From Xiphophorus maculatus (lineage: Eukaryota > Chordata > Actinopteri > Cyprinodontiformes > Poeciliidae), in NCBI RefSeq assembly GCF_002775205.1, contig NC_036456.1, positions 24,255,968 through 24,319,967 of the forward strand: DNA of 64,000 bases, written 5' to 3'. Below the pieces are notes generated by a model. It did not search any database. It had not been told where the DNA came from and saw nothing but the letters and a program-made list of their open reading frames with translations. This document shows, in pieces, positions 1 through 64,000 of the stretch. Each line of letters starts with the position of its first letter. Position 1 is the stretch's first letter. The position numbers and the translations under genes were made by a program.

Positions 1-1406
1 CTGGAGGACCTTTTATTTTGAAAATCCTTTAACCTGATTCTCTCGGTTGCGTCTTGCGTGCCAACATTGAGCCACAAACCGCAAAATGAGTCAGAAACAG
101 ATCAGATGTTTTTGGAAAGTTTCTTTATGAAGGGAAAAGGCCCAGAGAAGAGACAGGAGGATGGATTTATCCCGGCAGGTGATTCCCACAGTCCAAGCTC
201 TGCATGATATGGTGACCGGATGTTAATGAGGCAATGAAGCTTCAAGCTGCTTCGCCACTAGAGACCAAGAACCCTGAGCATCAGCAACACTTCCGGTGTT
301 ATTGTCTCTCATCTCTCCCAGATGGACCGTCTGGCTGCAGAGAAACGAGCTCAGGGCTCCATTAGTCGTTATTGTGAGTTAAAATTTTCACGAAAGTAAA
401 ATGTTTGTTTTTGTGGTATATTTTGAAGGGATATGTAAACGTTACCATAGCGACCAGAGACAGAAACCGTTAGGGCAGCGGCCAAGACGAGGAGAGGAGT
501 AGAGCTTTAGGTCTGGTTCACACGGCACGATTTTAGGATTGTCGGCCGATTTTCCAAACCTCTGTGACCACAGAGCCGATAAAAGTCCAACAGGTTCGGT
601 CGGTTCGTGTGTCCAGCCACACGGCAGGAGCAACACACCACACTAACCGGTTCCAGAAGAAAATCCAGTAAAACCCCCAACATACCAAACATGAATTTAG
701 AATAATCAAACATGGATGATGATGTAGAAGCAGCAGTGATAGTTTGTGGCTCATTTTAAGAGATAAAATGTAACAAATAGAAAAGGCGTTTGATAAAAGA
801 TGGCGGGAGCAACCGCTCTATTTGCTGCACTATGATTTGGAGGTGAGTTATGTTTTTTCGTAGTTAACAATTTAACTGAATAAACATAACCACATATAAT
901 AAACATGTATAAAATGTGAATTTTTGCTTATATCTGCTTAACAACCCTGGTTGTAACAACTTGGGTTGTTATTCTGCCGTGAACCGAATTAATTTGTTTG
1001 TTATTGACTTTTACTCAATTAAATTTCTTACGTATACATTGCAAATTGTATTTTTATTATAGTTGATTATGTTGTTTTTCATCTCTCCTTATTTCTTTTG
1101 TTCTTCCTATAACTGATGGAGATATATAGACATTATTTATAATGTATAAAAGTATTGTTTATGTCATGTAATTAGCCATACATTCTTAAGAAAATGAAAT
1201 AATAAATACTTTATGGTATTCTTATTTAGTAATGTAATTAGATTAGTTGTATTCTCACCCCACGCCACTAGAGGCAGAAGCAGGCCCGAGAAGATGCGAC
1301 TATGGAGCAAATTTAGAAGTACACCGAAAGCAATTTCTTCGGTTTTTAGTATCATGCATAAATTGATTCAGACGGTATCACATAATTTATCATTTGACAT
1401 TATTAC
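1..1406. other. Intergenic; possible short DNA-transposon fragment
   Basis: No convincing gene is seen. Around 505-760 the sequence has internally complementary motifs (a stretch with TTCACACGGCACG and later CGTGTGTCCAGCCACACGGC) of the kind found at the ends of small non-autonomous DNA transposons in fish, but I could not delimit both ends. The open frames here are short and of low complexity. The 3' part is AT-rich and leads into the first U1 gene. Confidence 0.4.
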
Positions 1407-1569
1407 CAGGGGAGAGCGCGAACGCAGTCCCCCACTACCATAAATTGTGCAGTTGAGATTCTCCCATGTGGAGAATTCACAGAAGTCAGATCGCCGCAGT
1501 GCAATGGCTGATCCTCACCCTGAGCGATCCACCTACAGGATCATGGAGTCGCTTCTGCCAGGTAAGTAT
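1407..1569 (-). ncRNA. U1 spliceosomal snRNA, variant copy A
   Basis: Read on the minus strand, the RNA begins AUACUUACCUGGCAG, the invariant U1 5' end that pairs with 5' splice sites. It ends in the U1 stem-loop IV (GGGGGACUGCGUUCGCGC, then CUCUCCCCUG). Length is 163 nt against 164 for human U1. Stem-loop II keeps an AUUGCAC loop (U1A site) and the Sm-like site reads AAUUUAUGG (human AAUUUGUGG). The stems of loops I-III differ from human U1 but pairing is kept: AGCGA with UCGCU in stem I, GAUC..GCC with GGC..GAUC in stem II, AUUCUCC with GGAGAAU in stem III. The loop I motif bound by U1-70K is altered (GAUCCUGUAG against human GAUCACGAAG). A PSE-like element lies upstream at the right distance. 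It could be an active variant or a young pseudogene; the compensated stems favour function. Confidence 0.88.
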
Positions 1570-1612
1570 GCTGTTCATTCCTCCGACTGACGATTAACAA
1601 CTTCACACATCC

Positions 1613-1631
1613 GGTTCTGACTCACGGTGGG
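1613..1631 (-). promoter_or_regulatory. PSE-like snRNA promoter element of U1 copy A
   Basis: On the minus strand the sequence CCCACCGTGAGTCAGAACC lies about 44-62 bases before the U1 5' end. The core CACCGTGA resembles the vertebrate proximal sequence element bound by SNAPc, which sits near -55 in RNA polymerase II snRNA genes. The same element at the same distance precedes copy B. Confidence 0.6.
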
Positions 1632-2158
1632 AAAGAAAATATTCCCTGATTCACTTTAGGATTTAACATTTAACAAAACACATTCAGTAACTCATAGAAA
1701 TAATAACAAATATGTAATAGAAATCAAAATAAACCAGAATATGGGCGGTTTAAAGCTCCCAAAATGCATTGCGAGAGAGTGCTGAAGCGTTTTAATTTTA
1801 GCATTTAAAATGTATTTCGTCCCTCAAATTAACCTAAGCAACCTAAGTATATTCAGAGCTGATTACATCTACAACAACTAATAATTTATATTAATATATC
1901 TAAAATGTAAAGGAAACCAAAACAAATGTTTATTTTGTATCAATAACGGCGTTAATGGCCGCTCTGCTGCTGCCACCTGCTGGTCAGAGCGAGGAATGAC
2001 ATTTAACGGAATAAACAAACTGAATGACAAAAGATACATTTTGTTTGATCTCAGTGGGCACCAGAGTGATTGACAGAAAATACTTAGAAGATACGTTTTG
2101 GTAATTACGAAATTAACAGATGATAGTAAAATAAATATTTATCATTTAACATTATTAC

Positions 2159-2321
2159 CAGGGGAGAGCGCGAACGCAGTCCCCCACTACCATAAATTGT
2201 GCAGTTGAGATTCTCCCATGTGGAGAATTCACAGAGGTCAGATCGCCGCAGTGCAATGGCTGATCCTCACCCTGAACGATCCACCTACAGGATCATGGAG
2301 TCGCTCCTGCCAGGTAAGTAT
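2159..2321 (-). ncRNA. U1 spliceosomal snRNA, variant copy B
   Basis: Second copy, 752 bases from copy A in the same orientation and also 163 nt. The 5' end AUACUUACCUGGCAG, the AUUGCAC loop, the AAUUUAUGG Sm-like site and stem-loop IV match copy A. It differs at a few positions. In stem I it has GGAGCGA with UCGUUC, which restores a G-C pair where copy A has a mismatch and uses a G-U wobble elsewhere. This pattern suggests that stem I is maintained, though with two copies it could be chance. The minus-strand sequence just past the 3' end (GTTAAATGATAAA) weakly resembles an snRNA 3' box. Confidence 0.87.
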
Positions 2322-2364
2322 GCTGTTCATTCCTCCTACTGACGATTAGCAACTTCACACATCC

Positions 2365-2383
2365 GGTTCTGACTCACGGTGGG
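2365..2383 (-). promoter_or_regulatory. PSE-like snRNA promoter element of U1 copy B
   Basis: Identical core to the element of copy A (minus strand CCCACCGTGAGTCAGAACC), again about 44-62 bases upstream of the RNA start. Confidence 0.6.
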
Positions 2384-2455
2384 AAATTAAAATAAACCCT
2401 GAGTCACTTTAGGATTTAACATTTAACTAAAAACAATCAGAAACTCAGAGAAATA

Positions 2456-3480
2456 ATAAATATATTTTAAATAACTCAAAATGAAAAACTTAGAAAAACT
2501 CAGAAGTGTTAAAATTGTATACTTTTCAAGCTCTAACTTCAGAAACTTTCTTTAAAGAACAAACCATACTAATAGATTAACAGTAAATGCATAAATATTT
2601 CCTACTTTAAAGAGGTTTGTTAGAGCTTTCTATATGTTTTATTTAGAAATGTTATTTTGTTAATACATTGTTCAGTGGCCATTTAATGTATTATTTCACT
2701 ATTATTTTATTAATGTGGTTATGTGATGTGTGTTATGTGAACATGAAAGTTCACATAACATAAAAGTTATGTGAACTTTTTTTGTTATTATTAGGTGATC
2801 AGTTACTCAGTATTTCAGTAGTTTACCAAATACTTCAAAATAAAATACAAAGAACATTGTTCCAGCAGGGGTAATTAAATAAATAGAATAATAAATATTC
2901 GTTCTTTGTTAAATTATGGCTCATCTTTTGTTTTCTCTTTTATTCGTATAAATATAGAACTCAGTCTGTTAAATGTTGATTGAAAAATGAATATTGACTT
3001 TATTAAAATTCATGCAATGTTAAGGAGGAAGAGACAGGCCCTGTGGACCAGGGCTGTTTATATATATGAAGGTTTTCCTGATTTACTCTTTGTTTCAAAC
3101 AGAAGGTTTTATTCCAGTCGCTATGTTTATGTAAATCTATTCTGTCACACAGTCTTCTACTAAACAGAAAAAAAGAAAAAGACCATCTTTGTTATACTTT
3201 ATCTAAAATTATATAAAAAGTTTCAATAATTTTCTATCTGAAATTCAATCCATATCATCAATACATGTTTTAAGCAGACAAATCATTAAAACCATGTCAA
3301 AGAAATGCATCCATTTCTCCAAATCATTGAAATAAAACAAAGTACAAAGGATAAACACACAATAAAGGTTTCAAAATTTTAGAAGTCTAAATCTTAAAGC
3401 ATTCAAACTCATTGTTCTTTTAAGAGACAATTTCTTCCTTAGTCTCATTAAATAAAATGGAAATATAAAATTGCGAGAAC
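2456..3480. other. Non-coding; fragment of a zinc-finger-gene intron
   Basis: No gene is seen. A block near 2840-3010 (AAATTATGGCTCAT, then TGTTGATTGAAAAATGAATATTGACTT) matches the first intron of ZNF-2 near 10855-10970 in the same plus orientation. It therefore looks like a stray piece of another zinc-finger unit. A small hairpin sits at 2731-2760 (TGTTATGTGAAC and its complement), with a third copy at 2766-2776. Confidence 0.5.
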
Positions 3481-3880
3481 AAAATGTGTCGGTTGCAATT
3501 ACTCCACTTCCAAACAGCAAGTTACTGAGAATCTTACTTGAGGTTCACATTGTGCCATCAAACCTGCGTGAGTTCTCATGTGAACGGTTACATTTCTAAT
3601 GAGTGAAACTTTTTCTACAGGACATACAAAAGAAAGGCTTCTGTCAGGTTTGACACCTATTAAAGACAAGTTGAACAAACACAGAAAAGACAAGAGAGTT
3701 AGATTCTTTTGATCTTGCGAGGAGAACGGACAGAGATGTGTTTACAGTTACAAATCTCCAACCGCTCTGAAACACATTTGTCCGCTCCTCTCTTTTTATT
3801 ACTTTCAGAGTCCCTATCACAGAGAACACTGCAACTCTAAGGGGTGGGGACAAAACATTTCATTACTTAGTTGCAGTGCT
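3481..3880 (-). pseudogene. Relic of a C2H2 zinc-finger gene 3' end
   Basis: The minus strand encodes VTVHMRTHAG followed by LMA, then sequence matching the 3' untranslated start of the intact genes (CTTGCTGTTTGGAAGTGGAGTA). This corresponds to the last finger and the HMMA-type C-terminus of ZNF-6 and ZNF-7. Upstream, [13 protein letters not shown] is a degenerate finger lacking the second cysteine. No usable frame of gene length remains. It lies downstream of ZNF-1 in the same orientation, so it may be the 3' end of a lost neighbour or of a longer ancestral ZNF-1. Confidence 0.65.
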
Positions 3881-4224
3881 AATGACAATCACGAACTAAA
3901 CACATGTTATCTTGCATTAAGACACAGAGTAAAAAAAGAACAAGTCGTACATCTTCAAGGCGACGGTTCTACAGCTATCTAACAGTTCAAAGGAAGAAAC
4001 AGTCCTGCTGAGTAATAAACCCTGTGAGCTCGGTTATCACTGCTTCTCTTCAGGGAGGCCCTCTTGTAAAAAGGAAATCAAGTAAATCAAACAATACAGA
4101 AACATTCTTTATGCTGAAGGAAAAGAAAACAACAAAGGCATATAAGACGGAACATCATATAAGTAACACTACTGTTATAAATGAAACAACAAATATATGA
4201 TAATATATATACATTTCACCTAAC
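3881..4224. other. Non-coding, nothing recognised
   Basis: Spacer between two zinc-finger relics. I see no open frame, repeat or RNA. Confidence 0.4.
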
Positions 4225-4303
4225 AGCTTCTAACCCGTGTGAATCTTCATGTGATGACGTAAACTGGATCTACACACAAAACATTTTCCTCACTTTTCAC
4301 TAA
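4225..4303 (-). pseudogene. Orphan finger cut off from ZNF-1
   Basis: The minus strand reads GKCFVCRSSLRHHMKIHTG and then a stop, a C2H2 finger with a TGA where the second cysteine is expected. It lies directly beyond the hAT-like insertion that borders the ZNF-1 stop codon, so it was probably the last finger of that gene before the insertion. Confidence 0.6.
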
Positions 4304-4512
4304 GGGTGCACCGATTGCAAAAGTGCAGACATGACCTGGTGGGCCGGTCCAATAGTCAAACCTCTCAACGGAACAGAAGAGGACAGTGGGTGAGGTCAAT
4401 AAAATTGGGGGATCAGATCGGCTTCACATGCATGTTTCTGCTGATCACCAATGTCCCAAAATTAAGGAAATCAACATAGATTAATCGGCTGGCTGATAAA
4501 TCAATGCACAGC
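4304..4512. mobile_element. Short hAT-like non-autonomous element
   Basis: One end reads AGGGTGCACCGATTGCAAAAG and the other, on the opposite strand, GTGCATTGATTTATCAGCC: degenerate terminal inverted repeats of the 'GGGTGCACCGAT' kind common in fish hAT elements. About 209 bp, with no coding capacity. It separates ZNF-1 from the orphan finger at 4225-4303. The target duplication is not clear. Confidence 0.6.
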
Positions 4513-4514
4513 TA

Positions 4515-7500
4515 CTACTCACATGTGTGAATTCTGATGTGAGAAGTTAAAAGGTATTTTTTAGTGAAACTTTTCCCACAGATCCCACAGGAGAAAGACT
4601 TCTCTCTTGTGTGACTCTTCATGTGATGAAGTAAAAATGACCTAAAAGGAAAACATTTTCCACAGGTCCCACATGAGAAAGAATTCTCACCTGTGTGAGT
4701 CTTCATGTGAAAATGTAAAAGGTGTTTTCCAGCAAAACATTTTCCACAGGTCGCACATGAGAAGGGCTTCTCACCTGTGTGAGTTCTCATGTGAGTAACT
4801 AAGTGAGATTTATACAACCAATTTCTTCCACAGGTGCCACAAGAGAAAGTCTTCTCACCTGTGTGAAATCTCATGTGAGCACTTAAAGTTTTTTTATGAG
4901 TGAAACTTTTCCCACAGGTTCCACAAGAGAACGGCTTCTCATCTGTATGAATTATCATGTGAGCAGTTAAGCTTTTTTTATGAGTAAAACGTTTTCCACA
5001 GATCTCACATGAGAAAGGCTTCTCTCCAGTGTGAATTCTCATGTGAATATTTAAACTTTTTTTATAAGTGAAACTTTTTCCACAAGTTCCACATGAGAAC
5101 GGCTTCTCACCTGTGTGAACTCTCATGTGATCAACTAACTGAGATTTAAACAAGCATTTTTTTCCACAGATACCACAAGAGATCGTCTTCTCACCTGTGT
5201 GAAATCTCATGTGAGCAGTTAAACTTTTTTTATGAGTGAAACTTTTTCCACAGGTCCCACATGAAAAAGCCTTCTCACCTGCGTGAGTTCTCATGTGATC
5301 AACTAAGTGAGATTTATTCAAGCATTTTTTTCCACAGATACCACAAGAGATCGCCTTCTCACCAGTGTGAACTCTCATGTGAACAGTTAAACTTTTTTTA
5401 TGAGCGAAACATTTTCCACAGGTCCCACATGAGAACGGCTTCTCACCTGTGTGAACTCTCATGTGACTAACCAAGTCAGGTTTCCTCCGGAAACTTTTTC
5501 CACAGTTCCCACATGAGAAAGGCTTCTCACCTGTATGAATCGTCATGTGATCAAGTAACTGAGATTTAGACGCAAAACCTTTTCCACAGGTTGTGCACGT
5601 GTAAGGCTTCTCACCTGAGTGAATTCTTATGTGTCTGTTTAAAATGCCAATCTGATGGAAACTTTTTCCACAAGCTGCACATGTGAACGGTTTTTCACCT
5701 GTATGAATTCTCATGTGATTAGTTAAACGACTCTTGTGAGGGTAACCTTTTCCACAGGTTGAACATGTGAAAGATTTCTTGGCCGTGTGAGTTCTCACGT
5801 GTATCATGAAGGAATTATTTCGAGAAAAGGTTTTATCACAAATTTTACAAGAATATAGATTTTGGTTTGGTTGAGTTTTCTTGTGTGTTTCTTTTTCTGA
5901 AGTCTCAGTTGTGCCTTTCTGCTGTTTGTTCACCAAAATGTCATCAGTCTCCTGTTTCAGCACAAGATGCTCTTCATCCTGACTGATGCAGAGTTGCTTT
6001 TCTTCGTCTTTGAACTGTTGATGTTCTGGTTCCTCTTGTTCCTCTTTTATCTGCAGAGGTTCTGGTTCCTCTTGTTCCCGTTTTATCTGCAGAGGTTCTG
6101 GTTCCTCTTGTTCCTCTTTTATCTGCAGAGGTTCTGGTTCCTCTTGGTCCCGTTTTATCTGCAGAGGTTCTGGTTCCTCATGTTCCCGTTTTATCTGCAG
6201 AGGTTCTGGTTCCTCTTGATCCAAAGTGGAGTTTTCCTCCGGGTTGCTGAGCTCATTGAGAACCTCCTCCTCTTTCCAGCATTGTGGGAGATCTGGACAA
6301 AAAGACAAAACAAAAGCTTGAATATGTGAGTCAAACAATGAGCCTTACACTTTCATTAACAAAAATTAAAATAAAAATATTTTTCAGCAAACATGTGCGC
6401 TTACATTAAAAAATAAAATCTCTGCCGCAGTTCATCTTTTTTAGCGATATTTTCTTGCCATTTGTGATATTAATTGGAAACGTGTTTTATGGATTTTCCT
6501 TAGAGATATTTAGTAGAAAGATGCGCTGTGAGAGTCTGGGGCTGTCCTTTTCACATTCTGCCAGTGAAAAGCTTTTTCACAGCTTGAGCACCTGGTGATC
6601 GCGTAGCTTAATCCACCGGATGGTTTGAGTTCTTTCGTAATAGGCGACCATGTATTTTATTTTTTTGGTAATAAATTCCTCAATTTTTGGACTTTTGTGT
6701 ACACTTATATGTGCTGTTATTATTCAATGATACAAAGTTTTGTTTGAGGGAAAAAAAAACAACAGAACTTAAACAATAATAAATATAAGAATACGCTCTA
6801 AGAAATCATAAATAAATGAATATTTTAAACACTCATTAAGCTCTTACCAGTAGTTTCTTGAACTGGCAGATTAGAGATTAGAGAGTCATGGATCTTAAAC
6901 TTTGATTTTTTTATTTTTTTTTTTAGGTTTTGTTGGCTCTATTGGCCTTTAATAACAGTTTTTAGACACGAAAGTGGGTTACGACAGAGAGGGAAAACGT
7001 GCAGCAGAGGTCATAATCCTGGTCAGTTTTGAATAACTAATAAAATTAGAGAGGCCTCCTACAAAATTATGCATGGATACTATTTGCCAATCAGTATATG
7101 CAAAAAGTCAAAAAGGAAATTAACATAAAATGCTCACTATTTTCACCCCGAAACCTTTTTGGCTTTGCATTCATATAAAAAAAAAGTTTTGTGGCGATGT
7201 CATTTATAATCGATAATGTATATAAATATTTTGTTTTACGTTGAGAGAATTAACCTTAGTTTTCACAATTGTTTGAGAAAAGAAGAAAATATATTTTTTT
7301 AATTAATGTGATTGTATTTTTAGTAAAGTTTTTTTTTATTCACAAATGTAAATTCAATAAAAGAATTCCTTGTTTTGAGACTTTTAAAATTGAGGTACTA
7401 AACTACTTTCAGTTACTCTTTCAATCAATCTATTAGCATTACCTTTCGCAGGTAAGAATGAAAGAAAATATCGCAATTTTACAAGCAGAATTTCTTGACT

Positions 7501-8607
7501 TTGCGGCTAGAATCTATCTTCTAAACAACCAAGAAATATTTCCCTTGTAACTAAATTGGCCCAGAGTAACTACTCTGGTTGTAAATATCTTAGCCTAGCT
7601 AATTTCCATACTGTGGAGTTTTTCTAACGAGAGAGAGCTGATGAGAAGCTGCTGTTAGAAGGGAAATGCTTTTCATACCAGAGGATTTTAGCAGGTCAGT
7701 CGGGATCAGAGCTGGATCTGTTTTTCTCCAGTCTTCTGTTTCACAGATCAGCTTCAAAATGTTGGTGTTTAGCTGTATCGTATAGATGCTACAAGTTAAC
7801 GCCCCAATATTTTAAAAATGTATGTTTTCTCAGAATGTGGAGGAATCAGGATTTAATTTTCTATTACACTGTTGGATAATTTGTCCTTTATCTTTAGCCT
7901 ATGTCAACCAGGACATCTCAGAAGTCACTGGACTGCTCCCAGTTTGACCAGCAGACTGAACCCTGTCTGTGCCCCGTGTTAGCAGTATAAATAAATCTGT
8001 ATTTTAATGTAAACTTTTTTCCCCATTCACTTTTTGTGCATTTTTATGTTCATGAATACATTGAGGTGTGTGTGTCTTCATCAATGTCAATATAAAAAAA
8101 ATATTGATCAGAATCAGCTGTATCACATAGAAACATTGTGCTCTTTAAAACAATTAAATAATCACATCAAAAAGTTGGAAATGTTGTCATTAGTGCTTTT
8201 TTAAATTTAATTTGAGTTTTCTATAATTCCCAAATCTAATTGGAGAGTGTGACACAATGTGTCAATGCCAGGCATTAACTTAAAATACTTTGTGCAACGA
8301 CTCTTTATAAAGTTCGGTCCATTTAATTATATTAGCTTACAACAGGACACATTCAGTTTGGCGGACGCTGTGGCGTAACAAGGCGTCTACGTATTCATGT
8401 CTGTGGTCTCATCTGTATCGGTAAAACGTGAAGGTGTTTCGTACCTATCCGGTGTAAGATGATCTGCGGTATCCGGGTAAAATCCATCAGTCTGCGCTGA
8501 TCCTCCATCTCTTCCTCCATCTTAACGTTGATTTCCTTCAACTCTGTGAATGTTTCTCCAGATACCTGATCTTTCATAAACTCTCTCCGAGGCTGAAATG
8601 AAGACAT
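4515..8607 (-). CDS. ZNF-1: C2H2 zinc-finger protein, 16 fingers
   Basis: Two exons: 8607-8445 (54 codons plus one base) and 6292-4515, joined in phase 1 across GT..AG (donor GTACGA, acceptor TTGTCCAG). Product 646 residues. Residues 1-54 are the conserved N-terminus ([14 protein letters not shown]), here with Phe4 and a shorter QVSGETF segment. The linker, to about residue 195, has five EPEPLQIK repeats carrying IKRE, IKRD or IKEE motifs, then FKDE and LKQE. Sixteen fingers with TGEKP-type linkers follow. Fingers 7 and 9 have Cys at the conserved Phe position (GKKCL) and finger 13 has Trp (GRNWL). Fingers 6-10 alternate two types, as if a two-finger unit had duplicated. It is the only intact gene of the family on the minus strand, head-to-head with ZNF-2. 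The array ends HTCE and a stop next to a hAT-like insertion. Likely a nuclear DNA-binding regulator; target unknown. Confidence 0.9.
6021..6220 (-). repeat. 36-bp coding minisatellite in the ZNF-1 linker
   Basis: Six tandem units of about 36 bases, the last divergent, encode EPEPLQIK followed by REHE, RDQE, EEQE or REQE. Copies of this repeat occur in every family member in the window except ZNF-3/4, in different numbers, as expected for slippage or unequal exchange in frame. Confidence 0.85.
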
Positions 8608-8790
8608 TTTTATTTAAAACACTCAAACATTTAGCTAAACCTCAACCCCGTCTTCAGACAACCGTCTAACAAAAGAAAAGCTAAGGTTACTCTTTTGTGT
8701 GTTTCACTCTGGCTGTACTGAAGAAACAGGAAATGATTTTTAGTTCCGCTTTGAATTTTCTGCTGCGCTTCTCCTCTTTTAATATACTGT
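8608..8790 (-). promoter_or_regulatory. Proximal promoter and 5' UTR of ZNF-1
   Basis: On the minus strand this matches the block in front of every exon 1 of the family: AAAGCGGAACT, then TTTCTTCAGTACAGCC, GTGAAACAC, CTTAGCTTTT and TTGAGGTTTAGCTAAA just before the ATG. The TCAGTAC stretch resembles a vertebrate initiator. No TATA box is present (GGAACTAAAAATC). The block's role as promoter is inferred from conservation and position. Confidence 0.6.
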
Positions 8791-10183
8791 TTTGTTAAAA
8801 AGAAATTACAAACTTTATTGATAGGTTTATTGTTAGAGAAAATTTAGAAAATAGTCTCTTTTAGTTATATGTGTAAACTGGGGTTGTGACTCTTATTGTA
8901 TGGAGGTAAAACATAACGCTTGCATACTGCTTGCTTGATAATTCAAGACCAAGTATACGTAGGGAGGGAATGTTTAGTGAGAATAGATCAGTCTGGAAAA
9001 AACACTGATGATGTTGTTGCAATAACTAATAAAATGCTGATTGAGTGAAAATTACTTATGTCTCCTTGGTAACTAAGAGTGATAGCTCATTAGAGTAAAC
9101 TTTCTTATTCATTTAAGTTTTTCCATTACTATTTGTTCAGTACCTCAGTTCACCTGAGTGAAACGCAGTATATAAAATAATTACACACAGACTAATGTTT
9201 TCAAGCTTTTTCAGTTAATTATTAAGTTTTATGCGTTTTATTACATTCACTAAATTTTTCTGTAATCTGTGTTTCTGAATTGATTTCCATGGATTTCAAA
9301 TATTCATATGCTGGAGTATGTTTAAACAGTCATGTTCAGTAATATGGCATATTAAGTTTATTTCAGTAGCTCAGTCAGTTCAGTGAGTGAAACGCGATTA
9401 GAATATTACACCAACAAATAAGAATGTTTTATTTCAGAAATGTGGGTTTGAAGTCAGTTATCCAAAAAGCTTTTTTAATCTTACAAAAGAACCTCATTGG
9501 AAAGTATAATTCATTGAGTGTAAGTCTTCTTAGACCGTACAAAAGTGTCTAAGGTTATTATATTAGCACAATGGGTTGTAGTTTATAGGTTCTGATTTAG
9601 TTTTAAAACTAAATGGTATATGACCTCAGGTATTTTAGAGAAACATATAGTTCTGTTGTGAGACATCTTTTTCAGTCAATTATATTCAAAATGTTCCAGT
9701 TAAATACAATACTCTAAACCACATGTGGCCTCATACTGTTTAACTTTAAAAATGAATCAGAACCTACAAACTACAACCTTATGTGCCGACATAATAACTT
9801 TACGTGTTTTGTTCTAATTAAACAAGATATATTCATACTCAATAAATTAAAATATGAAAGAAAATGTGGTATTAACATTAAGATTAAGGGTAACTTTGGT
9901 TACTGACTTCAAGTAGGTATTAAGCATTGTTCTCTTTAAGCCTACATTTATGAAGTAATTTTTTCATTAATTTGTCTATCTAATCTTAAATTTTCATGTT
10001 TTTATTAAATGTAACCAGAAATTAATCTAAATAAACAGAAACACAAGGTTTTAAAGCATCAGTCTATGAGTCATTATTCAAAGTACTGTGTTGTAATAGG
10101 GTTAATAGAGAAAATAAAATGAATGAACATCACAATAATATTTTTATTTTCTAAGTAATACTGTAAATTAAAAGAGTTGATTT
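8791..10183. other. Intergenic spacer between head-to-head ZNF-1 and ZNF-2
   Basis: AT-rich DNA with no gene. Short motifs recur within it (for example GAGTGAAACGC near 9160 and 9390). The two starts are 1.74 kb apart. Some regulation could be shared, but nothing in the sequence shows it. Confidence 0.5.
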
Positions 10184-10350
10184 AAAGCGGAACTTATGCA
10201 TCGTTCACAGTTTCTTCAGTACAGCCACACTGAAACACGGGGAAGATAAAAACAGAGCACACGGGCTAGCCTTAGCTTTTCTTTTGTTACACGGCTGTTT
10301 GAAGACGAGTTTGAGGTTTAGCTAAATATCTGAGTGTTTACAGTAAAATA
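10184..10350 (+). promoter_or_regulatory. Proximal promoter and 5' UTR of ZNF-2
   Basis: Family promoter block beginning AAAGCGGAACTTATGCATCG. The TATA-like position reads TTATGCAT. It is followed by TTTCTTCAGTACAGCC and the conserved leader up to the ATG at 10351. Confidence 0.6.
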
Positions 10351-13300
10351 ATGTCTTCAGTTCCGCCTCAGAGAGAGTTTATGAACGAGCAGGTAACTCC
10401 TGCTGGAGAAACATTCACAGAGTTTAAAGAAATCAACGTTAAGATGGAGGAAGAGATGGAGGATCAGCGCAGACTGATGGATTTTACCCGGATACCGAGG
10501 ATCATCTTACACCGGATTGGTACGAAACACCTTCATGTTTTACTGATGATATTTAGAAACAGGTTAAAGACAACAAGAGACATGGTAGGATTTTTTGGGG
10601 GGTCGACGTTGTACTCAAAATAAAGCAAGAATAACAAATCTGTCTCAGCTGGAAATATTGAATAATTAGAATGATAAACCCTGACCTTTACTATTTGCAA
10701 TTCATTATATAAGATCAAAATGCAGTTTATGTTCCGTGACTCCCTCATCTTTACCTCACCAGCTTAAGAAAGTACTGAAGGTTGTGTTTAAAATGATTAA
10801 TTGTATTTATGTTTTGAGTTTAATCTTAAATTCATGATTATTTAGGTTCATTCTATGTTAAATTATGGCTCATATTTTGTGTTCTCTGTTATTTGGATAC
10901 ATATAGAAGTAAGTCAGTTGAGTGTTGATTGAAAAATGAATATTGACTTCATTAAAAATCATGCAACTTTTGCCATAGATTAGTAGTTTAAAAACTATAC
11001 ACTCAAAATTAATGGCAGAGACAATGACAGCAATGATTCTCAGCTTCTGGACAGAGAGAATAAATGGTTTGAAACAGAGTGAAAGACTCCATCTTTGCCA
11101 AGAAAAAACTAAAAAACACTCTGAATTTCTTTCAGTATTTCATAAGTACAAAACAGAAGTTACTCTTCAAATTCTTCAGTAGAAGACAAATTGTAGTCTT
11201 TGATCACACTTAAAAAACTTAGTTTTATCCCAAATGATCCAAAACAAATGGTGCAAAAACTGTTAGTGTTTCTTTATCATTCACTTTGTTTAGCATCTTT
11301 TATTTACTGCTGTTTAAAAATTAAAAAGCCTGGACAAAACTAAACCAGTCAAATCTGAAATATTCCAAAACAAGCCCCAAAAACAAAATGGAAAATGTTT
11401 GTTCTGCTTTGTTAAAATACACTGAACAAAAATATAAACGCCCAATGTCAAATGTAAGAGCTTTAAGAACATTCTGTTACGCAATATAAAGAGAAACTCA
11501 AAATATATTTGTACTAATTACTGATCTTCAAATTGGACTTGATAACAATCGTGATGTGGCCAGTTGTAGCGGATTGACAGACCTTTGAACATGAAAGGGG
11601 TCAGGTTGAGGAATTTGATTTTTCAGTATCTTGTGTGTCCGCCAGCTATGTCTCAGAGCAACACATCTTCTTCGCATGGAGTTGATCAGATTGTCCATGG
11701 TGACCCGCATTGCCTGGAACTGGAAGCCGGTCCTTGACACGCCCATCCAGAACATCCCAAAGATGCTCTATCGGGGACATGTCTCCGTTTGGTCCGATAA
11801 TGGACATTGAGCCATTCAGCTACCGCTCTGGTGGACATCCCTGCATCCAACATGCCAATGGCACGCTCTAACTTGCGACATTTGAGGCGTTATGATTTGT
11901 GACAAAGTTTGATATTTTGGGGTGGCCTTTTATTGTCCCCAGTCCAAGGATTGTCCAGTTGTTGCTCATTTTGTCTGATCACCCTCTGGACATGCCCCAA
12001 ACATGCACTGGGTAAAAAACAACTCACTGAATAATGCTCACTGACAGCATTATACACAAATCAAGACAAATATTAATTTTGTACATTAAAATGACAGCAA
12101 ATGCTCATTTACAGTTGTTGACTCCACATGGCAACAGTATTTGACATGGGGTGTTTATATTTTTGTTGAGATTTAAAATAAATAACTGAAACAAAAAAAT
12201 AACAGTACATGATAACTTTTTTTATACTGATAACTGATAGATTTCTCATTCCAGGTCCCAGTAATAACTGATAACACACCTGAAAACAAGAAAGGCTCGT
12301 GTAACATTAGCACTTGAAATTGATGTAATCCAACTGGCAAAAATATAAAGCTACACACAAATTTTAAGTACTGTAATAAACACTAAATGAAATTTAAATT
12401 CAGCTTTAACTTATCAAAGATTTTGTTCTGTTGTAATTTATGGCTTTACATTTCATTCTGTTGTCTAAACATCTAGGTTGTACTTGTGTCCCTTCTTTAA
12501 AATCCTCTTCTCCATCTCGTCAGGTTTTCTCCATGCTGCAGTTTTAATTTTTTAACCCGAGTTTAGGTGGTTTGATAAAATTGTTATCTCGATTCTCCAT
12601 GTTCTTTGTCACTTAAGTTGCTGAGTTGTAGATGAGTTTCATCCTCATAAGATTCCCTGATATTAGCTGAGTTTAGGGTCTGGAAGTTGATCTTCTTTCC
12701 TCTCAAAACCCGACTTCAGTGTATTTAGACGTCACTGTTTCAGCACATCCAGTGGTAATTCTGGTCTAATATTACTGTTTTCCAATCCAGCATTGTCAGA
12801 CCATTACTTAATCTTTTGTTAGTCTACAAGTTTCAATAGTTGAGATTAAAAAGCACTTTAGGCATTCAATGTTAGTATTTTATGTCATGCATATCACATA
12901 AATCACATATTTTATGTGATATGTATTTACATAGAGGAAGTAGATTTTTGGAATATTTACTGGGAAGACACTGAGTTAAGCTATCATATTGTTTGCTCAA
13001 CCAGAAGTTTGTAATATATTTTGACTCTCATCTAGGTAAGTTAATTTGTCATATATATAAGTTTTTAATTTTAAAATAATAAAAAAAATCATGTCGAGAT
13101 GAAGGTTTCAATCCTTGACTGACATTTAAAAGCTTTTGTTTTTTTCTTTTGTCCAGATCTGTGTAAAAAAGAGGAGGTTCTCAATGAGCCGAGCAACCAG
13201 GAGGAAAACTCCAATTTAGATCAAGAGGAACCAGAACCTGTGCAGATAAAACAGGAACAAGAGGAACCAGAACCTCTGCAGATAAAACAGGAACAAGAAG

Positions 13301-14478
13301 AACCAGAACATCAAGAGTCCAAAGAGGAAGAGAAGCAACTCTGCATCAGTCAGGATGATGAGCATCTTGTGCTGAAACAGGAGACTGATGACATTTTGGT
13401 GAATCCTTCTAATGTGCAAAGAATCCACAATGAAACAGAACCACAGAGGAACCAACTCATCTCTCATGGCTCTGCTGAGGATGAGAACCAGGATCAGGAA
13501 GGAAGCAATTCTGAAGAGCCAGGAAAAAAGAGAAAGGAAGAACAGAAACAAAAGGAGAAATATGAGAAAACTAAACAACAGAAAGGCAGAACTGACACTG
13601 AAAAACAAAAAGAGCACAAGAAAGCTCACGCAGGGCAAAAATTATATTCTTGTAAAATTTGTGATGAAACCTTTTCTGAAAACAGTAACTTGATGAGACA
13701 CATAATAACTCACACAGGAGTAAAACCTTTCACTTGTTCAGCTTGTGGGAAAAGTTACAGACAAAAGGCTGGTTTAATTTATCACATGAGAAGTCACACA
13801 GGGGAGAAGCCATTCTCTTGTGAGAATTGTGGAAAAAGTTTCTCTCAAAAAGGTAATTTAAATGTTCACATGAGAATTCACACAGGTGAGAAGCCTTTCT
13901 CCTGTGGGACCTGTGGAAAGAGTTACAGTGAAAGAGGGACTTTAACTAAGCACATGAGAATTCACACAGGTGAGAAACCTTTCTCATGTGAAACCTGTGG
14001 AAAATGTTTCTCTAAAAAATATCATTTAAATGTTCACCTGACAATTCACACAGGTGAGAAGCCTTTCTCTTGTGAGAATTGTGGAAAAGGTTTCTCTCAA
14101 AAAGTTCATTTAAATGTTCACATGAGAATTCACACAGGTGAGAAGCCTTTCTCCTGTGGAACCTGTGGAAAGAGTTACAGTGAAAGAGGGATTTTAACTA
14201 AGCACATGAGAATTCACACAGGTGAGAAACCTTTCTCCTGTGGAACCTGTGAAAAAAGTTTCTCTAAAAAATGTCATTTACTTGATCACATGAGAATTCA
14301 CACAGGTGAGAAGCCTTTCTTCTGTGGAACCTGTGGAAAGAGTTACAGTGAAAGAGGGACTTTAACTAAGCACATGAGAATTCACACAGGTGAGAAGCCT
14401 TTCCTATGTGGGACCTGTGGAAAGGGTTACAATAATGGAATTATTTTAACTCGTCACATGAAGATTCACTCAGACTAG
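10351..14478 (+). CDS. ZNF-2: C2H2 zinc-finger protein, 10 fingers
   Basis: Exons 10351-10519 and 13157-14478, phase 1 (donor GTACGA, acceptor TTTTGTCCAG), 496 residues. Exon 1 encodes [18 protein letters not shown] (56 residues), with Met11 and Phe25 where most copies have Ile and Trp. The linker, to about residue 215, has EPEPVQIK and EPEPLQIK repeats with IKQE motifs, then LKQE and a basic [10 protein letters not shown] stretch that may help nuclear import. Ten fingers follow with regular TGEKP linkers. Several share the helix SERGTLTKH, a set also seen in ZNF-3/4, which makes these two close relatives. The intron (2.6 kb) holds a Tc1 copy at 11420-12170. A sequence-specific nuclear regulator is inferred. 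Confidence 0.92.
11420..12170 (-). mobile_element. Decayed Tc1/mariner element in the ZNF-2 intron
   Basis: Ends are CACTGAACAAAAATATAAACGCC on the left and GTGTTTATATTTTTGTT on the right, the inverted repeats of a widespread fish Tc1-like element. The minus strand at 11528-11755 encodes a transposase C-terminal relic ([15 protein letters not shown]). At about 750 bp it has lost most of the transposase. The paralogous ZNF-7 intron near 39215-39240 reads straight through (GTTAAAATAGATTTAAAATA) and is the empty site, so the insertion postdates that duplication. The last few bases of the right end appear lost. Confidence 0.85.
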
Positions 14479-16614
14479 AAGTCTTAGGAACGAAACACCT
14501 CAGATCCGTTTTGGTATCAGATCCAAAGGAAAATCTGGTGAGATGACATAAACAGCAAATACAAAATGTTGAAGTCAACAGATTCTTCCAGGCTGCTAGT
14601 GATTCACTGTGATTGTGTCTTTCACTGTCTGACCAAGATAAACCTGAGGTCTACTTTTGCCTAGCAGCTTGTTTTCCTTAAACCAGTTTTTTGTTTTAAT
14701 TCTCAGTCGTATTTGTACTTAAGATCCCCATCAGTATCCCATTAGATACTGAAGTTAAAGAGGGGAACACATTCAGACAGGATTAATTTCTGTCGGTTTC
14801 AGTTTTCGTGGAGTTCTGTACCATGTAGAATAATTGAGTTTAGCTTTTACATTTTTGACGTTTCTGTGTATGACTGGATGTAAAATACTTTACAAATGAA
14901 AGCAGTGAAATGTTCTTTGTGGAAAACTCCCTGCTGGAGCCAGCGTCGTGACGTCAGAGACATTATTGGGGATGTACCACGCGCCTGCGCGTATTCATGA
15001 CTCTTGACTTTCAGTGTGCTTCGCTAGCAGACACATGCAGTTCTGTTCCAGCACCTCACTAAAATGTTGAATTCTTTGTGTGTACGTGTGCGTTGATGAC
15101 AATGTAAGTACATAATTCATTTCATCCGCTCGTGTTTCTTACACGCTGTTTAGTTCGGCAACCGTGTAACCTTGGTTACCGCGAGCTCCAACGTATTTTG
15201 ATGAGGAAATGCCTATTTCTTAAATGCTTGGCTAAACGCTCATTTCTTGGTTTAACGTTACAAGAATAGTTCAGTTTGAGAGTTGTCTGGCAGTACTCTG
15301 AATTGTAGTGTTATTTCTACTATTCTGAAGACGTTCAGGACGGTAAACTAGCTTCCAAATGTAGCATCGAGCGCTTATGGAGCCGGTATGTTCGAGCGGA
15401 TAATCATTTTCTCGATCTTGCGGCGGGAAGAACCGCTTCTACCATTCGTGGTCTTTGTGCGCCACCCTGTGGTCATTAAGTGTACTGCATCAATATGCTC
15501 TGTATTAACACTTTGAGTGCCTAGTTCTCACCTATATTATCCTGTTATTACTTGTTACTTGCAGTAATTCTCTTCCTTGTTACATTAATGTTACTGAAGT
15601 GTTATTGAATTGCAATTACAATTATATATATTGTTAATGTAACTGGATGTGTATTTGATTCTACCTGAAATCGAATATTTTGTATACATTAGAATTTGTA
15701 TATGTATATGTGGAATTTAGATGTATAATATTCTAATTATTATTTAATTATTATTAAATTCTTTCTCCTGCTTAATAAAAGACAGGCTCTAATGCAGAGA
15801 GTCAGAACGCATGGTAAACTCCTTGGACAAGTGGTTTGCTATGTTTTCTCCTTCTGTAGAAGTTTGGTTGAAAACTCATAAACGTTGTCTGTGGTTCTTT
15901 CTTTGTATTTAGGTAAACAAAATACCTATCAGCCACTTCCTCAGAGACGTTCACAGCCAATGTCATGTCGCTGGCGTTGGGTATTCCTGGAGCAGGCGTA
16001 TCCACACTGCTGGATCCTCCACCGCCGGGCACCAAATGTCATTCCATTGCCGCAACTTTGCTGTCAACGGTAGTGGCAACCTCTGGCAACTTCTCCTCAA
16101 CATCCATTTGGCGTGACACTGTATGCTTTAGGGCACAAACTTTCATGTTTTCACTTCTTTTTTGGCAACATGAACCATTTTTTCACAACACAGTCAGTTA
16201 TTCTCCATCTTTACAAGTCAAAACAACAATTCTCTGTGTTCCTCTATAATATATGTTGTCATTTACTGTTTAACTTCAAAACTGAATCACAAAATACAAA
16301 ACTATAATATTAGACTCTGTTTCACAAGCTGAAACGATCACACACAAGAAATTAAAATACCTTCTAATATGGTTCTTTTGTAAGATTAAAAGTATCTTTT
16401 GATAACTGACTCCAAGCTCACATTTCTAAGTACTTTTTTTTAATTTTGTGTCGGTATGATGTAATATTCTAATCATAAATTAGCTGAGGAAAATCCTCAT
16501 AATCAACAGAAATAAAAGGCTTGGAAACTCCCGTTTGTGTGTAATTGTTTAAATAAATGAACTTTTCGTTCATATAATAAAATATTTAGTATAATTGTAT
16601 TTTGAGAGGAGGCT
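14479..16614. other. ZNF-2 3' flank and intergenic DNA with a dispersed repeat
   Basis: No host gene is recognised. A CpG-richer patch near 14940-15480 (GTGACGTCAGAG, then CACGCGCCTGCGCG) could be a promoter, but no exon follows. Around 15773-15945 a block (AATAAAAGACAG.., CTCATAAACGTTGTCTGTGG, GGTAAACAAAATACC) recurs near 41459-41605. Its polyadenylation-like signal followed by a conserved tail would suit an old LTR-type repeat, but I cannot delimit or classify it. Confidence 0.4.
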
Positions 16615-16786
16615 CAAAGCGGAAAATTCAAGGTGGAACTAAAAATCGTTTACAGTTTCTTCAGTGCAGCCAAAGTGAAACACACAGAAAGCTACGGAGC
16701 TCACGAGGTAGCATTAGCTCCTCTTAGAAGGTAGTTTGAAAACAGGTTTGGTGTTTTCGGTAAATATTTCCGTGTTTTCAGTGAAA
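16615..16786 (+). promoter_or_regulatory. Proximal promoter and leader of ZNF-3/4
   Basis: Family promoter block in a variant shared only with ZNF-5: after TTTCTTCAGTGCAGCC it has AGCTACGGAGCTCACGAGG and CGGTAAATATTTCCGTG instead of the usual leader. No TATA box (GGAACTAAAAATC). Confidence 0.55.
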
Positions 16787-19700
16787 CTGTCTTCAGTTCA
16801 GCCTCAGAGAGAGTTTATCAACGAGCAGGTAACTCCTGCTGGAGAAACATTCACAGAGTGGAAAGAAATCAACGTTAAGATGGAGGAAGAGATGGAGGAT
16901 CAGCGCAGACTGATGGATTTTACCCGGATACCGAGGATCATCTTACACCGGATAGGTACGAAACACCTTCATGTTTTACTGATTAGTCATTTTAAAGAGA
17001 GTTTTTAGACAGATAAATCATCGTTGTGTTCGGAAACATATTTAAAGAATCCGCTCAAATTGTAAATATTAAGCAGAAGTAGAAAATTTAACCGGGGCCT
17101 GCCAACGTTTGGACCCAGCGTTCTGATGCTAACAATTAGCATCAATGCTAAGCTTAGCTAAATAGTAGTCAATAGCCTGTGGAGAGTCACAAGCATGTTG
17201 ACTAACATGGACTTGCACCATTCAGTTTGTTAAAATTAGTGTATAATCCAAAATGAGCCAAAATGCTAATGTAAACCTAAATGCTGCCAGTAGCATGTGG
17301 GCTATCATTAGAATGTTGTCTTACATGGACTTCCTACATTCAGTGTCCTAAACATGGATAATAATTAAGAAAAATATCTAAAAGCTTATTTTAGGGAAAA
17401 AGCTAATGCTTGCGCAGCAAGGCAGCGCCCTAACCTGAGAGGAAAAGATAATGCAGGCTAATATTATTGCACTGTCTCTGTGTCGCCCTGCGACAGACTG
17501 GCGACCTGTCCAGGGTGACCCCGCGCACCAGCACCTCCCAACCCCACTAGGGATAAGGGTGTTAGAAAATGGATGGATGTCCCTGGTCTTTTTTGGATAC
17601 AGTCACAAATGTCAATTTAAAATTTCTAATATATAGAGAGGCTATCCCTGACGAGCTTTGGTCACATATCTTAATACGGGTACATAAGTCTTCTATATGT
17701 GCTAGGCACTGTCTTATTCAATGCAAGCTTGTGCACCGCGTTTACTATACCAGGGCTCGTCTGTCTAAATTTTATAGCACGGTTTCCCCAGTTTGTGATA
17801 GGTGCCAACAGTCTCCTGCAAACCTTATACACATGTTTTGGTTGTGCCCCCAGCTGAAGAGTTTTTGGACAGAGATTTGTTGTTATATCAGACGTGGTTG
17901 GCAGAAAAATTGATCCGAACCCCCTGAGTGTTTTGTTTGGGGTGTTTTCGGGGCCATCTCCTTTGTCCTCTTCCCAAGAAAATTCTTTGTCCTTTATGAC
18001 CATTATTGCAAGGAGGATAATTCTTCTTAAATGGAAATCACCACAACCTCCTTCTTTCATACTCTGGTTGAGGGATATTGTTTATTTTCTTAAACTTGAA
18101 AAAATTAGGATGTCACTATGGGGTTCCTCTGACAAATTTGTAGACATCTGGCAGCCATTGCTATGATTGGTTGGTCAAGCTAATTTCCATTCTGTCCCTG
18201 TCTAGTCCTTCGTGTATGTATTTGTCTGCTCATTCTGTGTCCTTTCTCTCGGATTTTCCTTTTCTTATGGTTCCATATTTACTTTCCTGGGCACAAACTG
18301 TACTTTCTTTAGGTGTGGCAGAATGCATCTTAATTTTTATTTATTTCAAAACATTTTTTTTTTCTTGTGTGTGTCCTTGTTCTTATGACTTTTTCTTATT
18401 GCCTGGGAGTGATTGGAGGTTGTTTTGTTGTGTTTTTTTGTTTTGTTTTTTATAACTTAAGGGAATTGTATGGTTTGTTTTATATGTATCACATTGTAAA
18501 TGTATGGCTATGCAATTCCTGTTAAAAACCAAATAAACAAAGTTTGAAAAAAAAAAAAAATTCTAATATATACACATTTAAAGAGACGTGTTTACATATT
18601 CTTAACTCGTTGGCGCATGATTATCTATTGTATAAACGTAATAATAATATTGTATGAACGTAATAATTATATTGCATAAACATATTTTCATGTCCAGGAG
18701 GTGGCGATAATATGCTTGTAGTGCAGCATAATGAAGGTTAGTACAGGGGCTAATAGGAGTTGGTCAGGTTTTCCTTCATGTTTGGTCTAAAACAGAGAGA
18801 TACTGATGCTGGTTTGCATTGTGGTTGAAATCAGCAATAGTATGCGCACTCTGAGCTGGATCCTAAACAGAACAGGACTGCACAGAAGGAAACGTCAGTC
18901 CGATCCTCCAGCTGTGGTGGCGATCCTAACTGACCGCCTTGAACGAAGCTGAAGTTGGCTTCTGGTTGTAGCTTCTGATTCAGGAAACGGCTAAAGGGCG
19001 ATTATAACAGAATGAAAGCTTCTTCACTCATAACAGAGGCTCAAATGTCTTTGCTGAATATTTTCTGTTCAGATTTTTTATTTTTTTTGCATAAAACAAT
19101 ACATTGGTTTCCTCCAGTGTATTATAAGCCTGGTGGCCCGCCATGCTTTACTAGACCTCCTGCCAGGCTAAGCGTTGCTTGATTTTCTTTTTAGAAAAGT
19201 TAATAATTGAGGGAGAGAGGGGAAGGATTGCTTAATTAATTAATTAATTAATTAATTTATGTTTCAATCTTAAAGCCGGATTGCAAACGTCTCAGTTGTT
19301 CTGACAGTTTCACTTTCGGAGCACATTTATTTCTAAAACATTTCTAGGTTTATAGTTTATGCATTTAAAGCCGGTGTTCTGTCAGATTATCTTACACTGT
19401 CACAATAGCATACATGCAGTGAGTACGCATGCCTGCGCATTAAGTAGTCCGACCGTCAGAGGAGTTGTCAGTTCAGCACACGCGACAAGTTGTGACGAAA
19501 ATAAGCCATTAAATTGATTTAATTGATAACCAGATAGATATACATGCATTGTCGTGGTTTCTACTTTACCGTTAAGTCAGGATGTCATACAGTTGTTAAT
19601 AGCAAAGTGTTTGATGATTCTATGTAGGGGTGCAACTACATACTTTCTGAGGTGTATGCGAACAGGTCACCTCCCTCTCCCCCCAACATAAAATCGTACA

Positions 19701-22700
19701 ACTCATCTTTAATTAAAGTATAAATAATAATAAATGTATATATATGTGAATAAATTGCTGCCTACAGGACAATTAAAAAAGAATGAAACAAAAAACAGGG
19801 CAATATTTCATCATTTAATATATAAGTGAGCCAAAGAGCCACTTCTGTCAGCCTATGTCTAGAACAGCCTATGGGCTGCAGGTCTGAGGCTTTTTGTTAG
19901 CATGTTTTCTATCATTCTTATAGCTTGATAGGAAGCCTGATCCAAACTGGCCACCCACATTAATAAAATGGTGAAATAATCCATCCTTCCATCCATCCAT
20001 TCATTTCTTCTGCTTTATCCGGGGTCGGGTCGCGGGGGTAGCAGCTTCAAAAGGGAGGCCCAGACTTCCCTCTCCCCAGCCACTTGTTCCAGCTCCTCTG
20101 GGGGAATCCCAAGGCGTTCCCAGGCCAGCCGAGAGAAGTAGTCCCTCCAGCGTGTCCTGGGTTTTCCCCTCCTCCCGGTGGGACGTGCCCGGAACACCTC
20201 ACCAGGGAGGCGTCCAGGAGGCATCCTGACCAGATGTCCGAGCCTCAACTGGCTCCTCTCGACTTGAAGGAGCAGCGGCTCTACTTTGAGTCCCTCCCGG
20301 ATGACTGAGCTTCTCACCCTATCTCTAAGGGAGAGCCCAGACACCCTATGGAGAAAACCCATTTTGGCCGATTGTATCCGTGATCTCGTTCTTTGAGTCA
20401 TGACCCAAAGCACATGACCGTAGATGAGGGTGGGAATGTAGATCAACCCGTAAATTGAGAGCTTCGCTTTTTGACTCGGCTCTCTCTTCACCACGACAGA
20501 CCGGTACAGCGCCCGCTTGACGGAAGACGCTGCGCCGATCCGCCTGTCGGTCTCCCGCTCCCTTCCTCCCCCATTCGTGAACAAGATCCCCAGATACTTG
20601 AACTCCTCCACGTGGGGCAGGACACCCCCCCGGCCCGGAGAAGGCACTCTATTTAGGTCCCGCAACGACAATTTAGCTGACCTTAATATATCCCGTGTTT
20701 TGTTTTGGTCATTATAGTTATTACACTTATTAAGATGTGTGTGATAGGTGTGTCTATCAGACATTATAGCAATACGGAATAAATCGTGTATTGGTTCAAT
20801 CCAGGGCGTAGACAACAACCGCCTGTCATTTTAGGCTAGCTTAAGCTAACCTGAATATTTACAACTCTCTTGTTGATACACTGACATTACTTACCTTCCG
20901 TCTTTCAACCACTTTGAAAAGCTTTTCTTTGTCTCTCCAACATCTTTATCACTCCCCCTTTTCTGTTTTGTGCGGGGAGAGCCACTAGCAGGAAGGGAGG
21001 GGCAGCTAATCAGTGCTGTTCCTTTGTTATGGATCATTTCATACACAAACAGCTGTTAAGTTCATAAAATGCTGATTAGAAACAAAATTCCCCACATTGT
21101 TTTTGCGCTCCCTCTAGTGCAGCGCCCCTATGCGTTGCATACAGTGCATGCTCACTTTTTGCGTCACTGATTCTATGTTGCTGATTAAATAAAATCATAT
21201 GGTAATGACAGTATTTACTTGTCTGACAGATATAGCCGTCAGTTCGTGCCAAGCGTATGATGATCTGATAAAACACCAGCAGAACGGACCAATCACACAG
21301 CTGGTGCCTCTGCGTGTTGCCTCCAGTGCTGCCGTTGTTTTATCCCTGAAGTTTATCTCAGCGCGGATTGTGCGCGCCTCCTTTGCCTCAAACTGGACAC
21401 AAGCTGACCTGTATGGATATTTACATCAACCCCCTGTGAGGAACTATGATTCTTTGGAGAACTCTATGTTAGGGCTGAAACGATTCCTCTAATGGTTCCA
21501 GTACCTCGATTATTAAAAGTCCTTGAGGAAACTTGACCTGCCTCAAAGCTTTGTTAATTTATGTTTTATTATTTAGTTCTCTGTGTTTCGGTCGGGACAT
21601 TATGTGCGTTGCGTGGAGCTCTGACTTCCACCTCTGAGTCGTTGACGAAAGCTAAGTGTTAACAGCGTAACGTAAAATTTTCAAGTTCAGCCCTTGGAGA
21701 TTTTATTGATTGATGATAACGCCCTGGTGTTCATCGTTTTTGGGGGACCAATAAGCATCCTTAAAATGACTGGAACGATGCCTTGAGTACGGCAGCCTTT
21801 CTCCTCCTGTAGCTTCTGGTTCAGAGCGAACAGCGGGAAGAGCGCTGCAGGAGTATTTATACAGGTGAGCGGATAGACTGAATACGGTGGGCGGCTGAGT
21901 AGCTGATGCTTACAGTGTAAACGTAGCTTCACGGACGAACCGCACAAGAAATTTCATATTATCCCATTCTGAGCAAACGGGTGGTAGAAATCATCGTGAC
22001 GGTACATGACTGGTAGATGAGTTTCTGAGTGTGATGAACGAAGGTGCCGTAAATATCCCGTATTGCTCCCCCCCCGTTCTTACTTTCGTCCTCTGGTCCA
22101 ACGGTTCCCAGACTTGCGTTTGTCTGTCCCCTGGTCTGTTTCCTCCCCTCCACCCCTATCTTATGTTCTTTCGCCTGCCCCACCACTCCAGACGACATTT
22201 CCCGTATTCTCCAATCCAAAGCTTGACAGGTATGGGGTATTAAGGAAGAATAATTTAACATTAACTTTGGACAAAACGTTTGGCTCTTCCCGGAATCCCT
22301 AGCGGGCGGTGCTGCAGCTAGAGAAAATGAAACAACAACAGAGTGCGTTGACGTCACAGATCACAGAGTTTAATCCCATACAAAGCAACGCATGAATCAA
22401 TTAACAAAGCTGCAGAGGTACAGAGATATGCATTTTTCTCATAAAAATAAAGACAGACAAGGGGAAGACAGACAAACACAAAACAAAAACAAACAAAAAG
22501 GCAAAAAATAGTGGCCGCTCTCTCTATATTTTCTCCTTACACGTAATCTTATACTAAAGAGGTGATTCCCTATTTAATTTATGCAGTCAAGGCGTTCCTC
22601 CTGTTGACCAACTGGAAACTCCCTTAGGCACTCAGAGAAACTTGGAACTCCCCTCATTTACGGCAAAGATTGGAGGGCCGTCTGGTTTTTGTCTAAGCAA

Positions 22701-25700
22701 AAGGGCGGACCACTTAGTGCTAATCCCTGTCTGGTACGGGCGGATCCCTGGCGCCGAAAAGTCCTGAGATGAGATTTCGCAGATACCTCTGAAGTCTCTT
22801 CCCCCAAACTCCCGTACTTCTGCCCCATCGGAATGCTAATTTTATGGCTCTGTGTGACAGCGGGAGGCCCCTGCTTGTCTGAATGCCTGCTATTCGGCCC
22901 CATCCCGCATCTCAGACAAAACCTGTTCCAAATAAGAGTATTGAATATAACTTTTACACATGTCGTAAGATTAACTGTATTAAGCACTAAAAATAATCGT
23001 TTTTCCTTAACAGGGGCAAGGTGAGAGTTCATCTATTGAACTCACTGAAGATGAATACATAAACTAAAATCTGGAGCATAGACATTTGTTTATAAGTGTA
23101 TTTGTGAGCCTGCCTTTTTATTATTAAACTGAATATAATTTCAGATCTTTGTATAACTTTTCTTCAGGTTAACTTAGAAAGTGTGATATTATTGTTACAG
23201 GTTAGTTTTCTAAACTACAAAGAAGTAACTGTTAGGGATTCTCAAATATGAAAAACTGGATTGATATTGATATCTGATAGTAACACTTGTGTTATGCCAG
23301 ATTTACCAATAGTATATTTTATAATTTTTTTATCCCTTTACTCGATTAATCATAATAATCAATAGATTGCTCAATTACTAAAATACAACACTACTATCCA
23401 TCCAGTCATCATTAAAACCAATTTATTAACTTATCTCTTGTGTCTATATGCTGAAGTGACAGCGCCTCTTAATTTGCATGCATACTCAATACATATAAGC
23501 TATTCTGACAGAATAACGGCCCAAATTTAAGTTAAAGAAGGTCAGTGTTAGCCCCACCCAAAGCCCCGCCCTCCACTTTGATTGGGGAATTATTTTATGG
23601 GGACACTGCAGGAACTGGAACCAGGTGATGATAATAATGATCACAACAATTAAATGTATATTTAATAATTGTCTGGACTGGCTGCTAAGTTTCCATTTCA
23701 ATAATGTAATGACATATTTAATAAATTGTGTATTAAATTAACGCTTTAAATTATTATATCATTGTCCATTTTCACCTTTCACATTTAATCTTCCAAATTG
23801 TCCAATATTCATGTCAAATATTTTCAATAGGATCATTTTGCCATTATTTTCTGCATGTTAACAACAATCACCCCACTGTTACCAATTCTGCTGCGAATCG
23901 CAGGAAAGTAAAGCCTGAGATTTAGTCGTGCTTTTGAAAGTTTGTGTTGAGTGTGTGAGTGGAGCAATGTCTGACAATATCAGTGGGTGAGATTAAAAAA
24001 ATAGTTAGTGTTTTGCGTTAGGCATTTTATGTCACTATTTAATATGATATATATCCTGCAGCTACATGGAAGAGGAAATTTTTATGTAATATTTGACAGG
24101 AAGCCAATAAGTTAAGCTATCACCATCTTGTTTGCTCACCTGGAGGTCCATAATATCATATTTTGACTCGCATCTAATTCCATTCTGGTCAGAAGAACCT
24201 CATTGGTTGAGTTAATGGTCATTCTTGTAAGACTGTGATTTTAGACTAACCCAAGAAAATCCTGTTTTGATGCATCAAGAGATTAAAGTGTAGGATTCCT
24301 TGTTTGATTGACATTTAAAAGCTTTTGTTTTGTCTTTTTGTCCAGATCTCCCACAATGTTGTGTGTGTAAAGAGGAGGAGGTTCTCAATGAAACAGAACC
24401 ACAGAGGAACCAACTCATCTCTCATGGCTCTCCAGAAGCTGAGAAGCGGGATCAGGAAGGAATCAATTCTGAAAACCCAGGAAAAGAGAGAAAGGAAGAA
24501 CAAAAACAAAAGGAGAAATATGAGAAAACCAAAGAGCAGAAAGGAAGAACTGACACTTCAAAACAACAAACACACAAGAAAGCTCACGGAAGGCAAAAAT
24601 TACATTCTTATAAAATTTGTGATGAAACCTTTTCTGAAAACAGTAACTTGATGAGACACATAATAACTCACACAGGAGTAAAACCTTTCACTTGTTCAGC
24701 CTGTGGGAAAAGTTTCAGACAAAAGGTTGGTTTAATTTATCACATGAGAATTCACACAGGTGAGAAGCCTTTCTCATGTGTGACCTGTAGAAAGAGTTAC
24801 AGTGAAAGACGGACTTTAAATAAGCACATGAGAATTCACACAGGTGAGAAGCCTTTCTCATGTGGGACCTGTGGAAAAAGTTTCTCTCGAAAAGGTCATT
24901 TAAATAAGCACATGAGAATTCACACAGGTGAGAAGCCTTTCTCATGTGGGACCTGTGGAAAAAGTTTCTCTCGAAAAGATACTTTATATGATCATATGAA
25001 AATTCACACAGGTGAGAAGCCTTTCTCCTGTGGGAATTGTGGAAAAAGTTACGCTCATAGAGGGACTTTAACTATGCACATGAGAATTCACACAGGTGAG
25101 AAGCCTTTCTCTTGTGGGAATTGTGGAAAAGGTTTCTCTCAAAAAGGTCTTTTAAATGCTCACTTGAGAATTCACACAGGTGAGAAACCTTTCTCCTGTG
25201 GGACCTGTGGAAGGAGTTACAGTGACAGAGGGACTTTAAATAAGCACATGAGAATTCACACAGGTGAGAAGCCTTTCTCATGTGGGACCTGTGGAAAAAG
25301 TTTCTCTGTAAAATATCATTTAAATGTTCACTTGAGAATTCACACAGGTGAGAAACCTTTCTCCTGTGCGACCTGTGGAAAGAGTTACAGTGAAAGAGGG
25401 ACTTTAAATAACCACATAAGAATTCACACAGGTGAGAAGCCTTTCTCATGTGGAACCTGTAGAAAGAGTTACAGTGAAAGACGGACTTTAAATAAGCACA
25501 TGAGAATTCACACAGGTGAGAAGCCTTTCTCATGTGGGACCTGTGGAAAAAGTTTCTCTCGAAAAGGTCATTTAAATAAGCACATGAGAATTCACACAGG
25601 TGAGAAGCCTTTCTCATGTGGGACCTGTGGAAAAAGTTTCTCTCGAAAAGATACTTTATATGATCATATGAAAATTCACACAGGTGAGAAGCCTTTCTCC

Positions 25701-26453
25701 TGTGGGAATTGTGGAAAAAGTTACGCTCATAGAGGGACTTTAACTATGCACATGAGAATTCACACAGGTGAGAAGCCTTTCTCTTGTGGGAATTGTGGAA
25801 AAGGTTTCTCTCAAAAAGGTCTTTTAAATGCTCACTTGAGAATTCACACAGGTGAGAAACCTTTCTCCTGTGGGACCTGTGGAAGGAGTTACAGTGACAG
25901 AGGGACTTTAAATAAGCACATGAGAATTCACACAGGTGAGAAGCCTTTCTCATGTGGGACCTGTGGAAAAAGTTTCTCTGTAAAATATCATTTAAATGTT
26001 CACTTGAGAATTCACACAGGTGAGAAACCTTTCTCCTGTGCGACCTGTGGAAAGAGTTACAGTGAAAGAGGGACTTTAAATAACCACATAAGAATTCACA
26101 CAGGTGAGAAGCCTTTCTCATGTGGAACCTGTGGAAAATGTTTCTCTGTAAAATATCATTTAAATGTTCACTTGAGAATTCACACAGATGAGAAGCCTTT
26201 CTCATGTGGGACCTGTGGAAAAAGTTTCTCTCGAAAAGATAGTTTATATGATCATGTGAAAATTCACACAGGTGAGAAGCCTTTCTCTTGTGGGACCTGT
26301 GGAAAGAGATACTCTAAAAGAAGGACTTTAACTCATCACATGAGAATTCACACAGGTGAGAAGCCTTTCTCTTGTGGGACATGTGGAGAAAGTTTCAGGA
26401 TGAAAACTCAATTACTGACACACATAAAGATTCATATGAGTGCCAAACAGTGA
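16787..26453 (+). CDS. ZNF-3/4: C2H2 zinc-finger gene, 22 fingers, ATG lost
   Basis: Exon 1 16787-16955 and finger exon 24346-26453 are the only unpaired exons in order, so I join them (phase 1; donor GTACGA, acceptor TTTTGTCCAG) across a 7.4-kb intron. The usual ATG is CTG (AAACTGTCT). No in-frame ATG lies upstream back to a stop at 16715, so translation would need CTG (758 residues) or the internal Met32 (727). Exon 2 starts [20 protein letters not shown]: the whole IKxE repeat block is missing, with the junction at a CAATGA microhomology. Finger 1 has lost its first cysteine (HSYKIC). Fingers 3-10 and 11-18 are a near-perfect duplication. Four more fingers follow, ending [10 protein letters not shown] poly(A) signal AATAAA lies at 26873. 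The intron was enlarged by L1, hAT and Rex3 insertions. It may be a pseudogene in the making, although the long frame is intact; pairing with another exon 1 cannot be excluded. Confidence 0.68.
17461..17579 (+). mobile_element. SINE 3'-end fragment
   Basis: Carries GACTGGCGACCTGTCCAGGG, then an AAGGGTGTTAGAAAATGG tail with ATGGATG repeats, matching the 3' part of the complete tRNA-derived SINE at 44442-44791 (there on the minus strand). The tRNA-like head is absent. Confidence 0.7.
17636..18560 (+). mobile_element. 5'-truncated L1/Tx1-type LINE
   Basis: The 3' end of a non-LTR element: ORF2 C-terminal relic ([19 protein letters not shown], then [20 protein letters not shown], a zinc-knuckle-like CxxC..H motif typical of L1 ORF2 ends), a 3' UTR, AATAAA and a 14-base A tail. 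A 12-base target duplication, TTCTAATATATA, lies at 17624-17635 and 18561-18572. The exact duplication and A tail suggest a fairly young insertion, although the coding part is already broken into at least two frames. Confidence 0.88.
18573..19615. other. Intron sequence of ZNF-3/4 with a foldback-arm fragment
   Basis: No gene. Around 18951-19010 (GAAGCTGAAGTTGG.., GGCTAAAGGGCGATT) matches an arm of the foldback element at 33495-34074. A TTAA/AATT microsatellite of about 26 bases lies at 19232-19257. Confidence 0.5.
19626..21168. mobile_element. hAT-like DNA transposon with a nested Rex3 copy
   Basis: Bounded by a direct repeat GATTCTATGT at 19616-19625 and 21169-21178 (hAT elements make 8-bp duplications). 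The ends are loosely inverted: AGGGGTGCAAC on the left, AGTGACGCAAA on the right read from the other strand. It is about 1.54 kb, or about 0.86 kb without the Rex3 inside it. A possible minus-strand exon end ([12 protein letters not shown] followed by GTAAGT, near 20890-20935) may be a transposase or host-like exon remnant. Family assignment is tentative. Confidence 0.55.
19982..20660 (-). mobile_element. Rex3 (RTE-clade) LINE, 5'-truncated
   Basis: The minus strand encodes the C-terminal part of the reverse transcriptase ORF in one open frame: [66 protein letters not shown] and [12 protein letters not shown]. The 3' end is the ATGGATGG-type repeat at 19982-20000. The frame runs on 5' into the surrounding element without a Rex3 start, so the copy is truncated. 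The open frame suggests moderate youth. It lies inside the hAT-like element at 19626-21168. Confidence 0.85.
21179..24345. other. Remaining intron of ZNF-3/4; unclassified repeats
   Basis: Mixed sequence without a convincing exon. GGGCTGAAACGATTCCTC near 21472 resembles a hAT-type end. GC-richer DNA at 21690-22380 and 22400-23030 has several open but unrecognised frames, and part of the latter could belong to an old LTR-type repeat, unproven. From about 23940 the sequence resembles the 3' part of the family intron (TTTTATGTCACT, then CTACATGGAAGAGG), and so leads into the finger exon. Confidence 0.35.
24772..26115 (+). repeat. 672-bp internal tandem duplication of eight fingers
   Basis: Two adjacent blocks at an offset of 672 bases (8 x 84) encode fingers 3-10 and 11-18 with the same residues throughout, apart from FSCVTC against FSCGTC at the start. 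At DNA level I see only one or two differences over the whole block, including synonymous sites. This marks a very recent in-frame unequal exchange or slippage. Confidence 0.92.
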
Positions 26454-27719
26454 CATGCGATGAGGCTCATAGCTGTTGAGGCACTGACTTACGATGTACA
26501 AAAACAGATACAATACATGTTGTTACAAAAATTTTGCGCATGCATACAACACTGTAGAGCAAAAAGACTATTCTTTTACATGTTATCCATAGCTGGGTTA
26601 ACTAGGTGAAACTTAGAAATGTAGGTATTATGGATTGTTGTTATGTTGCTGTATGGTATTTTAATATCTTGTTCAATGTGCCCCTTTTTAACTGTGTGCT
26701 CCTGCCCATCCAAAGGTCTCTGCATGGCCCTGTTCATATGCATGGTAAGATTTATTATTTTTACCCCCTAGCTTGGTAGTTCCCAGAGTGCTAATATTGT
26801 TAGCAGCTAACTTAGTGTTGAGTCCTGGACAGAAAATGTTTATTTGGTGGGACTTCCATGCTAAAGAAGCTGAATAAATTAATTATAACCTACCCAGCCA
26901 TACAGTCTTTTCCTGATCCCCGTCAGAATTTCTTGCAGCATCCAGGTCACATGTCTGAAGCCCAGAAATAGAACGCTGTGATGTTTGTTTGAAAAAAAAA
27001 AAAACCCATCAAATATTATTGAGATCTAATCAGATTTTGATGTAGAGATAACAGCGGAGAGATTTTTATTTTCATAAATGTTTGTTACACAGAAGTCATT
27101 GTTAAAATTCTGCTGTGAAAATGTGTTTGTACATGCTCTGCATTATCAAAAATATTTTCTCACCCATCCAAATGATCAGAATCAGTTGATCCAATCCCTT
27201 TAATGGCAGCTGTATAAAACGAAGCACCTAGGCAGACCAGAACCAGATTAGTGTGACACATATTGTGAAATAGATGTTAAAGACGTTTAGGTTCTACAAC
27301 AGGAAACCAGGTTCATAACAGTATATTGGTATTTTATACAGCTGCAAAGTGACTTTTGTTTCTTAGCATTGAGGAGCTTCAGTTCAACACTTTTTGTTCC
27401 TTTGGGAGGCTTCACAGTGTTTTCCTTTGTTATTTTATATTTCTAACATATTTTCTTTGTACGTTTTTAAATGAGTGATTAATAACATCTCTTTGCTCAG
27501 TTACTTGTATGATGATACAAGCTAAATAATAACTTTAATTGTCTTTGTGGCTTTAATTAAAGTTATCTGTCTTCTTACATCTTGTCTCTTCAGTGACCTT
27601 TCATGTTTTCACTTCTTTCTATGGAAAGAATAAATAAGAATAAGAAGAATAAATACATTTTGATAACTGACTCCAAACTCACATTTCTTAAGTAATTTTT
27701 TTCTTCCATTAGTCAGTAT
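26454..27719. other. ZNF-3/4 3' UTR and intergenic DNA
   Basis: No gene. AATAAA at 26873-26878 is the best polyadenylation signal for the gene upstream. From about 27600 the sequence becomes similar to the region just upstream of ZNF-3/4 (TTGATAACTGACTCCAA.., near 16400), that is, the distal upstream region of ZNF-5. Confidence 0.5.
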
Positions 27720-29253
27720 CAGTGTTGTATAAAGTACTGAAATCTCAGAGTCAAGTAAAAGTACAAGTACCTCTCCAAAATATGACTTTGGTAAAAGTCC
27801 AAGTCACTGACTGAAATGTTACTTGAGTTAAAGTCTTAAAGTATCTGAAACTTCTTGTACTTAAGTATGGAAATTACTGTAAAAATGGATGTACTCAAGT
27901 AATGTAATGAAAAGTACAAGTAAAAAGTAAAACAAAGCAAATGCAGTTTGAATGACATTTTTTATATTTTGGTAAACTTGTCAAATACACTTAAAATAAT
28001 GTACACAACCAAGTGCAGGCAAAATTGAACCTGCTAATAGATATACCTGCAGGCATCATTTAGTTAAGAAAATTAGGTGCTTTACCTATAGCACAAGGTT
28101 AACTTAACCTGCTTTACAACTGAACCAGCTTCTTAGTAAACCCTCCAGGACAGAAAATACAAAGTTTTTGTAAGCCTTAAGTTTTCCCTTCAAGTAAGGT
28201 CAGTGCTGAAAATGAGAAAAATAAATAGTACAGAAAATGTGGCCAACATGAAGACAAAGAGCTGTTACGATTACTCTACTTCACAAATCAGTGAATCAGT
28301 CAATGCTACAGTCAGTAGGTGGTGCACACAACTGGTCATTATGCAAAAGAAAAAAAGAATTGGGAGGGAAATGCAGCTTATTGGCATCTGTAAACCTGGT
28401 TTTGAACTTGCATGTCTTTCCTATATTCGTTAAATTTAGTCTAAATTGCTATCGCTATGGCTTCTGTCCCCCCTTGAACAGAGGAGTCTAGGTAGCCTGT
28501 TACAGTCAACATTAGGCCTAAGCTAAATACACCACGTGTGGAACTGAAACAATGCCAAACAAAGTTCATTTATGCTCATGATTTCACAATACAGTAGTGC
28601 CTAGTGACCAAGCTATAGTTACTGAAACAGGAGGATTATAACCATTTCATAAGACGTTGCCTCGATGTGTTTCTTCAAGTTGGACGGGGAGTTTTTGTAA
28701 GATAGAATTTCCACATCTTCGGGCAGGAATAACATAAACTGCATGCGGTACGACGAATCTTTAACACCCACGAAAGAGTGTATTGTGTTTAAATAAGGCC
28801 ATGGGCTCTCATCACCAGCTGGTGGTTCCCCTGGAGCCGTGTCCGACGTAGTTGCAGTCGTTGTGGTCTCCGTCTCCTCCTCCATGTGGCTGCTGCTGAT
28901 TGCGAGACTTGCTTTGTGTTTAATGGGAGAAGCGAAACAGGTGTATCCTATTGGAGGTGATGAACAAACCCAGGCAAGCAGGCTACCGACTTTGTTCGGT
29001 AGCCTGCTTGCTACTTGCTAATCAGTAGGTGGGGTCAAAACACTTTGTTTCTCTCTCTCGCTTTTTTGTAACGAGTAACTAAACCACAAATTGAAAATGT
29101 ATCGGAGTAAAAGTACGCAATTAAGTTCGGAAATATAGTGAAGTAAAAGTGAAAGTCATCAAAAATTTTCATACTCGAGGAAAGTATGAAGTACTCCAAA
29201 ATATACTTAAGTAAAGTAGTGAAGTATTTTTACTTCGTTACTATACAACACTG
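27720..29253 (-). mobile_element. hAT transposon, 1.53 kb, upstream of ZNF-5
   Basis: Perfect ends CAGTGTTGTATA and TATACAACACTG, flanked by the 8-bp target duplication GTCAGTAT (27712-27719, 29254-29261). The minus strand at 28619-28885 encodes a BED-finger-like transposase N-terminus (SPWPYL, then SYKNSPSNLKKHIE) with the zinc-binding cysteines changed to Phe. No catalytic domain is present, so the copy is non-autonomous. ZNF-3/4 has the matching empty site near 16452 (GTCGGTATGATGTAATATTC). The element sits about 370 bases from the ZNF-5 ATG and displaces its distal upstream region. Confidence 0.9.
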
Positions 29254-29452
29254 GTCAGTATGATGTAATATTCTAAAAGTAAAGGCTGTTCAATTCGCTG
29301 CAGAAAATCCTCATAATTAACAGAAATAAAAGGCTTGGAAACATCCGTGTGTTTGTGTAATTACTTTAATACTGTGTTTCACTCACTGAAATATATGAAC
29401 CTTTTATCAATGTTGTAAAATATTTAATATAACTGTATGTTGAGAGGAGGCT

Positions 29453-29624
29453 CAAAGCGGAAAAGTCTAGGGGGAACTAAAAATCGTTTACAGTTTCTTC
29501 AGTGCAGCCAAAGTGAAACACACGGGAAGCTACGGAGCTCACGAGGTAGCATTAGCTCCTCTTAGAAGGTAGTTTGAAAACAGGTTTGGTGTTTTCGGTA
29601 AATATTTCCGTGTTTTCAGTGAAA
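29453..29624 (+). promoter_or_regulatory. Proximal promoter and leader of ZNF-5
   Basis: Same variant leader as ZNF-3/4 (GCTACGGAGCTCACGAGG, CGGTAAATATTTCCGTG), but with the ATG kept at 29625. It begins CAAAGCGGAAAAG. No TATA box. Confidence 0.55.
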
Positions 29625-31902
29625 ATGTCTTCAGTTCCGCCTCAGAGAGAGTTTATCAACGAGCAGGTAACTCCTGCTGGAGAAACATTCACAGAGTGGA
29701 AAGAAATCAACGTTAAGATGGAGGAAGAGATGGAGGATCAGCGCAGACTGATGGATTTTACCCGGATACCGAGGATCATCTTACACCGGATAGGTACGAG
29801 GCAGAAATATAATGTTATGTGTAAATTTCATATACTAAAATAAACAGTAAATGAAACTACAAATTTGATAAGAAACATTTCTCCAAATATTTTTTTTCTA
29901 AATAAAACTATCGAAAGCGATACTTCTCAATGTATATGGGTTGAAGCCAAATATTTAAATGCACTGAATAAAAAGACAAATTTCAAGTTAAATCAGAGAA
30001 AACTTGTCGTCTTTTAACCTAGATAGAATGACCAATTATTTGTATTTGCTAAATGCTAGAAAACTTGTCCAGTCCAGGTGACCCCGCGCACCAGCACCTC
30101 CAACCCCACTAGGGACAAGGGTGTTAGAAAATGGATGGATAGAAAACTTAGCGAGAACGTTTCAATAAAGTTCAGTCATGTTTATTTGCATAGCACATTT
30201 CAGCAACAAGAAAGTTCAAAGTGCTTTACAGCATAAAAATACAAAGTCATAGAACACGCAGTCAATAATTGAAGCATTGCATATTGTCAAGTGTCAACAA
30301 TCGATTCAGTGAATTATTGTGTAAACTGCTTTATACTGCTGCAAGCATTATAAAACAGATTTCAACTTTAACTTGTCAAAGTCTTTGTTTTGTTGTCATT
30401 TATGGCTTTACCTGTTATTCTATTGTCTAAGCATCTAGGTTGCTCTTCTTTAAAAGATGAAGGTGTCCCTTCTTTAAAATCCTCTTTTCCATCTCGCGAG
30501 GCTTTCTCCATGTTGCACTTTTAATTTTTTAACCTGAGTTTATGTGGTTTTATAACATTATTCCAAAAATCTGGAGACACAAGAAGTTTGTAATATCACA
30601 TTTTGACTCTCATCCAGTTGAGTTCATTTTTCAGTTTATAAATTTTTAATTTTAAAATGATCCAAGAAAGCCATGTTTAGATGAAGATTCTGATCTTTGA
30701 CTGACATATAAAAGCTTTTTTTTTAATCTTTTTGTCCAGTTCTGTTTAAAGAGGAGGAGGTTCTCAATGAGCCCAGCAACCAGGTGGAAAACTCCACTTT
30801 ATATCAAGAGGAACCAGAACCTCTGCAGATAAAACAGGAACAAGAGGAACCAGAACATCTGCAGATAAAACAGGAACAAGAGGAACCAGAACATCTGCAG
30901 ATAAAACAGGAACAAGAGGAAAGAGAACATCAACAGTTCAAAGAGAAGCAACTCTGCATCAGTCAGGATGAAGAGCATCTTGTGCTGAAACAGGAGACTG
31001 ATGACATTTTGGTGATTCCTTCTAATGTGCAAAGAATCCACAATGAAACAGAAGCACAGAGGGACCAACTCATCTCTCATGACTCTGCTGAAACTAACCA
31101 GGATCAGAAAGGAAGCAATTCTGAAGACCTTGGAAAAAAGAGAGACAAAGAACAGAAACAAAAGGAGAAATATGAGAAAACCAAACAGCAGAAAAGTAAA
31201 ACTGACAGTTTGAAACAAAAAAGGTACAAGAAAGTTCACCTCAACCAAAAGTTATATTCTTGTAAAATTTGCGATAAAACCTTTTCTCGAAAGAATTCTT
31301 TGCCTAGACACATGAAAATTCACACGGGAGAGAAATGTTTCCAATGTCCAGTCTGTGGAAAAAGTTACCGTTACAAGACTGGTTTTATTTATCACTTGAG
31401 AATTCACACAGGTGAAAAACCATTCACATGTTCAATCTGTGGAAAACATTACCGTTTAAAGGGCGCTTTAAAGAATCACATGAGGATTCATGTTGGTGAG
31501 AAGCCTTTTTCTTGTACGACCTGTGAAAAAAGTTTTACCAGTAACAATTATTTAGCAATTCACATGAAGTCTCACACGGATGAGAAGCGTTATTCATGCG
31601 AGACTTGTGGAAAACATTTTGGTTACAAATGTTATTTAAACATTCACATGAGGATTCACACAGGTGAGAAACCTTTTTCATGTCCAAGTTGTAGAAAGAA
31701 ATACAGGCAAAGAGCCACTTTAACTCGACACATGAGAATTCACACAGGTGAGAAGCGTTATTCATGTGAGACTTGTGGAAAACATTTTGGTTACAAATGT
31801 GATTTAAATCTTCACACGAGGATTCACAAAAATGAGAAGCCTTTTTCTTGTGTGACTTGTGGAAAAACTTTCCCTCAGAGAAGCAATTCCACTGTTCAAT
31901 GA
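29625..31902 (+). CDS. ZNF-5: C2H2 zinc-finger protein, 7 fingers plus a broken one
   Basis: Exons 29625-29793 and 30740-31902, phase 1, 443 residues. Exon 1 is the consensus [18 protein letters not shown]. Exon 2 opens [15 protein letters not shown] (others begin DLWK or DLCK). The linker has EPEPLQIK and two EPEHLQIK repeats, giving three IKQE motifs, then a fourth repeat changed to EREHQQFKEK, then LKQE. Seven full fingers follow; two contain KHFGYKC, a type shared with ZNF-8. The eighth stops at RSNSTVQ: compared with ZNF-6 and ZNF-7 one T is missing just before the zinc-binding histidines, and the shifted frame meets TGA at once. The lost tail would have been the usual REHMMA. The rest of the gene looks intact. 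The short intron (0.95 kb) contains a SINE fragment. Confidence 0.88.
30064..30139 (+). mobile_element. SINE 3'-end fragment in the ZNF-5 intron
   Basis: TGTCCAGTCCAGGTGACC, then GGGACAAGGGTGTTAGAAAA and TGGATGGAT match the 3' part of the SINE at 44442-44791. Just downstream (about 30174-30260) lies another common fish repeat tail (TTTATTTGCATAGCACATTT, AAAGTGCTTTACA). Confidence 0.65.
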
Positions 31903-33083
31903 GAGAGCACATGATGGCATAATTTAAGTAACTTGCTGTTTGGAAGTGGAGTAATTATAGCTTGATGGCATTTTGAAGATGTAGCAGCTTAGTTAAAAAA
32001 AAAAGGCATTCCAAATAAGAAGTCATCTTATTCTGGTAGTTTTACCTTTCCATTTTAATGTTTCTTTTTAAGTGAGATTGTCTCCGTATTTATTGTTTCT
32101 TAATTGAAAAGTGAATTTAAATGCTTCTAGAGTTATAGTGTGTTTGTTGTACTTATAGTTTGTTTTAGTTAAAAGACTTTGATTTGTGAAATGTATCTTT
32201 TTTTCGTGTTTGTTTGAGAGGTTTTTGACTCTGTAGAGTATTAGAACATTTAGTGATGATGTAGATCAAATTTAAGATAAAAAGTGACAAAAACCCGTCT
32301 CACTTCTCTTATTTTGGGCGAGCACAGTTGGAAAGAATGAGCCGATCAGGAACGGCAAAAAAACATTCCGAAAACACAGACGTGTCCCAAAAAGCAAATA
32401 ACTCAAAGCTTAGCACAAGGTTCATGACCAATATTTATATTAACATCATGATCTTAATGTATATAAATATTTTCTGACTGTTTTGTCAGTACCCAGTTTA
32501 TTGGAAGTGCAAGGATTTGACTGCTACAACTGTGACTAAACAAAGAGGTGAAATTAGTCAGTCATAGCTAGCAAGCCGCTATCTCTTAAACATTTAAATC
32601 AAGTGAATGGCTTTATCTAACTTAAAGAAAAAAACAATTCTATTCATCCATCTCTCCAGGACAAGTTTACTAATCATCATCGTGGCAAACGCATAATTAA
32701 TCAAATCACAGATTTTCATGATTACGTCACAGTGCTGCCATCTTGTGACAGAAACATGTTCCTGCAGCTCAGCAGAGATAAACAAGCTGCAGGTTGTTGT
32801 TTCTGTTTCCATCTCAGTGATTTAAGTTCATGATGTTTTGCTAGAAAATGTTTTGTTCAGATTATTAAACAGGAACAAACGTTTCAACGACTGAAGGAAG
32901 TCAGACAGTAGATGTTGGTTGTAGTGTGTGAGAAATTCACCACAATTAACAGAAATAAAAGGTTTAAAATGTGAGCTTGAGTTGTTATTATATGTACTGT
33001 GGGGTGAATTGAGTAACTAAAATAAATATATTTCAACAATATTGTAATTTACTGAAAATAACCGCATGTTAAAAGAGGTGACT
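31903..33083. other. ZNF-5 3' flank and ZNF-6 distal upstream region
   Basis: No gene. The stretch after about 32370 (CAGTACCCAGTTTATTGGAA, then TTTGACTGCTACAACTGTGA) is homologous to the region before ZNF-8 near 41935, so it belongs to the tandem unit. It contains the upstream module listed separately. Confidence 0.5.
32704..32816 (+). promoter_or_regulatory. Conserved upstream module of ZNF-6 (CRE-like plus YY1-like)
   Basis: About 110 bases, kept almost unchanged about 500 bases upstream of the ATG of ZNF-6, -7, -8 and -9. It contains TTACGTCA (32722-32729), close to the CRE/ATF site TGACGTCA, and GCCATCTTG (32737-32745), the reverse complement of the YY1 core. It is absent in front of ZNF-2, -3/4 and -5. 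Factor assignments come from motif resemblance only. Confidence 0.5.
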
Positions 33084-33242
33084 CAAAGCGGAACTTATAA
33101 GTCGTTCACAGTTTCTTCAGTGCAGCCACAGTGAAACACGGGGAAGATAAAAAACAGAGCACACGGGATAGCCTTAGCTTTTGTTCTGTTTTCTGAGGAC
33201 GGGTTTGAGGTTTAGCTAAACATTTGAGTGTTTTCAGTGAAA
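33084..33242 (+). promoter_or_regulatory. Proximal promoter and leader of ZNF-6
   Basis: Family block beginning CAAAGCGGAACTTATAAGTCG. TTATAAG could serve as a TATA box about 25-30 bases before the initiator-like TTCAGTGCAG. Confidence 0.6.
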
Positions 33243-35911
33243 ATGTCTTCAGTTCCGCCTCAGAGAGAGTTTATCAACGAGCAGGTAACTCCTGCTGGAG
33301 AAACATTCACAGAGTGGAAAGAAATCAACGTTAAGATGGAGGAAGAGATGGAGGATCAGCGCAGACTGATGGATTTTACCCGGATACCGAGGATCATCTT
33401 ACACCGGATAGGTACGAGGCAGAAATATAAAGTTATGTGTAAATTTAAAATACTAGAATAAACACAAAATAAAAGTACATAACAAATTTGACTATCGAAG
33501 CTGAAGTTGGTTTCCGATTCCACCTAATCTTTCACTACCTTCCTCATCTTTAATCTATTATATAAAAAGAACTACATCACCTAGACACTTTAACTTGGAC
33601 TAGATTATTCTGATCTGATAGAATATTTTAATCCTTGTTTGGGATTTGTGAAACCTTTTTCTGATTTGTGAGACTTCACTGAAGTTCAGATTACTATTCA
33701 CACTTGTTCCATGCAGTTTTTTTTCAAATTCAAATTCAATTCTAATACAAAACCACTTTATTAATCCCAATGGGAAATTAAATGTTGGTGTAACTCATGA
33801 ATTCTTCAGAGTTATTGTAGATGGCGATGGCTGTTGGAAGGTAAGATCTTCTGCAGTGGTCTATTAAGTGAAGTTTCACAAATCAGTTAAAGGTTTCACA
33901 AATCCCAAACGTAGATTTACATATTCTACTATTAGTGCAGAATAATCCAGTCCAAGTTTCTACATGTTGTAATTTTTTTTTACTAGAATAGATTAAAGAT
34001 GAGGAATATAGTGAAAAATTTGGTGGAATTGCCCTTTAGCCATTTCCCAAATCGGAAACCAACTTCAGCTTTGTATTTGACTAGAAGAAACATTTCTAAA
34101 ATAATTTTTTCCCCCCCAAAATAAAACAATCCAAATCAATACTTGGTGATGTACGTATATGGGGTGAAGCCAGATGCACTGAATAAAAAGAAACATTGGA
34201 AATTAAATCAGAGAAAACTTATCGTCTTTTAGCCTAAATAGAATGACCAAAATTATTCCTGTTTGCTAAATGCTAGAAAGCTTAGCGAGAACATTTAACT
34301 TATTAAAGTCATTGTTCTATTGTCCTTCATCATGGCTTTACTAAATCTAAGCCTCTAGTTTGTACTTGTGACCCTTCTGTGCTTTCTTATTGGGAATCCT
34401 CTTTTTTATCTCGTCAGGCTTTCTCCATGTTGCACTTTTAATTTTATAACCTGAGTTTAGGTGGTTTTATAATGTTGTCCTGATTCTCCATGTTCTTTGC
34501 CACTTCAGCTGCTGAGTTGTGGACGTGTTTCATCCTCATAAAATTCCCTGAGATTAGCTGAGTTTAGGGTCTGGAAGTTGATCTTCTTTCCTGTCAAAAC
34601 CCGACTTCAGTGTATTTAGACGTCACTGTTTCAGCACATCCAGTGGTAATTCTGGTCTAATATTACAGTTTTCCAATCCAGCATCAATCCTTCTTATAGT
34701 CAGGCCATTACTTAATCATTTCTTAGTTTGCAAGTTTCAATAGTTGAGATTACAAACCACTTTTCATAATTATAAGTTTTTAATTTTATGTTAATCCAAG
34801 AAAATCTTGTTTAAATGCATCAATGGATTAAATTGAAGGGTTCGACCTCTAACTGACATTTTCAAAGCTTTTGTTTTTTTCTTTTTGTCCAGGTCTGTGT
34901 AAAGAGGAGGAGGTTCTCAAAGAACCCAGCAACCAGGTGGAAAACTCCACGTTAGATCAAGAGAAACCAGAACCTCTGCAGCTAAAACAAGAAAAAGAAG
35001 AACCAGAACCTCTGCAGATAAAACAAGAAAAAAAAGAACCAGAACCTCTGCAGATAAAAAAAGAAAAAGAAGAACCAGAACATCTGCAGATAAAACAAGA
35101 ACAAGAGGAACCAGAACATCAACAGTTCAAAGAGGAAGAGAAGCAACTCTGCATCAGTCAGGATGAAGAGCATCTTGTGCTGAAACAGGAGACTGATCAT
35201 ATTTTGATGATTCCTTATAATATGAACAGAATCCACAATGAAACAGAACCACAGATGAACCAACTCATCTCTCTTGACTCTGCTGAAACTAACCAGGATG
35301 AGAAAGGAAGCAATTTTGAAGATCCAGGAAAAAAGAGAAACGAAGAACAAAAACAAAATGAGAGAAGTCAGAAAACCAAAAGCACAACCGAAAGTTCAAA
35401 CCAAAAATTATATTCTTGTAAAATTTGTAACAAAATCTTTCCGCGAAAGAATTCTTTGCCTAGACACATGAGAATTCACACGGGAGAGAAACCTTTCACA
35501 TGTACAACCTGTGGAAACAGTTACAGATACAAGAAAAATTTAATTTATCACTTAAAAATTTACAGAGGTGAAAAACCATTCACATGTTCAATCTGTGGAA
35601 AACAATACCATTTAAAGGACAGTTTAAAGAATCACATGAGGATTCACACGGGTGAGAAGCTTTTCACGTGTGGGATCTGTGGAAAAAGTTTCCCTCAAAA
35701 TGGTAATCTTTCTGCACACTTTAAAGTTCACGAAGGTCGGAAGTCTTTTTCTTGTGTGACTTGTGGAAAATCTTTTCGGTTTCAATCTCATTTCCTTCGT
35801 CATGTTAGAAGTCACACAGGTGAGAAGCCTTTCTCTTGTGTGATGTGTGGAAAAAGTTTCACTCGGAGAAGCAATTTAGCTGTTCATATCAGAGAGCACA
35901 TGATGGCATAA
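33243..35911 (+). CDS. ZNF-6: C2H2 zinc-finger protein, 6 fingers
   Basis: Exons 33243-33411 and 34893-35911, phase 1 (acceptor TTTTTGTCCAG), 395 residues. Exon 1 is the consensus N-terminus. Exon 2 opens GLCKEEEVLKEPSNQ. The linker has four repeats with LKQE, IKQE, IKKE and IKQE, then FKEE and LKQE; the spacers are unusually Lys-rich (KEKEE). Six fingers follow. Finger 2 ends HLKIYRGEKP, so its last zinc ligand is Tyr instead of His and it probably folds poorly. The last finger is complete and ends HIREHMMA, the family's normal C-terminus. The 3' UTR has AATAAA at 36327-36332. The intron carries a foldback element. Confidence 0.9.
33495..34074. mobile_element. Foldback element with long inverted arms
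   Basis: The left arm (GAAGCTGAAGTTGGTTTCCG.., CTCATCTTTAATCTATT.., GGGATTTGTGAAACC) is repeated inverted on the right, giving a palindrome of about 580 bp with arms of roughly 200-270 bases. It is flanked by the direct repeat ATTTGACTA (33486-33494, 34075-34083). The centre holds a piece of another repeat (CTTTATTAATCCCAATGGGAA). No coding capacity, so a non-autonomous DNA element. A fragment of one arm lies near 18951-19010. Confidence 0.75.
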
Positions 35912-36804
35912 TTTAAGCCTTAAGTATAAATTTTCTCAGTGACTTGCTGTTTGGAAGTGGAGTATTTATAGCTGGATGACATTTAGAAAATGTAGCAGCT
36001 TTGTTAAAACATCATTTCAAATAAGAAATCATTTTGTTCTGGTAGTTTTACCTTTCCATCTAAATGTTTCTTTTTAAGTGACATTGTTTCCATATTAATT
36101 GTTTCTTATTTGAAAAATGAATTTGAATGCTTTAGGAGTTATTAAGAACATTGTATTTTGTATTACTTTGATGATTTTGGTTAGCAGATACATGTTAGCT
36201 CTTAGTGAATGCAATGTATGTGCTGGTAGGTTACAAATGAATTGCCCCTTGGGAAGAATATGTTTGTCTAAATTTGAATCTGAATATCATATTTTTTTTT
36301 ATTTTCTGTTTGAGATTCAGGACAAAAATAAATATTTCTGTTGTTTTGATGGCAACGATGCAGACATGAGGTTTATTCAGTCATAGTTAAGTCTGAGAAT
36401 TGTCTTTTTGTGTAAACGTGCATTATCTCTGTCCTTGTAAAAATGACTCTACATAGTAAAGTTTTGTTTAAGTAGTTTTATTTTCATTCAGTAGCAGATT
36501 TCAGACTGGGTTTTGTTGGTTCACAATTCTATTTGTCTATTTTGTTTTTCCTTGATGAACTAAACATTGTGTCATTTTGTATAAATTTATATATGAATAT
36601 TTTTAATGTAGTGAGTTTATAATGTAAAGAAAAAATTCTCCTTCCACCAAAAAGAAGTATTTAAAAAAATTTTTTTGAAGTTACCATGGTAACGGTTAAC
36701 CTACTTGAAGTTCTGCAGTTTGTGACACAATATTTGGTGAAATAGCTCCTCAAACAGTGAGCATTGATCTAGTTAAGATGATGTAAGGTATTGAGAGACG
36801 CTTT

Positions 36805-37440
36805 TTTCATCTCGGCTCTGGTTGTTTTGTCAAACGTACCGCAGTTTCGAGCCACAATGATCTCCAGGTTCAAAGCTTTCAAACTCAGTATAGGACAAAC
36901 ACTTTGGTCCACTGGAGTCTGCAGGAATCAGGGGAAAGTCATCATCACTCCAACCTCTGGTGCAGTTTGCAGCTAAAGGTAATATCAGATGAACAGCAGA
37001 TCTGAAATTAAAGGTGCATTCCCAAACTTCATCAGTCCAAGGTCAACCAGACGGCATGAAGAGATGACAGCTGCTGAGATGCCTGCAAATATTGGCCACC
37101 ATTCACCATTTCCATCTAATAAGTGTATTATTTATTCCTCCAGTTTCCATGGTGATCATTAAATACTTTCCTCTGGTTCAGATTTCACTCCAGTAAAAGT
37201 CCATTCACATCCAAAATGGCGTCTCACAACTTTATATGATGCTCCATCAGATAAAGATTCTTGTTGATTAACATTGACACAGAAAGGGATGGATTTGTCC
37301 TCAACACTGCTAAGCTCCATTGAACCAGCACTATATGACTTACTGGCTGTACTGCGCCCTCTGGTGGTGAAAGTCACCATAACAATATTACAGACTCCAA
37401 ATAATAGCAACAGATTAGCAAACTGTTTTAGTGGAATAAG
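36805..37440 (-). repeat. Copy 1 of the Fc-receptor-like upstream region
   Basis: About 630 bases (TCATCTCGGCTCTGG.., GATCTCCAGGTTCAAAG.., CACTTTGGTCCACTGGAGTC.., CGCCCTCTGGTGG) are clearly similar to 57145-57690, the DNA directly upstream of the Fc-receptor-like gene, in the same orientation. The signal-peptide exon itself is absent. It contains AAAATGGCG (37213-37221), a YY1-like site. If still active as a promoter it would fire leftwards toward the 3' end of ZNF-6. Confidence 0.75.
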
Positions 37441-37710
37441 AGAAAAGAAGTTTTTAGTATTGAGATTAAAAAAAAAAAAAAAGAATTTTACTGTGTTGTT
37501 AATATTTTGTAGCTTTTTCATTTTATTGCTGGATTTAAATATTTTAATTTTAAATAATATATTAGTAAAAGAAAATTAAATTTTATTTTACTCCTGGATT
37601 GATTAAAGACAAGCTTTATTTAAAGTTAAGTGAAAAAAAAAATCCATTCCATTGTATCTAGAACAGGTTTTATAGTCATCATCAAGAAATAATAAAAATT
37701 TATTAACTTA

Positions 37711-37823
37711 AATCACAGATTTTCATGATTACGTCACAGTGCTGCCATCTTGTGACAGAAACATGTTCCTGCAGCTCAGCGGAGATAAACAAGCTGCAGG
37801 TTTTTGTTTCTGTTTCCATCTCA
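37711..37823 (+). promoter_or_regulatory. Upstream module of ZNF-7
   Basis: Nearly the same sequence as the ZNF-6 module, with the TTACGTCA and GCCATCTTG sites intact, about 510 bases before the ATG. Confidence 0.5.
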
Positions 37824-38077
37824 GTGATTTTAGTTCATGATGTTTTGCTAGAAAATGTTTTGTTCAGATGATTAAACAGGATCAAACGTTTCAATGACTG
37901 AAGGAAGTCAGACAGTAGATGTTGGTTGTAGTGTGTGAGAAATTCACCATAATTAACAGAAATAAAATGTTTGGAAGTATCAGTCTATGAGTAATTATTG
38001 TACTTGTCTTGTATTAAATCAATTTTTCAACAATATCTTCATTTACAGAATATAACCGCATGTTAAAAGAGGTGACT

Positions 38078-38235
38078 CAAAGCGGAACTTATAAATCGTT
38101 CACAGTTTCTTCAGTACAGCCACAGTCAAACACGGGGAAGATAAAAACAGAGCACACGGGATAGCCTTAGCTTTTGTTCTGTTTTCTGAGGACGGGTTTG
38201 AGGTTTAGCTAAACATTTGAGTGTTTTCAGTGAAA
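38078..38235 (+). promoter_or_regulatory. Proximal promoter and leader of ZNF-7
   Basis: Family block with a TATA-like TTATAAATC at about 38089-38097 and an initiator-like TTCAGTACAG at 38110-38119, followed by the conserved leader. Confidence 0.6.
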
Positions 38236-40596
38236 ATGTCTTCAGTTCCGCCTCAGAGAGAGTTTATCAACGAGCAGGTAACTCCTGCTGGAGAAACATT
38301 CACAGAGTGTAAAGAAATCAACGTTAAGATGGAGGAAGAGATGGAGGATCAGCGCAGACTGATGGATTTTACCCGGATACCGAGGATCATCTTACACCGG
38401 ATAGGTACGAAACACCTTCATGTTTTACTGATTAGAGTTAGAAACATGTTAAAAATATCCAGGGAGAAGTTAGGAAAAGACCTGCACTTTTTTCTGCCTT
38501 ATTTATTTATTTGTTTGTTTGTTGCTTAGATCAATTATTGTAATTTTCCTCCTTAAATAACAACAACATTTTCATTTAACTTTATATTTTGGTCCATCTG
38601 ATTATGTACGTTTTAAATATCAAATGATTGATAATTCGATCAGTTACTCTGTGCTTGAGTAAACTTTTCATCAAATACCTTTTTACTCTTATTTAAGTAA
38701 AAATATGTTGAAGTAGTGCTACTGTTACCTGAGTACAATTTTTGCCAGTTCTGAAAGAGAGCAAAAGACGCCATCTTTGCCAAAAACAACAACAAAAAAA
38801 CAAAACAACTCTGAAGATGAGGAGGAAGGTTACGATATCAGCTTCCAAGCATCTACATATTTGTTTTGAAAGAAATTCAAAAGAAATGACACGAGTATTC
38901 CCATCATTCCACTCCAAGCAAGAGTCATATGAACCAGGTGGGGGATGAGCGGGTCGTTGATTTCCTGGGAATGCTCTGAAGAGGATGGACCCATCCACAA
39001 CAAAGACTCCTGCATGGGAGTCGAATATGGAGGCATTTTGGTGAAAATGTATTTGTGCCCTGTAACTGAGAAGTTGAAGTTCCAGAAAAAAGAAAAAATC
39101 CTTTAGGAGTTTTGTAATTGGTAGATTTTCTTTCAGTTACCCATAAATACAAAACAGCAGTTACACACTTCTTATTATAAAACAATCCCCAAAAACATAA
39201 TAAGGTTTGTTCCGGTTAGTTAAAATAGATTTAAAATAAATAACTCAAGTTAAACAATTAACAGTGGTTATTATTTGGAATGCACAATAACTTATTTTAA
39301 GAGATACTAATAACTGATAGTTACTCCAAATGCCGATAATGACCGATAACATACCTGGAAATAAGAATGGCAAGTGTAGCATTAATATTTAATAATAATG
39401 TAATCCAAGAGGCAGAAATATAAAGTCATGTCCAAATTTCAAATACTAAAATAAAAACTAAATAAAGAATATTACTATTTTATGTGATGTATATTCTGTA
39501 TCTACATAGAGGAAGGAGATTTCTGGATTATTCGCTGGGGGAGACAGCGAATAATCAGCTATTATGAATTTGTTTTCTCATCCAGAAGTTCGTAAATCAC
39601 ATTTTGATTCATCTAGCTGAGTTAATTTTTCATACTTATACGTTTTAAAATTTATAATAATCCAAGAAAAATCATGTTTAGATGCATCGATGGATTAAAA
39701 TTGACTGACATTTCAAAGCTTTTGTTTTTTCCTTTTGTCCAGATCTGTGGAAAGAGGAGGAGGTTCTAAATGAGCCCTGCAACCAAGAGGAAAACTCCAC
39801 TTTAGAACAAGAGGAACCAGAACCTCTGCAGATAAAACAGGAACAAGAAGAACCAGAACATCAACAGTTCAAAGAGGAAGAGAAGCAACTCTGCATCAGT
39901 CAGGATGAAGAGCAGCTTGTGCTGAAACAGGAGACTGATGACAATTTGGTGATTCCATCTAATGTACAAATATTCCACAATGAAACAGAATCACAGAGGG
40001 ACCAACTCATCTCTCATGGCTCTGCTGAGGATGAGAACCAGGATCAGGAAGGAAGAAATTCTGAAGACCTAGGAAAAAAGAGAGACGAAGAACAGAAACA
40101 AAAGGAGAGATGTCAGAAAACCAAAACTTGCAGTTCAAAACGAAAACTACGCAAGAAATCTCGTGCTCGCCAAATACGATACTTTTGTAAAATTTGCCAT
40201 AAAACTTTTTCTCGAAACGCATCTTTGACTAGCCACATGAAAATTCACAACGGCAATAAACCTTTCACATGTACAGTCTGTAGAAAAAGTTACAGGCACA
40301 AGAGGGGTTTAATTCATCACTTGAGAATTGTCACAGGTGAAAAACCGTTCACATGTTCATTATGTGAAAAACATTACCATTTAAAGGGCGCTTTAAAGAA
40401 TCACATGAGAATTCACACAGGTGAAAAACTGTTCACATGTTCATTATGTGAAAAACATTACCGTTTTAAGAGCGGTTTAAAGAATCACATGAGGTTTCAC
40501 ACGGGTGAGAAGCCTTTCTCTTGTGTGACTTGTGGAAAAAGTTTCATTCAGAAACGCACTTTAACTGTTCATATGAGAGTGCACATAATGGCATAA
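38236..40596 (+). CDS. ZNF-7: C2H2 zinc-finger protein, 5 fingers
   Basis: Exons 38236-38404 and 39743-40596, phase 1, 340 residues, the shortest of the intact members. Exon 1 has Cys in place of the usual Trp25 (TECKEIN). Exon 2 opens [15 protein letters not shown]. The linker has a single [10 protein letters not shown] repeat, then FKEE and LKQE, and a basic segment (SKRKLRKKSRARQIR) not seen in its relatives, a plausible nuclear-import signal. Five fingers follow. Finger 2 ends HLRIVTGEKP, losing its last His. Fingers 3 and 4 are near-copies (SLCEKHY). It ends HMRVHIMA. The 1.3-kb intron matches those of ZNF-2, -8 and -9. Confidence 0.9.
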
Positions 40597-42067
40597 TTTG
40601 AATCTTAACTATCTGTGGCGCACCTAAAAATGCCACCACATAATTTTGGTTGTTTCATAATTTTTAAATATTTTCATGTGTAATTTATTGTATTTTGTTC
40701 CAAAAATGAAGAAGTTATATTTAGTTTGCATTACGGGATGTTAATCTGCCTGCATCTACAGTGCTTTCTTGAGGTTTGAATGGCAGCAGTAGTGGCGAAG
40801 CGGAACCTTTGTTTGGGGGTCGTTGCTTCCGGGTTGGTTTTGGGGCAGACTTCCGGTTTACCTCAAACGCAATATGGATGCTAACGGCAGCGCTTCGGTC
40901 GTCATTGCTGACTTGTATTTTATTATCCTTCAGGCTAGCACACGGTGAAAATGCACCAAAGCTACTCTTAAGAAGTGTACCTCTTATCTGCTCAGTATGC
41001 AGCACTGTGTTAGGCTTTCTGTGCACCGTTTTGCCAATAACAGCAAAACTGGAGTTTTATTTGGCAGTGTGCCAACCTGCACTGGGAATGTCCTGTGGGG
41101 GGAGGCCATGATTTCTTACTAACTGGATTTTAGGAGTTTTATTTTGCTTTTGTTTGAATAATATTCAGTTTAAGTTGTTGACTCATAAAGTAGCTCAGAG
41201 CATGAGAGTAAAGTGAGTCCAGCCAAAGTTAAAGGTAGAGACTGTTAGAAAAATTATGTTTTATCAGTAGTTACCAGTTTGCTCTTCATTTATAGGTTAA
41301 TTATATGTGTGAGACAGAGCTAACTTTACTATAACCCTTAAAACATGTTCTTTAAAGATGGTCTTTCCTTAGTCATAAAACTGCGTTTGTTTGATTTGTT
41401 TTAGTTCCTTTGGACTCCTAATCTTATCAGCACCAGCCCCCTTTCTTTTGTTTTGTGTTAATAAAAGGCAGAGTTTCAGAACACATGGTGAGCTGTTCAG
41501 AGGAGCAGTTCGCTGTGTCTTCTCCTTCTGCAAAAGCTTGGTTAAAAACTCATAAATGTTGTCTGTGGTTCTTTCTTTGTATTTAGGTAAACAAAATACC
41601 TATCAGAGACACTATTCTTTGTTCATGAATTGTGGGAATTGAGGTTAAAGTTCAACCAATGCTAAGTTAATTTCTGTATTTGTTTTGTAAATCTTGTAAT
41701 TCTATTTTTGATTGGTATTCAGTTAAAATCAGTGTACATTCTGATGCTTATGCCAGTTAATATACAGCTAAATGTAGTAGGGCTTTAAGACAGTTGATTT
41801 ATCCTGCTTGATACACAATACCTTGGTTGTCTTCATCTAAGATGTGTTCCCAAAAAATAAATAACTAAAGCTTGGTACAAGGTTCAGGTCCACCAAAATA
41901 TATGAAACAGGAGAAATATTTCCTCACTGTTTTGTCAGTACCCAGTTGATTGGAAGTGCAAGGATTTGACTGCTACAACTACGACTAAACATAGCACTGA
42001 AGCTAGCTAGTTATAGCTAGCTAGCCGTTATCTTGTAAACATTTAAATAAAGTGGATCAAAAGATAC

Positions 42068-42420
42068 AGGTGCATTCCCAAACTTCATCAGTCCAAGGCC
42101 AACCAGATGTGATGAAGAGATGACAGCTGCTGAGATGCCTGAAAATATTGGCAGCCATGTACATCAAACAAGTGTATTATTTCTTCCTGCAGTTTCCATG
42201 GTGATCATTAAATACTCTTTTGGTTCAGATGTCGCTCCAGTAAAAGTCCATTCACATCCAAAATGGCGTCTCACAACTTTATCTGATGCTCCATGATGGC
42301 AGTTGTTCATTAACGTTGATCCAGAAACTGATGGACTTTGTCCTCAACACTGCTGAGCTCCATTGAACCAGCATTATATGGATTACTGGCGTTACTGCGC
42401 CCTCTGGTGGAGAAAAGTCA
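42068..42420 (-). repeat. Copy 2 (partial) of the Fc-receptor-like upstream region
   Basis: Shares GGTGCATTCCCAAACTTC, CAGTTTCCATGGTGATCAT, AACACTGCTGAGCTCCATTG and GCGCCCTCTGGTGG with 57355-57680. The gene-proximal third (the GATCTCCAGGTTCAAAG part) is missing here. Confidence 0.7.
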
Positions 42421-42716
42421 CCATAACAACAATATCATGGTCTCCAAACAAAGGAAACTAACTGCAAACTGTCTTAGTGGAATAAGAAAAAAAGTTTTTA
42501 ATAAATTTTACTGTGCTTTTAAATGTTAAAATTTTTCTGGATTTAAATATTGTAATTTTAAAATAATATGTTCGTAAAAGAAAAACGTATATTTCTTTTT
42601 TCTGGATTGATCAGAAACATACTTTATTTCAAAATAAAGAAAAAGAAATCAATTGCATTCATCCATCTCTCCAGGACAGGTTTCCTAATCATCATGGCAG
42701 AAACATAATTAAATCA

Positions 42717-42830
42717 AATCACAGATTTTCATGATTACGTCACAGTGCTGCCATCTTGTGACAGAAACATGTTCCTGCAGCTCAGCGGAGATAAACAAGC
42801 TGCAGGTTTTTGTTTCTGTTTCCATTTCTG
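42717..42830 (+). promoter_or_regulatory. Upstream module of ZNF-8
   Basis: Same module with TTACGTCA and GCCATCTTG, about 530 bases before the ATG. Confidence 0.5.
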
Positions 42831-43104
42831 TGATGTAGGTTTATGATGTTCAGTTAGAAAATGTTTTGTTCAGATTATTAAACAGGATGAAATGTTTCAA
42901 TGACTGAATGACGTCAGACAGTAGATGTTGGTTGTAGTGTGTGAGAAATGTATCATAATAAACAGAAATAAAAAGTTTTAAATAATCAGTCTTTGAGTTA
43001 TTACATGTACTCTGTCTTATTAGGGTGAATTGAGTAACAAAAAGAAATAAATCTCAACAATATTTTCATTTACAGAATATAACCGTATGTTAAAAGAGGT
43101 GACT

Positions 43105-43262
43105 CAAAGCGGAACTTATAAATCGTTCACAGTTTCTTCAGTACAGCCACACTGAAACACGGGGAAGATAAAAACAGAGCACACGGGATAGCCTTAGCTT
43201 TTGTTCTGTTTTCTGAGGACGGGTTTGAGGTTTAGCTAAACATTTGAGTGTTTACAGTGAAA
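43105..43262 (+). promoter_or_regulatory. Proximal promoter and leader of ZNF-8
   Basis: Family block with TATA-like TTATAAATC and TTCAGTACAG. Only a few bases differ from the ZNF-7 block. Confidence 0.6.
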
Positions 43263-46200
43263 ATGTCTTCAGTTCCGCCTCAGAGAGAGTTTATCAACGA
43301 GCAGGTAACTCCTGCTGGAGAAACATTCACAGAGTGGAAAGAAATCAACGTTAAGATGGAGGAAGAGATGGAGGATCAGCGCAGACTGATGGATTTTACC
43401 CGGATACCGAGGATCATCTTACACCGGATAGGTACGAAACACCTTCATGTTTTACTGATTAGAGTTAAAAACATGTTAAAAATGTCCAGGGAGAAGATAG
43501 GAAAAGACCTGCACTTTTTTATGCCTTATTTTTTTTTTTTTTGTTGCTTATATAAATTATTGTAATTTTCTTCCTTAAAAAACAACAACATTTTTATTTA
43601 ACTTTATATTTTGTCCATCTGATTATGTACTTTTTAAATATCAAATGATTGATAATTTGATCAGTTGCTCTGTGTTTGAATAAACTTTTCATCAAATACC
43701 TTTTTTACTCTTATTTAAGTAAAAATATGTTGAAGTAGTGCTACTGTTACCTGAGTACAATTTTTGTGTATTCGTTTCACCTTTGATAATAAATTAGTTT
43801 CTGATCTGTAGCTTCTTTAGCTGGTTAAAGTTTGTGTTGAAAATGATTAGTTTTATGTTTAATCTTATATTTATCATTGTTTAGGTTTTTTCTATGTTAT
43901 TTTCCTGTATATTTTATTTTCTCTGTATAAATATAGAAAACATTTAAGTGTTTACTGATACATTAATGTTAAATATGTTAAAACTCATTCAATTTTAACT
44001 ATAGATATGCAGTTTAAAAACTATAGACTCAAAATGAATGATAGAGACAATGACGCCAATGATTTCCAGGCTCTGGACAGAGAGAATAAACAGTCGAAAA
44101 CAGATTGAAAGACTCCATCTTTCCCAAAATAAGAAAAATAATCCCTCTGAACTGAGGGTGAAACTTACAGTTTCAGCTTCAAAGAATCTACAAATTTCTT
44201 ATGAACCTCATTCAAAAGAAATTACACGAGCATTCCCATCATTCCTCTCCAAACAATAGACTCAAATGAACCAGGTGGGGGATGAACGAGTCGTTGATTT
44301 ACATCTGACTGGGAAAACATATTTGCATACTTGTGAATATGTCTTTAAAAATCACTACATAGAAATGTTTAATCTGCTGTAGTACAAAAACTAGACTCAT
44401 CAACCTGGACTAGACAAATCTGAGATATCATAAAGCAATCCATCCATTTTCTGTTCACCCTTTGTCCCTAATGGGGTCGGGAGGGTTGCTGGTGCCTTTC
44501 TCTAGCTACGTTCCGGGTGAGAGGCGGGGTACACCCTGTACAGGTCGCCAGTCAATGCAAAGACATACAGGACAAACAACCATGCACACACACACAAACA
44601 CCTAGGGAGATTTTAGAGAGACCAATTAACCTAACAGCCATGTTTTTGGACTGTGGGAGGAAGCCGGAGAACGCACAGCATGCACAGGGAGAACATGCAA
44701 ACTCCATGCAGAAAGACCCCAGGCCGGGAATCGAACCCAGGACCTTCTTGCTGCAAGGCAACAGTGCTACCAACTGCGCCACTGTGCAGTCCATAAAGCA
44801 ATCCCTAAAAATAAAAATGTTTGTTCTTGTTAGTTAAAATAGATTTAAAATAAAGAACTCAAATTAAACAATTAACAGTGGTTATTATTTGGAATGCACA
44901 ATAACTACTGATAGTTACTCCAAATGCCGATAATAACCGATAACATACCTGGAAATAATAATGGCGAGTGTAACATTAATATTTAAAAATGATGTAATCC
45001 AAGAGGCAGAAGTATAAAGTCATGTCCAAATTTCAAATACTAAAATACAAACTAAATAAAGAATATTACTATTTTATGTGATGTGTATTCTGTATCTACG
45101 TAGAGGAAGGAGATTTCTGGATTGATGAGACACTGGTTCAACTATCATGATTTTGTTTTCTCAACCAGAAGTTTGTAATATCAAATTTTGATTCATCTAG
45201 CTGAGTTAATTTTTCATACTTATTAGTTTTAAAATAATCCAAGAAAATCATGTTTAGATGAAGTTTTTGATCTTTGACTGACATTTCAAAGTTTTTTTTT
45301 TTTGTCCAGATCTGTGGAAAGAGGAGGAGGTTCTAAATGAGCCCAGCAACCAAGAGGAAAACTCCACTTTAAATCAAGAGGAACCAGAACCTTTGCAGAT
45401 AAAACACGAACAAGAACCAGAACCTCTGCAGATAAAACACGAACAAGAACCAGAACCTCTGCAGATAAAACACGAACAAGAACCAGAACCTCTGCAGATA
45501 AAACAGGAGCAAGAAGAACCAGAACATCAACAGTTCAAAGAGGAAGAGAAGCAACTCTGCATCAGTCAGGATGAAGAGCATCTTGTGCTGAAACAGGAAA
45601 CGTATCACATTTTGGTGATTCCTTCTAATGTGCAAATAATCCACAATGAAACAGAACCACAGAGGAACCAACTCATCTCTCATGGCTCTGCTGAGGATGA
45701 GAACCAGGATCAGGAAGGAAGCAATTCTGAAGACCCAGGAAAAAAGAGAGACAAAGAACAGAAACAAAAGGAGAGATGTCAGAAAACCAAACAGCCAAAA
45801 AGCAAAACTTGCAGCTCAAAACAAAATACACACAAGAAACCTCGCACTGACCCAAAATTATATTCTTGTAAAATTTGCGAAAAAACCTTTTCTCAAAAAA
45901 ATTCTGTGACTCAACACATGAAAATTCACACAGGTGAGAAACCTTTCTCTTGTCCAACCTGTGGAAAAAGTTACAGTTACAAGAGTGGTTTAATTTATCA
46001 CTTGAGAATTCACACAGGTGAAAAACCATTCACATGTTCACTCTGTGGAAAACATTACCCTTTAAAGGAGACTTTGAAGAATCACATGAGGATTCACACG
46101 GATGAGAAGCCTTTTTCATGTCCAAGTTGTAGAAAAGGATTCAGTCAAAAAAGCACTTTAACTCGTCACATGAGAATTCACACAGGTGAGAAGCGTTATT

Positions 46201-46574
46201 CATGTGTGACTTGTGGAAAACATTTTGGTTACAAATGTGATTTAAATATTCACATGAGGATTCATACGGGTGAGAAGCCTTTTACATGTCCAACTTGTAG
46301 AAAAAAATACAGGCAAAGAGCCACTTTAAGTCGTCACATGACAATTCACACGGGTGAGAATCCATATACATGTGTGAGCTGTGGAAAACATTTTAGTTGC
46401 AAAAGTTATTTAGATATTCATATGAGGATTCATACGGGTGAGAAGCCTTTTTCATGTGTAATCTGTGGAAAACGTTTCTGTCAAAAATCTAATCTTTCTG
46501 CACACTTTCAGACTCACACAGGTGAGAAGTCTTTTTCTTGTGACTTGTGGAAAAACTTTCCGGTTTCAATCTAG
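43263..46574 (+). CDS. ZNF-8: C2H2 zinc-finger protein, 8 fingers, broken end
   Basis: Exons 43263-43431 and 45310-46574, phase 1, 477 residues. Consensus exon 1. The linker has three 33-base repeats ([11 protein letters not shown], one Glu shorter than the usual unit) and one IKQE repeat, then FKEE and LKQE: at least six psi-K-x-E motifs. Eight complete fingers follow, including KHFGYKC and KHFSCKS types. The ninth is cut: [13 protein letters not shown] then a stop, because GT is missing relative to TGTGTGACTTGTGG in ZNF-6. Finger remnants continue in other frames to about 46680. ZNF-9 carries the same two-base loss, so it predates their separation. AATAAA lies at 47092-47097. The intron holds a complete SINE. 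Confidence 0.9.
44442..44791 (-). mobile_element. tRNA-derived SINE, complete, in the ZNF-8 intron
   Basis: On the minus strand the head has pol III boxes: A box-like GTGGCGCAGTTGG and B box GGTTCGATTCC. A body (GCATGTTCTCCCTGTGCATG) and a tail (GGGACAAAGGGTGAACAG, ATGGATGG) follow. A perfect 13-base target duplication, CATAAAGCAATCC, lies at 44429-44441 and 44792-44804. The matching position in the ZNF-9 intron (near 50010-50022) is uninterrupted, so the SINE arrived after the ZNF-8/ZNF-9 duplication. Confidence 0.92.
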
Positions 46575-46680
46575 ATTACTCCGTCACCTGAGATCTCACA
46601 CAGGTGAGAGGCCTTCCTCTTGTGTGACATGTTTATAAAGTTTCACTCATCTGTTCATATGAGGGAGCATGACGGCATAA
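46575..46680 (+). pseudogene. Decayed finger tail of ZNF-8
   Basis: After the stop the sequence still encodes finger pieces in other frames ([18 protein letters not shown]), then a TAA and a vestige of the HMRE..DGI end. These are lost C-terminal fingers. Confidence 0.75.
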
Positions 46681-47574
46681 TTTGAACCTTTGAATTTTCT
46701 CAGTGACTTGCTGTTTGGAAGTGGAGTATTTATAGCTGGATGACATTTAGAAAATGTAGCAGCTTTGTTAAAACATCATTTCAAATAAGAAATCATTTTG
46801 TTCTGGTAGTTTTACCTTTCCATCTAAATGTTTCTTTTTAAGTGACATTGTTTCCCTATTAATTGTTTCTTATTTGAAAAATGAATTTGAATGCTTTAGG
46901 AGTTATTAAGAACATTGTATTTTGTATTACTTTGATGATTTTGGTTAGCAGATACATGTTAGCTCTTAGTGAATGCAATATATGTGCTGGTAGGTTACAA
47001 ATGAATTGCCCCTTGGGAAGAATATGTTTGTCTAAATTTGAATCTGAATATCATATTTATTTTTTATTTTCTGTTTGAGATTCAGGACAAAAATAAATAT
47101 TTCTGTTGATTTGATGGCAACGATGCAGACATGAGGTTTATTCAGTCATAGTTAAGTCTGAGAATTGTCTTTTTGTGTAAACGTGCATTATCTCTGTCCT
47201 TGTAAAAATGACTCTACATAGTAAAGTTTTGTTTAAGTAGTTTTATTTTCATTCAGTAGCAGATTTCAGACTGGGTTTTGTTGGTTCACAATTCTATTTG
47301 TCTATTTTGTTTTTCCTTGATGAACTAAACATTGTGTAATTTTGTATAAATTTATATATGAATATTTTTAATGTAGTGAGTTTATAATGTAAAGACAAAA
47401 TGCTCCTTCTCCCAAAAAGAAATATTTAAAAAAATATATATCTTTGAAGTTACCATGGTAACGGTTAACCTACTTGAAGTTTTGCCCTTTGTGACACAAT
47501 ATTTGGTGAAATAGCTCCTCAAACAGTGAGTATTGATCTAGTTAAGATGATGTAAGGTATTGAGAGACGCTTTT

Positions 47575-48003
47575 TTCATCTCGGCTCTGGTTGTTTTGTC
47601 AAACGTACCGCTGTTTCAAGCCACAATGATCTCCAGGTTCAAAGCTTTCAAACTCAGTATAGGACAAACACTTTGGTCCACTGGAGTCTGCAGGAATCAG
47701 GGGAAAGTCATCATCACTCCAACCTCTGGTGCAGTTTGCAGCTACAGGTAATATCACATGAACAGCAGATCTGAAATTAAAGGTGCATTCCCAAACTTCA
47801 TCAGTCCAAGGTCAACCAGACGGCATGAAGAGATGACAGCTGCTGAGATGCCTGCAAATATTGGCCACCATTCACCATTTCCATCTAATAAGTGTATTAT
47901 TTATTCCTCCAGTTTCCATGGTGATCATTAAATGCTTTCCTCTGGTTCAGATTTCACTCCAGTAAAAGTCCATTCACATCCAAAATGGCGTCTCACAACT
48001 TTA
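47575..48003 (-). repeat. Copy 3 (partial) of the Fc-receptor-like upstream region
   Basis: Almost the same as copy 1 over TCATCTCGGCTCTGG to CAAAATGGCGTCTCACAAC. It lacks the distal part ending in GCGCCCTCTGGTGG. Confidence 0.72.
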
Positions 48004-48004
48004 T

Positions 48005-48100
48005 ATGATTACGTCACAGTGCTGCCATCTTGTGACAGAAACATGTCCCTGCAGCTCAGCGGAGATAAATAAGCTGCAGGTTTTTGTTTCTGTTTCCATT
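48005..48100 (+). promoter_or_regulatory. Upstream module of ZNF-9
   Basis: TGATTACGTCAC and GCCATCTTG are kept, about 500 bases before the ATG. The module's own 5' flank is replaced by the Fc-receptor-like-derived segment. Confidence 0.5.
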
Positions 48101-48346
48101 TCAGTGATTTTAGTTCAAGATGTTTAGTCAGAAAATGTTTTGTTTCAGATTATTAAACAGGATGAAATGTTTCAATGACTGAATGAAGTCAGACAGTAAA
48201 GGTTGGTTGTAGTGTGTGAGAAATTCATCATAATTAACAGAAATAAAATGTTTGGAAGTATCAGTCTGTGAGTAATTCTTGTACTTGTCTTGTATTAAAT
48301 CAATTTTTCAACAATATTTTCATTTACAGAATATAACCGTATGTTA

Positions 48347-48502
48347 AGGCGGAACTTATAAATCGTTCACAGTTTCTTCAGTACAGCCACAGTGAAACAC
48401 GGGGAAGATAAAAACAGAGCACACGGGATAGCCTTAGCGTTTGTTCTGTTTTCTGAGGACGGGTTTGAGGTTTAGCTAAACATTTGAGTGTTTTCAGTGA
48501 AA
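48347..48502 (+). promoter_or_regulatory. Proximal promoter and leader of ZNF-9
   Basis: Starts ATGTTAAGGCGGAACTTATAAATCG. The AAAGAGGTGACTCAAA segment found before the other copies is deleted. TATA-like and initiator-like motifs are intact. Confidence 0.6.
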
Positions 48503-51500
48503 ATGTCTTCAGTTCCGCCTCAGAGAGAGTTTATCAACGAGCAGGTAACTCCTGCTGGAGAAACATTCACAGAGTGGAAAGAAATCAACGTTAAGATGGA
48601 GGAAGAGATGGAGGATCAGCGCAGACTGATGGATTTTACCCGGATACCGAGGATCATCTTACACCGGATAGGTACGAAACACCTTCATGTTTTACTGATT
48701 AGAGTTAAAAACATGTTAAAAATGTCCAGGGAGAAGATAGGAAAAGACCTGCACTTTTTTATGCCTTATTTTTTTTTTTTTTTGTTGCTTATATAAATTA
48801 TTGTAATTTTCTTCCTTAAAAAACAACAACATTTTTATTTAACTTTATATTTTGTCCATCTGATTATGTACTTTTTAAATATCAAATGATTGATAATTTG
48901 ATCAGTTGCTCTGTGTTTGAATAAACTTTTCATCAAATACCTTTTTTACTCTTATTTAAGTAAAAATATGTTGAAGTAGTGCTACTGTTACCTGAGTACA
49001 ATTTTTGTGTATTCGTTTCACCTTTGATAATAAATTAGTTTCTGATCTGTAGCTTCTTTAGCTGGTTAAAGTTTGTGTTGAAAATGATTAGTTTTATGTT
49101 TAATCTTATATTTATCGTTGTTTAGGTTTTTTCTATGTTATTTTCCTGTATATTTTATTTTCTCTGTATAAATATAGAACAAATTTAAGTGTTTACTGAT
49201 ACATTAATGTTAAATATGTTAAAACTCATTCAATTTTAACCATAGATATGCAGTTAAAAAACTATAGACTCAAAATGAATGATAGAGACAATGACGCCAA
49301 TGATTTCCAGGCTCTGGACAGAGAGAATAAACAGTCGAAAACAGATTGAAAGACTCCATCTTTCCCAAAAAAAGAAAAATAATCTCCCTGAACTGAGGGT
49401 GAAACTTACAGTTTCAGCTTCGAAGAATCTATAAATTTCTTTTGAACCTCATTCAAAAGAAATTACATGAGCATTCCCATCATTCCTCTCCAAACAATAG
49501 ACTCAAATGAACCAGGTGGGGGATGAACGAGTCGTTGATTTACATCTGACTGGGAATGCTCCAAAGATGATGGACCTCCATGAACTAAAAAGAAGAAAAA
49601 AAAAACAGCTTCCAACACCAAGTTGCTGATCTGTAAACCTCCAGAATCAATAAAAACTCCTGCATGGGAGTCGAATATGGAGGCATTTTGGTGAAAAGCT
49701 GTTTGTGCCCTGTAAACTGAGAAGTTGAAGTTTAGGAGTTTTGTAATTGTAGATTTTCTTTCACTTACCCATAAATACAAAACAGCAGTTACACACTTTT
49801 TCAAATTCTTAAGACACAAATTGTAGTCTTTGAATCAAACGTTTGAAAAAAATTACGGTTTTGTCCCAAATGATCCAAAGCAAATGGTGCAAAACATATT
49901 TGCATACTTAAACAACTTGTGAATATGTCTTTAAAAATCACTACATAGAAATGTTTAATCTGCTGTAGTACAAAAACTAGACTCATCAACCGGGACTAGA
50001 CAAATCTGAGATATCATAAAGCAATCCCCCAAAATAAAAATGTTTGTTCTTGTTAGTTAAAATAGATTTAAAATAAATAACACAAAATGCACATAAATGT
50101 GCATTAATATGCACATTAGTGTGCACATTATTAATATAATGTGCATTAATAATGTTATTGTTCATTATTATTTGGAATGCACAATAACTACTGATAGTTA
50201 CTCCAAATGCCGATAATAACCGATAACATACTTGGAAATAATAATGGCGAGTGTAACATTAATATTTAAAAATGATGTAATCCAAGAGGCAGAAGTATAA
50301 AGTCACGTCCAAATTTCAAATACTAAAATAAAAACTAAATAAAGAATATTACTATTTTATGTGATGTATATTCTGTATCTACGTAGAGGAAGGAGATTTC
50401 TGGATTGATGAGACACTGGTTCAGCTATCATGATCTTGTTTTCTCAGCCAGACGTATGTAATATCAAATTTTGATTCATCTAGCTGAGTTAATTTTTCAT
50501 ACTTATTAGTTTTAAAATAATCCAAGAAAATCATGTTTAGATGAAGTTTTTGATCTTTGACTGACATTTCAAAGCTTTTTTTTTTTGTCCAGATCTGTGG
50601 AAAGAGGAGGAGGTTCTCAATGAGCCCAGCAACCAAGAGGAAAACTCCACTTTAGATCAAGAGGAAAAAGAACCTCTGCAGATAAAACAGGAGCAAGAAG
50701 AACCAGAACCTGTGCAGATAAAAAAGGAGCAAGAACCAGAACCTCTGCAGATAAAACTGGAACAAGAGGAACCAGAACCTGTGAAGATAAAACACGAACA
50801 AGAACCAGAACCTCTGCAGATAAAACAGGAGCAAGAAGAACCAGAACATCAACAGCTCAAAGAGGAAAAGAAGCAACTCTGCATCAGTCAGGATGAAGAG
50901 CATCTTGTGCTGAAACAGGAAACTTATCACATTTTGGTGATTCCTTCTAATGTGCAAATAATCCACAATGAAACAGAACCACAGAGGAACCAACTCATCT
51001 CTCATGGCTCTGCTGAGGATGAGAACCAGGATCAGGAAGGAAGCAGTTCTGAAGACCCAGGAAAAAAGAGAGATGAAGAACAGAAACAAAAAGAGAGATG
51101 TCAGAAAACCAAACAGCCGAAAAGTAAAACTTGCAGTTCAAAACAAAATACACCCAAGAAACCTCGCACTGACCCAAAATTATATTCTTGTAAAATTTGC
51201 GATAAAACCTTTTCTCAAAAAAATTCTGTGGCTCGACACATGAAAAATCACATGGAGCGTTATTCATGTGCGACTTGTGGAAAACATTTTGCTTACAAAT
51301 CTGATTTAAATATTCACATGAGGATTCACACAGGTGAGAAGCCTTTTTCATGTCCAAGTTGTGGAATAAAATACAAGCAAAGAGCCACTTTAATTCGTCA
51401 TATGAGAATTCACACAGGTGTGAAGCCTTATACATGTGTGAGCTGTGGAAAACATTTTAGTTGCCAAAGTTATTTAACCTGTCATATGAAGAGTCATACG

Positions 51501-51584
51501 GGTGAGAAGCCTTTTTCATGTGTAGTCTGTGGGAAAGGTTTCTCTCGAAAATCTAATCTTTCTGTACACTTTAAAATTCACTAG
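48503..51584 (+). CDS. ZNF-9: C2H2 zinc-finger protein, 5 fingers, truncated
   Basis: Exons 48503-48671 and 50593-51584, phase 1, 386 residues. Consensus exon 1. The linker has five repeats of mixed 33 and 36 bases carrying IKQE, IKKE, IKLE, IKHE and IKQE, then LKEE and LKQE: the richest psi-K-x-E array together with ZNF-1. Finger 1 is followed by [11 protein letters not shown] in place of a TGEKP linker. Compared with ZNF-8, fingers 2-4 and part of a linker have been deleted in frame. The fifth finger ends FKIH then TAG, where ATTCACACAGG became ATTCACTAGG. Finger remnants continue to 51840. AATAAA lies at 52245-52250. Its intron is the closest relative of the ZNF-8 intron. Confidence 0.88.
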
Positions 51585-51840
51585 GTGAGAAGTCTTTCTC
51601 ATGTGTAATCTGTGGAAAACGTTTCTGTCAAAAATCTAATCTTTCTGCACACTTTCAGACTCACACAGGTGAGAAGTCTTTTTCTTGTGACTTGTGGAAA
51701 AACGTTCCGGTTTGAATTTAGATTAGTCCGTCACCTGAGATCTCACACAGGTGAGAGGTCTTCCTCTTGTGTGACATGTTTATAAAGTTTCACTCATCTG
51801 TTCATATGAGGGAGCACAGAGCACATGACGGCATAATTTG
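51585..51840 (+). pseudogene. Decayed finger tail of ZNF-9
   Basis: Directly after the stop, [19 protein letters not shown] and further pieces match the last fingers of ZNF-8, including the same two-base loss (TCTTGTGACTTGTGG) and the same TTTATAAAG near the end. Confidence 0.8.
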
Positions 51841-52499
51841 AACCTTTGAATTTTCTCAGTGACTTGCTGTTTTGAAGTGGAGTATTTATAGCTGGATGAC
51901 ATTTAGAAAATGTAGCAGCTTTGTTAAAACATCATTTCAAATAAGAAATCATTTTGTTCTGGTAGTTTTACCTTTCCATCTAAATGTTTCTTTTTACGTA
52001 ACATTGTTTCCATATTAATTGTTTCTTAATTGAAAAATGAATTTGAATGCTTTTAGAGTTATTGTATGTTTGTTGTACTTATAGTTTTACTTCGATGATT
52101 TTGGTTAGTGGATTCATGTTGGCTGTTACTGAATGCAATATATTTGCTGGTAGGTTACAAATGAAATACTTTGGTCTAAATTTGAATCTGAATGCAATTT
52201 TTTAAAATTATTATTTTCTGCTTGAGTTCGAGATTCAGGACAAAAATAAATATTTCTGTTCATTTGATGGGAATGATGCAGAGATAAAGTTTATTAAGTC
52301 ATAATTAAATCTGAGAAGTTTTTTTTTTTTTTTTTGCCTGTAAATATTTATCGACTTTATTCTGTGTTGCGGGGTGATTGGATGGCGGTCTTTCTGAAAC
52401 CACACAGTAAAAGTGTGTAAAAGTGCAGCACACTGCGACCTCGCAGGTCCATGTACAGAGTTAACAACGTCTGGGCTTTAAATTATCCCGTCGCTTAAA
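51841..52499. other. ZNF-9 3' UTR and spacer
   Basis: The common family 3' UTR to about 52315, then a run of about 17 T and unrecognised sequence up to the transposon fragment. Confidence 0.5.
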
Positions 52500-52740
52500 C
52501 AGTAAAACCAGGAGGAGAAAAATGTGATCTGCAAAGTGTGTGGAAGAGAGGAAATACTAGCATTATGTTTTACCACCTTAAAATGAAGCATGTACTTGAA
52601 TGTAACCAGTTACAGAAGCATCTCAAAGAAACAAGTGTCAGATTTCTAAGAAAGCTCTCAGATCACAGCTGGGAGAAACAGGAAGTCTTTATTAGATCCT
52701 CTAACCCACCAGAAGCCTCCACCAGCCTTCTTATCCAGGT
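52500..52740 (+). mobile_element. BED-finger fragment of a hAT-type transposase
   Basis: EKNVICKVCGRE in one frame and GNTSIMFYHLKMKHVLE in the next give the CxxC..HxxxxH signature of a BED zinc finger, as in hAT transposases and ZBED genes. One frameshift separates the two halves and no downstream domain follows. Confidence 0.65.
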
Positions 52741-52744
52741 CTTT

Positions 52745-55700
52745 TCATAAAGAGCCTCTGGGGTTTTCAGTCTCGAGTCTGGACTGATGGTCCTGAGTCC
52801 TGAGCCGTCCTTCCGTCTGTCTGTCTCTGACGTACCGAACCCGTCCTAGAACTGGTTCGTTCTGAGGCTCTGGAAGAACATCATCATCAAGACAGAAAAA
52901 AAAAATCACTGGACTTCTCAACAGTATATTTTCTCCAGCAATTATGCTTGAAAATGATCTATCTGTCTGTCGCTCTGTCACCAAATGCTCTCTTATTTGC
53001 TAAAGTAGGAATTTTATGTTATTTTTTAAAATTTTTGTGTTTGTAAAATTAACTAAGCAAAGAAAAAATAAATTTGTCTTGTTTTATTTCTTTTTATGAC
53101 TTTACTGCTGCTTGTAGTTTCTTCCTGTTACCATGGTGATGGTCGCTGGTATTTTTAACCTGGCCAAGTTTTTTCTGCATTAAAAACAGTCGACAAAACC
53201 ACGTAAACGCGTCGGCGCAGTTTGTTACTAGACAGAAGAGAAAATTACTTCATACTGAATAATTTTCAACCCCTCAGCTGCAACTGTTCTGGTTTATGAT
53301 GCATTCAGGTTCTGTTTTTTTTAAATTGTTGTTCAACATCAGTAATTTTCCAAAAAGCAGATAAATTTACACCATTTAACTCATATCAACACAGAGTGAT
53401 AGAGGAACTTTTTAACTGATTCACCTGTGATTCGGTGAGTTTTTCCTTCCTGTGTGACGCTGACGGTGTAGGACACAACGCTGTCCACTGACCCTGCAGA
53501 AATAAGAAATAAGGTACGAGAAAAAATTAAAAAGTTTATTCACTCCCTCATAGATTTCTTCTGTTTTTGCTTTATTGCACTGAAATGCTTCAGATCAAAC
53601 TCGTATTGAATCAGACAAAAATTTCCTGAATAAGAACATCAACTCACAAAATGTTAGTGAAGTTTTATTTTTTATGTTCAACATATTCAACTCTTTATTT
53701 TAAGGTAAAAGTTCATCTTGAGTATCAAGCAGCCAACAGGAGGATTGTTATTCCTCAACTGGGAAGTTTAGAGATGATCTTCAGAAACCAAATTGAAATT
53801 TAATTTCATTCAAACAGATAAAAACAAGAAAAGTTGCTGAGCCAAATCTAATTTAAGTCATTAAATTAGCAAAAAAAAGTCATTGCAGTTCATATTTTAT
53901 GTTTAAGATATTAAACTCTTAATCTAATCAACTGAAGATGGATATGAAACTGATGACTAAAAAACTTTTCATTATAATTAAGAGCAAATATTGCAGATTT
54001 AAGTTTGTAGCTCTGAAATGCAGCAGTTTATAATTAATTATATTGATGTTTTCAGCAGAGTTCTTTATGCAGAATATAACACCTTGTTACCAGTTATGTT
54101 TTAAAAATGAGTTTTTCTATATATCTCAGGAAAAAAAAGCCAACCTTCAAAAGGAAACAATCAGCTGTAGGAAACCATCTTTTAATAACTTTAATATTAA
54201 TTAGAGGTTATGGAGCTTTTTACTCTCGTTTCATGAACGGTCCTCCATGTTCAAGCAGAAACACTCAAACGAAAAGCAACAGGATGTGAAATTCTTGTTT
54301 ATTAGAAAAGACACTGACCTTTGTGGTTTCTCCCGACGCAGAGCAGCAACATCATGATCAGCAGAAAACAGCCGACCGCAGCAGGAAGCAGAATGTGTGC
54401 GAAAGCAGCAGTAAACGTCTGAGGTCTGCGTCCTTCAAGAGGAAAGCAGAGCAGGTTAGCTGGCCTACATACATATGGGCAGAGTTGGGCAGTAAATAGT
54501 TACATTTAGTCAGTTACATTTTCTTGAATAACTTTGTTTTTGAAAAAAACTTACTTTTAGGAGTATTTTTACTGTGGCAGCTCTATGTAAACTGGTGGCA
54601 GGTTGTAACCTCAATAAAAACCATAAATGCTCTGAACTTTAGAAATGATCGCAACTCCTTCTTAAGGAAGATGTTCAAATTTATACAGAATGAAATGGAT
54701 TTTTATGGTTACGGCTCATTCAACTGGGGATTAATAACCAGGTAATTCAGTTTCTCTTCAGTTCATTTAAACGTAGAGAGAGGACTTTAAAATTAAAGTC
54801 ACCTGAAGAGTCGTCAAAACAACTCAAATATAGGAATCAATTTGTTCCGTATTTATTTCAGATGACTTGGATTCACATCATTCTAAACCAATAAAGCTAC
54901 AAATGTAAGTAAGAAATATCATAAAACAAGGTAATGTTGGATTAATTCTTTTCAAAATGAACGGGCAGCTCTACAATAATATAAAAGTATAATAATCTAT
55001 ATTTTTGTCTCTTGTCTTTGCATAAATATAATAAATAAAACATGAAGTTTAGCTTAAAGCCACAATCAGACATAAGTAATGCCTGTTACTGGTTTTTTGT
55101 TTGTTTTTCATGATGTAAAGCACTTTGAAATGTCACGTTAATGAAGTATGCTATGTTGATTTATTGATTTATTGATAGATTGATAAGAGAGACTTCATGT
55201 TGAGACTTCCTCACCTCTTACTGCCAGCCAGGTTTCGGCTGATTCTCCGACTCCAGAGGCGTTACATTTGTAAAATCCTTCATCAGATTTAGAAACGCTC
55301 CGGACAGTGAACCGTCCCGTAGAGCTGCTCCCGACCAGAACCCCGTTTCCATAGAAACGAGTTAGACCGGAGGATAACGGTGGCTTGAATCTGCAGTGAA
55401 GAGTCAGATTTTCTCCTTCACTAACTGGATGTTCAGGTCCTTCCAGGATCAAAGGTTCATCTGAGAAACAAAAATGTTGAATATTTAACAACGAGATTCA
55501 AGTGAAGAAAACTTTTATGAACATTTTTACTCATTTTACACACGAGCCTGTGATGTTTGAGCAGAATATCAGATTTAATCTCATAAACAGCAGAGAACAC
55601 GACTTGGTTGTAAACTTTCCTTTGATTCTCTCCTGAAACTATTCAGGATCAAAACCGTCCTCCTTAACGTCAATCACAATCAATAAATCAATCAATAAAT

Positions 55701-57116
55701 CAGTCAATAAATCCTTTTTTTTAAATTAAATACTTGCAAATAATAGCTGATTTATATTTTCCCTTTACATGAAACATGAGGAAGAACATCTTCATAATTA
55801 ATCTTTGTATTATAAATGTGATATTCTCTAGTATGACAGAGTATCAGGGCTAAGAAAAGAAATACAATAAAATTACCAGAATAAAGTTGCAGTTTATTCT
55901 GATAGTATTATAACTTTATTCTGACAATTTTATTTTTTTGTTTTTTATTCTTAGTATGGCCCTAAAACTCCATCATACTGTAGACCTGCGTTGCCTTCAT
56001 GCAAACATTTTTAGATATTTGTTGCATTCAGTGTTGCTCTGATTCATGAGCAGAAACAGAAACAAGCTGAGAAGATCAAACTCCGATTTTAATATTTCTG
56101 TAATCTACAGAGAAGTTTGAGAAACTAAACCTCAAATGTTTGACTTCACCAAGTTTTTATCTACATCCTGTTTGGTGTTTCTAAGACTTTTCTCTCTGCC
56201 AGACCACAAACAGGTCGTCTCTCGTCACACTGAGTCAGTCTGAGTGTTAGAGTTTTATCCCACCTGTTACACTGATGTTAACGGCGTCGCTGCGTTCTCC
56301 TGCTGCAGATTCACACCAGTAAACTCCTGAGTCGTGTTCATACAGCTCAGAAAAGAAGCATTCAGTTTTATCAATGTGAGTTGAATACTGGAGACAGAGT
56401 TCAGTTGTTTGTTTTGGTGTAATTCTTCTGACTCTAAACTCAGACGAGTTTCCCTCACAGCTCAGAGTCAAAGATTCATACTGGAAGAACTGGGATCTGC
56501 TGGGAAAGAGTCTCAGACAAACTGCAAAGAGGAGAAAATGTTCTTTAGAATCTGTTTATGATTGATTTACATCAGAAAAAAACATTAATCCTATTTAAGT
56601 TATTGATCAAACGCTTTAGCTGAGGTTATTTAAAACAGAATCACGTTTATTTGTATTTTCTCAGCAGTTTTGCTGTTGAACAACTAAAGAAGATGAGTTG
56701 ATGCAGCTGAGAGTTGGTTACTGTTGCTCATCATAAATAATCGATCCGACCTGATAAATCGATAGCGATCAATGCTAACACCAAAGCAGGAAATGATCTG
56801 ATCTGGAGGAGCAGTAAAACGTTTCCCCACAATAAAGTAATTATTGAGCAGAACATGGTTTTCATGAAAAACATTCTTGTTTTGGTTGTATTTTAGTTAC
56901 GGTTAGGTTAGACCTTGACTTGAGAGAAATGTTTTACTAAAGTTTATTCTGGATTAAAAGGAAAAATAAATAAATCTAAACCTGAAAAGTGAGTAAGAAT
57001 CAATAAAACACAAGATGGTTCAGAAATAAACCATCTTGTTACTTTAAAAAGTCTTTAAAGTAAATTATAGCTGATTTTTACTCACCAACGGCGGCACAGA
57101 GAGCTGTTACCTCCAT
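52745..57116 (-). CDS. Fc-receptor-like leukocyte receptor, two Ig domains
   Basis: Six minus-strand exons, all phase 1: 57116-57086 (MEVTALCAAV, start of a signal peptide), 56521-56264 (Ig domain 1), 55460-55215 (Ig domain 2), 54432-54319 (transmembrane), 53493-53425 and 52908-52745 (cytoplasmic); about 293 residues. Domain 1 has LTLSCEG and GVYWCES plus an extra cysteine pair (ELCLQ, KTECF). Domain 2 has LTLHCRF and GFYKCNASG. The membrane helix is ILLPAAVGCFLLIMMLLLCV. The cytoplasmic tail has Tyr in SYTVSV and VRYVRD but no full ITIM or ITAM. The last exon has no AG directly before DDDVLPEPQ (CTTG instead), so I use an in-frame AG 21 bases upstream. Likely a leukocyte surface receptor of the fish Fc-receptor-like group; ligand unknown. 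Transcription runs toward the zinc-finger cluster, tail to tail with ZNF-9. Confidence 0.78.
54483..54600. mobile_element. Fragment of a fish DNA-transposon end
   Basis: GCAGAGTTGGGCAGTAAATAG, then AGTTACATTTTCTTGAATAA and TTACTTTTAGGAGTA follow the pattern of a very common non-autonomous DNA element in fish. It lies in the intron between Ig domain 2 and the transmembrane exon. The other end is not clear. Confidence 0.4.
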
Positions 57117-57690
57117 CCTGAGCTGCTGTACTGGCAGAAAGGCGGTTTGTTCATCTCAGCTCTGGTTTTGTGTCAAACGTACTGCAGCTTCCTGCCAGAA
57201 TGATCTCCAGGTTCAAAGTCATGAAACTCAAAGGAGGTCAAACACTTTGGTCCACTGGAGTCTGCAGGAATCAGTGGAAAGTCATCATCACTCCAACCTC
57301 TGGTGCAGTTTGCAGCTACAGGTAATATCAGATGAACAGCAGATCTGAAATTAAAGGTGCATTCCCAAACTTCATCAGTCCAAGGTCAACCAGACGGCAG
57401 GAAGAGATGACAGCTGCAAACATTGGCGGCCATTCACCATTTATATCCAATCAGTGGTTTATTTATTCCTCCAGTTTCCATGGTGACCATTAAATACTTT
57501 CCTCTGGTTCTGATGTCACTTCAGTAAAAGTCCATAAAGATCCAAAAACTTTATCTGATGCTCCATGATGAAAGTCGTTCATTCACGTTGATCCAGAAAC
57601 TGATGGACTTTGTCCTCAACACTGCTGAGCTCCATTGAACCAGCATTATATGGGTTACAGTTGTTACTGCGCCCTCTGGTGGTGACACGT
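57117..57690 (-). promoter_or_regulatory. Upstream region of the Fc-receptor-like gene
   Basis: The DNA directly 5' of the start codon. From about 57145 to 57690 it is the segment that recurs at 36805-37440, 42068-42420 and 47575-48003 in the zinc-finger cluster. No TATA box stands out. It ends at GCGCCCTCTGGTGG. It may be the receptor promoter, or a dispersed repeat that happens to lie there. Confidence 0.5.
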
Positions 57691-60600
57691 AAACACAACA
57701 TAATCAGAAATTGTTTCTAAATAAATGAGACATATTAGCGAAGTTTTGATGAAAGATTTAAAAAAGACAGTTTTGATATTGAAATTGAGAAGTTCTGATA
57801 TTTTTTTATTTGTAAATCATTTGTCTTCTTTTATTGTTGGATATTAATGTTTTTTTTTTAAGATGTTGAAGCTTCGTTGGATCAGAACCAACACTTTTCA
57901 TACCCTGAGTGTCTCCTGATGAACGCTGGAGACAGAGAGGGAAGAGACCAGAGCACAGAAACATTTTCATCTTAAAACATTTTTGCTTTCAGTTTTGTGT
58001 TTTTCCACGTTTTAGTTTGAGACAAGTTGTGGTTGTGCATAATGCAGCGGAAGTCAAAGGGCAAGTCTAAGCACATATTTCTGGCACAGTTCCCAGATGG
58101 ATCAGTCAATGTGTTGACTGATCTTGTATCATATTAATATCCAGGAAAAAAAATCCCAGAGATTCTCAGGATGTTTTCGACTCACTCAAAATGAAAAGCA
58201 CTCATGGAGAGTTTTCTGGTTTCAAAAAGGAGCGTTTTCTTTACTCATAAAAATAACAGAAATATTCTCCGAGTGGACTTCATACAAAAGTTAAAATATA
58301 AACATTAATTTTGTTTTGAAAACTGTTTCACTCCTTCACCAAACAATCAGATCAACCACAGCAGCTTGTTAATCACAGCAGGAGGCTGACTGACCAGGAG
58401 GAGGGTCTAGTCAAAGTAAATAAATAACAATAGATCTACCAACAGCATAACCTTGGACCTAAACAAGAAACGACAGAAACAAGCTCTGACACGTTTGAGT
58501 GATGCAACAACAGAAAGTCAGGATGCATCAGTTTCTTTATTTTGGTAAAGAAAAACATGCAGCTGATATTAAGTGGTATTTATTGTCCAGAGAAAAACTC
58601 TGGTCCAGATAAGAAATGGCAGATTTTGGTCCGGCCAACAGAAATGTTTTATTTTAAAGGAAGCTGAGAAGAGCAAAGACTTCTGCATTTAACTCTGATT
58701 TTAAATCTTCTGATGGCTCCAGTTTACAATCAGAAGCTTTTATTTTGGAGTTTTCAGCAAAATGAAGATCAAATGGCTTCAGTGGAGGTTTTATAAATGG
58801 AAATGATTTATTTAAACCAAAGACTATCTCCATACTGGTTAAAATGATAAAGCAGAACCAGAACAAATGTCAGAACCAGCATTGAAATGTGTCACCATAT
58901 CATACTATGTTTTAGGAATGTCAGCTTCCCTCCTATAGATCAGCACCAGCAGAGATAAAACAGCTTGTTTGTGGCTTTTCACGTTTCTTAACTGAACATT
59001 GTTCCATGTTTTTTTCTTTATTAAAATATAATATTACAGCTTTTTATTATTATTTTGGCAAACTTCTTCAATCAGAGAACATGTATTCCCATAATCAGCA
59101 CAAACTCAAAGTCTGAACTCTGCAGAATCTTTACTGAATGAAACATTTTTGAAATTGATGAAAATTTTTATTATTTTAATACCACATTGTAAAAATAATT
59201 TCAACAAATATTCTAAAAATCACTTATTTGTTGGAAAAATCTGATATCAGAGAACATGGATGTCAGAACTATAAATGTTCTGCTGACATCATCAAATATG
59301 AACAAATGAAACGTCGACCATCAGGTGAATTTGAACATTCAGTTCTGATGTGAAAACACAGATTTAGAAATGTTTCTTTAATGAAATGTGTTTATTTCTA
59401 ACAGCTTTAAGACGTGATTATTGAATATTGATCTGATCAGTTGATCAGCAGCTTCATCCTGATGCTTCAGGTTGAATTCAGATCAGGTAACATGATCCTG
59501 AGATTCTGGATCAGAACCAAGAACCCGTCCTCACCAGATATTCAGACGACCAGCTGCAGAACAGCAGCAAAATCCAGCCTCATGCAGGTCAAAGGTCAGG
59601 CTGTGGTGTGCAGAGGAAACCAGAATCCTCCAACATTAACAACTTTCTAAACAAATACCTGCAGAACAAAATGCATCTAACAAGGTGAAGCTGTTTAGTC
59701 AAAGAGAGACTGAATTACAGAATGATTTACTTCTGTAAGAACAGAGAAACCACTGATGATTTCAGATGAACAAAGTGATTTACTGCTAAAAAACACCTAC
59801 AGCCTGCAGGCAGAAACATGGAGTCACACAGTGAAAGGCTGGAAACCTTAAAACTGAGTTGTAGCTTCAGAACCAGTAGTAGTGGCTGCATAGAAGGAAA
59901 TGAATAAAATTATTTTATGTCATGACAAACTTTTAATAGAGTCTGCACTGATCAAACACATTATTTTCCATAAGCATGTTTATAAAAAGAAAACAATGTG
60001 ACAAGTGAAGGCAAATAAAATCACTGCTTTCACCAGCAGAGAGAAAGAATAGAACTGGTTTCTCTGATGGGTGAAGATCATGGTGGAAATTATGATAAGA
60101 AATTTATTTGTTTAATTTATGTTTTCTATTTAATTGCCCTTTGGGACCAATAAAATATTTTTGAATTTATACTTGAATCTTTTTTAATCTGAATCTCATT
60201 GAGGTGATTTTGTCGACTGCAAGGCTAATTCAGTTCAAAACTTTAATAAAACATAAAGCAACAACAGGCCTTTTAACCAGTTAGCTATAAAAACACAAAC
60301 ACCTGGTTTTTCCAAGATGATCTCCTCAACTTCCTGTCTGCCTGAAAACTCAGATCTGTCTAAACAAAGCTCAGAAACAGAATATCTTCAATAAAATGTT
60401 TTGATCCTTTTAGTTTCTGACCTTAAAGCAACATTTTAATCTTCCATCTCTGCAATGTTTCATCTTCAGTACTAATGCAACAATCTGTAGGAAGCTTCTA
60501 TTTATAACTGGAGGAGGAAGGAGCCGTTGTACAAAAATGAAACCAAATATGGCTAGAAGCGCGTCATAAGTATCGAGTAATACTCCATAATACATTGAAA

Positions 60601-61089
60601 CCAAAGAACAAAACCTTTTTACAGGCCCAAACATTTGTTTAACAAATAAAAAGTACTGTGTAAACAATTTTTTTCTTTTTTTTTTACAAATAACTACTGT
60701 ACTGTAAAATAATAATTTTAATATGAACTGAAGGCGGATTCCTGTGCCCGAATTGCGGAGATCAGCGCCGCCCCACCGTGACCCGAGTCACTGCATTAGA
60801 AAGGGAGAAAATAAAAAATGATTATGAAAAAAACAAAACAAAGTACAGTAGGACAAATAGTGACTCACGTGTATTTCACTGCTCTTCTGACTGAGCCGCT
60901 GCATCCTGACTCCGCTCTGTAGCGGTTTTTTTTCTTCTAAAGCCTGCGGTGCAGGTGTGTTTTTTCAAGAGAATAACATAGTTATTGGTAGTTGTTGTTG
61001 CTCTTTTTTTTCTGGGCAAAAAGATTCTTATAAACCGACATACCACCATTGATTATGTTAAATATGGCAAGCTGTTTTACGTATGTGTA
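57691..61089. other. Intergenic, no gene recognised
   Basis: AT-rich sequence with only short frames, none matching a family I know. No Ig-domain exon or finger motif is visible on either strand. A slightly GC-richer patch lies at 60735-60960. Confidence 0.45.
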
Positions 61090-61409
61090 CATATTAAACC
61101 GCAACGTTGTTGACACACAGGTAGAGAAGAAGCGGAGAGACTGTTTAGCCAATCAGAATGCAGAACACAATGCACGATGCAAATCCGTGAAGCAGCGAGA
61201 CGTGAAAGGTGAACCTCGAAATAGCGACGGTTCACAGTACTCCGATGTTGTTTTGTTACTCAATCTGCTGCAAGTTGGCTCAATTTTGACGCGCAAGACG
61301 TAACCGGTAAAATCCAGTTTAGGATTTTCAAAATAAAAGATCCGGAAGTAATTCATTATTTCTTGCGCGGCCCGGTACTGGTCCGCGGCCCGGTGGTTGG
61401 GGACCACTG
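61090..61409. mobile_element. hAT-type element, right part
   Basis: The right end reads GCGGCCCGGTGGTTGGGGAC, then CACTG, which is, inverted, the CAGTGGTCCCCAACC terminus of a common vertebrate hAT-type element, with the usual GGCCCGGTACTGGTCCGCGG inside. The left end could not be found, so the start given is approximate. Confidence 0.55.
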
Positions 61410-61675
61410 CACTACGCCACCACGGCACGCCCTCTGCTTGACTTTTTATTGGATAGTTAGATTACTTTTCTTGACATTCTTGTCCTCAGAACTGGTAACA
61501 TTTTGGTTTTGAAAAAGCGACTCCATCCACTGAGGAGGGAAAGTGGAAGCTGTATGGATGAATGAACAAATTAAAACAGTTACACAAAAGTGTTTGACTG
61601 TAAAGATGGTTTGTAGTTTGTTTTGTTGCAACCTGAAGTGTGAAATAAACTTCAGTGGAGTTTGAAAACAATATA

Positions 61676-62066
61676 CAGTACAGACCAAAAGTTTGGACAC
61701 ACCTTTTAATTCAATGAGTTTCCTTTATTTTCATGACTATTGACATTGTAGATTCACACTGAAGGCATCAAAACTATGAATAACACATGTGGAAATATGC
61801 ACTAAACAAAAAGTGTAAAACAACTGAAAATAGCCCTTATATTCTAGTTTCTTCAAAGTAGCAACCTTTTGCTGTGATTACTGCTTTGCACACACTCTGC
61901 ATTTTCTTGATGAGCTTCAAGATTTAGTCACCTGAAATGGTTTTCAGTTCATAGGTCAACCTGCCCTGTCAGGTTAATAAGTGGGATTTATTGCCTTATA
62001 AATAGTCATGAAAATAAAGAAAACCCATTGAATTAGAAGATGTGTCCAAACTTTTGGTCTGTACTG
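61676..62066. mobile_element. Tc1/mariner-type element, internally deleted
   Basis: Inverted ends CAGTACAGACCAAAAGTTTG and its complement flank about 391 bp, with TA on both sides (61674-61675, 62067-62068), as Tc1 elements produce. Traces of the transposase 3' end remain (sequence around TTCTTCAAAGTAGCAACC), but there is no catalytic region. A non-autonomous, MITE-like copy. Confidence 0.88.
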
Positions 62067-62068
62067 TA

Positions 62069-64000
62069 TGTGTTTAGGTTTATTTCTGATTGAACGATGT
62101 GTGAGACCAGTTGATTTTTCTTTTCTCTTTTGGGGGGATTTTATTGTAATCCATAGAGGAGCTCAGAAAATCTTTGGGAACCTCTGCTGTGACCTGAGCA
62201 GCTCAACCTGGAGGAAAGAATAAGAGGAGGCAGAAGGTTTGTTTTTCCTCTGAGCAATAAGGAAGTTTTAGGTTTAGACAAGACTCCGTCCACAGCCAAC
62301 ATGAACAGTCATGTTTCACTTAACCGTCAACTTAACTGCAGACGGGGGATGTTTTTGTTTTTGTTTCAGCTTGAATAATTAAACTGAGTCACATCGTCAG
62401 TGTGAAAGAGGAACAGAATATTTCTATATTTAAAATAAAATAGAGGATCAGATAAATGTGATATTGATTGAAGTAGCAGCAGCCATGCTGGACTTTTACA
62501 TGAACTTCTGTAATTCTCTTTAATAAGTGTTCATTTTACTCAGTTTTATTTTATCTTATTAAATATTCTCTTTAATTGGCTACAGCATTATTTTGTTTTC
62601 TATTATTATTAAATTTTTATATGTTTTATCTCTATTTTTTGTATCAGTTAAATTTGACATGACTAATGGAAGACTTTTCATTTTTATTTCAGTCCTTTGT
62701 GAATTATGGCTGGATTAATAATCCATCATCTATTATTCTCCCTTATTTGGATGATTTCTGTTTGTTATTGATTTGAATCTTCTAAACCTGTTTGCACCAT
62801 TAACTGGTTATTTTTCACATCATTAGATTGAAGTTATTTCTGTTTAATTTCTGACATCTGGGCTTTAATCATGTTCATCTTCAGTGGTTCATATTAAAAT
62901 CAAAGTGGAAAATCTGCTTTAGTGGCTGAAAATGTGTTTAGAAATTGTGTAAAAATAATGAATAGTGGAAGAAAATCGACAAAGATAAAAATAGTCCAGG
63001 AAGTGGATTTAATATGAAAAGCTGGAACGTTGTGTGTGATGAACGAGGCTGTTTTATTAACCAGAGACAAGAACAAACAAGTACAGGAATGTAGCCTGAA
63101 GGGTCTGAGCACTAAATGAAAATATCCTATTAGATCTCCACACTTGTTCTGTCTTTACTGTGATTCCACCTACTGGGCCACACATAAACCCATGTGGGGC
63201 CCAGAAACTTTCCAGTGAACAGCAAAGAGCACAATTGGAAATATCTTAATTCTCCACAGGTTTAATCCAACAGGTTACAGGTGAGTCAGTCTCTTCTGGT
63301 TTATTGTTGGTCAGTTTTTATTCTGACTCTTTTAAGATGAACTCTGTTAAAATATTTAACGGCTTGATAATCATTAGTGCTGTTGACAAACTAGAACTTG
63401 TTAAAATGATAAAAATCTGATTTCTATTGTTTGTCAGAGATGTATTTAAAATAATAATTCGACTTTCTGGTTTCTGACAGACGTTTAGAGAATCTGTTTC
63501 AGAACCACAGACAATAATAGAAACACAGATTTTATATCATTTATTGAGACGATCTGCTGAAAAATATGGTGGAGATTTTAAGATGAGCCAAACTGAACTT
63601 TGAACCATAAACATGATAGTTAAAGAAGGAATCAGGTTAAATAAGTTGCTCAGTGCAGTGAGAAATCATTTATTGTTGAGCTGGAAAAAAGGTTTTAGGT
63701 ACATAGAATGACTGCAGCATTAAAAACATGTAGATGAAAATAAAATCTCTGAATCATGATGTCATTTATTTTGCTCAAAACTGATTTAATGAAAATCTGA
63801 CTTCATATTAAACAATAAAAGGCTTAATGCAGGAAGGTTCAACAATCAACTATTTCCACATATTAGACCTGTGAAAGGTAAAGGCAGTGGATCCACTTTG
63901 TACTGTAAAACCGTTGAAACTAGTTCAAGCAGCAGGTTTTCTGCTCTGCCGCTTTCAAGATGACGGCGACGTCATCAGGACTCAGCGTAAACGTATTAAT
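62069..64000. other. Intergenic to window end
   Basis: No gene is supported. The last bases (63959 on) read CAAGATGACGGCGACGTCATC, an ATG in a fair context with a CRE-like ACGTCA inside. The frame stays open to the end of the window and could be a first exon running out of it, but 14 codons are not enough to judge. Confidence 0.35.

Follow-up and report, generated by a model that had tools for sequence, protein, structure and literature searches.

A predicted acidic SUMO-type acceptor-site module, in part a coding minisatellite, in the linkers of a fish C2H2 zinc-finger gene family

Prolines flanking a ψKxE core define the synergy-control motif, and the negatively charged residue-dependent SUMO motif has an acidic window at positions +3 to +6. 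Synergy-control motifs are reportedly carried by GR, PR, SF-1 and, by the title of a reference, the Krüppel-type factor ZBP-89. In the available part of one source, such sites are described as SUMO sites that limit synergy on promoters with multiple binding sites (PMC3373386). The linkers described here resemble them in placing ψKxE within a regulatory stretch of a factor that binds DNA and in the proline flanks of the array units, but differ in that the predicted site is the unit of a coding minisatellite whose copy number varies from 0 to 11 between paralogs. Krüppel-type zinc-finger (ZNF) proteins are SUMO modified in human stem cells, according to the accessible portion of PMC8604812. The KRAB-ZNF/TRIM28 network is like the present family in being a C2H2 family with SUMO-type sites; here, however, no KRAB match was found in the translations searched, and the sites lie in a repeated linker. 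The finger array of PRDM9 is a coding minisatellite, as the part of PMC3890296 that was available describes. Both cases place a coding minisatellite inside a ZNF gene, but the repeat is the finger there and a modification-site linker here.

The FiNZ-ZNF genes, which like the present ones are a fish C2H2 expansion with an N-terminal segment on its own exon, presumably also hold ψKxE motifs within FiNZ. FiNZ-ZNF is described in the available text as cyprinid specific, with a glutamate-rich N-terminal segment of 28 residues on a separate exon, and the mechanism by which zebrafish FiNZ-ZNF proteins silence without TRIM28 is described there as not yet known; SUMO has 0 occurrences in the main text of that paper (PMC10547256). 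Compared by description, FiNZ differs from exon 1 of the present family, which has 56 residues. A literature search that reached few subscription papers found no description of SUMO-site arrays in fish ZNF linkers in the texts covered. A conserved multi-site SUMO-type module in another C2H2 expansion would be a candidate answer to TRIM28-free silencing, and the paralogs, which naturally carry 0 to 11 units, would offer a ready dose series.

Linker arrays and SUMO-type motifs in the window

The window, meaning the whole stretch of 64,000 nucleotides that was analyzed, holds eight family genes that are part of a C2H2 zinc-finger cluster on contig C14. In all eight, exon 1 ends in HRI and exon 2, preceded by a CAG acceptor, encodes the linker and all of the fingers; the GT donor was checked in genes 1 and 8. 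TRF analysis indicated a 36-bp array of 5.6 copies with 93% matches at 6023-6222, in frame with a 609-codon minus-strand open frame that holds 16 fingers, and matches between copies were 82-97% across the window arrays. The features, with the evidence for each in parentheses, are as follows.

6023..6222, minus strand: gene 1 array of 36-bp units, encoding in protein order IKRE, IKRD, IKEE, IKRE and IKEE (TRF, codons)
4518..6292, minus strand: gene 1 exon 2, linker and 16 C2H2 fingers, with the acceptor AG just before 6292 (open frame, acceptor, Pfam)
5949..5960, minus strand: gene 1 site C (LKQE), the most conserved of three aligned motif sites (sequence reading, conservation ranking)
8446..8607, minus strand: gene 1 exon 1, ending in HRI before a G-GT donor (tblastn, donor)
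8515..8526, minus strand: gene 1 exon-1 VKME motif (sequence reading)
13222..13329, plus strand: gene 2 array, IKQE twice and a diverged terminal unit, SKEE (TRF, open frame, codons)
24312..26450, plus strand: gene 3 exon 2, 21 fingers with no linker module and no motif (open frame)
30805..30931, plus strand: gene 4 array, IKQE three times (TRF, open frame, codons)
34965..35117, plus strand: gene 5 array, LKQE, IKQE, IKKE and IKQE, then FKEE (TRF, open frame, codons)
39805..39879, plus strand: gene 6, a single IKQE unit and a diverged terminal unit, FKEE (TRF, open frame, codons)
45381..45515, plus strand: gene 7 array of 33-bp units, IKHE three times and IKQE (TRF, open frame, codons)
50658..50847, plus strand: gene 8 array of mixed 33- and 36-bp units, IKQE, IKKE, IKLE, IKHE and IKQE (TRF, open frame, codons)

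A sequence-only reading of this DNA had proposed that every 33- to 36-bp unit encodes ψ-K-x-E/D, which translation of the window genes confirmed, and its counts of IKxE-type repeats (5, 2, 0, 3, 4, 1, 4 and 5) match this translation, in which the 4 of gene 5 includes one LKQE. A minisatellite linker in seven of the eight genes had also been claimed; six have at least two units of 33 to 36 bp, but the seventh, gene 6, has only one IK unit and the terminal FKEE, and the remaining gene has none. The motifs said to follow the repeats, FKEE and LKQE, are present, but by translation the terminal unit is FKEK in gene 4 and SKEE in gene 2. VKME was found, as anticipated, in exon 1 of 8/8 window genes, and acidic residues indeed follow the motif: the seven motif-bearing linkers of the window contain 37 motifs, of which 27 have at least two acidic residues at +3 to +6.

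By translation, all eight window genes have the SUMO consensus (large hydrophobic residue, K, any residue, E/D) in exon 1 and seven have it in the linker, and the array unit P-L-Q-ψ-K-x-E-Q-E-E-P fits the bare consensus as well as its acid-flanked and proline-flanked forms. At least two acidic residues occur at +3 to +6 in 63/89 array-type motifs and in 149/247 of all linker motifs. Proline was found within five residues on both sides of 78/89 array-type motifs, but of only 97/247 of all linker motifs. We conclude that the array unit, site A, has the proline flanks of a synergy-control motif and that the other sites in general do not.

We consider it fairly probable that the linker and exon 1 together form an acidic SUMO-type acceptor-site module that is repressive via predicted SUMOylation. 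By its sequence, the module comprises up to four classes of site: an array unit of 12 residues (site A), a terminal FKEE-type unit (site B), LKQE (site C) and, in exon 1, VKxE. Site A has the synergy-control form P-x-x-ψKxE-x-x-x-P, and a coding minisatellite multiplies or removes its copies. Ubc9 would conjugate SUMO to the motif lysines, clusters of SUMO on the DNA-bound protein would recruit SIM-bearing corepressors, and the module would thereby act as a repression or anti-synergy element. By analogy, SUMO-dependent repression is the most likely function, because known forms of SUMO site are found here, synergy-control sites are SUMO sites and Krüppel-type ZNF proteins are SUMO modified. 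Copy number would drift mainly by slippage, and selection probably maintains each working unit and not a fixed number, such that repeat number may be nearly neutral while each unit works. A broader proposal, which we regard as unlikely, concerns fish C2H2 repressors, fish being said to lack TRIM28 and KRAB-ZNFs: SUMO-site arrays would be their effector, and the minisatellite would make the number of sites, and hence the strength of corepressor recruitment, evolvable by single slippage steps.

Array-less genes and exon 1

An array tuned by its repeat length had been suggested as a possible effector of the family, a reading that found no support here: of 29 C14 genes whose exon 2 is complete, 13 carry no array unit and 4 have no linker motif, yet these four encode 10 to 21 fingers each. 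Units per sampled C14 gene ranged from 0 to about 11, with the maximum in locus L046, and unit number differed between close paralogs. The four module-less C14 genes are the following.

Window 24312-26450 (gene 3), and loci L009, L011 and L012: module-less genes

In their linkers KEEEVLNE is joined in frame to TEPQRNQ in three genes and to TELQRNQ in L009, which is consistent with loss of the module via deletion between two NE codon pairs. When each exon 2 was matched by eye to the nearest upstream exon 1, the exon-1 ATG was lost in 4 of the 12 array-less genes for which an exon 1 was seen, versus 0 of 13 array-bearing genes, L015 and L016 aside. The start codon is replaced by Leu or Ile in an otherwise open exon 1 at window 16787-16954 and in L011, L020 and L026, all of which are array-less genes. 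We conclude that some array-less genes may be failing.

Quite possibly, if somewhat against our expectation, the effector is exon 1 itself, a conserved, partly helical segment of 56 residues that would recruit a TRIM33-like corepressor, a route proposed for KRAB-like and FiNZ proteins of fish, while the SUMO sites only modulate its activity. Consistent with such a role, 32 C14 matches to exon 1 extend beyond the N-terminus and 21 of them share 95-100% identity with the query; three copies on C13 were 73%, 54% and 55% identical, the last over 47 residues. AlphaFold placed a helix at residues 22-45 with a mean pLDDT of 67.8, a confidence too low for a fold search, and the exon-1 frame is still open in all four genes that lack a linker motif, although the ATG is missing in two. 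Moreover, TRIM33 was coimmunoprecipitated with other fish ZNF proteins, according to the available part of PMC11603059. High identity, however, would also result from homogenization of close tandem copies, and no above-cutoff Pfam match was obtained in 10 exon-1 translations (8 from the window and 2 from C13). At E≤1, 0 families matched 7 of the 8 window translations, and the eighth gave a subthreshold, unrelated match (DFRP_C, 0.036). A relationship of exon 1 to the KRAB box was likewise without Pfam support at E≤1 in the 10 translations, and the earlier remark that neither KRAB nor SCAN is visible agrees with the lack of a Pfam match to either in the 8 from the window. Finally, a conserved VKxE site sits inside exon 1: VK[MIL]E was found in all 32 C14 matches that cover the site (34 matches overall), and VKSE in 3/3 copies recovered from four upstream regions of C13 and C9, the one C9 region searched giving no exon-1 match. 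We conclude that an effector role of exon 1 would be compatible with the SUMO-module explanation and does not exclude it.

Two loci depart from the usual form of exon 1. Exon 1 of L012 is internally duplicated and so has two motifs, VKLE and FKME, and in L023 (C14 24574158-24578865) three successive copies of exon 1 lie upstream of one exon 2, together with a tandem EEEM repeat.

Conservation of the motif between and within linkers

The genome searched for ZNF loci comprised 704 Mb in 101 contigs, and loci were sampled by choice, as 20 of 106 regions plus 40 small regions among at least about 150 rows listed. From 61 records (the window and L009-L068), 66 distinct linker cores scoring >110 against a motif-holding query were placed in a query-anchored codon alignment of 61 columns; 33 came from C13, 32 from C14 and 1 from C9. 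At least the four module-less genes are absent from the alignment, columns of site A were masked in 12 rows without a unit and the tail was masked in 8 rows.

Three motif sites aligned, namely the array unit (A), FKEE (B) and LKQE (C). By weighted entropy over the 66 cores, their six K and E columns rank 2, 3, 4, 5, 6 and 10 of 61, and the hypergeometric probability that all six preset columns fall in the top ten is 3.8e-6, assuming independent columns. When redundancy was cut to 21 or 13 dissimilar sequences, the mean rank of the K and E columns was 6.7 or 5.8, with a chance probability of 2e-5 or 5e-6, respectively. Variability is among the highest at the x of site A (rank 53) and the ψ of site B (rank 55); x is fairly conserved at sites B and C (ranks 17 and 13), and thus K and E are not the sole residues kept there. 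At sites A and C, ψ stays within I/V/L/M/F with one exception row each, while at site B it is S, T or Y in 13/66 cores. K or E of site A was lost in 5/54 cores. The E codon of site A had a pS of 1.4, indicating synonymous saturation, and a pN of 0.056. For K, the codon at site C had a pS of 0.77 and a pN of 0.011, and that at site A showed zero synonymous change. If only C14 is considered, conservation is also high at several lysines in the basic segment, and the result for K therefore rests on the comparison of C14 with C13. Drift of K and E as free as that of their neighbors had been named in advance as evidence against the motif, and among the paralogs of this one genome the K and E columns are instead among the most conserved. 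We conclude that, to judge from these paralogs, K and the E at +2 are under constraint and that the ψ-K-x-E motif is probably under purifying selection.

One way in which E could be conserved is if selection favored an acidic spacer by charge and not a SUMO motif, an explanation that we find rather improbable. E columns 6, 16, 60 and 62 are also conserved, the advantage of the motif E columns over the remaining ones is weak (p 0.044) and K is replaced by R at site B in 4/66 rows, all of which a charged spacer would accommodate. Charge is indifferent to order, however, and yet in the 66 cores ψ-K-x-E/D occurs 2.45 times per core versus 0.27 after shuffling, an excess of about ninefold, whereas the reversed motif is depleted, at 0.03 per core versus 0.27 expected. 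Moreover, K is never R in 73 array units, and the lysine column of the core that lies outside the motifs (column 27) ranks 52/61. Three motifs were present in 39/66 cores, four in 2/66, two in 12/66 and one in 13/66.

Variation within arrays was tallied in units found by an upstream anchor and at least 4/9 letters shared with a motif-containing reference unit; two false matches and the terminal units were excluded by rule, and a few true units with an altered anchor were missed. The motif is intact in 73/73 anchored units from 20 C14 genes. Relative to the commonest codon, and counting units rather than independent events, the E codon was synonymous in 28/73 units and replaced in 1 (E to D), the x codon was synonymous in 5 and replaced in 29, and the ψ codon was synonymous in 0 and replaced in 9 (I to L or M). 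The K codon is AAA in all 73 units, with neither synonymous nor replacement change, and thus the invariance of K inside arrays says little alone; the first P codon likewise shows zero synonymous variation. Exon 1 has an ATG and an open frame in 13 of the 20 array genes (41 units) and was uncaptured for the other 7 (32 units). Terminal (site B) units on C14 were intact in 18/24 cases, with ψ being S in 5 and Y in 1. High conservation of the K and E columns, together with the large excess of synonymous over replacement change at the array E codon, supports selected SUMO-type sites.

Two neighboring duplicates carry an exon 1 that is frameshifted and lacks its ATG.

L015:4889-7400, at C14 24131190-24133676
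L016:4822-7330, at C14 24138244-24140734

In these genes the motif is intact in 6/14 units; units lost K or E, and the lesions were then multiplied by the repeat. The contrast between 73/73 and 6/14 intact units gives a Fisher p of 5e-8, which is overstated because L015 and L016 form a duplicate pair in which only two or three lesions are independent. We conclude that the pair is one natural experiment, not fourteen.

About as improbable as selection for charge is a neutral minisatellite in which units are alike as young mutual copies and the motif is a passenger: matches of 82-97% between copies, the K and first P codons without synonymous variation and the differing copy number of close paralogs fit such an origin, but the contrast of the E codon (28/1) with x (5/29) and the equal conservation of K and E at the single-copy sites B and C disfavor a pure minisatellite by-product, and the decay of units in L015 and L016, where exon 1 is broken, also argues against it. 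An artifact of composition is rejected, as shuffled cores give far fewer motifs (34 observed in 12 subfamily representatives picked by hand versus 3.3 ± 1.7 shuffled, with a maximum of 11 in 5000 shuffles).

Wider occurrence and further observations

Among eight ZNF loci, one to five linker motifs were found in L001 (C6), L002 (C4), L004 (C9), L005 (C6) and L007 (C13) and 0 in L003, L006 and L008. With motifs at five loci outside the cluster, motif-bearing linkers are not confined to C14. The relatives on C13 mostly have one to three units, but in L039, also on C13, there are four, which have diverged yet all retain a motif (IKQE, IKCE, IKQE and IKPE). The longest arrays among the sampled loci are on C14.

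Genes with fewer fingers tended to have more units (rho −0.41, n=29 C14 genes, relatedness uncorrected and with one gene counted as having 1 motif although it has 2). After site C, the sequence DDILV[NIT]P forms a hydrophobic patch with acids upstream that resembles a SUMO-interaction motif, and a loose version of the pattern occurs in 31/58 rows. At L057 (C13 8244450-8244880), fingers are followed in the same open frame of 858 codons by a linker that contains VKQE, IKVE and LKQE, as if exon 2 had been repeated head to tail and in frame.

Elsewhere in the window, a 271-codon open frame on the minus strand at 20018-20830 resembles a LINE remnant by eye and gave no Pfam match at E≤0.1. A 255-bp direct repeat at 1385-1639 and 2137-2391, 97% alike, carries a short ATG frame (MADPHPERSTYRIMESLLPG) before GTAAGT and may be a first exon, now duplicated, that belongs to a different gene.
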